64,000 nt of DNA, from contig JAXCGZ010019297.1 of the NCBI GenBank assembly GCA_037179515.1, forward strand, positions 1 to 64,000. Reading direction: 5' to 3'. The stretch comes from Halocaridina rubra (taxonomy: Eukaryota > Arthropoda > Malacostraca > Decapoda > Atyidae). Shown here one piece after another: positions 1-64,000 of this stretch (the first letter of the stretch is position 1; the number at the start of each line of letters is the position of its first letter). A program made the position numbers and the translations under genes. Under the pieces are notes generated by a model. That model made no database searches. It was not told the DNA's origin and was given only the letters and a program-made list of their open reading frames with translations.

Positions 1-51
1 TGCGTGTGGATGTGTGCGTGGGTGTTTTTTTTTTTCATATGATGTTTCAAG

Positions 52-170
52 GCTGCCGGGATTGGATGGGCCAGCGCAGGACCAGGATGACGCAAGGATG
101 GCGAAGCAGAACCAGGATGACTTCAGGATGGAGGAACCATTGATAGAGCAACACCAAAACCCCGATCAAG
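52..170 (+). CDS. possible internal exon of an unidentified gene
   Basis: A GC-richer island in AT-rich DNA. It is preceded by a T-rich tract ending in AG (50-51) and followed by a GTTAGT donor at 171. One frame (first full codon at 53) is open for 39 codons and encodes an acidic, Gln/Asp/Met-rich peptide with an imperfect internal repeat around QDQDDARM and QNQDDFRM. Exon phase is symmetric, with a split codon at both ends. I do not recognise the product, and the start of the gene is outside the window. It could also be a transcribed low-complexity or UTR segment. Confidence 0.35.
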
Positions 171-1449
171 GTTAGTGTTTATTTCTTCTATTTTTTTACT
201 TTTTATTGAACCTCTGAATGCAACCTCAAATAGGGTTAGGGATGTTAGGGTTTTTTCTCAGTATTTTTGGTAAGTGTCAAAATTTTTTTGGTGTCAAAAT
301 TTTTGCATGGTAAGTGTCAAAATTATATGGTAAGTATATGTAATTTTTTTTTTTTTGTAAATGTGTGCACACCATTGATTGAAATTGTCCTTTTATAGTA
401 TGAAAAAACTTTTATTTGTAATTGTTAACCGATTTTGATGTAAATATTTTTTGGTATGAAATTGGAACATTATGAATTTTTTTTTTTAAATTGCATGAAT
501 ATTTTCAATAGTCTCAAAATTTGTGAAATGGCTCCTTCAGTTGTACAAATGAAATTTGTTTTACTCCTAATTACCTCATAACTGTATATAAAATATAATT
601 TTTTCCAATACAATTTTTTTTTCATAGTTAAAATTTTGTGTAAACTCAAACTTAATTTTGAAGTTTAAGTGATCTGAACTATATAAAAATTTATTTTCTA
701 TAAATATTCATATTTAAAGTAACCTCTGGATCAAATGAACAATTATCACCCCATCTGCCATGAGGGTTAGTATTCTATATCTAACCAGAATAACCACATT
801 TAAACTAACCTCTTCTAACTTGACTATCTTTAAACCTAATAACCTAACCCGACCCTCTATCAAGGATGGGGCTCAGAAATCTAGATTTGATCCCGAGTTT
901 GTTTTTTTAAATCTCAACTTCATTTTTTTTTCTAAATTTTCCTTTCACATTAAATTTTTAAATTTACGGAAAATTAATAAATACAAAAATGGAAACTAAA
1001 TTTTTTTTTCATTTACTTAGTTTAAACAGTACAAAAAGATTTGATTTAAATTTTCTTTCTATTGTCATGTGTAGGTTAAGTATACTTATTAACAATTTGA
1101 ATATGTGGAGCTCTTAATTTGTGATCAAAATTTAAAATTTAATACTTAATTTTAATAAGTGCACCTCAAGGAAATAAATTTGTTTAAAATCCAAACTGTA
1201 ATTTTGCTAATATCAGAATGCTAAATTTAATTTAATTTTATTGTATGCATAACCTATCTATTTTTTTTTAATTTATCTGCCTGTATAAACGAAATCTCTA
1301 TACAGTATATTAGTGTATAAATAAAATCTATATATTCCTGTATGAATAAAAATCTTTAACGTCTCTGGACTTTTTTTTATTCCTTTAAATATTTCAGAAT
1401 TGATTCTCAACTAATTTTAAAATTTAATTTGATTTCTGAAATTCTTTAC
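171..1449. other. AT-rich non-coding stretch
   Basis: If the segment at 52-170 is an exon, this would be its downstream intron; otherwise it is intergenic. It contains many A/T homopolymers and short direct repeats such as the 'ggtaagtgtcaaaat' motif at 270-325. No convincing exon or RNA gene seen. Confidence 0.5.
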
Positions 1450-1451
1450 GA

Positions 1452-1650
1452 AGTCACCGTGCCTCAAGAGGTAGCGTCCGCGACTTTGAGGCGTCAGGTC
1501 GATGATTCGCACCCTGTCACGGTCTGAGGTTAGCAAGGGCATGCACTAAGGGTGACGATTACATCTGCCAAAACAATTCCTTCGCAAGAAGGCAACCATC
1601 CTAGCCCTTTGTAGAAAAGGGAGTCATTGACGTAAAACCGGAACTGAAGT
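1452..1650 (+). repeat. tRNA-derived SINE, family C
   Basis: The 5' part resembles a pol III promoter: a tRNA-like head with a B-box-like GATTCGCACC. It is followed by a conserved body ending in 'tagaaaagggagtcattgacg' and 'taaaaccggaac'. Related copies lie at 32880-33095 and 36390-36585, with partial ones at 7640-7775 and 18958-19015. The shared body across five places in the window supports a dispersed SINE. Confidence 0.7.
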
Positions 1651-2183
1651 TCTTTACATATATTTGTGTAATTGGATTTTCAATAAGAATATTTTTGGAA
1701 ATCTGGAATTGAAAACTATGTACCAACAAGACATGAGTTACAAAAAAAAAAAAAAAAAGACCCTTAAAATGTATGAATACATTCCTAAATGAAATATTAT
1801 AAAATGGACTTGCTTAAGAGAATAAAAAATAAATTTAATATAAAAACGAAACCGTATTAGAGAAATATGAATCCAGGAATTGGAGCAGAAAAAGCCAAGA
1901 GTTTGGCCAAAGTAACTGTACCAAGATTGGGTGATGAGATATTTAGACATTAACAAATAAACTCATAATTTATAGATTGACTTAAAATTGAGAAGTTATT
2001 GGATAAAAATTTGGAAAATTGATAGAAAACGGTATCTCACAGACTATATAAAATGTTACGATTGATCCAGGCAAGTATTTTCATGGCTTGGTTCAGTTAA
2101 GAATTTAAAAACCTCTTTAACTAAGGTACTGCTATATTATTCCGTGAGTAATACACGCATACTTGTTATAATTCGCCATACAT

Positions 2184-2395
2184 ATGAAGATGATGATGAC
2201 AAGATTAACGATGATGATATTAACAATGATGATGATGATGATGATGATGATGATAGTAATAGCAACAGTGATGATGATGACGATAATGACTGCTTCTACT
2301 ACTACTACTACTACTACTGCTATTACTGATGATGATGATACTACTACTGATAATGATGATGATGATTGATTGATGATGACGACGATGATACGTAA
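2184..2395. repeat. compound trinucleotide microsatellite (GAT/ACT)n
   Basis: Long runs of GAT/ATG followed by CTA/ACT triplets, then GAT again. A GTCT/ATCT tract follows at about 2443-2470. Open frames across it (poly-Asp, poly-Tyr) are repeat artefacts. Confidence 0.9.
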
Positions 2396-2470
2396 TCCTT
2401 TTTGTCATTATATTTTGTCTCCTTATTGGCTAGAGTAATGTCATGTCTGTCTGTCTATCTATCTATCTGT

Positions 2471-2980
2471 ATGCATTTTTTAAAAATAAATTAGCATGAT
2501 ATTTACGGTGCAAGATGCCAACCCTACCCATTTGACCTGGCTTTGGGCTGGCACTGCTTTCGTAGAGGCTGGATTGAAATTATTCTTCCACTTGAATCTG
2601 ATATAATATATTCTTAAAAATATTAGCCATTATATTTTTAGCAAAGTCCTTACCGCTTCCACAAATTTCTAATATTACATAAGTGATTCCCCATCTCCAA
2701 GTTTCTACCACTCATGAGCCTGAGACCTATGTGTTAATTGAAGCCGCGCCAGAGGTCTACAACCAACACACTTTAAAAAAAAAAAAAAAACGCAGATGTT
2801 GAAGCTGCCTTTATATATAAGGAATCGGGGGTGTGTGTGCAGAAAATCACCTTTCTTACTGAAAATAGTTTTTCTGGGCTTGTCTTACCCCCTCAGTGCT
2901 GTAGTTTTTCTATTTGATCCTGACAGATAAGCCCAAAGCCAAAAGGCCATTAATATTCTGAATAGGGCTGTAGTATTTGA
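2471..2980. other. intergenic, no gene seen
   Basis: Mixed sequence with a poly-A run at 2775-2790. No exon, RNA gene or strong repeat recognised. Confidence 0.5.
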
Positions 2981-3325
2981 ATCTTGTAAAGATAAATAAT
3001 CCAACTACCCCATGTAAAGTTGAATAACCCCGTAATCAAACTTTTAAAGTTAAATTACTCCGTAATTAAACTTGTGAAGTTGAATAGCCCGTTGTTTGTC
3101 TTTAAGAACCAGTTGAAATCATGTAGGAATAAAAAAACAAAAGTAAGAATACAGAACATTTATTCACCCAAATACACAAATGCAAGTATAAGGAAAAACA
3201 ACTAATAATTACCTTGTAAATACAAATAACCCCAATAACTACCTTGTAAATATGACGAACTCCAAGACTTATAAAGATGAATAACCCTACAGGACCCTGG
3301 GGGTTATCTCTTTACATGATCCGCA
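2980..3325 (+). repeat. degenerate copies of the AATAACCC / CCTGGGGTTA element
   Basis: Contains 'cttgtaaagataaataat', several 'gttgaataaccc' and 'ccttgtaaatac' blocks, and 'aggaccctgggggttat' followed by 'ctttacatgatccg'. These are parts of the MITE-like family seen more cleanly at 23925-24310 and 63463-63625. This copy has expanded internally by repetition of the 'aataaccc' block. Confidence 0.6.
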
Positions 3326-3329
3326 ATAT

Positions 3330-4065
3330 TTTCCTTTATTTGATCCGGCCGGGTAAGTCCCAGGTCAAAAAGCTTTGTTTTATATGAAAAGGGCTCGAGT
3401 TTTTTTTTTTATTAGGTCCTGACAGGAAAGCCAAAAGGCCTTGAATTTTATGAATAAGGCTCCAGTTTTTTAATCCTGCCAGGTAAGACCTAGACCAAAA
3501 AGCCTTGAATGCTATGAACTAGGCTCCAGTTTTTTTTTATGTGGGCCTGACAGGTAAGCCCTAGATCAAAAAGCCTTGAATACTATGAACAAGGCTCCAG
3601 TTTTTTAATCCTGCCAGGTAAGACCTAGACCAAAAAGCCTTGAATGCTATGAACTAGGCTCCAGTTTTTTATGTGGGCCTGACAGGTAAGCCCTAGATCA
3701 AAAAGCCTTGAATACTATGAACAAGGCCTCAGTTTCTTTTTATCCTGCAAGGTAAGCCCTAGACCAAAAAGCCTTGAATTCTATGAACTAGGTTTCAGTT
3801 TTTTTTTTATGTGGGCCTGACAGGTAAGCCCTAGATCAAAGCCTTGAATACTATGAACAAGGCTCCATGTTTTTAATCCTGCCAGGTAACCCCTAAACCA
3901 AAAAGCCTTGAATTCTATGAACAGAGCTCCAGTTTTCCTTGTGAGCTTGGCAGATAAGTTCTAGACCAAAAAGCTTTGAATTCTATGAACAGGACTCTAG
4001 TTTTTCATGTGAGCCTGACAGGTATGTTCTAGACCAAATTTCCTTGAATACTATGAAGAGGACAA
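3330..4065. repeat. minisatellite, unit about 60 bp, about 12 units
   Basis: Tandem units built on 'caggtaagccctagaccaaa', 'aagccttgaata', 'ctatgaacaaggctccag' and a T-run. Two subtypes alternate between about 3480 and 3840: one with 'atcctgcca' and one with 'gtgggcctga'. This makes a higher-order period of about 120 bp. Units decay toward 4065. No protein coding is implied. Confidence 0.9.
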
Positions 4066-4364
4066 CTAATTTAAAGTTGTAGACATCTTAGAATAGAGTT
4101 TTGGCAAGATATCTAATTGTCATTTTATATTGACATATCTTTTTCATACACTGGTTTATCTACCTCATAAGAATGACCACGTGTTTTCCCTGCATCTCAC
4201 TAATTTATATAATAAGATAATAGAGTCAGATCTTAATTAATGTATGAGGAAATGCATAAAGTAAGAACTTATGATCTATAAGGAAAAGGAAGTACTATAT
4301 TTTTCTATTTACTTGCACATTTACTTCTTACCCTAAGGATATTTGATGAATAACATTGTAATTT

Positions 4365-4990
4365 TTTTTTTTTTTTTTTTAAGAGTGTGACACCGGGATA
4401 GGCAGAAACTGCCCTCATCAACCAAGGCCCGGGCACGAGAAAATACCAAGACGAAGGAAAAGAAAAAGTTAAGGGCAAGGCAGAGATGAGGTAATGTCAC
4501 ACAAAGGAAAACGACAGACAGAAAAAACAGTCAAAGTAAAGAGGACCCAGAGATATGGAGGACTAGGCTCTGAGATGACGATAGATCTGCTTTTTGAAGG
4601 ATGAAAGGTCATAAGAATTAGGAAAGACAGAAGGAGGAAGAGAGTTCCAGAGTCTGGAGGTAGATGGGAAGAAGCAGTCGCTGCACCGACCAATCCGCGA
4701 GCTACAAATCTCCACACAGTACCTGTGAGATGAGGCCGCTTGGCGAGTGTTACGCGGCCTCGGCAGTGGAGGAGGGATGCAACTCGCCAACTCATCAGAG
4801 CAGCGATGGAAGTAGTAGCGATAGAAAAGCGAAAGGGAAGATACCTTACGGCGAAGAGAGAGAGAATCCAGGTTAGAAGTAAGAGAAGGATCATTAATGA
4901 GTCTGACTGCCCTAGATCGAACCCTATCAAGAAGATAAGCAAAGGAAGAAGCAAAGGAAGAATGAAATGAAATGTAAATAGATGAAAAAC
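4365..4990 (-). mobile_element. LINE 3' end (poly-A class), 5'-truncated
   Basis: Read on the - strand, 4790-4563 encodes a peptide ending FFPSTSRLWNSLPPSVFP and FKKQIYRHLRA. This is the typical C-terminus of jockey/Nimb-type reverse transcriptases. It is followed by about 180 bp of 3' UTR ending 'ccggtgtcacactctt' and a poly-A tail (plus-strand T-run at 4362-4380). Related 3' ends occur at 6138-6265 and 22440-22770 (-) and 23325-23475 (+). The copy is truncated and inactive. Confidence 0.75.
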
Positions 4991-5089
4991 CGATATAAAA
5001 TATAGAATATATAGATTAAGCACTCAGATAAAGTTCTGTTAATTAAGGACATTTCTCCTCTAATTTCAAGTAATTACATATATATAATT

Positions 5090-5275
5090 GCCAGACGTAG
5101 ACGAGGAAGACCTAAACTACGGTGGAAGGACCGACTGAAGGAGGATCTCAGAGAGAGACAGCTGGAGGAGGAGCAAGTGATGGACCGGAACCAGTGGAGA
5201 CGACTAGTGAAGAGATGCGACCCCATATGAAAATGGGAACGCAAATAGAGGAAGAAGAAGAAGAAGAATTGCCAG
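5090..5275 (+). mobile_element. RTE-type LINE 3' end with (GAA)n tail
   Basis: The + strand reads RRRRGRPKLRWKDRLKEDLR, then QWRRLVKRCDP, then a stop. This is the usual C-terminal tail of RTE/BovB-like LINEs. It ends in a GAA-rich simple tail at 5245-5272. It is 5'-truncated and lies about 120 bp upstream of the CSN4 start codon. Confidence 0.7.
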
Positions 5276-5390
5276 ACTCCAGATAAGTCCAAAATTCTCG
5301 CATGCACTAAAAAGAAGAAGACGAAGAAAACCTCTCGTAACGCTGTTATCCACCCCAAATATTCGGTTGTTTAGTCTACCATCAGAAAAC

Positions 5391-8300
5391 ATGTCTTTCG
5401 CAGTGCAAATTCGTCAGCAGCTTCAGGCCTTAGTATCTTCTGGAGGATCCCATAAGGACCATGATAAGTATGTACTCCATTGGAGTGACTCCATATGTGT
5501 AATTAATATCCTGTATGCAATAGCCATTGTTTATACCAGGTTGTGCTTACGGGAAAGAACCCTATGCTTGTACCTCTGGTCTTCTGATCGGTTCCGTTTT
5601 TATATTCAGTGATGCTTTTTTATATATTTTTCCTTAAAGCTATGAATGCAATTAGCATTGACTACTTCCTCGCTTAGCGTATTCCTGTCATCGATTATTC
5701 CTACACTAATTAATAAGTATTACCTTACATCCTGCAAAGTTGTTATCTCACGAAGTAACTTTTATTTCTTGGTAAGGGAAGTGGCTGAGTCAAAGCACAG
5801 ATATACATCAGAAACTAATATACCTCAGTCACTCCTCTTAGTAGGGGGTAATTGGTTGTCACAATTCCTTCCCCTCTTCACCGCCTTGTTTGGGTCATCC
5901 ACTGGATAAGTGTGTTATGATCATCCTCCGTGAGACCTAATGATAAGCTTTATGGAATTGTGTTGGTATTTTTATCTGTCCTTGCTGCTCTTGCAATTTA
6001 GCAGGACGATTTTCTCGTAAGGATAGAATTATCCACGTAACACAGCAGTGTTGTGGGTTCCAATGCCGGATAGTGTGAAGGTAGGATAGTTGCCCCATGA
6101 TAATTTCCCCTTAGTTAACCTTATTAAACCTTACTTCTTTTTTTTTATGAATGTGACACCAGGACGGGCCAAAAAATAAAATTAAATAAAACAGCCCCCA
6201 TCGAGCCTGGGCACAAAGAATACATTAAGTAAAAAGTAACAGAGATGGAGAGTGTAATGACTTGTCAGATCTGAAGGGATAATAAGAGGTGTTAATTTAA
6301 CTAACCAGTTATGATATATTTTTATGTTCACATTAAACTTCTTTTAATTTATTATCTCTTGTTTATATGATATATTTAACTTTAATAATACCTCTGGGAA
6401 GTTGTCCACTATTGCATCACATGTTAGGGACAATTGTCCTGGAGCAATTGTCAAATCCCCCTACAGAGCTATGTGTAAATGTTTATAATTTCACCCATTT
6501 CCCTTTGGAAGTGAAATTTGTTTTTCATATGATTTTTTATGTATTTTGAATGAATCTGACCTAAAGTATTTGAAATTATTCAAAAACTTACTTTACCTAA
6601 TATGCCCAAACCTATCCTGATCTCTCCTAACGTAAGTTAACCAAACCTAACCTAGAAATAAGTAATATACTGTACGATGTTTTTGAAGGTTAGCTTCGTT
6701 CTTAAAACTTGAAAAATATTAAGATATCAAGACTTACTTAAACAGCTTTAAATAGTTGAGGATGCGCCAGTTGTAATAGTAAAAAAATACCAAGTTATGA
6801 TGGCAAGGAAACGCAGTTACCACCATAAGACGAGTAACCTCTCAGGATAGAAAATGTTTATGCGTACATCATACTTAGCAATATCTGTTACGTACTACAC
6901 AACTTCATACGTGATTTGATCGCAGCTAATTAGTAATGGTTATCTTTAGTTCATTTTTTTTCCTCACGTCGGGTAAGAGCTCCACCTTTCAAAGGCAAGC
7001 CTTAAGGCACGGGTTGCTTACCATCCTAAAATGAGAATATCCTCCCCAACTTCTATAATTAGCAGTGGCCGCACTCTACTTTAGAAAGGTGATGGCCATG
7101 TCAAAGCACACATTTATTATAAGCCAAGCATATATAATAGATGGGGTTTATTGTCTAGATTATGCAATGCAAAGGAGACATCCGCTTACAGTTGTTATTT
7201 GCCATTTTATGTGTCACTATTAATCCCCTTTATGGGGGTGGACACAGGTTGAACTACGTAGTTAATGCTTAATGCCCTTCCTAACACCTTGTGGTGGGCT
7301 CAATCATGAGTCTGTCTCCTGTTGAGTTGAGTACTCTAACCACTGTGATACTTCAGTCCCCATACACCTACATACAGTACATTCTCCAAAATGGTATCTT
7401 CAGGAATGCTAACTAACTATACACTTGCACCTTACAATGTATGTCTTGTCAGGTATTTTAGTACAGTAGATACTGTAAGCCAACTCTTTGTTACTCATAT
7501 TTTAATTCATTCCAGGTACAGGGCCGTTTTGGACTCAGTTCTCAAAGTTGGCAATGATAATGACATGGCGGATGGCTTACAGGCTTTCATCGAGGCAAGT
7601 GAGTATTTTAACACATGCATATTGCAATGCTCGCCACTTTGATTTGTCAGGTCGAGGGTATTCACTCAAGGTAATGGTTACACTTGTCAAAACCAAAGCC
7701 CTTCGTAAGAAGGTACTGTCCTTGCCCTTAGTAGAAAACAAGTCCGTAATGTTAGACCGTTCACAGCCAGATTAGAGGATGTGTCGGTAAAATTACATAT
7801 CTTCGCTTTTTTAAGACTTTATATTTGTAAATAATACATTGAGCTTATAATATGATGATTAACCTTTTTCCCGGCAGCAGCAAAGGATCTGATTTTTACC
7901 TAGCATTTTTGGCAAGGGTGAAATATCTTGTCAAAAAGTTACAATGTAAAATTACAATTTGAACAAGTATTATCGTCCGTTCCAGCTCTCTCTGAGCATT
8001 CGTAAGGCAGAGACAAGTATGTTCATGTTAAGCATTCGTCCGCCAATCCCACTTGCAGTATCTTAGCCTTTCCAATAATAGGGTTCACGTAGTTCCTCCG
8101 GAATTGCAATGTTTTATGGAAAATTTTTGCCAGGGAAGAGATTAATTTCCTCAAGAATTTTGACATAACAAACGTTATTAATAGTTGAATATTTTCTGTA
8201 CATTCTAAGATTTAGTATTCTTAATTAATTTTTCAGTTGTTAAGGAGACTGTAAGCCTGGTCATATCGCGACAGCTGTTATCGGACGTGTCATCCCACTT

Positions 8301-11300
8301 GACGTCCATGTCTGACAGAGTGGCTAAATTAATCGCCCATTTTATCCTAGATAAAGTAAGTTGTGGTAACGTTAACCTTTGGTTTTTCTTAACGATTTTA
8401 TGTTTTAGCACAATAAGCACATGTTGAGGTTTATTATTTTAATATGTAAGTATTCATGTGGCTTCATATATGTGTACACTGTGTACTCTGCCAAAAAGTT
8501 GATACAGAATATGAAATTTTATTTACTTGGCCTCAGGTACAGCCTCGAGTGATCAGCTTTGAAGAACAAGTAGCCAGTATACGTCAACACCTGGCCGATA
8601 TCTATGAAAGGGAGAATTCCTGGAGGGATGCTGCAGCAGTACTGACTGGAATCCCGTTAGAAACGGGTCAAAAGTGAGTTCTGGGTATTGTGAACTTTGT
8701 TGTAATATTAGTATTTTATGACTTCTGTTTCAGTAACTTATTGTTAAATTTTTAATTATCGTTGTAATATTAGTATATTATGACTTCATTTACAGTAATT
8801 TGTATTCAAATATTTTTTTTTATTATTATTGTTATATTTTTCATATATATTGCATTCTCCTATCAGCATCAACAGAGTGGTTTACCAAAGAAAGGAAGTT
8901 GCAGTATAACTAAAAGTAAAAACTCGCTCTTTGCTCTCTTATCATCAAGCATTTGCTCACAGTCACCTTTATGCATAATGTACATTGTGAACAAGACCAA
9001 ACTATTGCAATACTAATTTCCAGAACCAGGCCTCATGAGGCCTGGACCCGCTTAATATCATATTTTGTGTTTCATTAGAATTTAACTTCTTGCCCCACAT
9101 CTTTCTCAAAGCGCTAATTTTTGTATGATTTCTATTCAGAGACTCAGCAGTAGCTAGTCTCATGTTTGAAGATGGAACAACAACAATTAAGGTAGCATCA
9201 TCAGTATAGGCAACTAGTTTGTTTTGCAAAACTTTCCATATGTCATGAAATACAAAAGACCAAGAACACTACCCTGAATGACGCCAGAAATCACATTAAT
9301 GAATGCTTTGTTTGTCCGTCTACCAACACCTTTTGAGTTATATTATATGAAAATTGCTCAGTTTTGACTCAATGAGCCACTGATCCAATCAATAAATAGA
9401 AACTTACAAACTTTCCAACTCCTACCTCGTTCTTCGTTCGTTCTAGCTCCCTAGCTCAAAACTTTCCCTTTTTTCTAACTCATTTATCCATCTATTTTTG
9501 GTGTCATATTGATGTGATGTAAGGTAATTGCCTCGTGTGGACACTCCTTTAAAATCAGTGATTCATGGTTAAGAGGTGTGGGTACACCAATGATGGCTGT
9601 TGGGCCTTACAGCAGAAGATCCTTACCCATTTACCCTGTGGATGACCCAAGCAAGGTGTAACGGAAGAACTGTGACAGCCCTTTATTCTCAGAGAGCTAA
9701 GGGGAGTGATCAAGGTATTCTAGCTCCCGGATAATGTGTGTGCTTTGACTTGACACCCTCCTTACAAGGGGAATTACTACCATTGTTGTATGCATGTATG
9801 AGGTATTATGACCATGTAAAAAGTGTTTTAGTGATTCTCAAAATTTATAGCAATAACATTGTATAAGCATATTATATCATTCATTACTGTCAGATCATGC
9901 CATCTGATGCCATTTTTCTGATCATATAAGTTTTACTTCAAAGATATTCTCATTTGATTTTGCAGGCAGTACAGTGTCGACTATAAACTTGAAACATATC
10001 TCAAAATTGCACGTCTTTACTTGGAAGATGATGATCCTGTCCAGGGTGAAGCTTATATAAACAGAGCTAGTATCCTACAGGTAAAAAAAGATCAAAATTT
10101 AGTGAACATATTCTGTAATACATTACACATACTGAAAATATTGGGTCATATCCATTTTAAAAATGTTTCATATGTTATCATTTCTTTATTTGAATTATAA
10201 TTTCTCTGTAGTAATAACTATATTTAAGTTACTATGTGTTTTTAATGTAGACGATCTCTATGCCCATGGCAGAAGTGTAATAGAGTTCAGTTTTTGGGTT
10301 CATTTTCTGCTTTTTAACACTAAACTCACATTTTATAGTAAGGAAACCCTGCAGTAAAACAATATATGAGAAGATTGCTATATTTCAGACTCTAACTGGA
10401 ACCCTTCTCAAACTTTTTGTACTTGAGAAGAGGTCCAGGCAGGAGCCATAATATAGTGATACTTTCCATATATTGTTTTAACTGATGGGCTTTCTTACTA
10501 TTTGGTGCTGAATGCTAACAGTTTATTTTTCATATTTTATCTTTCAGGCTGAATCTAAAAATGAACAGCTTCAAATTTACTACAAAGTGTGTTACGCTCG
10601 GGTCCTGGACTACCGTCGGAAGTTCATAGAAGCGGCACAGAGATATAATGAACTGTCTTACCGACCAATTATTCATGAGGATGAGAGAATTGAGGCCCTC
10701 AAAAAAGCTCTTATATGCACTGTCTTAGCATCAGCTGGTAAGAACACTGAATTCACCATCAAGAGATAACATATTGTGAGGAATATTAAAATCTCTTACA
10801 TATATTTCTGATTTACTTTTTGTAGAAGAGACATAGACAGTATGAAATTTTCGTCTCTATCTCTCTATAGAAAAACCATAATCCTACTTATAAGGAGGGT
10901 GACTGAGTAAAAGCATAAAACTTGTCTCTATGTGGGAAGAAAATACAAAGGAGGGGATTCCCAGTCCCCTTGCCCCACCCCAGTTAGTCAACTGTCATGA
11001 CACATAGGAGAACATAGAGAAGGTATTCTTGGCTTCCCCCTCAGGGGGAAAAATTGTCTTTGAACAATGAAACTTTTTTCACTAGATTGACATGCAAGAT
11101 AACATGGAGGAGGTATTCTTGCCTTCCCTCTCAGGGGGAAAAATTGTCTTAGACTAATGTCATTTTTTTTTTTTTTATAACATTGTACAACATGAAATAT
11201 AGCCTCTTGATATGTTTTACAGGTCAGCAAAGATCACGAATGCTGGGTACACTTTTCAAAGACGAGCGTTGCCAGCAACTTCCTTGCTATCACATCCTGG

Positions 11301-13773
11301 AGAAAATGCACTTGGATCGCATTATCCGGCACAGCGAACTTAGCGAATTCCAAAACATGCTCCAGCCTCATCAACAGGCCACAACATCTGATGGTATGTA
11401 TTGTCTATTTGTCTTTATGCAAAAGCCATTATACCCCATGTAAAGGGGGGCTGAGTCAAAGCAAAACCCTTGACTCGTGATTGTATAATATTGCAGGTTT
11501 TCTGCATTGAAAAGATTGTTCTTGTTTTCTATTTTATTTGTCACTGTTAATCTCCTTTCATATGAGGGTAGACACATACAGGTTGGAGCAGGGGAATTAA
11601 GGCTGGATGCTCCTCTTTCCACCGTGCTGTGGGCTCGAACATGGAGTTGTAGTCGAGCACTCTATTGCGCTGCAGTGGTATCTCTTAGTAATTATGATGC
11701 ACTTTTTTAAAATCATAAACAGGTTATCCCTTTGTAATTGCAGAACGTAGATTTTGAAGAATTCATACAAAACTAAATATTTAATATTAGCATGCCTTTA
11801 TTATGAAAACACTGTGTGTTATTAATATTCTTAGAGAATCAGGATTTTGTAGTGAAGAGTAACGCAAGGGTGCTCTAGGGTTATTCATATTTACAAGACA
11901 AGCCACCTAACCTAACCTAACCTAGCTGAACAATTTGCAGGGTTATTTAACCTTACATGGGGTTACTCATTTTTACATGATCAGAGAATCCTTGTCTTCT
12001 TTTACTTTAGGAGTTTATTAAAAAGAATAAGGGAACAGGTGTCCCTCAAATTATGAATACCATTTCTTGCTTCATAACTGATATAACAGAATGAGGGTGG
12101 GTTGACTACAGTGATGCCCGCCTCTTAACCTCTTTCATTTTCATACTTTTGTGTCCATTTTGGTGACTACTGTGAGATAGTGTCACATTTTATAGTTAAA
12201 TTTTATGCTGTCCCCGAGAAATGTACCTGATCAGAATGATTGACGTAAATTTAGTATGGAGTTTGTCCTCGTTTTTAGTACGATTCTAAGTAAAATTAGA
12301 AGTTTTTTAAGCACGATATGAAAAAGTTAGTATTATATTGACTTTCTCATATTGTGTTCCAAAGTATATTAATATATTATTAAAGTAGTCAGCCCCAGAT
12401 CCAGCCTATCTGTGTCCACCTCCAACCAAATGGGGACTAAGACTGACTGAATTAGTTTTTATATATAGATATTTTTGTCATTTACCAATTCTCATTATTT
12501 GCAACATTATTTATAGTTATTTTTGTCATCGTTTACTGATTCTCATTATTCTCAACTTTCTCTACAGGTTCTACAATTCTGGACAGAGCTGTAACTGAGC
12601 ATAACTTGCTTGCAGCCAGTAAACTCTACAATAACATAACCTTCTCCGAATTAGGTGCCCTTCTGCAGATATCACCGGCCAAGGCTGAAAAGATCGCTAG
12701 CCAGATGATCACGGAGGGACGTATGAATGGCTATATTGATCAGGTGAGAAGAACATTATAGTGTTATCTTCACTCATCGTGTTTCTTTTTATTTTGCTAT
12801 ATGATTAGGAGACTGCTAACCACTGCTGTAGCGCAGTGGTTAAAGTGCTCGACTCGGGAAGTGACATGCCCATGTTCGAGCCCACCTCTGTAGCTCAGTG
12901 GTTAGAATATTTGACTTGTGTAGTGACAAACCCTTGTTGGAGCCCACTGCATGGTGTTAGGTCTTGATTCCCCAGCTCCAACCTGTCTCTGTCCATTCCC
13001 AACTGAATAGAGATAAATAGTGACACAAGACGGCCAAACAAACTATCACTTTATGATGAAGAGTAGAGAGTCATGGAATAGAGATTAATCGCAGATCAAG
13101 AGATGTGGGAGGTATAGCTACTAAGGGCTCAGAGTAGGGGTTGGAAAGAATGATCTATATCAAGGCAGAGTATGATCAGATAGTAAAATAGAACAGTATT
13201 GTGTGGTACTGAGTCTTTGTACTCCAGATGCATTTGAGAAAAAGCATATGGAGGCTTTGAAGTTAAAGAGAGAAGGAAATATTGTCTCCTCTTTTGCATA
13301 GAATGCACCCATTGACATTATGGAAAGAAATAAGAAATTGTAAAGTAATAGAATAAAAGAGAAAAAAAATTGACATATGCATTATATTTTGAGTTTATAT
13401 TATTTACATTTCATGTGTCACTGTTAATGCCCCATTATGGGGGTGAACACAGACTGATTGGAGCTGGGGAAATAAGGCTGTTTGCCTTTTCTACTGCCCT
13501 GGGATGAGCTTGATCACGGGTCTGCTACTTCCCAAGATGAGTATTCTGACCACTTACACTATTGCAATCCCCTGAGATTTTGAGTTTAAAATAAGCCATA
13601 TTTATTGTTTCCAGATCGATGGCATTCTTCATTTTGAGGCGCGCGATGTTCTACCGCAGTGGGACAAGCAGATTCAGTCTCTCTGCTTTCAGGTTAACGG
13701 CATAATTGAGAAGATAAACGTTGCTCATCCCGAATGGGTTGCAAAAATTATGGATGAGCAAATGGTGCAGTAG
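5391..13773 (+). CDS. COPS4: COP9 signalosome complex subunit 4
   Basis: Coding exons: 5391-5467, 7516-7598, 8237-8355, 8537-8673, 9966-10080, 10548-10737, 11223-11393, 12568-12743 and 13615-13773 (stop TAG 13771). All junctions are GT/AG and stay in frame, giving 408 residues against 406 in human CSN4. The product is a scaffold subunit of the COP9 signalosome, which removes NEDD8 from cullin-RING ubiquitin ligases in nucleus and cytosol. Clear family signatures are [67 protein letters not shown] and CFQVN near the C-terminus. The PCI domain should span roughly residues 197-365 (exons 6-9). The start [12 protein letters not shown] is chosen because it aligns with the family N-terminus and the GSHKD motif. 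Variant poly-A signals ATTAAA lie at 14187 and 14195. Introns carry LINE and SINE insertions. Confidence 0.95.
5535..5765 (-). mobile_element. CR1/jockey-like LINE 3' end, degenerate
   Basis: Lies in CSN4 intron 1. It matches the 3'-terminal block at 16163-16400 and 18092-18282 ('cttacgggaaagaacc', 'tctgatcggttccg', 'ctacttcctcgcttagc', 'ccttacatcctgcaaag'). It has point changes and small gaps. Confidence 0.7.
5768..5935 (+). repeat. dispersed repeat, family B
   Basis: First of about ten copies of a 170-bp element. Its markers are 'gtggctgagtcaaagcac', 'cctcagtcactcctcttag' and 'gtttgggtcatccactgg'. Other copies: 14598-14765, 40035-40225, 42757-42935, 47710-47880, 49672-49840 and 54243-54445 on +; 9535-9785 and 35785-35990 on -. 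Fragments are at 7070-7135 and 33895-33960. Probably a SINE, but no clear A/B box is seen. Confidence 0.7.
6138..6265 (-). mobile_element. LINE 3' end fragment (poly-A class)
   Basis: Begins at a T-run (6139-6147), followed by 'gaatgtgacaccaggacggg' and 'gagcctgggcac'. This is the same 3' end as at 4365-4445. Heavily truncated, within CSN4 intron 1. Confidence 0.6.
6266..7060. other. CSN4 intron 1 sequence, nothing further recognised
   Basis: AT-rich intron with 'aacctaacctag'-type TTAGG pentamers around 6645. No exon or RNA gene seen. Confidence 0.5.
7203..7361 (-). repeat. tRNA-derived SINE, family A
   Basis: On the - strand the element starts with a tRNA-like head (A box near 'cacagtggttagagtactc', B box near 'gattgagccc'). 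It ends 'tgtgtccacccccataaag' then 'attaatagtgacac'. This is the commonest repeat in the window. Copies on -: 11531-11680, 13411-13575, 19510-19655, 25650-25815, 41865-41997, 42307-42455, 45580-45722, 48340-48485, 49395-49550, 51218-51364, 51570-51640 (partial). Copies on +: 12822-13035, 21570-21690, 53815-53965. Partial + copies: 12385-12450, 25875-25940 and 46012-46115. Confidence 0.8.
7625..7780 (+). repeat. tRNA-derived SINE, family C (partial)
   Basis: Begins within the donor-proximal part of CSN4 intron 2. It carries the body motifs 'ctcaaggtaatggttacac', 'cgtaagaaggtactgtcc' and 'tagaaaacaagtccgtaa'. The head is missing or decayed. Confidence 0.6.
9000..9425 (-). mobile_element. jockey-like LINE reverse transcriptase fragment
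   Basis: The - strand at 9229-9002 encodes [15 protein letters not shown], then [19 protein letters not shown] and SGSRP. This is the palm region around the catalytic Y-x-D-D box of jockey-clade RTs. Upstream sequence to about 9425 continues the same domain in broken frames. Decayed; lies in CSN4 intron 4. Confidence 0.75.
9535..9785 (-). repeat. dispersed repeat, family B
   Basis: Reverse-oriented copy of the family described at 5768. Markers are 'ctgtggatgacccaagcaag', 'agagctaaggggagtgatc' and 'gtgtgctttgac' with 'ccttacaagggg'. Lies in CSN4 intron 4. Confidence 0.7.
10870..11165. repeat. repeat with internal tandem duplication
   Basis: Two near-identical blocks, about 11003-11065 and 11095-11155, share 'ggtattcttg', 'cttcc', 'ctcagggggaaaaattgtct'. 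They are preceded by 'gaaaatacaaaggagggga'. A related copy lies at 25955-26125 and a short piece at 45535-45580. Lies in CSN4 intron 6, ending about 60 bp before exon 7. Confidence 0.65.
11531..11680 (-). repeat. tRNA-derived SINE, family A
   Basis: Same body and head as the copy at 7203; lies in CSN4 intron 7. Confidence 0.7.
11828..11990 (-). repeat. MITE-like AATAACCC element
   Basis: Reverse-oriented copy of the family best seen at 24165. It has 'ggattttgtagtgaagagta', 'gctctagggttattcatatt', an internal run of CCTAA pentamers, 'catggggttactcat' and 'tttttacatgatca' at the far end. Lies in CSN4 intron 7. Confidence 0.6.
12822..13035 (+). repeat. family A SINE with two tRNA-like heads
   Basis: Two consecutive heads occur: 'gtagcgcagtggttaaagtg' ending 'ttcgagccc', then 'gtagctcagtggttagaata' ending 'ttggagccc'. 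One shared body follows. The second head matches the tRNA A box TAGCTCAGTGG closely. Lies in CSN4 intron 8. Confidence 0.75.
13411..13575 (-). repeat. tRNA-derived SINE, family A
   Basis: Standard family A body and head, ending about 40 bp upstream of CSN4 exon 9. Confidence 0.7.
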
Positions 13774-14597
13774 TTTGAGCATTTAAGCTTTGTATTAGAG
13801 AATTGGTTCGTACGTGGAGGGGTTTGCCATTTGGCTCAGCTGTTTTGGTGGCGGCTGTTTGAACGCCAAACCCATTTTGACGGTTGGTGTTTTGTCGTTG
13901 AGATTATTATATTTGAAAACCTAACCTAACTAGTTATATGAAACAGATGGCAACCAAACAACATCATCTGTAATAGAATGGATGTCTAGTTACATTTTTA
14001 TATATCAATTAATCATTGCCTATTACAATACTGTACTTGTTTCCGTATTAACACCCTGAAATTTAGAACTGAAAATATTATCTTTTGTTAGTATTGCTCA
14101 ATATCATTACTGTAAGAAAACAAATCTTAGGAAATATTCTTTTGACATACTATATATACCCTTATCTTGTTGATTAATTAATTTTTATTAAATTATTAAA
14201 ATTTGCATTCTCGAAGCCTTGCAACTAGGACAGACACAGTATTAGTGTAAAACAAGGCAGAATTTAAAATTTACTAGATATACATGCTTAGAAATAATGT
14301 ATCTCGCTATATTTCTGTCATTTCACAGAAAGAACGAAAGTTATGATATCATGGCTTTAATTTTTTTTTTATATAGATTTGGAGTCTGTAACATTATATT
14401 TTTTCTGTGCTATTAGCAAGAAAATTTAACAGGCCTCTTCTTTTCATGCAATATTTATTTGAAGTTTCAATGTTTATCCCCACAAAAGAGACTTGAATAG
14501 TTATGTAATACTGGACTGGAACAAGTAAATCATAAGAACAGAGTAAGTGCTTTCTTTTTTCCATATTCGTTGAGCAAGTACACTTATATGCAAGTAC

Positions 14598-14765
14598 TAT
14601 ATCCCCCTTTAAGGGGATGGCAAAGTCAAAGCACACATTCACAAGAAATTGATACTGTATACTTCTATTACTTCTCTTAGCTCCTTGGTGATAAAGGGTT
14701 CCACGTTTCATCCCCACTACCCAGCTTGGGTCATTCACAGGCTAATTGGGCTAGGGTCTTCTACA
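14598..14765 (+). repeat. dispersed repeat, family B
   Basis: Has 'ccccctttaaggggatggca', 'gtcaaagcacacatt', 'cttctcttagctccttgg' and 'cttgggtcattcacagg'. Followed about 40 bp later by a long (AT)n tract. Confidence 0.75.
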
Positions 14766-14805
14766 GCCCATATGAAGACCACAAAAATATTGAATCTCTC
14801 TAGTA

Positions 14806-15241
<436 letters not shown>

Positions 15242-15754
15242 TATATGAAATTAAATATAAGCGATCCTTAGTAATAATAATAACAGTAATAGCAATAATA
15301 ATAATAATGGCTGTAATTCCTCTTCTCATTAAACTAACACCTTACTCTCAAACTTTATATTCAATCACTCAATATTAAATTTAATTTAGTTGCTCAAAAT
15401 AATTTTTACATTTTCTACGAATGGAGTCCAAATATTACGTTTTCTATAAATGTTATAAGCAAATACTATTATAACAATAGAATATATTCATTTATAAAAC
15501 TATTTCATTATTTACAACTAAATATCAGTCAAAATTCACTTTATGTTAAGTATAGTTTATCAGAACATCCATCTATCTGTCTGTCTATCTATCTATCTAT
15601 CGATTTATCTATACTTTAATGAGTATCTTTATTCCTCAATTTCTAAAATAAAGTTTCTACTCCCAGGTAGACTCTTCAGCCTGTCAGTGGGATCAATTTG
15701 ACAATTGATCCTTAATTCTCTGATGCATATGTATCTTAACAAAAACATCGTTTG

Positions 15755-16145
<391 letters not shown>

Positions 16146-16162
16146 CTGTGTTTGTGTGTATG

Positions 16163-16460
16163 TGATTACCTAATTGTGTTTACGGGAAAGAGCCCAAAGC
16201 TCGTATCTTCCCGTCTCCTCATCGGTTCCATATTATACTTAGTGATACTTATCATACCTGTCCTTAAAACTATGGATTGAGATAGCATTAACTACCTCCT
16301 CGCTTAGCCAATTCCAATTATCAACTACTCTTACACTGAAAAAGTATTTCCTTACATCCTGCAAAGAAGTTTTCTTACAAAGCTTCAAACTATGACCTCT
16401 AGTTCTAGAGCCAGCCATATCAAAATATCGTCTCCAGATCGGTTCCATTTTGTACTTAGT
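16163..16460 (-). mobile_element. CR1/jockey-like LINE 3' end copy
   Basis: 3'-terminal piece only. The - strand encodes RRYFDMAGSRTRGHSLKLCK, then [18 protein letters not shown] and FKDRYDKYH. It ends in a UTR finishing 'aacacaattaggtaatcac' next to a short CA-rich stretch. Confidence 0.75.
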
Positions 16461-16468
16461 CACGGGTG

Positions 16469-18082
<1,614 letters not shown>

Positions 18083-18091
18083 GTGTGTGTG

Positions 18092-18388
<297 letters not shown>

Positions 18389-18394
18389 TTATAG

Positions 18395-18605
18395 AAAAAA
18401 AAAAAAAACTTTATTTCCATTTCATTATACAATGGGTATTCATCAGCCGGGGCAAGCCCCAACCCCCCACTGTGGTGTCCAACCACAGCAGTTCCTGCCA
18501 GTAAACAGCTTAAACTCTCGGTCTTGGACGGGAACCGATCTTTCGACCTCGTGAATGCGAAGCCAGCGCGTTACCACTGTACTAGCCAGCAGAAAGATTT
18601 TTCAC
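18395..18605 (-). repeat. tRNA-derived SINE with poly-A tail
   Basis: On the - strand: 'tagtacagtggtaacgcg', 'ctggcttcgcattcacgagg' and 'ggttcccgtcc' form a tRNA-like head. The element then ends in A-rich sequence (T-rich plus strand precedes 'actttatttccatttc', with A13 at 18394-18408 just outside). It differs in body from families A and C. Confidence 0.6.
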
Positions 18606-19288
18606 GCACGAACGACACACACAATTCCTCCTCACCACAAATTACTGATCTTTTCCTAAAGACTGATTGAAAGAAAAAGTGATTAGCATTAACGACCTGT
18701 GATAAGAATGATTAGCAGGTAGAATAATGTTTATATTGTGAAGTTGCTGATTTGACCTGGTTCATGGCCGCCGACCTGCCTAGTCACAGGAAATGGATCG
18801 CTCCTGATTAGCTTCAGTCTGGGTCATCCTGCCGCCGTGTTCAGGTCAACTAGATTTAGGTCTCATGTTCTTTGTTCTCCGCCTGAACAGAGCTTCAGTC
18901 TACAAGGTACAATACGATCCAAAATATATTTTTTTCGATTTTTTTTTTATCGTATCTTTAGAAGGCAACCGTCCTAGCCCTTGGTAGAAAAGGGAGTCCG
19001 TGACTTAAAACCGGAACAACAACGGAAAACAAATTAATAACCCTTCATGTAGGTGTAGCTTTGACATATGGCTTGGCATGTGGGTGGGGTAAAATTTGTG
19101 CGGCAATATGTCGCATATTACTGGTTAATGTTTTTTAATGTGTGATTTTAATGTCTGTGCATGAATAATTCCATTTCCGCCATTGTTTAAACGCTTTTTT
19201 ATTATTATTATTATTATTGAGTGATATTGCTGATATTCGTAATTTTTAATGTGTAATAAAAAAAAATTTCTTCTAATGGAGCGTTTAA

Positions 19289-19310
19289 AATATTATTATT
19301 ATTATTATTA

Positions 19311-19365
<55 letters not shown>

Positions 19366-19402
19366 TTTACTATTTATCTATTTATTTTATCTATCTATTT
19401 AT
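19289..19402. repeat. (ATT)n microsatellite
   Basis: ATT/TTA triplets with one GTT interruption, then TTTA/TCTA-like repeats. Confidence 0.95.
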
Positions 19403-19509
19403 TTATTCATTTGGTGATATATTTCAGTACCAATTAAAACTATTCAGTCTACTGCTTTGTTTTCTTTATTTTAAGAGTATTTTTACCGTTTTCTGTGTTA
19501 CAATTAGTT

Positions 19510-19655
19510 ACTTATCGAATGGGGGTGGACACAGACAGGTTGCAGCTGGGGGACTATGACTGGGTGTCCTTGACGCTCCGTGGGGGTTCAAACCCGTGTC
19601 TGTCAGACTCTTTATTTCCTGAGTAGTACTTTACCACTGAGCTACTGCGACCCTC
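19510..19655 (-). repeat. tRNA-derived SINE, family A
   Basis: Body 'gaatgggggtggacacagac' and head ending 'accactgagctactgcgacc' as in the other copies. Confidence 0.7.
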
Positions 19656-19734
19656 TATGCCTCAAACGAAATGGAGAAGTTTTAGTAATAATTTTATTTG
19701 GTCAATAAATTCAGAAGCATTCAATAATTACAGT

Positions 19735-19870
19735 AAAATTGGTGCCATGACTTTTATCAAGGCTAGGTTAGGTTAAAATTTAAGTTTGGCCATTATCAAC
19801 AGCGACCAACTGAAGATTCCAGACTTCAACTCGGCCCCAATTGAAGAATTAGGACCCATACTAATTTCAT
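19735..19870. repeat. diverged dispersed repeat with TTAGG pentamers and CAACTG motifs
   Basis: Contains 'cttttatcaaggctaggtta', 'ggttaaaa', 'ttatcaacagcgaccaact' and 'gaagattccag'. A similar arrangement occurs at 54775-54880. No coding potential. Confidence 0.4.
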
Positions 19871-20019
19871 GTCTCCATGCTTCATGACCTCCAAAATGGT
19901 GATTAAATGATTTCATGTCCGTTAGGACAGAATTACTACATAATCTTCTAAGTTAATTTCTGGTTAACACTGGATCTGGTCACAGTGATCAATATTGCAA
20001 GGAGAATTAGACTTATTTT

Positions 20020-20240
20020 TCTAGCCAATCACAGCTCGGCTCCTCGGCTGTACCAGTGCCTCTCGTCCAATCATAGCCCGGCTCGCAGGCTCTCTCTAAA
20101 CATTAAAAACAAAAACAACGACGACATACCTGTTTTCTGCTTGTAGTGACGACATAACACAAAAAAACGAGGAAGTTCATGTTATTTCGCTATTCAGGAG
20201 GATTTCTTAAGTAAATTTAGTGTTATTGGTACGTTTTTTA
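20020..20240 (+). promoter_or_regulatory. candidate promoter/5' exon of the AMPK beta gene
   Basis: A relatively GC-rich, CpG-containing patch in AT-rich DNA with two CCAATCA boxes (20024 and 20077) in a repeated 'caatca-agc-cggctc' context. It lies 1.6 kb upstream of the first coding exon, which has a splice acceptor in its 5' UTR (AG at 21873-21874). An upstream non-coding exon is therefore expected. Inferred only; the exact TSS and donor are not resolved. Confidence 0.35.
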
Positions 20241-20244
20241 TTTT

Positions 20245-21560
20245 TTATTTTGGATGTTTATATAATTAAAAAACGAATATTGTGATAAATTAGGCTGGTT
20301 TATAAGGTGAAGGATTACGCATGAAACATACATTAAAATGTAGGATATTGTGTGTTTACGTCAGAATAACATTTATTAGGTCAGGATATGCATACAAATA
20401 AGTCCTCAGCAGGTAATACTGCTGTGTTATTCCGCTGTATTCTGCTTTTGTCTTCAGAGGCTAAAGATTATCACTATTAAATTAATTACGTCATTTTGTA
20501 TTGACACTACTTAAGCTTTCCTATGGTAGGTCAAGTGTAGTGCAGACAAGGTCTTATTTCACCATAATTTTGTAAAAAATTTTGGTAATTGTATACTTTT
20601 CACAGCCTATTACATAAATAAAACGAATTTTTACAATTGGACCCATCTCAAAATTATATTTTTCCTATTTATATGTTTTGAATGAATTTGACCTTAAAAA
20701 TCGTTGGGAAATGCATGCTAATCTAACCTTACATGAGATAACATTGAAATAGTAATTTACAAAATTTTTCCTATGCATTTTACCTGTTGGTAATGAATGT
20801 GACCTTGATAATTGTTGTAAATTATTTCGTTTTAGCTTAGCATCCTTTTCCGACAGTGTTCATGGTCAAATACATTTAAAACGCAACCAAAACCCTAGGA
20901 AGAATATCATATTCACCTTCAAATTGAGACGGGTGCAGCAGTAAAAATTTAGTGTGAGAAAATTTTATGAAATTTGTGTTAGTTCAGGCCAAATTAAAAC
21001 ATGAACTGAAACTAAAATCTTTGTTTTTAGTAGCTTTAGATAGTTGTTGTTGTTTTGCATTTTATAGTTCAATCGATGAGGGAGTGAAAGTAAACATTTA
21101 CCGATATATTACATCTAGGTTTTGGCTTCTGCCTTACAGTGGTGGGAAAAAGATGGAATAACCATGTTGGGTAGGGAAGTAGAGAATACAGTATACAAAA
21201 GCTCCCCTACTTACGAAAAACCGAGTTTCGAACATCACAGATACGAACAGAAAGTTACCCATTATCTACCCATGAATTAATGTATTGAACTGTATTCTTA
21301 CTTTATTACTGTATTAAAATTCATTAATATTGTATACTTATTTTTATGTTGTAGTTCAAGTGTCTAGCCTAAGTACTGTATAGTAGTACATAAGAATGTA
21401 CTGTACAGTATATGCTTATGCAGTTTTTTTTTACCTAAATACAACGTAGGAACAATTCTACTTATGAACAGACTTCTGGAATCTAACGCATTTGTAAGTT
21501 AGGGAGTGTCAGTATACGTCCAAACTTAAGCCAGCCAACCTAAACTCTTACAAATTCTGT
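20245..21560. other. probable 5' intron of AMPK beta, nothing recognised
   Basis: AT-rich sequence without long open frames similar to known proteins. A short segment at 21190-21510 ('ttacgaaaaaccgagtttcg' ... 'cttatgaacagacttctgga') has a related, roughly reversed counterpart at 28150-28470, suggesting an uncharacterised dispersed repeat. Confidence 0.45.
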
Positions 21561-21886
21561 AGTTTTGGGACCTGTTAGTACGATGAGTAGAGCGCTCATC
21601 TCGGGATGTGACAGACCCCTGTTTGAACCCACCATTGAGCATTAGGAGGGCCATCCAACCTGAATTCTCCAGCTTCAACTTGGAAAAAGGTGATGGTTCA
21701 AGAGGCTTCTCAATGAGCCAGAATTTCCTTTACCAAGTGCAAGTCCTCATGCAAACCTAAGACATACAGAGTCGAAAGTTGATTAAGATTTTGTATGCAG
21801 AATTCTTATACTTTATGCACACAGGCATTTATTTCATAAACAGATTAAATGAGTGTCTTCTTTACAACTCGCAGTATTCTTACAAC

Positions 21887-24800
21887 ATGGGCAATCATGC
21901 CTCGTCCGGAGAACGAAGAGATCGTCACAAATCCGGTGAACAGTATCAGGTAGCTTCCCCTGGACGACTCGACGGCCAGGCTTTTACCTTTGATAAGCCC
22001 AAGGGCCCAAAAATTCTCGCCCAGCAACATTCGGAAGAGGAACACGAACCAGTCATTATCAAACCAGCCAAGGTGAGGCATTATTTTCGTGTATCAAAAT
22101 AAAGAGCTTTTAAAATCGTATGAATATAATGTTTTCTTGTGACCATTTGTCCTAGAAGATAGATATTTTAGTATATTTTACCAGATTCTCATTACTTTCA
22201 GTCAGCAACCGAGGGAAAAGAAAATGAGGATCCCGTTCCCATCAGACCACGTCCCGTTTTGCCTCCTCAAGGAAATAAGAAACTACTTCCATTTGTCATA
22301 AAATGGACAGGTGGTGGTCAAAAAGTGGCTATAGCTGGCACCTTCAATCAGTGGCAGCAAATCCCCATGGCCAAAAGGTAAGGAGTATGTCTTTTATATA
22401 TTTCATCTTTCCTTGTGTTTGAGGTATATTTTTCAATTGTTTTATGCCTTCCAAGATATATTTGTTATGTATGAGAATGACACTGGGATGGGCAAAGCAA
22501 ATTCCCTCTTGAGAGAAAGAATAAGTAGTGGCCTTAAGGACAAGGTATGAATAAGCGAATGAAAAACCATAAGAAAAAGACAGGCTGAAAGAATAGAGTA
22601 AGGAAGACCTAGAAATATGGCAAGATTAGGCCATGAGATCACAGTAGATCAGTTTTTTGAAGGGAGAAAGATCATAAGAAGTAGGGAAGATAGGAGGTGG
22701 AAGAGAGTTTCAGAGTCTGGAGGGGAAGGAATTATCAGTTACTGCATTGACCAATCTACGATATTCACATTTATATATGTGTACTGTACTGATGTGGACT
22801 ACGGAATAAATTGCCTTAGCTATGATGTTGAGTCAGTGGGGCTTCAAAAGTTTCAGCAAGGCACAAATCAATATTTTCTTTAGCAAACTTTAATGTTTTG
22901 AAAACTGTAGTGGACTAATGTCAGTATTTCAATACTGAGTTGCACCATTTTATATATGTTTTTTTCTGTCTTTTTTTCCATTTTCTAGCCAATTTGCTTT
23001 AACTGCTGGGGCCATCTGATGTACAGTCGTTGACTTTTTCCAGATGGGTTTGTTGCTTGGCTTATTAAATAAGATCCTATATAATGGTGACATAAAAGCT
23101 GTTAAATGTTAGAATGAGTGAGTGGCTGAGTAAAAGGTGATAGGAAGTAATTGTCATAATTGACAGTTACTCTAGAGATTTTATGTTGATGTAATTATAC
23201 TCTATGAAGTTTATTTTGTTTTTCATTCTAGTTAAAAAATCTTCGTAGCAATGGGTTCCCTACCTGTGTAATTTTTTTTTTTTCCTTCATGAAAAGTACA
23301 GTAGAGTCTCTATTACTTTGACTATTCTTTCAGCCTGTCCGTTTCGTATTGTTTATCATTCTCTTATTTCTGCCTTGTCCTTAAGCTGCTACATTTTCTT
23401 CTTGGTGCTTTCTTGGTTCACGGACCTGATGAGGGCAAATTTTTTTGGCCTGTCATGGTGTCGCACTTGTAAAAAAAGAAACATTTTGTGTACTGTATAT
23501 ATGGAATGTTTTATGATTTATTTTTTCCATCCTATTGTAAAAGACTTCACAGTGATCGTTGACCTACCAGAGTATGTATTTTTTTTTTAAATTGACAATA
23601 ACAGTAGAGAATTTATGTATCTATAAACTAATTGTCTATAATATTTTTTTTTCCATCCTAGTGAAAAGGACTTCATAGCGATCGTTGATCTTCCCGAGGG
23701 CGAACATGAGTACAAATTCATGGTCGACGGGGAGTGGAAGGTCAGCTCAGAGGAGGCCTCTGTTGAGAATACCTTGGGCACGAAAAATAACTGCATCAGG
23801 ATCATGGAGAAGGACTTCGAGGAATTCGAAAATGCCCTTCTGAAGGACCCTAATGATAAAGAAAATCCATTAAGTAATAAATTATTAAATGTCAAGGACA
23901 AAGATGAAGGTAAGAAAGTTTTGGATTTTGTATAGATGAGTAACCCCAAGAACCCAGTGTCAAGTAAAATAACCTTGTAAATTGTAGAGTTGGGTTAAAT
24001 TAGTTTAGTTGAGTTGCCATGTAAATATGAATAACCCTAGAGCACCCTGGGGATACTGTTCTTTACAAGATCCGGTTAGAAAGTATTGATCTTGTATTTA
24101 TAAATATGAATAACCTGAGAGCACCATGAGATTACTTTGCTTTACAAGATCAATAAGAAGTTTGGATCTTGTAAAGATGAGTAACCCCAGACCCTTCTGT
24201 AAAGTTACATAATCTCATAAACTGTTAGGTTAGTTGAGGTCAAGGTAAATGACTTGCCATGTAAATTTGAATAACCCTAGTGCACCCTGGGGTTATTTTT
24301 CTTTATGTGATTAGAGTTTTTCTCTCTACCCACCATGCATAGGATATTTGCACATTGTAATTTATATAGTATTTTAGGACTGTTTATTGCATGTGACTTA
24401 CATGCAAGTAATTTCCATCATTATAACTGGTTTTGTGCCATTTTATAGTTTTTTGTATCTTCTTATTTCTCCTTTTCCTCACTCAGTTGCTTACCATGCT
24501 GAAACCATTTGGCTTTTAGTCTTTTGACTTATGCCAGGTGGGCTTGTTGCTTAGCTTATGATAGTAATAATAATAATACAATAATACAGTATATTGTTTT
24601 AGTTTATTTATTGAACAATTATTTTTATATTGATCAAGCACTCTTAATAGCACTTGTATTCTATATTCATATCTCGTTATCAGACCCGACCCTAAGCTAA
24701 CCTAACCTGATCTTGTCCTAACCTAACTTAATTGCTTCCTAGGCATGTTTTAGGTTAGCGAGTTTTGCTATGCAGTATTTGAAGGCTATATATATTTTTT

Positions 24801-26340
24801 TTTCTGAAAATTAATAAATGTAGAAGTGTATTGCAAGCTCATTCCATGTTAATATAGTTCGTCTAAACTTCTGTAACCTTTCAATGATAAATTTTAGAGA
24901 AAATAAGAATTAAAAACAATGACCCACTTTTTTTTTAACCGACTATCAAGTAAATTTTGTGATAAGAAACTTTGGGCCAATTATTTTTATCAGAGTGATA
25001 TTAAGTAAGTGAAGAGTATAGAGTTATTGAGGAATTTTTGCTAGTTTTATCTATTGTAGTTGGAAAATATTGATGGTAATACAAATACTTAGTGATATCA
25101 GTTTCAGATGAGTGTATTCAATTAAGATATATCAGGAAAAAACATAATTGATATGAAATACTGTATTTTTTATGATAATTGTGTATTGTAGTAATACCTA
25201 TGTTGGATTAGCTATCACTCTTTCTTGTCTTTACCAATTATAATGGGCATTTAATTGGGGGGTCAGTGATTTTCTATAGGTGTGCCTGATTATTCAGCCA
25301 TATTCTGGAAATCTCTGGGTCCACGTGACTGGAGAGGGGACTTGGACTTGGCTATATACTAGGTATATAGTCAGCCTATTATCTATTTTGCCTCTGCCTT
25401 TCATTAGAGACCTTAAATCTTTAACCTTCTTCAGCTGAAAATGATGACTTTGGTCAAGAAATTCCTGAATATCAACACTGGGAAAAGATTCGAGGACCTC
25501 CAGTTTTACCACCTCATCTCCTCCAGGTTATTCTAAATAAGGATACGCCTATATCGGTGAGTATAAATTTTTTAAACTTTGTAAACATTTAGACTTTTAA
25601 GAAACTGAAAAAGTAATTGTAATGTACATTTTCTATGAATTTGTCTGATATTTTATGTGCCACTATCAATCCCTTTTTTGGGGGTGGACATAGAAGGGTT
25701 AGAGCTGGGAAATTAAGAATGGATACCCCTCCTAACGCCCCGTGGTGGGGCCGATCGTGGGTCTGTCACTTCCCGAGTCGAGTGCTTTAACCACTGTGCT
25801 ACTGCAGTCCCCACACAATTTTCTGAGTACTGTACATGTGAATACTTTTTTTTCCATGGTTGGTGTCATGGATTGGAACTACGTTACCACAGTGGTCAGT
25901 GTGTTCAATTCTGAAAGTGACAGACCCTCTGTCGATCAGTATACAAAGCCATAATCCAATTATTAGGGGGGTGGCTGTGTCAAAATATTAAATCTTGAAT
26001 CTTTGTGCGAGGAAAATACAAAGGAGGCGATTCCCAGTCTTCTCACTTCCCCACAATTAGTCAACTTTTATGACACGCAGGAGAACACAAAGGAGGTATT
26101 CTTGCACCTTCTTTTAAGGGGTGTAGAGGGAAAATACATATTATAAGATGTATATCATTTTTCAACAAAATAATCGCATTTTCGTTGTAGTGTGAGCCAA
26201 CTTTGCTTCCCGAACCGAACCACGTGATGTTGAACCACATGTACGCATTGAGTATTAGAGATGGTATGATGGTATTATCCACGTCTCATCGTTATCGTAA
26301 GAAGTGCGTCACCACCCTTATATACAGACCCATAGAGTAG
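21887..26340 (+). CDS. PRKAB: AMP-activated protein kinase, beta regulatory subunit
   Basis: Coding exons 21887-22072, 22202-22377, 23662-23909, 25435-25556 and 26191-26340 (stop TAG). All are GT/AG and in frame, giving 293 residues against about 270 in human beta1/beta2. This subunit holds the alpha kinase and gamma nucleotide sensor together and binds glycogen. It starts MGNHASS, an N-myristoylation-type signal (Gly2), which supports this ATG. The glycogen-binding module is about residues 92-175 (KWTGGGQKVAIAGTFNQWQQ). It keeps the equivalents of rat beta1 W100, S108, K126, W133 and N150 at W113, S121, K139, W146 and N163, a constant offset of 13. The C-terminal alpha/gamma-binding domain has PPHLLQVILNKDTPIS, LLPEPNHVMLNHMYALSI and SHRYRKKCVTTLIYRPIE. 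A canonical AATAAA lies at 26788. The gene is on its own promoter. Confidence 0.95.
22440..22770 (-). mobile_element. LINE 3' end (poly-A class)
   Basis: In AMPK beta intron 2. Plus-strand markers 'gagaatgacactgggatggg', 'ggccatgagatcacagtaga' and 'gtttcagagtctggaggg' match 4385-4700. No open frame remains. Confidence 0.65.
23325..23478 (+). mobile_element. LINE 3' end fragment (poly-A class)
   Basis: Opposite-oriented copy of the same 3' end: 'tcagcctgtccgtttcgtat', 'cctgatgagggcaaa', 'ctgtcatggtgtcgcacttg' and an A-rich tail. Lies in AMPK beta intron 2. Confidence 0.6.
23920..24310 (+). repeat. two MITE-like AATAACCC elements in tandem
   Basis: Copies at about 23920-24075 and 24165-24310, with a partial one between. 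The consensus starts 'ggatcttgtaaagatgagta', continues 'accccaga', holds 'gacttgccatgtaaatttga' and 'ataaccctagtgcaccctgg', and ends 'ggttatttttctttacaaga'-like. The two ends form imperfect terminal inverted repeats (ATCTTGTAAAG/CTTTACAAGAT). Total about 145-155 bp with no coding capacity. Lies at the start of AMPK beta intron 3. Confidence 0.7.
25255..25427 (+). repeat. 3' part of a tRNA-derived SINE, family D
   Basis: Matches 44985-45160: 'gtcagtgattttctatagg', 'cctgattattcagcca', 'ggtccacgtgactggagagg', 'ctaggtatatagtc' and 'ttcattagagacctt'. The repeat runs to within about 10 bp of the AMPK beta exon 4 acceptor (AG 25433-25434). Confidence 0.7.
25650..26125. repeat. cluster of dispersed repeats in AMPK beta intron 4
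   Basis: A family A SINE (25650-25815, -), a partial + strand head (25875-25940) and a copy of the 10870-type repeat (25955-26125). The last ends about 65 bp upstream of exon 5. Confidence 0.65.
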
Positions 26341-26985
26341 CAGTTACTGGTCGGCTGGTCCTGGTATCATTAAAAGACAACAGCTCGGTTGTTGATATGC
26401 TTACTCTTTTACCACAAGAAGTGCCATTGTTAAAGTGTAAATTTATGCTGCTTATAGCACAAACATATTGCCTTGTATGTGTATATTCTATATTTAGCTT
26501 TTAACATACTCTATTAGCTTTATTTTCAGTCATTTAGCTTTAGCTATGCTGGGAGAATATTTCTCAAGTATGTTGCGGATTTAGATAATTACCTTTTACT
26601 TAACGTATGAATTTTTTGTTTTTCTTATCCTGTAAATTTATTGTGTAAGAAATTTCTATTGTATAATACATGTCCCATTACCTAATGGTTTATATTTTTC
26701 ATTATATATTCATCTGAGAACTGAGTTTCAAAACAAATTAAGAAATTTTTCCATATAGTAAAATGACACTGTAAATACTTTATTCAAAATAAAGCCAATG
26801 TAAACTGTGATATATTAGAAAATTCATTCATTCGATCTTGATTATTTTTATAACCTCTTTTAAAACGAAAAATAGTGTATTGATTTATAAAATATTGACG
26901 TATTTCAGCAGATTATAGCTATTAGAATACATATAATACACCCTCTTTTCCAAGTTGTAAGGTGAGGGGAAAGTATGATATAAAA
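26341..26985 (+). other. AMPK beta 3' UTR and downstream
   Basis: 3' UTR with poly-A signal AATAAA at 26788-26793, followed by AT-rich sequence. Nothing else recognised. Confidence 0.6.
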
Positions 26986-26989
26986 TGCA

Positions 26990-27275
26990 AACATATTTAA
27001 AGATGCATTTACAACCTCTGGCAGATAATTGACATATACGATATAAGATACAGAAGTTGTTCTAAAACTGATCCCTGTGGTACACCGCTGTTAACCTTTT
27101 ATCCCCTCCTAGACATTTTTGCCTATTTTTGTTAATACTTTCAGCTGTTTGACGAGTCTCCCTTGTTGGACTACTGTATATTTCATTTGCTTTCTGAGCA
27201 TCTAAGATTATGCGATCTGCCTAGCTCTATCTTTCTTGTAAGATGATACTTAACTCATCATAAGCTTAAATATTA
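26990..27275 (-). mobile_element. degenerate CR1/jockey-like LINE fragment
   Basis: Similar at nucleotide level to 17250-17620: 'tttacaacctctggcagata', 'ctgatccctgtggtacaccg', 'tatgcgatctgcctagct', 'cttgtaagatgatacttaac'. No open frame left. Confidence 0.6.
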
Positions 27276-27629
27276 TGATTACATTATTTTTAAATACCCC
27301 TAGAAGTGATATATGATTTGCTGTTGCTGCCACAATGTGATAAGGGGCTGGCACCACTGGTGCTCTGAACTCCCTTACTGTAAGTATATTTGCACAAGTT
27401 AATATCATCAGTGCCTAATTTAAATTGTAACTAGTTACTATATTTTGATGTCACATTTCTATGTAGTTTCAGAAATGTTGAATTTTGAGTGGGGGTTTTG
27501 CATAAGTATTTACGTAATTGAGATTGTACCCAGTAAATAATTTTATGTATAGTGCCGTTGCCGATGCTTTTCCAGTATTGCGTTAATTTTAGTATTTTTT
27601 TACTTTTCTTTGTAAATATTTGTTTTCTC

Positions 27630-27900
27630 ACCTCCCAGTTGAGAAATGACCCAGTATATATTTGTTTTGCACCTCCCAGTGATAAATGACCCAGTCAATA
27701 TTAGTGTTCACACCTCTCAGTTGATAAATGACTGTAAATATTTGTTTTCACACCTCCCAGTTTATAAATGACTGTAAATATTTGTTTTCACACCTCCCAG
27801 TTTATAAATGACTGTAAATATTTGTTTTCACACCTTCTAATTGATAAATGACCCAGTATATATATTGTTTTTACACCTCACAATTGATGAATGACTTTAT
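27630..27900. repeat. minisatellite, 40-bp unit
   Basis: About six to seven units of 'taaatgactgtaaatatt' + 'tgttttcacacctcccag' + 'ttta/ttga'. The period is exactly 40 bp across 27721-27840, with slightly diverged units at both ends. Confidence 0.9.
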
Positions 27901-28795
27901 AATTTTTCTAGTTTTTCACGAATTTTTACATTCATTTTCTTCCTAAGAGCTTGAAATGTCTAGGATTTCTTGGGAAGAAAATTGAAATACAAGCAATTGC
28001 AGAGTACAGTGAATACACATAACTTTTATAATTAACTTTTATGGTTTTACAGTGTTTTTTTATAGTTTTTTTCCCCTTAAGAAAGAGAAAAGGTTATGCC
28101 ACAACTCTTCACAATGCCTATTGAATTTTACTATGTTATATAGTATTACAGACACTCTCCAACTTATGAACGAGTTAGGTTGCAGAAGTCCATTTGTAAG
28201 AAGATTTTTTTCTTAAGTTGTGTTTATTTAAAAAAGTACTGTACAGTACATACATATGCAGTACTGCACAGTACTCAGGCTAAAAACACTTTAAGTACTG
28301 TAATATATAAAACCAAAAGTATACAGTATTGACGAATTTATTACAATAATAATAATGTAATAATACAGTTCAGTACAGCAATAGATACAATAATACATGG
28401 GTAGGTTTATGTCCATATCTATGAATGGTCATAACTCGGTTCTTCGTAAGTAGGAAAGCTTCTGTACTGAGCTATATTCTATTCTTGGTAATTAACAGTT
28501 TACGAATATTGAAATGGAAAACAGGTATATTATAAAACAGTTGTTACTGGGTAGTTAGTATACATCCATCACTGTCAGACAGAGCCAAGAATTCTAACTA
28601 CAAAGTTAGAATTCTAGGTGGAATTTATGGTATTCTGTGAAGACTGACCTGAGTAGCATTAGCAAGAATAACGATCGTTTCTTCAGAATCCAACTCCATT
28701 ATTCCAAAACTGGTAAGTAATATATACACAATTTTAACTGCTGCTTATCATTGCATTGTGTATATTGACCTCGACTGTTGGCCTAGATTGGATTT
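27901..28795. other. intergenic, no gene seen
   Basis: AT-rich sequence. It includes a copy of the uncharacterised repeat noted near 21190-21510 (28150-28470, opposite sense) and several 'gtactgtacagtac'-like short palindromes near 28235-28275. Confidence 0.45.
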
Positions 28796-28798
28796 GAC

Positions 28799-29017
28799 TT
28801 ATATATGTACCGTCTTGCTCCTGCTGACTTCCATTCCCCTTCTTTCCAGTGCATATCTCCACCTTCCTAGGCTCACCTCAACCTGTTCGCTACTCTTGCT
28901 ACATATCACAATGTCATCTGTAAATAGCATAGTCCACAACGACCCCTGTCTGCTCTTATCTGTCAACCTGTCCATCACTATTGCAAATAAGACAATAACA
29001 TGAAGGACAAAGAACAA
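28799..29017 (-). mobile_element. LINE reverse transcriptase fragment
   Basis: The - strand open frame reads IVMDRLTDKSRQGSLWTMLF, then TDDIVICSKSSEQVEVSLG and RRGMEVSRSKTVH. This is the RT palm box (Y/F-x-DD) followed by the typical helix. Isolated and truncated. Confidence 0.7.
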
Positions 29018-29296
29018 TATAGCAGACGTATAGAAGCAAATGAATATTTTTTTACTCTAGAAGTAGAAAAGACAAACTGTTTACGAGTAAGAGTGAAATT
29101 TGATAAACTAAAATGTTTAGGTTAAAAAGACATCTGTGTTGACATTAGATTTGTTTACTATTTGACCTCTCATCTTAAGTTGCTCTTCTTTGCATCATGA
29201 ATGTTTATTTTCTTAATAATTATAATAGTCATAAAACAGTCAAGCTAAAATAATCTGTAGCCATATCTTTGTCACTTTTATAGTCTAGTATTTGAT

Positions 29297-29468
<172 letters not shown>

Positions 29469-29844
29469 AAGCTGTTATATATCAGACTATGTAAGATTAT
29501 GATATCAAAAGAAAGCATGAGAGTTCACCTCGACTGGTGGATCAATATATGTTCAAAATGCCCTATTGGATTATCCGGGTTCAGACGGTCTTAGATCCGT
29601 TGCTCAATAGCAAATCGCCGAGTCATTTTGCGCATAAAAAATCGACATGTTCATTAGTGCCTTTTTTCTCTCTCTCTCTCTCTCGTTGTATTCCATTCGA
29701 TACGGAACTCTTGACGTCAGACCAAAGGTAACCTTGCAAGTGTGACCAGACGAAAAGGAAAAAAAAAAAAAAAGTATCTTTGGCATTGGGGGGGAGAGAG
29801 TAAACATTGACGAAATAGGCATGCACGAGACATGGAGACAGACA

Positions 29845-29849
<5 letters not shown>

Positions 29850-29930
<81 letters not shown>

Positions 29931-29942
29931 TAGATAGATAGA
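29850..29942. repeat. (AT)n-(GATA)n microsatellite
   Basis: AT repeats ending in four GATA units. Confidence 0.95.
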
Positions 29943-30224
29943 GTTATGGAACAATCAGGTAAGTGTAAAATATTATTATAAAACACAAAATTTCCATTAC
30001 ATCACTATTTTTTGAAACCAGAAAAAATGTTGAGATCAGACACAACTAAGGTTAAAGTTCATTTACGTGATAACTGGTCACATATCGCTTTTATTTCCAG
30101 CGAAAGAGCGTTTCTTTCCCTAGAAATGTGATTTAATGGAAAGGTAAACACTCTGTCCCTCTAATGTGTTTTCCTAAATATGTTTATGTGACGTAATGGT
30201 TTCCGTTCATGTGGGGGAATAGAT

Positions 30225-30384
30225 GTACAGTTATATACCGCTGCAACATGGCTGAAGTGTGTATTCTACGTCGCTGCTCGCTGGACGTTTGCTGTAACGT
30301 ACGTCAGTTACTCGCTAACTTCAGGAGGAGGTGGGTGTGAGCCAGTCGTCTCAGAGGACGCATCAGCATAGCTTGTTCTACGAG
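30225..30384 (+). promoter_or_regulatory. possible promoter and non-coding first exon of the SelU gene
   Basis: CpG-containing, GC-richer segment ending in a good donor (CGAG|GTAAGC at 30384). The SelU start codon lies in an exon that begins at an acceptor (AG 33566-33567), so an upstream 5' UTR exon must exist. This segment or the TATA-containing one near 31912 are candidates. Not proven. Confidence 0.3.
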
Positions 30385-30505
30385 GTAAGCACGAATGATT
30401 TTTTTTTTTTTTTTTTTTTACTGTTCATTATATGTCTTTATGTTTAAACTCACCATGCTATTTAGTGATTGATTTGTTTGTTATATAAGTTTGTCCGAAG
30501 ACGAG

Positions 30506-30698
<193 letters not shown>

Positions 30699-30704
30699 CG
30701 AATA

Positions 30705-31085
30705 AGCATATTACATATGTGAAAACATGAATATTTTTTTCACCCCGACCGGGACTTGAACCTAGGTCTTATAATTACTAAGTCAAGGCGCTACCAACTA
30801 CACCACAGAAGGTTAAAAGGAATCCAACCTTATAGCTTATATCTGCTATACTTAGGAATGAACGCATCCTATCTGAATGCCACTATGTTCATATTACAGA
30901 TTCCCCAACCTCACTCGTGGCTTCATTTTCGCATTTAATTCAATTCCCAATCTCATTCGGGCTATACAATAACCAAATAAGCACATTACACATGTGAAAA
31001 CATGAATCATTTTTGTACCCCGACCGGGACTTGAACCTAGGACTTATAATTACTAAGTGTAGGTGGTAGCGCCTTGACCTAAGAT
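30705..31085 (-). repeat. pair of tRNA-like SINE heads, the second internally rearranged
   Basis: At 30738-30805 the - strand reads as a tRNA-like head: 'ggtgtagttggtagcgcctt', then 'ggttcaagtcccggtcgggg'. A second copy at 31010-31083 shares 'ccccgaccgggacttgaacc' and 'cttataattactaagt'. It then continues with the reverse complement of its own A-box half ('ggtggtagcgccttgacc'). Flanks 'acatgtgaaaacatgaat' are shared. A related head occurs at 41090-41150. Confidence 0.65.
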
Positions 31086-31479
31086 TCATTATGAAGGGAA
31101 ATATTGAAATGAAATAAAAAAATGTATTCAGTATAATTCCGGGCACTCAGGACACAGTATTTTTTTTTTTTTTTAGTGTATGAGTAGTGTGTTATCGCCT
31201 TTGCTGATAACACACATGTTTAGGAATTAATGATACCAATGATTCACTTTATATTTAAACTTCGTTCTGGTACGAGATGAGAAATCTGCATTATCATGCT
31301 GACTCTTACTATTTGCTTTGTAGAGGAAGGGAGAAAGTATATGGTAGTATTGGTAGATTGGCTTGACTAAAAGTCTCATAAGTTGACAATATATTTACTG
31401 GTTTACGGGAGAGACAGGTCGAGTATATGCTCCAGTAGTAGTAGTTTTTTTTTTCCAACTTAGATTTTACATAAACATA

Positions 31480-31860
31480 GGCAGTCTGTTTTACATAAAG
31501 TTTACTGGGGTAGACGATGTCATTCTCATGGAATTCACAGGGGTCAAGAGCTTGACCTCCTATTCAGTAGAAAAAAAAATTATAGGACGAAAACAAGAAA
31601 TAAACACATACCATTCGGTTCTTCGTCTTCTTCTGGGAGGTAATAGGAATCAATTATTCCAGGGAGTCTGCTGTACATACAGTATACTGAGGTCGACGAT
31701 GCCATTCTCATGGAATTCACTGAGGTCAGGAGATTGACATCTTATCTTAAATATTATTAATAATAATAATGAATTAATTAATTAATAATAATAAATTAAT
31801 AAATTAAAGAACTATTCGGTTCTTCTTCTTCCGGGAAGTAACAGGAATCGATGTTTGGTC
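31480..31860. repeat. tandem duplication, unit about 180 bp
   Basis: Units at about 31482-31663 and 31664-31860 share 'gtctg-tgtacata-ag-tactg', 'gacgatg-cattctcatgga', 'attcac-g-ggtca-gag' and 'attcggttcttcttcttc'. The second unit contains an inserted AT-rich (TAA)n patch. Confidence 0.75.
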
Positions 31861-31887
31861 AGCTGATTAGCATGTAGTTATTATCAG

Positions 31888-31945
31888 TCTGCAGGCGTCG
31901 TCTGCAGAGTATATAAGGATATATGGTGACCGCTTGTTTCAAGCA
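31888..31945 (+). promoter_or_regulatory. candidate TATA promoter
   Basis: A short inverted repeat (TCTGCAG at 31888-31894, CTGCAGA at 31902-31908) is followed directly by a TATA-like TATAAGG at 31912-31918. About 30 bp on comes 'gcacagttgctcag'. It could drive the SelU transcript or belong to an unrecognised element. Confidence 0.3.
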
Positions 31946-32602
31946 CAGTTGCTCAGGCGTATGTAATAGAGACATACTTTTACGTATATATCTTTAAGGC
32001 GTAATTGTTTTGCCGTGAATTGACGATATGGTTGTGTAAATAATCACTCTTTATAGCCCCGATTTGGAAATTATCATGAAAATCTATGATACATTTGGTT
32101 GAACCACGGTTAAGAAAGTGTTGCCACTAGACATCTTGTTATTTTGTTTTGGGTATGTTTCAGTGTTCTCTAATGGCTTAAATTCTGCATTATATAATGG
32201 AAAAGCAGTTTTGGGAAGGGGTATACCATTTATATGTAATAGTAATAATGAAACTGTGAATGAATTTGAAACTTTTTGGCATTTCATTGAACGCAATAGA
32301 GTATGATATCAGTTAATTCAAACGACCTGTAAGTTATATGAGTAATATAGTGATAGCGGGGTCAGTATACTGTATACCTCGTGCTGTATACTTTGATGAA
32401 AGACTCGATGACACGGAAATACAGAGGGCCTTGGAGGGGGAGGGCTGCTCGGCCAGGCAGCTGAAGGAAAGACAACAATTGTAACGAATAAGAAATTATA
32501 TTTGTAAATATAAGTACACCACAGTGTAGATTTACAAATTATTATATATCAAGTTATAACCTTAGGTTTATGTTATTTCCTCAAGCCTAGGAGACTGATG
32601 CC

Positions 32603-33300
32603 TCAAATTAGGATCTTGTAAAGATGAATATCCCTAGAGCATCTTGGGGTTACTCTTCTTGACCAAATCCTCTGCTTTTTGCTGAGTATAGTAGCTAATT
32701 ATATTTTATAATATTATTGTATGTTGTTTCAATAATATACATTTCTCCATTCAAGGATTTGTTTAATACCTATTCCTTGACACCTATTTTATACAGTATC
32801 AGTGGTAACTTATTGCCCCTTTAGGGTAATTCCATAAAATATTTAACTCCTATTTTATTTGGTATTAGTTGGGAATTGATTGAGCGGCTGCCATTGCCAG
32901 GTTGGTATGCACGTGATTTTGATTCTTTAGGTCGTCAGTTTGAGACCTGCCACGGTGTGAGGTTAGAAAGGCATTCCCTCAGGGTAACAGTCTTACTGCA
33001 AAACCAAAGTCTTTTGAGAGAAGGCACCGTACAAGCCCTTAATAGAAAAAGGAGTTCTTACTTAAAGCCAGATCATCATTTGGGAACTGATTGCCCATAT
33101 AGGGTAATTCAGAAAAAATTAAAGCCTTCCTTACTTTTAAAGGAAAAATTTAGTTCTAGTAAAGATAAATAATCCTCAGAACCCTATGTAATGTTAAATA
33201 ACCCTCTAAATTCATAGCTTTAGTTAGGTGACTTGCCTTGTAAATATTAATAATCCGTAGAGCACGCTGGGATTTACTTTTCTTTAAGAGATATAAAGTT
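32603..33300 (+). repeat. MITE-like element fragments flanking a family C SINE
   Basis: A short MITE-like piece lies at 32603-32662. A family C SINE with a full tRNA-like head lies at 32880-33095 (B-box-like 'cagtttgagacc'). A fuller MITE-like copy lies at 33150-33300 ('tagtaaagataaataatc', 'gacttgccttgtaaatatta', 'ttactttt-ctttaa'). Confidence 0.6.
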
Positions 33301-33599
33301 TAGATGGGCCAGTTAAAATGTACTTAATGCAGTTATTAATGTAATTAATGTCATACTTCAAAACTAAGGTAAATATTTTAGTACAGTTATTATGATAATG
33401 AATCTCCTTCTCTAAGAATATATTAAATATAAAACTATATATGAATGGAATTGATATCTATCAATACATGATAAAAACATCTGTGTGATTGGCTATTTAC
33501 AGAAGTACTGTACTTTTCTCATACTGTTATCATGAGACCTTGAAATTATCTGTTGATATCTCCACAGGCTGCCTATTTGAGAGGGGTTAAAGATTCATT

Positions 33600-36500
33600 A
33601 TGAGTTTATCCACCATGGCCATGAATTGGCCCTGGTTAGTTGCTGGGGCTCTCACCGGCTTTGTCGCTTACTGTAATATTCCACTTTCATTTACTAGAGC
33701 ACCTGAGAAAGCCACTAGAGGTGAGTAATGCTAGTTATTCTTTTGTTTCGCCATTTTACTGTACTATTTTATATGAACATAAATAAAACAACATCATGGG
33801 TGACAATATGTTGCCTTGAGAAGGTCATTATATTTTTAAGTGTTACTCCATGTAATTTATAATGATACAACGTGTATATAAATATATTTATACAGTGGCA
33901 GTAACCTCCCTTTTAAGTGGAAAGATTGAATCGAAGCACACGCCAATTTTCCCTATGCCTCCAACCATATTTTAATGGATAAATGGTCACCACAATCATC
34001 CACAGTGTCATTGGCCAACGTACTTCTGCTTTAGGGCATGACAGCCATAGCTAGCTTACCTCCACCACTCCATCTTGTGACAACTTCCCCACACCTACCC
34101 ATTCCAGTTTACAGCTCTGAGCAAGTATGGGAAGATCTTTTAGGCCAGTGTCATCTATTCGCTATCTCGCTTTCTCCATAAATACTACTTGCACTCTTTC
34201 TCTTCCCTGCTCCATTTACATACCACGTGTACCCAATATTTTTTTTTTTTTTTTTTTTTTTTTTTGCTTTTCTTCAGTTACTTTTGCTCTCCACACTGTC
34301 TTTGCTAGTCATTCATCATTCATTCTTTCCATATACCCAAACCATCTTGTCACGCTCTGGTGTAACATTTCCCAAGGCTTTGTATTAACGCAATTTCTTT
34401 GCCCCACCTTGATATTTATCACTCATACATTTCAAGTACTTCATTTCCATTACATTCAATTTCTTCCTTATACTCTCTCTAACTTTTCAAGTCTGCTCAG
34501 TACAAAGCCATAGGCACAATAATTTCTTTCTGTGTATTCATTCCTATATACAGTACCTATATTTCATCACTCTTCATCCTTCCTAGACATTTACCCACTT
34601 CCCTCGCTATGTACCTTACCTCCACATGCACTCCTCCATTTAAAGCTACATGCAACCTTAGATAGTTAAAATTCTCAACTTCCTTAAGCATCTCACCATT
34701 CACTTTCACAATGAAACGATCACCATTTTCATCAACTTTCACGAACTCCCTCTTTTTAGAATCCAGTCAACAGAATCATTTGCAAATAGCACTGGATTCA
34801 CATTCTATAAAAGTTCATTCTCACCTGGTAATTCTATACCTCTGCCCAATGCACTTGCATATACTTCCCGTACCACTCCATACATATACAGCTTTATCAA
34901 CCGTGGCAAACTTTCCACAACCTTGTTGCAAGACCACATTCACCTCAAACCAAATAAGTCTGGTCATTTCTGACTCGTTCACACTCTCCAATGTATATGA
35001 TCTTTTTTCCCTCTTCACCATATTTTCTTTCATTCCATGCAATTGCAACACACTCCATATTGTTTGTCTTTTCTGCCATTAGTAAGTTATATCCAAGCCT
35101 ATGAAAGCCCAAACAATGTCATCACCTTTCTCTAGGCACCTCTTGCATACCTATCTTACCACTTGGGACTCTTTCTCGTAAGCACAATTAGGTAATTACA
35201 AAGACTTGATCTGCAAAAACTCTTCCTCTCCCGACCCCACATCATTCTTCTCCAGTCACTAAGCTTTGACTGATGTAAAGTTTTATAGGCTAATTAAAGT
35301 ATTAAGGCCAAACTCATTGGATCTTGTTTTTGTATTAAATAATTTAATATGGTTTGAATTTTCTTGTTCTCATAAGTGTTCATTACCAAAGTCGTGTCTA
35401 GTAGTTCAAATCCAATTTCATACTTTGATAATGCAGTATTTGTTATTTTTCATCTAGATGGAGTTTTTATCATGCTGTCATTATGTCACCTCTTGTATTT
35501 CTTTGATTTCAAATGAAACTTTCCTTACAGTTTTATTGGAATATTATGCATGTATTAACTGCAGATTAAATTCATTATTGTAATTACATTATCTATAGTG
35601 AATAATAACATCAATACAATATACTGTACAATTATCCGATTGCATGCTCTGATAAATACAGTTATATAAGTAATATTTTTTTGCTATATTGTCTTGCTAT
35701 ATTTTTCATTATTATTATATATGCTATCTGGATCATTTGCAGGCTAGTAGGTAATGAGGTTTCCCAAATAATTTCTGTATTCAGAGATCAGTATCATAGG
35801 ATCTTTTGCCTCACGGCAGATGGTCCTTTCCGACATACCCTGTGGATGACCCAAGCAGGGTAGTTTGGGGGATATTTGTGACATTTTTTTTTTTTTTTCC
35901 AAGGAGCTGACAAGAGTGCTCAAGGTTTTGCTTCTGGTAAATGTGTGTTCTTTGACTCAACTATCCTCCTTACAAGGGGATTGTGTGACCATTATATATG
36001 TATGTATTCAACACAATACACTGTGACTTTACATAAGCCTGGTTTGCTATATAAAGTTACCAGGGAAATATAGAATATCTAAAATTTTGTCTCATGTTTT
36101 AGAATGGCTAGCGGGAGCCCCTCTAACGAAGCTCGACAGTTCCAGAGCATCCATTATGGGCTCAGATTTGTGGATAAAAAACGGAGCCCTCATTATGGCT
36201 GTGCGCAGACCTGGATGATCTTTGTGTAGGGAGGTAAAGAACTTATAAGTTGTACTGATGTTAAAATTCTCTTGTATTGTAATTTTAGTCAAGTAGCCTA
36301 ATTATCTTTATTGGATCATAAAAAAAATGGATTCATAGTTGGAAATTCTATAAAATGAAATACAAGAATAAAGTATATATATATACTGTGGCCACCATAG
36401 TCAGGTGGTAATGTACACAACTTGATATGCCATGTCGTTGGTTCGTGATCTGCCATGGTCTGAGGCTAGAATGGGTAATCACTTAAGAGTAATGGTTGCA

Positions 36501-37539
36501 CTTGCCAAACCCAAAGTCCTATGCAAGCAGGCACCATCCTAGCCCTTAACAGAAAAAGGAGTCTGTGACGTAAAACTGGATCATATTTATATGTACTAAT
36601 ATTTTACAGGAGGCACTGGAGCTCTCCAGTCTCAAGGAACACTTCAACACCAGAGGTGTTCCCTTGTACGCTCTCCTCCACGAAGAACTTGGGGCTGAAG
36701 AATTCTCCAAGTATTTCCAGGGTGATCTCTTCCTCGATCAAGAGAAGCGATTTTATGGACCTCAGGAGCGAAGAATGCTCCTGACGGGGATGCTGAGGTG
36801 GAGTGTGTGGCAGAACGTAATGAGAGCTAACAAAAAAGGTGTTGACGGAAATCTGAAGGGGGATGGAACGTTATTAGGTGGTAAGTATATGTATTCAGAG
36901 TTACTTTACAGTAGCTCTTTTTGAAGTCGTAATGGAGTTTATTACAATACACTCTTTAATATTTACCATAGCCAGAATTTGGTGGATTCCCTCAATGTAA
37001 GTTGTTTAGCAGTCTCTACCTCCCATGTTCACTTATTTTTACCTCTTACTATACAGTATCTCCTTTACATCTTGGAAATCTGTGGAATCTATCCAGTTTT
37101 TGCAATGAGAAATTTTAGAGTAAAAGATAAAGAATATGAGCATGGGAGGCAGAAGCTAGGAAGTACCTCATTTGGAGAGAATCAATCCACCACTTAATCA
37201 CAACAGACTAGTCACCACTTATATCCCTTTTTAATATTTACTTGGATGCATACATCTGCCCAGTTTCTGTAAGTCTCCATACAAGTTGTAGTTCTTGTCG
37301 GTTACACGTTACCCTCCGGTTGAAATGCTTTCTGTAGGGCTGCATCCCCATAAGAATTTTACATAAGGCTGCCTGTTGGGTTAAATTTCAGTATGTATAT
37401 CATATTTCTAGGTGTGTTCTTGATTGGCCCAGGAAACCAAGGCATTCTTTACGAACACAGGGAAATGGAGTTTGGAGACCATCATAACAGCACAGTGTTG
37501 TTGGAAGCTTTGAAGAACATAAAGAGTTCATCTGAATAA
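33600..37539 (+). CDS. SELENOU: peroxiredoxin-like 2A / selenoprotein U (TGA-encoded Sec predicted)
   Basis: Coding exons 33600-33720, 36103-36233, 36610-36880 and 37412-37539 (stop TAA) give 216 codons, with GT/AG splices in phase. The protein is a thioredoxin-fold redox protein of the PRXL2A (FAM213A/SelU1) family. It has an N-terminal hydrophobic segment (residues 9-28, NWPWLVAGALTGFVAYCNIP), then WIKNGALIMAVRRPG, the redox motif, CREEALELSSLKEHF, GVPLYALLHEE, FLDQEKRFYGPQERRM, GNLKGDGTLLGGVFLIGPGN and LYEHREMEFGD. The codon after RRPG (36216-36218, residue 79) is TGA. The mammalian homologue has Cys here, and the resolving Cys82 is present, giving U-x-x-C. All the other residues align without a gap. 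In this family some animals (fish, birds, sea urchin) use Sec and mammals use Cys. A SECIS-like hairpin is in the 3' UTR. The alternative is a nonsense change or sequencing error, but the SECIS argues against that. Confidence 0.9.
33895..35195 (-). mobile_element. degenerate LINE in SelU intron 1
   Basis: The - strand at 34742-34557 encodes VKVNGEMLKEVENFNYLRL, then ALNGGVHVEVRYIAREVGK, homologous to NGETLEEVNQFKYLGSV and ANGGVEADVCHRVNEG in the LINE at 55180-56157. Flanking sequence is collinear with that LINE in broken frames ('catatacccaaaccatct' corresponds to the FGHVERM region). A T-rich run interrupts at 34232-34265. Confidence 0.65.
35785..35990 (-). repeat. dispersed repeat, family B
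   Basis: Markers 'ctgtggatgacccaagcagg' and 'gtgttctttgactcaa' with 'cctccttacaagggg'. A poly-T run at 35886-35899 lies inside. Lies in SelU intron 1, ending about 110 bp upstream of the Sec-encoding exon. Confidence 0.65.
36216..36218 (+). other. in-frame TGA, predicted selenocysteine codon
   Basis: Codon 79 of the SelU gene, inside exon 36103-36233, between CCTGGA (Pro-Gly) and TCTTTGTGT (Ser-Leu-Cys). It is the only in-frame stop before the TAA at 37537. Confidence 0.88.
36390..36585 (+). repeat. tRNA-derived SINE, family C
   Basis: Head 'accatagtcaggtggtaatg' with B-box-like 'ttggttcgtgatc' and the family C body. Lies in SelU intron 2, ending about 25 bp before exon 3. Confidence 0.7.
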
Positions 37540-37866
37540 CTTACAAGCCTTGTGTGCATTGGAGAAAACTCGGTAGCTATCGTTGTTAATCTATTTACGT
37601 ACTTATGTGAACACTTCCGTTTCTCTAATATTTCTCTTTTTGAAGATAACTTTTTCTTTAATTATTCCTGGATATGATACATAAGGTTTGGAATATGATG
37701 CATGTTAATAATTATGTATAAAAATGTTGTAAATTTAAATACAGCTGTGTATATTTATTTGTAAAATAGCTACTATACAGGATCACAACTGTAAGTTCTT
37801 CCAATTTAATTATGATGCTGTGTCATATCTTATAGAAAATTAACTTTTTTTATCATTAGCAGCAAA

Positions 37867-37943
37867 CAGAGAAAACCTGAGTGAAAGTGTGTGCAGAAAC
37901 TGATTTCAGTGGCACTCGCTGGAATAGTTATAATGGTTTCTCT
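37867..37943 (+). promoter_or_regulatory. SECIS element (type II-like) in the SelU 3' UTR
   Basis: Helix I pairs GAGAAA-A-CC (37869-37877, one bulged A) with GGTTTCTC (37935-37942). After an internal loop comes the non-Watson-Crick quartet, TGAA (37882-37885) opposite GGAA (37921-37924), giving the tandem G.A pairs. Helix II pairs AGTGTGTGC (37886-37894) with GCACTCGCT (37912-37920): 8 of 9 paired with one U.U and one G.U. The apical region has the unpaired AAA (37897-37899), 12 nt after the GTGA. A mini-helix CTG-ATTT-CAG (37900-37909) makes it type II-like. It lies about 330 nt after the stop and upstream of ATTAAA at 38036. Its role is to recruit SBP2/EFsec to recode the UGA. Confidence 0.85.
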
Positions 37944-38035
37944 TTTACTGTTAATGACTTAAAAGTTACTGGTTTCTTGTGATTTCTATATTTCTGACCT
38001 AGAAAGAGTGTGTACAGAAATGTGATATTTAAATA

Positions 38036-38041
38036 ATTAAA
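38036..38041 (+). terminator. candidate poly-A signal ATTAAA for SelU
   Basis: First AATAAA/ATTAAA hexamer found after the stop codon. It would keep the SECIS inside the mature mRNA. Confidence 0.45.
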
Positions 38042-40030
38042 ATCTTTTGGTATTTTACTTACTGTGTACATCGGTTCTACTGTTAAATCATCTCTTGTAA
38101 TAGAAACCTTTTAGCACATCAGTCCATCAGAGATCATTCCTTAGCCTTGTTTTGTGGTTAGATATGTAACTACAAAACTGATAATGGATTATTAATAATC
38201 AAAATTATCTGCTGATACAGAAGTAGGGACAAAACTTCTTTGTATGGAAAACAGGAACACTGCTGACTAACCTAGATAAAATTTAGTATTAGTATGGACG
38301 AAGGAATGGGAAAACACTAAACAAAAGGACAAAGACCATATAGTCACGTAAGTTTTATAGCAATAACACCATTGGACAAAGGAACAAGAGACACTAAATG
38401 AGGAAAGATACCATACAAATTTATGGAGCACACAGCTGACAAACATACATAAAATACAGTATTAGCATTGACATAGGAACGGGAAGACTAAACAAGGACA
38501 AAGACCAATGTTTTGATATAGCTCCAACTGAAACATACATAACAGTATACGCTTTCGTTCTTGCACACAAATGGAATACAATGTAAAGAATAAAAAATAT
38601 AATACTGTACCAGTAATAGATATACAATACAAATTTGAGGAGTGCATGCAAAACAAATCGTAACTTAGTCTTTAACATATCCCTTCAATAGCTGAAGATC
38701 AGCTGTGTCTAGCCAACATTGGACTCATTCATTTACAATTGTAATAGGAAGTGAAATCATTTCCTATGAGTTCAGAAACACTTATACATTGTACTCACAA
38801 TTGTGAGTACAATATGAGTGTCACTAAGTGTTTATACACAAAGTCACAACATTAAAGCATAATTTTATGTACTTTAAGCACTCGTTAAGGTAGGTTAAAT
38901 GGTTAACATACTGTCAAGATAAATTGCTAAATAGCTATACTGGTACCAAAATTACCGAAGGAGTAAAGACAATAAAAATATACAAAAAAAATGTAGATTT
39001 CTCTTAGACATATGGTTCCAGGGGAAATTCATATTACTGTACATCATTTCCACAAAAAAGTCCCTGTCTTTCCCAACAATAAGAATTTAAACACATTAAA
39101 ATTTATCCTATATAATTTTTTTCTTTTTAAATCGCATCAATAAAAGTAATGGATATATACACTCACATTTTGTAAATACATCACATTGTGTATAAAAACA
39201 TAATGCATGTCTCTTTACTTAAGTGATCAATTAACTACATACAGGTACTCGAGTACACAGGTACAGACAGTATTAACGACCACTCTTCATCGACTGTGAT
39301 ATACCGCTATCTGGTGCCGCTAATAAGCTTATGTTTACCAAGTTTTTTGCCCACAATACTTCTAAAAGAAGTTTACAAAATACAAACTTTTTAACTTTTA
39401 TACCACAGAATGGTAAACTTTAAGTTTAATAAAACAGATATGGAAATATCTTTGGGAAAAAAAAGAACTCATCATTAGTAAAATATAGCTCTGATTTTAG
39501 ACCAAACTAAAACTACCCAAAATTTATGATAAATATCAATGATTTTTATCAATTTCTATTGTAGTTCTAAAGAAAATTTCTAATCAAATCGTGATTCAAA
39601 AGAAATATTTCTATAAAAGTACATATATTACAGTTACTGGCAAAATAAGTAAATCATAAAATGCAAGTACAAAAGACAGATATTTTACAGAGACTTTTAA
39701 ATGCATTAATCTGCGTCCACCCCCATTTTGGGGATGAACAATGACCAAAAATAAAATATATAGCATTTAGAAACCAACACATGGTTTACCTGGAAGACTT
39801 CTGCTGCAAAAATAAAACCTCTGAATCACAATTGTTTCCTGCAACAAGGGAGTAAAACATGCATTATCTCCCAACGCATAATAAAAATGTAAAGAGCGAT
39901 AAAGCAAACAATTCTAAAAAACTCCATGAAAATCCATATCACATACTGATAATTGCTGCAAAGCTGAAACAACAGTTGCACTGTTGTCTTCAACAATGGA
40001 AGACAGCAGAAGTTAGAACACATACATACA
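38042..40030. other. convergent intergenic region between SelU (+) and PLK4 (-)
   Basis: AT-rich, probably containing the 3' UTR of PLK4. Two similar blocks sit at 38270-38350 and 38455-38520 (shared 'aggaacgggaa-ac-aa-aca' and 'ggacaaagacca'), each next to 'gctgac-aac' sequences. A 26-bp palindrome lies at 38788-38813. No gene seen. Confidence 0.5.
38788..38813. repeat. perfect 26-bp palindrome
   Basis: Thirteen bases from 38788 (ATTGTACTCACAA) are followed immediately by their exact reverse complement (TTGTGAGTACAAT). Flanks carry a looser outer pair (AACACTTA before, TAAGTGTT after), suggesting a small MITE-like hairpin. Confidence 0.9.
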
Positions 40031-40034
40031 TATA

Positions 40035-40225
40035 TAACAGTCGCAGTCCCACTTGCAAGGAGAGTGGCCATGTCAAAGCACTCATTTGCCAGAAGCTAAG
40101 ATACCTTCATCACTCCTCTTGCTTCCTTGAGGATAAAGGGCTGCCACTTTCCCCCATCACCCTGCTTGGGTCATCCACAAGGTAAGAGGGCAAGCACCTT
40201 CTGCCATGAGGCCTCACAGATGCAC
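40035..40225 (+). repeat. dispersed repeat, family B
   Basis: Has 'gtggccatgtcaaagcac', 'cactcctcttgcttccttg', 'ctgcttgggtcatccacaag' and 'cttctgccatgaggcct'. Downstream of the PLK4 stop. Confidence 0.75.
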
Positions 40226-40811
40226 CTGCTCTTTGGAACATTACACACTTTATATACTACGTCATTGGTAACAATCTAAAAGTACAGCAATTTACGTATA
40301 TCTATCTGTTTTGTCACACGTACGGAAGACATATAGACAAATTTGATCTTGTACATCACACTTAATATTAAAAGCACAGATTAAAAAAGCTAGAAACTCT
40401 AAATTTATCAGAAAATGCATAAATATAGTGTAAAGTCCTTTTTCATTAGATTACTCCAAGGTATATCTTTATACTATACATAAGGATGATAAAATAAAAT
40501 CAGTAGGGAAAGCATTACAGATAAAAAATAAATGATGAATAGGACCCCTACTATCTGCATATTTCCAGCCAGACAAAAAATAGCTAGCCTGCTATATATA
40601 GCACACTAAAATGGGGGCCATCAATGGCTGGATAGTAATGTTACGAGTTCAATCACTAGGACGTTCATCATCCCAGATAGATCAGTAAAAAAAATGGGGT
40701 TCAAATGTTATAAGTAACGTGTCTCCTACTCGAATGACTGCAGAAGTCACTGGCCCGTCATCTCCAAACAAGCATTGGATTATTAACGCCATAAAAGTAA
40801 TTCATAGCGTC

Positions 40812-43800
40812 TCATCTCAAGCCAAAACGATGCTTGACAGATGCAGCGTCACCAGGTAATTTTCGCGGCTGGGACAAGGAACTGAGGACCACATTCATTT
40901 GAGAGAGCTTGTGCTGGAGAGATATGGGCAAGATGCTTTTTGCCGAGTATGTGGTTGTAACTTTGTTTTCATCGGTGAACAAAACTTTTGGATTGTTGCT
41001 GTTGATAATTACCTGGGTTCCGTCTAAGTACTCCACAGATAACATTCCATTATTACCCTGAAGAAATAAATGGTTTGATTTATATATACACATTTTGCCC
41101 CTGGCTGGGATTCGAACCTAAGACACAAAATTACTGTGCCAAGCCTACAGTGAAAAGCCACAACAATAACTACAGGTAAGAAATGAGGCAGTAAGGGTTC
41201 AAACTATTAAGTAAAGTGACTTGCCTTGTAAATATAAATATAATTAACCTTATTGCACCTCTAAGTTGCTCTCCTTCACAAGATCCAAAATATCAATCTG
41301 AATAGGAACCATTAGCCCTCCACTTCCTTTTAATACCTATACAAAACAAAATCATTATTAACAGTTTACTAACCTCAACTGCCCAGCCAATGTCTGGAAC
41401 GTACACTCGAGACGCTGAATTCATGGGAGTAAAAGGACTTTCGGATGGAATATTAGCAGAAGTGTGGAGAGCGAGAGGCTGTTTCGCTGGTGCGGTACTA
41501 CTGTCCAAGTTCCGAAAACTGGTTACAGAGTCTTGGAATGAACCAAGCTGCAGCAATACAAAAATAATAATTACAACTGATCAATGTATTCAAAATTGTT
41601 TCTAAAAATAGGTTCTATCAGTACAGTGTTTTAAAAACTGCTACTAAAATTTTTCACCGGAGATGTTAACATACACAATTGTGGTAAGAATTGGCAAATA
41701 TTTTTGAGATAGCACTGGTACTCTGTACTATAGCAAACACAAAATGCAGCGGTACTTTAACTAAAACAAAGATTAATTTTGCCAAACCTTGGTACAAAAA
41801 TGTTCAGTTTAAACTGTTAAAAGATACTGAACTCGTGACCTGCCAAGATACATATTTTTTCCCGTTTTGCGTCACTATTAATCTCTATTATGGAAGTGGA
41901 CACAGATAAGTTGAAGTTGGGATATTAAAACTGGATTCCCTTCCTAACGCCCCACAGCAGGCTCGCTCATGGGTCTGCTACCTCCCTAATTAAGTGCAAT
42001 TAAATAGTATCTCATTTAGTGCAACAACTACACACTCTGGGTAAAAATTCGTGAAATCCTCTTGAGTAAAAGGACAAGGATAGTAACTTAGCTTGTCTTC
42101 TTTCTTTACAATATGAAAACGAACTGACAAGTAAAAATCTTTCATTTCTCCTATTAATATTCAATAACAATGCCTCTTCATATATTGTTTCTCATTTCTA
42201 CAAATCTCGTCCATAAGAGAAGCCCTGATCTGCAGAAACTGCAATAACACAATCTTAGTCAATCAATCACCATCTTTTTCTCATTCATTTATATGTTTGT
42301 TTGTTTACATTTTATGTCTCCCCATTACAGGGGTGGACAAAGAGTGTGGGTGGGGAGGTAAGCCTGGATGCCCTTACTAACACCCCACAGTGGGTTCAAT
42401 CGAAGGTCTGTCAACAGTGAAGTTGAGTATCTTAACCACTCAGCTATTGTGGTTCCCTTCCCAGTTACTTATAGATGACTATAAATTATATAATTTTGAA
42501 CTACTGATCTTACTTGTTCAGAAACATTTCTAGGCGACCGGTATGACTGCATGGACAAGGGGAGATTTTCTTTATTTTCATTAGGGTTCGATACTTCTCG
42601 TGCGGATCCAGGGGGTGTTTTTCCAGGAGGCAGAAGACCCATCTTCACAGGGAAACAGCACAAACCAGTTTTCTCCGTAACTTCTGTCAGCACTCTCTCT
42701 AGATAGAGGCAGTGATCTCGAACCTGAAAGAATAATGCACACATGCATAAATAGGCCACAATCCCCCTTGTAAGGGGGGTGGCAGAGCCAAAGCACACAT
42801 TTTCCATAAGCTAATACACCTCAATCATTCCTCTTAGCTCCTTGGGAATAAGGGGACACCACAATTCACCTACATCACCCTGTTTGGGTCATACACTGGG
42901 TAAGTGGGTATTGATCTTTTGCTGAGGCCTGGATAATTTAAAAAGATATAGAGAGAGAAAACACTGCTATCTCACACAGTATACCAGAAGTACTTTCGAT
43001 TTTGCTGATATGGAAACGTCTCATTATACATAGCATCAACTAGCATAAAAAATACTTAATGTTGGTGTATGAACTACGAAGTTGAGCAAATTAGTAGCAG
43101 GGTGCCAACTGCATGGCACCAACTTTCTCTCTCAATCAGGTCATTGGAGAATTCGCAAGTGCATTCTCCTCTTACCATAAATCGTTTTTCTTGGTGCCTG
43201 ATTCACTATATTTTTGTGACTCCAGTAGCTTTCAATGAGTGACAAGGCTGGCAACAAGCATACAACTGATGGTAAGATGAAGCCTGACCCAAAATGCCAT
43301 GTGATCAACAGGGTAGCGAAGATAAAATATAATCTGCAAAGAGCTATGAGGTCCACTATCATTGCCATTCATTTGAGAACTTAGACATAAAGCATGATTT
43401 CTACGATCAAACAGGCCACTAACAATGAAATGACTGTATAGGTATTAGTGTAAGTATGGTAATACCCAGCATTTTTACCTCTTTAAAATGATTATAGAAA
43501 CCATGCAGTTTTTCACGGAGTCCATTTGGAGCTGAGGAGTGTGGTACAGTGCTGTGAGAGCCATTAACTTCTTTTACAACTAAATTCTTTCCTCTGCTCA
43601 CCATTTTAAGCCCTGAAGGAAAGATCCATCTATTAGCATAGGAGAAAATAATATACTAAAATACTCAAAGTGTACAATGCACCTAAGTAAATTTAAAGAA
43701 AATAAAGTATACACATATATGCATATGTAATTTGAGTAAGGTGATATTTGGAACCTGCATTATAGAGGTATTATAATCTTGTCACATATTGGCTTACATA

Positions 43801-46800
43801 TATACTGTATAAGGGATTCTAATTTAAGAAAAAATAAGTATGAACTGTAACATATATATTATTTTCTTTAACTTGTGCAGGGCTTCTGAATAACTGCTAT
43901 GCAGTGGAAAATTCTAATTAAGGGACATATAACTAAAACTTCGTTTTTCATGTGCACATCAACTGCAATCTCATAAAGGATATTTTTCTGTTCACCTTCA
44001 TGCATCCCATCAAGTCTATATCTCTGGAGGGGGTGAAGCTAATCCAAAACAAGAGCTGCTCTAAAACTAGACATTGCTTCAGTGAAGATAACACCCAGTT
44101 ACCAACAACCCACTGCAGGCCCTCAAAAGAGCATCTCTACTTATGACAAAAATATTGAACGACTAAGTAATGCAAAATCATTTACCTTGATGAAACACAG
44201 CTTCAAAATCCGGATCGGGTGAGTTTTCCATCAGAGTGCACCTGGCCTGTTCGCTGAAGTATGTTATTTTGGCTGTCTGAGATTTGACTATCTTAATATA
44301 CCTACAAAATAAAGTTGCATTTTTTTGTCATTACTTTCCTTCAAAGAACTGCACTGCAATGTTTTTGGGGGGAGATTAATTCGAGCAAACACATGAATAT
44401 TATTCCCTATTATGCCTATAGTATTAATACACAAAATATATATATCTTCTTCTCAGCTTAAATGATATATAAATGCACTATAACAAATGTACTTAAAATA
44501 AGTAACACACACTACATTACTATTATTAATGGATATATAAGCTAAATATGGCAAGGAAAACTGATGAGGAGAAGGATGGATGTTTTAGGACTGAGTAAAA
44601 CAAAGTTGAAAGGGAAAGGCGAGGTGCATTTTGAGTGTTGTAGGTGAGATGTCTGGGGTAGATAGAGGGCGAGGAAGAGGAGAATTGGCCCTGTTGGTGA
44701 GTGAGAAAAGCAGGTTTGAGGTTAAGTGGAAAGTAGTGAGATTGAGATGTGAGCTTTGGGTGCTTGCGATTGCATATGGTCCTGGAAGTTAGAGAAGTGA
44801 GGAGGAATGAGAAGAGGTACAGATTACATTTTATATTTAACAAATTGATCACCACAACATTGTGGAGAAGTGGTAGCAACTGGGGTTGGTAATACACTTT
44901 CGGCAGGTTCGATCCTGGCTGGGGTTGGATTAGCTTCAGCCATTTCATGTCAATACTCATTAACTTGGGCAATAAATTGGAGGGTCAGTGATTTCCTATA
45001 GTTCTACCTGATTATTCAGCCACTGACTAGAGATCACTGGCTCCACGTGATTGGAGAGGGGGCTTCGGCCCCAGCTATATGATAGGTATATAGTCGGGCT
45101 CTAATGTTATCAGTCCCTTGCCTCTGCTTCTCATTAGAGACCTTTATCCTTTAATGGGCTCTAATGCTATCATTGTCCCTTACCTCTGCTTTTCATTTGA
45201 GACCTTTTACCATAAACAAGGAAGAGAGCGGTAAGTAAATGTTCAATAATACAATATTAAACTCACTTTGCAGCATGCCTGTATCTTTCCCAATAAATCT
45301 TGGGAAGGTTTTCATATGAGTATATACCATCAGCACCTCTTGCTGGTAGAGGCGGCGGGGCCTCTCCAGGCTGACAACCTACTCCACCATTGGGGCGATA
45401 AAGAATAATCTGAAATGTTAAATATCACAGACTGCATTTTTTTTTCTTTTTTTTTTAAGTTTCATTAGAAAACAAGTTTCTCTATATACAAAAGCTATTA
45501 AGTCACAGCAAGGTACTTGACTCTTTGTGAGAGGAAAATACAGATGAGTGGATTCCCAGTCTCCTCGTTCCACCCCATTAAGTCGAATGGGGGTAGACGC
45601 AGACAAGTTGGAACTATAAGGGGGATTAAGGTTGGATGCCCTTTCTGACGTCCAGCAATGGGCTCGAACACAAGTTTGTTAATTCCCAAATTGAGTGCTC
45701 TTACCACTGTGCTACTGAACGGTACAGTATGAATTTTTACCTTTAATGTTATTGTTAAGCTAATGCTATTCAATATAAAAAATGACGTACATCAGTATAT
45801 AAAACTATAGTTTCTCTATCATTTTAATAAGAACGTATTGAAATTTTATTCATAAGGCTGGTGGAGAAAAAAATACTTCCATTGTATTCTCTGAGTGTCA
45901 GAGAAGGTAAATAAAAGAGACAGGGGAGCAAGGTGCTGGCAATTCTATCCTATATGAAATTTTTTTTTTTTTGCCAAACCTAAAGTAGCAAATATTCGAC
46001 TCAGAAAATGACAGCCCCAAGATCCAGCTCACCATGGGGCATTCAGAAGGCATTCAGCCTTAATTCCCTAGTTTCAAATCTATGTCCATCCCCATAAAGA
46101 GAATAACAGTGACACAATACGCTAAGAAAAAAAAAAAAGCAACAGATAAAAGGAGCAAAGATGGCAGGCAAGCTATAGAGAAACCTGAAGCATTTGCTTT
46201 TTGTTTAATTGGGGCCAACCTGCCAGTTTCACTGGGATACAGAATCACGAAACAACATAATTATACAATAAGCAACCAGCATAACGTACCCTCATGCCAT
46301 CCGAAGATATGCGAAAAGTTTCAATAACTTTTTCTCTTCCATTTTCACCTTTGAGGACCTCCAAACACACATCCCCATTCTCCATAATATTAAAAAAATA
46401 GTTCTTGGCACGCTGCCTCCTCGCTGTCAATCTCTTCGAAGACAGCGGAGACACCAATTGTTGAATTGTTTGAGTAGTATCCTCTGTCACTTTCTTTAGG
46501 TGGGGTTTACTTCTTTTGGACGTAGGAGACATGCGATTAGTTTCCAAATACTTTTCTCCCGACGACTGCTGTACATTCCTAATTGGGGGAATATCTGCTA
46601 AAATTTTATCGTTGAAGTTTTTTCTATCTTCAGTAACGTGGTCGCTGACTTTCTCACCACTTCGACATGGATGGTCACACGAGTCTTTCATTGATGTGGC
46701 ATTTATATTGCCGCTTCGTCCGACTCTACTGCTGCTTGCATAAGACTCACTCTTTTCCAGTTTACAAGGTCTTCTCTCACACCATGATCTATGCTGTGAA

Positions 46801-49800
46801 TGTTGACAACATGAGCAATGCCTGTTTGTATTACAGTCTACTGGTTTTTCCCTATAGCTACGATGTTCAGGTTCACCTAAGCCTTCCTTATTTCTTTCAA
46901 GACAGTAATTCCTGTCTTGCCTGGAGTAAGGTCTGCCGCGGTCTTGAGAATGACTTCGTCCTCTAGTTTTGGTTTCGCTCTCGCCGTAACCACTTTGAGA
47001 TGTTTCTTGGTATCGTTCCTCAGATTTACTTCTGGTGTGCCTTAAGTTTCGATTGGAATAATGACCACTCTCATGTCCTTTTATATTCTCGAAGCTTCTG
47101 GGTGGTATCGATTTAGCATATGCCTGATCTACAGTTTTAATTAAATTGATATGCCCTTTTGCAGAAGAGGGGTCAGAGCTTCTATTATATGATCTACTCT
47201 GGGGTAGGATGCATATGCCACTTTCAAGTTCCCTTGAATTTTGATAGTACTCGGCATTGTAATCATTGCAGCTGTGAGGGTCTCGTGAAGAGCGTGCTTT
47301 TTCAGGCAGATTCCTCGCCAAATTCTGCTCACTGCTACCCCTTTGTGGACAGCCTCTAAACTCATTTTTAAAACCTTCACCAATCTTGCATGATGACGAA
47401 AAGTGCTCTACAGTATCTATACCAGCAGATGAACTATCTGCGTGGGACGATATTTTTTGTATGATTCTAATTTCCTCTGAAACATCTCTCTCTCGTCCAT
47501 AAGGATGCGAAATGGAAGGAGTAGTGAATGCAAAATCTTCCGTACGTTTCAGGGATGGCAAGGGCGTGTACTTCCTTTTTAAGGAATCTATCACACCTGC
47601 ATTTTGAGGGAGCAAATCTCTGGGGCTGAAAAGACAAAAGTAAATATTAAATACTTGCAAAAGAAGTGCATATTATTTGTTATACGTTTCTTATACATAC
47701 ATATTCATTGGCCATAATCCCCTTGTAAGGGGGGTGGCCAATTCAATACACACACTTTCACCAGAAGTCAAACAAACCTTAAACACTCCTCTTCGCTCTC
47801 TGGGGATAAACAGATACTCCAAGTACTCCGCCTACCACCCTGATTGAGTCACCCACAAGGTATGTAGGCAAGAATTCTTATGTGATTATGATTAAATTCA
47901 TAATGGTATGAGGGCAAGGATTTTTACATAATTATGATTAAATTTATAATGAGAATTATATACACACCTGGTTCTTATTTTAACAGGTGGAGAAGGAGGA
48001 TGTCTCTTTAAAGCTTCATTTTGATACCTTGCAGAATGATGTTCCATTTCCATGTTTTTTTCATACCCAGAAGCATTACCTTCTGAAATGGCAGGAAGGG
48101 GCATTCGGGCAAGGTTTGTGCTGGTCACGGTTGACATGGTGTACATTCCGCTGTCCGACATCCTCGAAATATCTGTCTTGGTGCCGACGTTCATAAAGGG
48201 ATGGTGAAGAATGGACTGCAAGCAAATCCTCTCTTTTGGATTTTTCTTGAGACATTCGTAGATAAGCGAACGTGCATTTGTAGAGACACTATCCGGGATC
48301 TAAAGTAAAACATTGTTTTTAATATGGGAATAATTAATCCTGATTTTGTGTCACTATTAGTGTCTATTATGGGGTGGACACAGACAGAGTAAGGCTGGGA
48401 AATTAAGAATGGATGTCCTTTATAACGCCCCATGGCTTTGTCAACTCCTGAGTCGAGCATTCTACAGCTACCACTATGGCAGTCCTCCTTGATGTATCAT
48501 TAATTAATGATTCAAACTAAGACTACAAGACATATAATAAGAAATTAACTCTAAATCAGCAATATAACATGCAGAGGCTATGAACTATGCCACACCATCA
48601 TCAGTATAATAAGAAAATAATTACAGATAAATAAAAGAACACATAATACCTGGAATATACACATTATTATCTTGTTGCTTGTCCTTTTGCCTTGAGTATT
48701 ACAACTTGGAAACAGTAGGTAACCAGTACGAGACATTTTTGACGCCACTTACTAAGTTTCTTACAGCAAAAATTTTACACTTTGGGAGTACCAATTTTAC
48801 ATATCTGAGAAAAGTTTTTATTCAAATTGTTCTTGCAAATGATTTACAGTTTTACTTGTAAGTAGATAGCAATATTTTCTGGCAAGTTCTTCATATGGGC
48901 TGTATACTTATATAAAACTAAGAGAGCACTTGCATAAACACCAGAGACCACATGTAAAATGAGCGAGCGAGATAAAGGGAAAACTATGAAGCCACCACGT
49001 GCCTTCACACATTTCTCGGGTCTCACAGCTTGCACAATAAATTAAACCACCATTTTTTGTTTTGCCATAAATTCAGGACAACATAAGTTGAAGCAATGCA
49101 AGTTATGGCCCTCCTTTACTATCTTCAATATTTCTTTCTCTACAGCATAAAACAACACATTTAAGTAAAATCACTCTGAACTATGATGTTTGTAAACAAC
49201 TTACCTTGTAATCTCCAATCACAACTCGAGTGAAAATACATTCCTTGGCACCTTCACCCTCAAAAGGTGGACGACCAACAAGCATTATGAACAACATGCA
49301 ACCAAGACTCCAAACATCAGCTTGAAAACCATGGGCACTACGAGTTGCTACTTCTGGGCTGAAAAAAACAAAAGGCTAGTTATTACTATGAATTTCATGT
49401 GTCAATATTAGTCCCCAATGTGGTGGTGGACACAGAAAAATTATAGCTGGGCAATTAAGACTGGAAGCCCTTCCTAATACCCTGCCATGGACTCAATTGT
49501 AGGTTTGTCATCTTCCGAGTCAAGTATTCTACCACCACATGAAGGCAGTCTCAACTAACAACTATAACTTAAATCATATAATCTATATAAAGCACTTTAT
49601 ATATCAAATCAAATTATAACTTTCAACAATCTATTGGATACTGTACTTAAATTAGTATATATATATACAATGACTGCAGTCCTCCTTGTAAAGGGGCAGA
49701 GACAAAGCACACACTTTCATCAGAAACTAATACAGCTCAATCACTCCTTGGGGATAAAGGGCTGCCAATTTATTCTCCCCCACAACCCTGTTTGATACAC

Positions 49801-52800
49801 CCACAAGGATCTTTTGTCTTGAGCCAAACAGCCTCAGCTGGTTGCATGAGAAAAAGTTACCTTTTTTTATTTACCTCATGTAATTTGGAGTGCCACACAT
49901 TGTAGTGTGGCGATCATCTGGGCGCTTCATAGTTGCCAAACCAAAATCAGCAATTTTGACTCTTCCATTATCATCTAAGAGTATGTTGGATAATGTTAAG
50001 TCTCTGTGCAGAATGGAATGAGACTGAAGATACAACATGCCTGATAATATCTGGCTTAGGAATTCTCGAGCTGTAACGTAAAAAAGAATTAAGACAATTA
50101 GAACAACATATCTCTGCAACTGTTGTAATTACTTTGCTCTTGTTGCAAATATATAACCATACTGACGAGAAACACTACTGACAAACATCAATATATTTTC
50201 AAGGCATGAAAGTAACTTCTTAACATTATTATTACTTCCATTCCCACATCTATAATGAGTCAGTGTTCCTGATTAGGCCCATCAATAGTCCTTGGATTTG
50301 TCTTTGATCTCTTAGCCCTTTCTCCCTTAACTCCTCATTCACTTACTAAAGATATGAAAGCAACAATCTGTCTCTCTCTCTCTTTTGATACTGTTGGTTT
50401 GAAATCACAGAAAGCTAAAAGCAATAATAAAGCTAAGCGTGTCTGTATAATAATTAGCTAAATGAAGGTTCATTAATTTTCTCAATTTTCCTGGATGCAC
50501 ATCACCTACTCCCAAAGACAAAAGCAGAATGGACGTCAACTAAAGTTGCCTTTTTATTTATTATACTGCTGCAATAAATATACTTTTGGAAGTAGATTGT
50601 CAGCCTCTACACCTACATCATTTAGTCACCTCCCATACAATCAAACATATGCAATATTGCAAGGTTTACACCCACATAGGCCAACAACACAACATACTCT
50701 CCCTGAGAGCTCTGTGAGAAAGCCCAGGATCAGAGCTATTACACTAGGCATCTCAGGGAAAACAACAACATTAACAACCCCCACATATGCTTGATATGAG
50801 TGCAAAATACACCTAGAAATTTTACTATTATAAAAGAAATAAAAAACATACTTACCTTCATTTTCATAGAGGTTTCTCTGCAGGCTTTTAATATATTTCT
50901 GGAGTTCACCATTTCGACAAAGTTCCAATATGAGATAAACGTAATGATCATCCTCAAAGAAAGTATAAAGTTTCAAAATGGAAGGATGATTTAACTGAGA
51001 GTGAATCGTTACTTCCTGACGCACCCTTTCAGTAAGGCCGCCAGCATCGATCTTGCCAATGTCTATCTGGAGTGTCAATAGGCAATTAATTATTTTGCAA
51101 GTTATTTTATTACAGGCGAGAAAAGTATTCAAAATACAATGAAAAAAAAAATCTGTAAGTATGGAAGTTCTCTTAATATTCATCATACTCCTGAATGAAA
51201 ATGTTTTGAATACTTCAGTAAACTTTCAATGGGGTTGGGCACATACAGGATTAAGATAGGGAATTACGTCTGTATGTCCTTCCTAACACCCTATGGTGTA
51301 AAAGAACACGGATTCCTCACTTCCCAAGCTGAATGCCCTAATCACTGTGCTACCGCAGACCCCATTTAGACATTCTAATATAAGGAATGAAAAAAAAAAA
51401 TTAGAATATCAAAGCCAATTCACAAAAGTTACTGAACACTTACCATCTTGATCGCCACTTCCACGCCAGTCCTTCGACATGTTCCCCTGCGTACGATGGC
51501 AAAGCCACCTTTCCCAAGTTGTTCGCCAACATCGTAATCCTGAAATATAAAGCATGTTGTAGTCTGCCATTTTATGGACCACTACTAATCCCCAATTGAA
51601 TGGGGGCGGATGCAGACATGTTGGTGCTGGGGAATATAGTGGATATAGAAGCCTAATTTGACAGATAAGGCAATCAGTAGTAAAAGAAAAAGGTAAAAAA
51701 ATTAATCGACCTTGTAAAACACTTCAACTTGCTTGAGACAGTAACTGGTGACAAATAATCATTAGCTAACTGAAATTCGTTTAAAATTAAAGAATACTTC
51801 TGTCACAGTACACCTTCTCCTGTAAAAGCAATATCACCAATCAAAACCATAAGAAAAAAAAAAGTGATGCTGGTAGTGGAGAGGAATAACTTAAAAGCAA
51901 CATTTACCTTAAATTATCTTCCATACAAAAGACTTACTTTTTATCTTATTTTAGTACATGATTGCCAGTACATAGCTACAATTCATGTTAAGACAGGTGG
52001 TCACAATCCTCACGTATATTCCTAGTCTAACAGTTTGTTATAAACTCATGCTTATAAGCATGTGCACTTGAATAAGCTCTTTAAGCTATCATGAGTGTGT
52101 AATAGTTATATATTTCTAAAGACTGAGCTAATATAAACTAAACTAGGAGGTTCTAAAGGCATTTGAGAGAACAAAAGTTAACTGTGACTGACAGCTCTGC
52201 ACATATCTGTAATCTATCGAGAGTTAAGTCGGACTGTTGATTCTGGTAGTGCTAGGAGGGAGATGGGGAAAGCATAATTGTATTATGCATAACAGCACTA
52301 CCAAGCTTAACCTAACAAGCTCACCTAACCTTGCATAACTAGTAGATTGAGTAAGCGAATGCAGATATGATGTGCAAAAATGAAGGTACGTAACTAACCT
52401 ACCTAACCTAGTTTTCAGGAGTGGTTGACATCAGCTTTGGACATACATCAAAGAATAACTATTTGATGAGGTGTAAAAACAAGTTATGAATTGCGCATAA
52501 AACTAATTTTAACCTAGTCTGATTATCCTAGGTCAAAGTATGAAATCTCTCTTGCTTCCCTTGCTGATATTCTTTCTTTCTTTGTTCTTTCTTCCCACAG
52601 GTAGGCTTTTTAGCCTGTCAGTGCAGAGAGATACAATGTCCGGCTTGCAAGGCCTGTCGACATCAGTTTTTGGTCCACGGCTCTCAAAAATTTAAGAGCT
52701 ACCCTCATCCCCAACCTAGGGGACGCGTCCAGCCTAATATGTGTTTATGGGATGCCATAATGAACAGGCACTGTGGCACTGTAAATTAAGATGCAATGAC

Positions 52801-53129
52801 AGGCTAAGTGTAGCCACCGAGGCAGAATTACTCTGTGATAAAGTCTCATTAAATTTTTACTTTCACACCCTCGAGGATAATTGCAGATATGGTTAAAACC
52901 ATAACTTGTTTCCGATATAGAATGATCTAACCTCTCATAATCAGTCTCATTAAACCAAATAATTATAAACCAAAATTCAAAAACACACAAAATTAAAATC
53001 ACTGAAAAGCCATTATGTCCAGACGCCAAAGTCGCATTACCAAGTTTTCGTCCTAAATAGAATTTTATTCTTATTTTATTAAGAAAAAATATATGAATTT
53101 ACCTCAATAGTGTTCCCAAAATCCGTCAT
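40812..53129 (-). CDS. PLK4: serine/threonine-protein kinase PLK4 (centriole duplication)
   Basis: Exons, 5' to 3' on the - strand: 53129-53103, 51539-51444, 51066-50856, 50070-49875, 49358-49205, 48299-47968, 47625-46290, 45409-45267, 44301-44186, 43612-43479, 42723-42514, 41547-41374 and 41057-40812 (stop TGA). All are GT/AG and in phase, giving 1124 residues (human 970). PLK4 is the master kinase of centriole duplication. The kinase domain (about 10-265) has GKGGFAIV, Lys40 (VAIKM), HRDLTLSN (Asp135), DFG 153-155, and T-loop [19 protein letters not shown] (277-282) is the conserved beta-TrCP degron. The 445-codon exon 7 is a low-complexity linker. The cryptic polo boxes start near [12 protein letters not shown] and continue through [27 protein letters not shown] and [20 protein letters not shown]. 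Polo box 3 is near [25 protein letters not shown]. The start, [20 protein letters not shown], fits the short family N-terminus. Confidence 0.95.
41090..41285. repeat. tRNA-like head plus MITE-like fragment in the last PLK4 intron
   Basis: At 41090-41150 'cccctggctgggattcgaac' and 'attactgtgccaagcctaca' form a - strand tRNA-like head. At 41205-41285 'gacttgccttgtaaatataa' and 'tccttcacaagatcc' belong to the MITE-like family. Confidence 0.55.
41865..42455 (-). repeat. two family A SINEs in a PLK4 intron
   Basis: Copies at 41865-41997 and 42307-42455, both in the same orientation as PLK4 transcription. Between them is plain AT-rich intron. Confidence 0.7.
42757..42935 (+). repeat. dispersed repeat, family B
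   Basis: Begins 'aatcccccttgtaagggggg' then 'tggcagagccaaagcacac', and ends 'gtttgggtcatacactgg'. It starts about 35 bp upstream of PLK4 exon 11 (in gene sense). Confidence 0.75.
42936..43478. other. PLK4 intron, nothing recognised
   Basis: Includes 43141-43368, which is open on the - strand but resembles no family I know. No repeat identified. Confidence 0.45.
44865..45215 (+). repeat. tRNA-derived SINE, family D (full length)
   Basis: Head with A-box-like 'agtggtagcaactggggttg' and B box 'caggttcgatcctgg'. The body has 'gtcagtgatttcctatag', 'ggctccacgtgattggag' and 'gctatatgataggtatata'. The end repeats a 'ctctgctt-tcatt-gagacc' block twice (about 45120 and 45180). The AMPK beta intron 3 copy at 25255 is the 3' part of the same family. 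Confidence 0.75.
45535..45722 (-). repeat. family A SINE
   Basis: Core 45580-45722, preceded by a 45-bp block shared with 10925-10990 and 26005-26050. Lies in a PLK4 intron. Confidence 0.7.
47710..47880 (+). repeat. dispersed repeat, family B
   Basis: Has 'aatccccttgtaagggggg', 'ccaattcaatacacacac' and 'cactcctcttcgctctctgg'. Lies in the intron between PLK4 exons 6 and 7. Confidence 0.75.
48340..48485 (-). repeat. tRNA-derived SINE, family A
   Basis: Starts about 40 bp from PLK4 exon 6; same orientation as the gene. Confidence 0.7.
49395..49840. repeat. family A SINE (-) and family B repeat (+) in one PLK4 intron
   Basis: Family A copy at 49395-49550 and family B copy at 49672-49840. The A copy begins about 35 bp upstream of the exon 5 acceptor. 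Confidence 0.7.
50120..50850. other. PLK4 intron 3, nothing recognised
   Basis: AT-rich with a short CT run at 50370-50382. No SINE or coding signal identified. Confidence 0.45.
51218..51640 (-). repeat. family A SINE copies around PLK4 exon 2
   Basis: A full copy at 51218-51364 and a truncated one at 51570-51640 bracket exon 2 (51444-51539). Confidence 0.65.
51645..53100. other. PLK4 intron 1
   Basis: Mostly AT-rich, with CCTAA pentamers at 52310-52410. 52555-52755 ('cttcccacaggtaggctttt', 'tagcctgtcagtg') shares a short block with 15665-15695. It probably carries an unclassified repeat. No exon seen. Confidence 0.45.
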
Positions 53130-53620
53130 ATTCCTCATATACAATAAATAACTTCATTGTTTAAATGTTTTCATCATTATTTTCATCTAACTTCAACATT
53201 CCAAACTTGTTTGTTTTCATTTTTCCCACTTCATACGATTGTGATCATCCTATTGGTCCAGCTTGCTTGATTCAACCAATCACAATAAAGGTAACTTTCA
53301 ATTCCAGTTAATATGATTGGTTGATTCCCAGAGACATTGACCAATGACAAACGGTTTAACAACTTGATGGTCGATTTGTTTGTAGACTCGTTTTTGCTCT
53401 CACCCTAAAGTCTTATATAGAAAAAATATAATTATAAAATTAATTAGAATTTGGTTTTTCCTAATTATAAAAATAAATGTCTAAAAAATTTAAGGTTTAT
53501 TCTTTATTATTGACCAATCACAGAAAGTTTATCATAGTGACGGTCGATTGTTTGTAGACTCGTTACTGTACAAGACCTCAAGTCTAATCTAAAAAAAAAA
53601 TACAATGAATATAAAGTAAT
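53130..53620 (-). promoter_or_regulatory. PLK4 promoter region with CCAAT-box cluster
   Basis: Upstream of the PLK4 ATG. CCAAT pentamers lie at 53276, 53341 and 53514, with reverse ATTGG at 53252 and 53316. Part of the region is an imperfect direct duplication: 53337-53425 and 53510-53600 both have 'ttgaccaat-aca', 'gtcgatt' and 'tgtttgtagactcgtt'. CCAAT boxes bind NF-Y and are common in cell-cycle promoters. That role here is inferred. Confidence 0.5.
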
Positions 53621-53814
53621 TATAAATACATTTATGAGGACTAAAATTACTGAAAAACGCAAATAACTATTTATTGAATATTTAAAGACATTGAGTAAAT
53701 GCAGAGGTGGTTCTTCTGGTACTGAGGTACATCAGGTGCCTATTCTGAGATTGATGCAGTTCTTATATTGTAAGCATTACTTTCTATTTTCGTTATTCAC
53801 AGTATGTTAGAGAG

Positions 53815-53965
53815 ACCGCTGCAGAGTAGCCAGTAGAGTTCTCGATTAAAGAGATGATGGACCTGCGTTCAATCCCACTGCGGAGCCATAGGAAGGGCAT
53901 CCATCCTAAAGTCCCCAACGTCAGTCTATCTGTGTCCAGCCCCAAATGGTAGGTAATAATTGCAC
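53815..53965 (+). repeat. tRNA-derived SINE, family A
   Basis: Plus-oriented, with 'gttctcgattaaagagatga' in the head and 'tctatctgtgtccagcccc' in the body. Confidence 0.65.
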
Positions 53966-54242
53966 ATAAACGGTAAATTATCAGCTAATTTGTTATTTTT
54001 TATTTATATATTGTAATAAAAGATAAAAAGTTAAGATAAAAAAAATTGAAAAACGAAGAAATTAATAATAAATGCAAGCAAAAGTTATGTCATGATAATA
54101 AATGCAATATAATAGACAAATTGGATGCGTTTATTGTAAATATTTAAAAAAAAATAAAGTCTTCAATTTATAATTTACACTCAAATAAATATGAACGTAT
54201 CGAATAACTGTTAAAATCTATATCATTATTGCATACATATAT

Positions 54243-54445
54243 ATATGGCCCCATTCCCCCTTGTAAGGGGAGTGGCCGAAACAAGAAATAAACATTCACT
54301 TCGATCACATATACCTCAGCTCCTCCTCTTAGCTCCTTGGAGATAAAGGGCTGCCACATTCCCCCCTATTCATCCTACTTGGGTCACCCACAAGGTAGTG
54401 GGGCAAGTATAATCTACAATGAGATCCGACAGCCGCAGCTGGTTT
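54243..54445 (+). repeat. dispersed repeat, family B
   Basis: Has 'ccattcccccttgtaagggg', 'ctcctcttagctccttgg' and 'acttgggtcacccacaagg', ending 'gccgcagctggttt'. Confidence 0.75.
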
Positions 54446-54589
54446 ACTAAAATCTAAAATATGGAGTCACAGGAATGATGTAGGATAAGTTAAAATAAGA
54501 TTAAGAAAAAAGAGAGTTCATGTAAGATAAGAGCCTTGAAGAAGATAAGAAAATAATAAGAATAAATAGAAGATAAGCAAGAATATGGC

Positions 54590-54771
<182 letters not shown>

Positions 54772-54894
54772 CTCCAGAAGAATTGGGACCTGCCTTTTAT
54801 CAACAGTGAAGGAAAGTTAGGTTAGGTTAAGCTAGGTCAAGTGGATCAACTGCAGAAGACGCTCCACAGTACTGTCAACTGGAGAAAATACATC

Positions 54895-57060
54895 ATACAT
54901 ACATATACCTTGGCTGTTTCCCCCTTTAATTGGGGGGTAGCCGACATCAAGAAAGGAAAACAAATAGGGGGATTACTTTGCTCTATGGGCAATGACGAGG
55001 GAGCTAGCGACCGTTCAGATGGCACTGCTGGAGTGCCACAGCCCATCCTCCCTGCTCTTCCACAACCTGTGTCGCTTCACAACTGCCAGCTCCTCCTACT
55101 GCCCCTACCACAGGGCTATCTCTGTAAGATGCAGCCCCGTGGTAACAGCAGATGCCCATCAGAGCCGCGTCACAATCGTTCACCACTCATTCCTATTCCT
55201 AGCACGCTCGCTTGCTTCCCTCACATCCATCCTCCTATCATTCAGGGCTCTCCTTACTCCATCCATCCATCCAAACCTAGGCCTCCCTCTAGCATTTCTC
55301 CCATCAACTCTCGCATTCATCACCTTTTTCAGCAGCCTTTCATCATCCATCCTTTCCACATGGCCAAACCATCTCAGAACATTCATATCTACTCTGGCTG
55401 CAATTTCTCTCCTCACACCCGTTCTTGCTCTCACCACTTCATTCCTAACCCTATCCAATCGAGATACACCAATCATACTCCTCAGGCATTTCATCTCAAA
55501 CACATTTAGTTTCCGTCTCTCACTTACTTTCATACCCCATAACTCTGATCCATACATCACAGTTGGCACAACCACTTTCTCATACAAAACTTTCTTAACA
55601 TTCATTTCCAACCCTCTATTCTTCATCACTCCTTTCAATGCACCCAACACTTTACATCCTTCATTCACTCTGTGACACACATCTGCTTCCACTCCACCAT
55701 TTGCAGCTATAACCGAGCCTAAATACTTAAACTGATTAACCTCCTCAAGTGTCTCTCCATTCAACATAACATTCAATCCAGCGCCATCCTCATTTCTTGT
55801 ACACCTCATAACCTTACTCTTTCCCACATTCAATCGCAGCTTCCTTCTCTCACACACCATTCCAAATTCTGACACTAACTGACACAGCTTTTCCTCTGAA
55901 TCTGCCACCACCACAGTATCATCTGCAAACAGCAACTGATTCAGCTCCCACTCGTTATCATCCCCATCTACCATTCTCAAACCTCGACCACGCACTCGCT
56001 CATTCACCTCTCTTACAACTCCATCAATATACAAATTGAACAGCCATGGTGACATCACACATCCCTGTCTCAGTCCCACACTCACTGGAAACCACTCACT
56101 TACTTCATTCCCTACCCTAACACAAGCTCTACTACCCTCATACAAACTTGATTTCATATAATCTCAAAACATTCCACATAGCCTCTCTATCAACTCTATC
56201 ATATGCTTTCTCCAGATCCAAAAATGCAAAATACACATCCTTACCCTTTGCTAAATATTTCTCACATAACTGCCTAACTATAAAAATCTGATCTATACAA
56301 CCTCTACCTCTCCTAAAACCACTCTGCACTTCCGCGATCACATATTCTGTCTTATCCCTAATCCTATTAACCAGTATCCTACCATACACTTTTCCTACCA
56401 CACTCAACAAACTTATACCCCTAAAATTACTGCATTCATACATATCTCCCTTACCTTTGTATAGGGGCACTATACAGACAATCACCCAATCCACTGGCAC
56501 CAATGACAACATAAAGCATATATTAAACACTCTCACTAACCATTCCAATGCAGTCACACCCCCTTCTTTCAACATCTCCGCTCTCACACCATCCATTCCA
56601 GGTGCTTTACTTGCTTTCGCTTCATACAATGCCCTTTTCACCTCCTCTCTTGTAATCTCTCTCTCATTTTCATCTCCCATTACTGGCCCTTGAACCCCTC
56701 CCACTGCCACTATAGCTGCCTCTCTATCTTCCTCAACATTCAGCAAGCACTCAAAATATTCTGCCCATCTTTTCCTTGCATCGTTCCCTCTTAACATCTG
56801 TCCATTCACATCTTTCACTGTCTCTTCCATCCTCGATCCACCCTTCCTTGCTCTCTTCACTTCTTTTCAAAACTTCTTTTTATTCTCCTCATATGACCTA
56901 CTAAAATCCTGTCCCCACCTAACATTTGCCAACCTCTTCTCTTCCTCTACCTTACGCTTGGTTTCCACATTTTTCTCCCTATATCTTTCATACTTCTCCC
57001 TACTTTTACCACTGCAGCCATTCCTCAAAAGCCCTCTTTTTCTCTTCCACCTTCATTTTC
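54895..57060 (-). mobile_element. non-LTR retrotransposon (LINE), RT-bearing, decayed
   Basis: On the - strand, 56860-56138 encodes the RT start (GFRRGRGCIDQIFIVRQL, FAFLDLEKAYDRVDREAM). A second frame, 56157-55180, continues with SVGLRQGCVMSPWLFNLYID, LLFADDTVVVADSEEKL, KYLGSVIAANGG, VMYGSELWGMK, RWFGHVERMDDERLLKK and ARGRPRFGWMDGVRRAL. A stop lies just upstream at 56868. The two frames meet where several expected residues seem missing, so there is a small deletion or frameshift. The 3' UTR runs to about 54895 and ends with the block shared with 15022-15134. The clade is uncertain (RTE/jockey-like architecture). The 5' side is interrupted by the Gypsy element and appears to resume at 60956. 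Confidence 0.85.
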
Positions 57061-57407
57061 ATGGTAGAGTAAGAGATCAGTTATTTATGGCTGTAGATGC
57101 TGAAGTTTATTTTTCAAATATAGTGGCTCTCAACATAGATCTCCAAGCAATGACCTCTCAGGCTATTTTGGAGAGAATTTTGAACATGGAAAAAGCATTT
57201 GTAAGTGAGAAAGATGAGGTTCAGTCACAGGTTCAGGTTGTAAGAAGAAAATATGTAGGTGTATCTTGTCAACATTGTGGTTCCTCTCATGACAGCTTTT
57301 ATTGTAGATTTAAGCATTTATCATGTTATAATTGTCATAAAAAGGGTCATTTACAGAAGGTTTGTAAAGAAGCCAAAAGAGAGAGTGGTTATAGTACAGC
57401 TAAAGGT
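57061..57407 (+). pseudogene. Gypsy gag fragment with zinc knuckles
   Basis: The frame reads RVRDQLFMAVDAEVYFSN onward and ends at a stop at 57408. Its N-terminal half is missing at the junction with LINE DNA. Two C-rich knuckles lie at about 57268-57375. Confidence 0.75.
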
Positions 57408-57476
57408 TAATATAGACCAAGCAAGAAAGATTTTAGTAGTAAACCTAAGTTTAATAGTAGGAAAACTGTAAAGATT

Positions 57477-57803
57477 GTGAATGATCAAGATGTATCATTA
57501 AGTTATAATGATGATGAGGATGATAAAGTGTTAACTGTCAGAGATAAAATCTATGCTGTTCATGCTGAACAATTTTATTTTTCTGTTAATAAGATCCAAG
57601 TTCCTTTTGAGGTTGATAGTGGTGCTACTGTTTCAACTTTGAATAAAGATTGGGTTGAGAAGTTGAATTTGAAAGTTGAACAATGTAAGAAACCCTTACA
57701 GGCTTATGATGATTTTAAAATAAAGGTTTTGGAAAAAGTGATTGCTCCTGGATATAATGTATCACAGGTCTTTTATGTTGTTGGTTCAAAGAATACAAAT
57801 TAA
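57477..57803 (+). pseudogene. Gypsy protease-region frame
   Basis: Contains the retroviral-type aspartyl protease signature VDSGATVS at about 57612. It ends in a stop at 57801, before the RT frame. Confidence 0.75.
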
Positions 57804-57852
57804 TGTGGTAAAAATTTAATGAAACAAGTTGGTATTTATTTAGCAGGATTAG

Positions 57853-58812
57853 ATGGATGTTCATAATGTAAGTGTTGAACAAGTGTTTGAAGATTATAAT
57901 GTTAATGTAAGCAAACCTATTTCTAGAATTGTAGCTAAAATTCATTTAAAGAGTGATGCTATTCCAAAGTTTGTAAAAGCACGTACTGTTCCATTTTACC
58001 ATAAAGAGATGGTTGAAGTGGCCATTGATAAACTTGTAAGTGAAAATATTATAGAATCTGTTTCTCATAGTGAATGGGCTGCGCCTATTGTACCTGTGTT
58101 AAAAGAGAATAGGAAAGAAATTCGCATATGTGCAGATTTTAAGCATTTGAATAAGCAAATACAATGTGATAAATACCGCTTGCCTAAGATTGATGAACTT
58201 TTGTGCAGTGTTGGCAAAGGCAAAATCTTTTCTAAGATTGATTTGAAGAATGCATATTTGCAAATACCTGTTGAAGAACAAAGTCAAGAGTTTTTAGTTA
58301 TTAATACACACAAAGGAATGTATAAATACAAGAGGTTGCCCTTTGGCTTGTCCTCTTCTCCTGGTATTTTTCAAAGATTTATTTCACAGATCGTATGTAA
58401 TATTGATGGTGTTGCTGCATATATGGATGATATAGTTGTCAGTGGTGAAACTAAAGATGAGCATGATGAGAGACTCAAGAAAGTTTTAAATGTGTTGCAA
58501 TCTCATAATGTACAGATAAATAAGAGTAAAACAGTTTTAAATATGGAATGTATTGAATATTTAGGTTACTGTATATCAAGTGAAGGAATAAAACCACCCC
58601 CAAAGAAGGTTAAAGCAATTTTGGATGCTCCTTGTCCTACCTCAGTAGCAGAGGTCCACTCATTTTTAGGGATGATTACATTTTACTGTAGATTTATTAA
58701 GAATTTTTCAACTAAATCAGCTCCATTGTATGATTTATTGAAAAAAGGTGCCAAGTTTGAATGGACAAAGATTGAACAGAATGCATTAAATGTCTTAAAC
58801 AAGATTTTGTAG
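57853..58812 (+). pseudogene. Gypsy reverse transcriptase
   Basis: RT motifs in order: ICADFKHLNKQI, SKIDLKNAYLQIPV, LPFGLSSSPGIFQRF, YMDDIVVS, and LGYCISSEGI. It ends prematurely at 58810-58812 because of a frame change just upstream; the RNase H frame overlaps from about 58795. Confidence 0.85.
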
Positions 58813-60254
58813 ACTCTAAAGTATTAGTAAATTTTGATGGGTCATATCCCTTGATTGTAGAAGTTGATGCTTCACCTGTTGGTGTAGGATGTGTGTTATT
58901 GCAAAAGGTCAATGGAGTAGAAAGACCTATTTATTTTGCAAGTAAGAAATTGAGTAGTGCTGAGATGAAATATTCACAGTTGGATAAAGAAGGATTGTCT
59001 TTGATTTTTGCTGTCAAAAGATTTAGATATTTTCTTTTGGGTAGAAGATTTATGGCCAGAACGGACCATAATCCACTTTTAGGATTGTTTGGTAAAGATA
59101 AGCCAATTCCTCAGAATGCCAATTCTAGGATACAAAGATGGGCTTTGTTACTTTCTCAATATGACTTTGATCTAGTGCATAAACCTGGAAAGGAAAATGT
59201 TATTGCCGATGCACTTAGCCGTCTTCCAGTAGAAGATGAAATTCAGTCTGGGATTCCTGCTGAGTATGTAAGATTAGTGGAATTGCTTGATTTTGATGAA
59301 ATTTCTTATAAGGTAATTAGACAATATAATAAGAAAGATAAAGTAATGTCTCAGTTAATTAATTGTCTAAGAGTTGGTTGGTCTAAAGAAAATAATTTGT
59401 TACTCATGGAATATGGTAATGTTAAAGATGAATTGTCTCTTCATAATGATGTAGTGTTATACAGGAATCGTATTGTAATACCTGTAGAGTTGAGGTGTAA
59501 GATATTGACTCATTTACAAAATGGTCATAATGAAATAAATGCCATGAAAGCAGAGGCTAGGAAATGGGTTTGGTGGCCAAAGATTGACCAAGACCTTGCA
59601 GAGATGACAAAGAATTGTAATATTTGTTTTAAGAATTATAAACAACCACCAGCTAATACTTTGTCATGGCCTAATACAGGAAAACCATGGTCTAGGGTCC
59701 ATATGGACTATGCAGGTCCTATTGATGGTAAATATTTTCTAATTGTCATTGATTCTTATAGTAAGTTCTTAGATATACAGTTCTCTAGTTCTGCAACATC
59801 TGGTGTCACTATAAATCACCTAAGGAAAGTATTTTCTAATTTTGGCTTGCCAGACATGATAGTGTCAGATAATGCTCCTAATTTTGTATCACAGGAAATG
59901 AAGGTGTTTTTGCAAAAGAATGGTATAAAACATGTTTGTCCTGCCCCTTATCATCCAGCCTCTAATGGTCTTGCAGAAAGAGCTGTAAGGACAGTTAAGG
60001 AGGGTTTAAGAAAATTTAAAGAGGGAGATTATACTACTAGAGTTTGTCGTTTTCTTTATAACTATAGAAGAACTGTACATTCTGCTACAGGAAAAGCTCC
60101 TGCAGAGATTATGTTTAATAGAAATTTCAGAGGTACTGTAGATGTAAAGCTGAAAGAAAGTAAAGAATGTAATGATAGTCTTTCAAATGAAAAAAACATG
60201 TACAAAGTTGATGATGCTGTGTTTGCACGTAATTATGGTAAAGGTCCACTATGA
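58795..60254 (+). pseudogene. Gypsy RNase H and integrase
   Basis: RNase H (DASPVGVG, KKLSSAEMKYSQLDKEGL, DALSRL), then an integrase zinc finger (H-x-H ... C-x-x-C ending CNICFKN) and catalytic Asp/Asp/Glu in MDYAGP, SDNAPNF and GLAERAVRT. It ends at TGA 60252; the frame continues open to 60647, where the tail carries RRSQRNIKPPDRLYL. Confidence 0.85.
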
Positions 60255-60753
60255 GTGGAAGGTAGAATTGTAGAAGTATTGGGTTTAAGAAATTATAAAG
60301 TGCAAGTACATTGTTCAGGGAATATGATATGGAAAAGACATTCTGATCAATTGATGCATAGATATTATGGAGATTTCAATCAGTCTAATAATGAAATGTT
60401 GAATAATGATTATGATAATCCTGTCGTAAGTGAAATGGAAGCTGATAATCCTGTTGTAACAAGTGTTCCTAGTGAATTAACAACCAATTCTAATATTATA
60501 GAAACAAATGGTGTACTTTCAAGAGATGTTATTAATGTACCTTCAAGAGATGTAAGTAATAGTGCATGTGATGAGTTACCTATACAGACTCCAGTAGTGA
60601 GAAGGTCTCAGAGAAATATCAAGCCCCCTGATCGTCTTTATTTGTAAATAGTGTTTTGAACTCCTTATATAGAATTTTCATGTGTGCCTTGTTTTAAGAA
60701 GTTGATGATTTATTTTTTATATGTGATGTATTGCAAATTCTAGGGGGAAGGAA

Positions 60754-60955
60754 TGTTATGATATAAGTGATCTAATCCTTTATTTATAATAAGGTTATTC
60801 CCTTTATCGCACCTCTTTAGTTTTCATTGTACTTCTACCCGTTGTTGGTTTCTAATGTTTATATTGATTGAGCCGACCGGCACCCATCTTGCAACAATAA
60901 ACTGGAAGCCATGATATACGCTCATTATTAATACAAACCTTTACACATTCCACCA
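60754..60955 (+). repeat. Gypsy 3' LTR
   Basis: Starts TGTTATGAT directly after the polypurine tract and ends TTTACA, giving TG...CA termini. AATAAA lies at 60896-60901. Length 202 bp. It is the only LTR copy found in the window. Confidence 0.75.
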
Positions 60956-61075
60956 CTCGCTGCCCCTCCTCATGCCACCTCCAACAAACCTCTTTCCACA
61001 CACATCACTTGCATGTCCCACAAAACATTCTTTCATCAACCCCCATTCCTCCCCTAACTCCCCACAATTGGCCAA
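60956..61075 (-). mobile_element. probable continuation of the interrupted LINE
   Basis: Begins 'cattccaccactcgctgccc' with the same C-rich - strand composition as 56880-57060. That segment stops at 'ccaccttcattttca'. The two would join naturally if the Gypsy element were removed. Confidence 0.55.
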
Positions 61076-61490
61076 CTGGGAATAACGCACCTCATAATGA
61101 AGCAACTGGAGATAGAGCACCTTAAGTTAGGTTAGGTTAGGTTAAGTTAGGTTAGGTTAGGTTAGGTTACGTTATGCTAAGTTAGGTTAGGTTAATTTTG
61201 TAGTATGTAGGAAATACAGTCACATAAAGTAGACTGCAAAAAAAAAAAAAAAAAGAACTTGAAAAGCAAACTACCTGTGTGGACATAAAACATCAATAAC
61301 CAAATAAAGAAAAATTGATCAAACTTCTTGTTTAGACATAAAGTGCCTATACTAGACAGAGGAAAGTTAAGCCAGCTACTTATTTGATCATGAAATTGCC
61401 AACTGGAGATTGGACACCTAAAAAGTGTTCAACAGGAGAAAACGCACCTAAATGTATCATTAAGTGCGTTTTCTCCAGTTTATCCGGTTA
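61076..61490. repeat. TTAGG-type repeats and CAACTGGAGA motifs with hairpin
   Basis: 61126-61195 is about 70 bp of mostly TTAGG pentamers, with TTAAG/TTACG variants. Flanking it, 'caactgg(g/a)' followed by 'gcacct' recurs at about 61072, 61104, 61399 and 61430. An inverted copy at about 61464-61480 makes a 13-bp perfect stem (61435-61447 with 61464-61476). No coding. Confidence 0.7.
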
Positions 61491-61952
61491 AGTTAGTGTA
61501 AAAAATATTACCTTAACCATCAAAACCCAGCCACTGGGTTAAGCAGTCCAGCTTAGCTCAATACCGGTCCCAAGCCCGGATAAATGAGGAGGGTTTCCAG
61601 GATAGTCCTAGCAAGACACTGGAAGAAAAATTCTTTGCTCAAGCAACGCATGGCTGACCACAACACAGAAGCGAGTGAAAGGAGCTTCATGTATGGTCAA
61701 CCGACTGACAGATTGAAAACTATCTACTCAGGCGTATGGTGAGAGAAAAAAAAGAAGCTCAAATTCTAACCTAACCTAACCTTCCTTCGCTGTTGATATA
61801 AGGCAGCTCGCAATATTTCAGATCTCATATGATTTTTATACTTTCAAAAGTAATTTTCTTCCATGAATAGAGTGTATTAAAAAATAGTCAGTAAAGCTAG
61901 AACTTTGGTGGAATAATTTGTGAAAAGAATGTTAAACTTAACCTAACCTAAC

Positions 61953-62320
<368 letters not shown>

Positions 62321-62346
62321 AGTCGAAGACTTTCTATTCGCGTTAG

Positions 62347-64000
<1,654 letters not shown>

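Follow-up and report, generated by a model that had tools for sequence, protein, structure and literature searches.

An in-frame TGA at the redox-active position of a PRXL2A/SelU1 gene in the decapod Halocaridina rubra: a predicted crustacean selenoprotein

A gene of the peroxiredoxin-like 2A family (PRXL2A, also FAM213A or C10orf58) in Halocaridina rubra has a TGA codon in the middle of its redox motif, and the question is whether this codon specifies selenocysteine (Sec), terminates the protein, is removed by splicing, or is a cysteine codon that has decayed or been miscalled. Sec-containing selenoprotein U1 (SelU1), as the family is known in that form, has been published for fish, birds and reptiles (PMC3316567), and all invertebrate SelU1 members found in one study, three proteins, have Sec (PMC3473315). 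Selenoproteins of crustaceans and other arthropods are described in several further papers: many selenoprotein genes are said, from unpublished ESTs, to exist in shrimps (PMC2375036); Daphnia pulex has 16 selenoproteins and two tRNA-Sec genes, and Lepeophtheirus has 17 (PMC5330540); two GPx3 selenoproteins of a crayfish carry predicted type 2 SECIS elements (PMC8872551); GPx sequences truncated at putative Sec codons appear in a freshwater shrimp transcriptome (PMC5100079); and a centipede has 20 selenoproteins, SelU not being named among them in the main text (PMC4244043). A search of open-access literature found no report of a crustacean SelU among the matches listed, which is weak evidence of absence.

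The gene lies on the plus strand of the window, the whole 64-kb stretch of DNA that was analysed, and its features are collected in Table 1. Four exons, with GT-AG introns of 2382, 376 and 531 nt between them, splice into one frame of 216 codons ending in TAA, bearing out the original prediction that they are uninterrupted except for one TGA. This sole internal stop is codon 79, and the spliced translation around it reads ...ALIMAVRRPG-*-SLCREEALELSS. The second cysteine of the motif is kept, as had also been predicted, three codons after the TGA, so that the redox motif RRPG-[C/U]-x-x-C, in alignment with homologues, takes the form RRPG-U-SLC with U-x-x-C at Sec79 and Cys82. Exon 2 starts with two bases that finish a codon split by intron 1, and frame 1 of the exon taken from its first base is non-coding. 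It had further been claimed that the exon phases work only if the TGA is read through. The annotated exons do join in frame through it, but an in-frame GT at 36201 could, if spliced to exon 3, excise the TGA and keep the frame as well.

Table 1. Positions of the PRXL2A/SelU1 gene features and of the candidate SECIS hairpin in the window
Feature	Position	Strand	Basis
Exon 1: start codon and hydrophobic N-terminal segment	33600..33720	+	in-frame join, GT donor, N-terminal relatives P0121-P0125
Exon 2: carries RRPG-U-S-L-C-RE	36103..36233	+	splice sites (AG, GT), frame
TGA, predicted selenocysteine codon 79	36216..36218	+	alignment to C, stop in N-terminal matches
TGT, second Cys of U-x-x-C	36225..36227	+	spliced translation
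Exon 3: bulk of the AhpC-TSA_2 domain	36610..36880	+	in-frame join, Pfam match
Exon 4: C-terminus and TAA stop	37412..37539	+	in-frame join, splice sites
Candidate SECIS hairpin, presumed 3' UTR	37868..37943	+	structural scan, Rfam SECIS_1, shuffles
ATTAAA, possible polyadenylation signal 3' of the hairpin	38036..38041	+	string match only

Membership of the PRXL2A family is well marked. The product matches the Pfam domain AhpC-TSA_2 (Prx-like2, PF13911) with an E-value of 1e-19 and 71.4 bits against a cut-off of 27. Among the best 120 of 140 matches, the named homologues are mostly peroxiredoxin-like 2A or FAM213A, the best reaching 291 bits, and identity to the Halocaridina rubra protein is at most 82% throughout; decapods are found among the top matches (Chionoecetes with 62% identity over the whole query, Homarus with 76% over 62% of the query). 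By comparison of bit scores the protein is closer to PRXL2A (best 291) than to PRXL2B as represented in the PDB (58), and the names of its matches also put it nearer to PRXL2A than to PRXL2C. Human prostamide/PGF synthase (PRXL2B, SelU3 group; PDB 9us9, and 9usa, which is the C44S/C47S mutant) shares a thioredoxin-like fold and a CxxC in register but is a paralogue; codon 79 aligns with the first cysteine of that CxxC in 9us9. A structure model of the orthologue from the isopod Armadillidium (P0002, 206 residues, built with 31 aligned sequences, mean pLDDT 92.8) has a peroxiredoxin-like fold in which the first cysteine, residue 73, stands right before a helix (residues 74-85). The position just before a helix is the usual place of the first cysteine in thioredoxin folds. 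Human PGF synthase is the top Foldseek match to this model (E 6.8e-12).

What occupies the position of codon 79 in other species was examined in 131 fetched homologues, gathered by full-length, N-terminal and profile searches. Cysteine stands there in 81 of the 131, with the qualification that a U may be written as C in such records, which agrees with the original prediction that the TGA sits at the first-cysteine position. Another nine end exactly at the site, two have tryptophan (P0011 and P0093), one is a distorted model (P0101), and 38 lack the site or fall outside the search pattern. When the 78 residues before the TGA were used as the query, four proteins were returned, each with AVRRPG as its end; a profile of these four and the Halocaridina rubra sequence brought the total to 11, nine of which end exactly at ...AVRRPG, and two of which (P0126, P0128) depart from the alignment earlier. 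As far as protein records can tell, in which the identity of a stop is not visible, a stop at the position of codon 79 appears to be conserved in relatives beyond chance. A tryptophan, as in P0011 and P0093, would result if TGA were translated as Trp, and suggests TGA at the site in these two. The longest contig is given as 1589 bases both for P0122, an N-terminal half, and for P0004, a C-terminal half, and the two may come from one transcript.

These patterns bear directly on the possibility that a cysteine-type gene has had its TGT or TGC turned into TGA, either by decay into a pseudogene or by a miscall in the assembly. TGA is indeed one base away from both cysteine codons, and the DNA comes from one genome only, but the rest of the 216 codons is without lesion, the splice sites are intact, a stop falls at the same codon in nine of the 11 N-terminal matches from other sources, and a SECIS-like hairpin lies 3' of the gene. 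We regard this explanation as very improbable.

A second possibility is genuine termination at the UGA, or its readthrough by an ordinary tRNA, leaving a 78-residue N-terminal peptide and perhaps a separate C-terminal product. Such a product would have an open reading frame available in several relatives, where Met directly precedes the second cysteine, and 15 of the 131 homologues start with M or L at this point, Petrolisthes and Meganyctiphanes included; the Halocaridina rubra gene, however, has TTG (Leu) rather than Met there. Conservation also reaches the stop and continues past it, in the manner of one protein, and SelU is a family already known to contain Sec (PMC3316567, PMC3473315). 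Termination here is given very little credence, somewhat less than decay of a cysteine codon.

Alternative splicing is the third possibility: GT 36201 joined to exon 3 would yield a protein lacking VRRPGUSLCRE. This junction keeps the frame, and gene models of Chionoecetes and Biomphalaria both excise the motif at the matching point (MA|EA). Those models nevertheless look like detours taken by gene callers around the stop, and a GT is always present at this point because the preceding codon is Val (GTN). Both redox residues would be lost from such a product. The contigs of the N-terminal matches, about 1.0-2.5 kb long, read through VRRPG as far as the stop, so unskipped sequence does exist. 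It is about as hard to credit as a true stop that skipping accounts for the TGA.

With coding conserved on both sides of an in-frame UGA at the cysteine position, attention falls on the 3' flank, where Sec decoding would call for a SECIS element. The structural scan of 37540-41500 gave one site, the hairpin of Table 1, which begins 329 nt past the TAA, with its core at 342 nt, and lies upstream of the ATTAAA (the first AATAAA after the gene, by string match, is at 38589). Helix I (37868-37877/37935-37943) pairs AGAGAAAACC with GGTTTCTCT; the quartet sets GUGA (37881-37884) opposite GGAA (37921-37924) in a GUGA/GA core; helix II (37886-37894/37912-37920) pairs AGUGUGUGC with GCACUCGCU with one U-U; and an AGAA bulge (37895-37898, with unpaired AA) is accompanied by a mini-helix, ACUG/CAGU, for three helices in all. 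The whole resembles a form 2 SECIS. Its minimum-energy fold is a single hairpin, but with part of the internal loop paired. The core deviates from the usual pattern in having GUGA rather than AUGA and, on the 3' side, GGAA rather than UGAU; GUGA has been reported from sponges and algae, other invertebrates having mostly AUGA (PMC3473315).

Rfam SECIS_1 aligns in register at 37872-37934 with 16.9 bits, below half of the gathering score of 35. Within the first 701 nt 3' of the stop, taken without selection, SECIS_1 has an E-value of 3.2 over 4227 families, which converts to about 8e-4 for one family, and Rfam gave no SECIS match in the next 701 nt, in an intron control, or at a rival site near 23685. 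At gathering threshold Rfam returned nothing over the whole window, SECIS included, and ARAGORN likewise found nothing there. A search of 5.2 kb with E up to 10 gave no SECIS either, but this does not contradict the SECIS_1 hit, because the E-value of the hit scaled to that length, about 24, exceeds the limit. Dinucleotide shuffling of the 1.2-kb 3' flank, repeated 1000 times, gave 307 sequences with a loose-scan hit, eight with a helix II equally stable, and none matching both helices; as the thresholds were derived from the candidate itself, the comparison is supportive and no strict test. Taken over both strands of the window, the structural scan gave 25 hits, with one other, at 23685 (+), equal on both helices; this site was rejected, as it adjoins an exon for the beta subunit of AMPK and has no Rfam SECIS match. 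We judge that the hairpin 3' of the SelU1 gene probably is its working SECIS.

The preferred reading, held with high confidence, is that the UGA at codon 79 encodes selenocysteine and that the gene is a SelU1 (PRXL2A) selenoprotein. The original prediction of Sec is supported by the position and frame of the codon, by related proteins that end at this codon, and by a SECIS-like 3' element that scores below the Rfam threshold. Decoding of the UGA as Sec would be directed by the SECIS hairpin about 340 nt 3' of the TAA. The product would be a thioredoxin-fold oxidoreductase, probably anchored through its hydrophobic N-terminus, in which Sec79 may attack an oxidant or substrate and Cys82 of the U-x-x-C may then resolve the intermediate. 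The likeness to the Sec-form SelU1 of fish, birds, reptiles and invertebrates extends over the shared family, Sec as the first residue of the motif, the second cysteine and a downstream SECIS-like element; the Halocaridina rubra gene differs as a crustacean member and in its GUGA core, AUGA being usual in animals outside sponges (PMC3473315).

The Cys-form PRXL2A of mammals and Armadillidium is orthologous and shares the motif RRPG-x-x-x-C-R, but has cysteine at the site where Halocaridina rubra has a stop codon. Armadillidium P0002 is the only one of seven named arthropods with a residue at the site, a C; the record is an unreviewed submission, and in principle U may appear as C there too. 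No Cys form was deduced from the C that bird, fish and mollusc records show, since U is converted to C in them. Within the Halocaridina rubra genome, a profile search of the contigs with PF13911 scored six candidates in three places, namely this gene and two fragments; it revealed no Cys copy of PRXL2A, in a search that proceeds exon by exon with a domain model that starts after the TGA exon. The fragments, both of AhpC-TSA_2 genes on other contigs, are L002 (1513-1668, -) and L003 (1480-1671, +); read by eye, they appear to be PRXL2C-like and PRXL2B-like, respectively.

Several public records of this family are damaged at the catalytic codon. Those of Petrolisthes and Meganyctiphanes start right after the position of codon 79, and those of Homarus, Portunus and Limulus are without the redox site. 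Together with the spliced models of Chionoecetes and of the snail Biomphalaria (P0064), they make up a set of PRXL2A records (P0001, P0009, P0030, P0062, P0064, P0094 and P0105) truncated or spliced around the codon, an annotation error affecting six named aquatic arthropods and one snail. The suspicion that automatic gene prediction stops or breaks the gene at the TGA has thus proved right for the named aquatic arthropods retrieved, that is, Chionoecetes, Homarus, Petrolisthes, Meganyctiphanes, Portunus and Limulus.

Sec-containing SelU1 in invertebrates is already published, and the crustacean gene very probably adds one more, unsurprising, member to this selenoprotein family. It would bring malacostracan crustaceans into the range of Sec-containing SelU1; their selenoproteomes are little catalogued in the literature examined and are relevant to selenium nutrition in aquaculture. 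The analysis contributes a candidate SECIS, the recurrence of the stop in relatives, the defects of public records and a Cys form in an isopod; with the last of these one can test, on a small scale, whether Sec is kept in aquatic lineages and lost in terrestrial ones. A broader picture can be offered tentatively, at somewhat less than even chances: Sec-SelU1 may occur throughout decapods and krill, perhaps also in horseshoe crabs, and be missed or cut in the named records; its SECIS may be of a derived GUGA type; and land isopods may have exchanged Sec for Cys, the state tracking habitat within Malacostraca.

Several other features were observed in the window. Upstream of SelU1 on the same strand, 23642-23932 (+) is an exon with the AMPK beta glycogen-binding domain (AMPK1_CBM, E 4.2e-16). 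A polo-like kinase 4 gene convergent with SelU1 has its exons within 40815-51225 (-), with POLO_box at 40815-41117, Plk4_PB1 at 46248-47672 and kinase pieces at 47901-48299 and 50644-51225. Two reverse-transcriptase ORFs lie within 55183-58809 and, because their RVT_1 domains are on opposite strands (55183-56163, -; 57853-58809, +), are taken for two adjoining retroelements. An interstitial (TTAGG)n array, built of the common arthropod telomere unit, runs over 61122-61194 (14.6 copies at 86%), and a tandem array at 3431-4057 has about nine copies, 77-78% alike, of a unit of about 64-68 bases.
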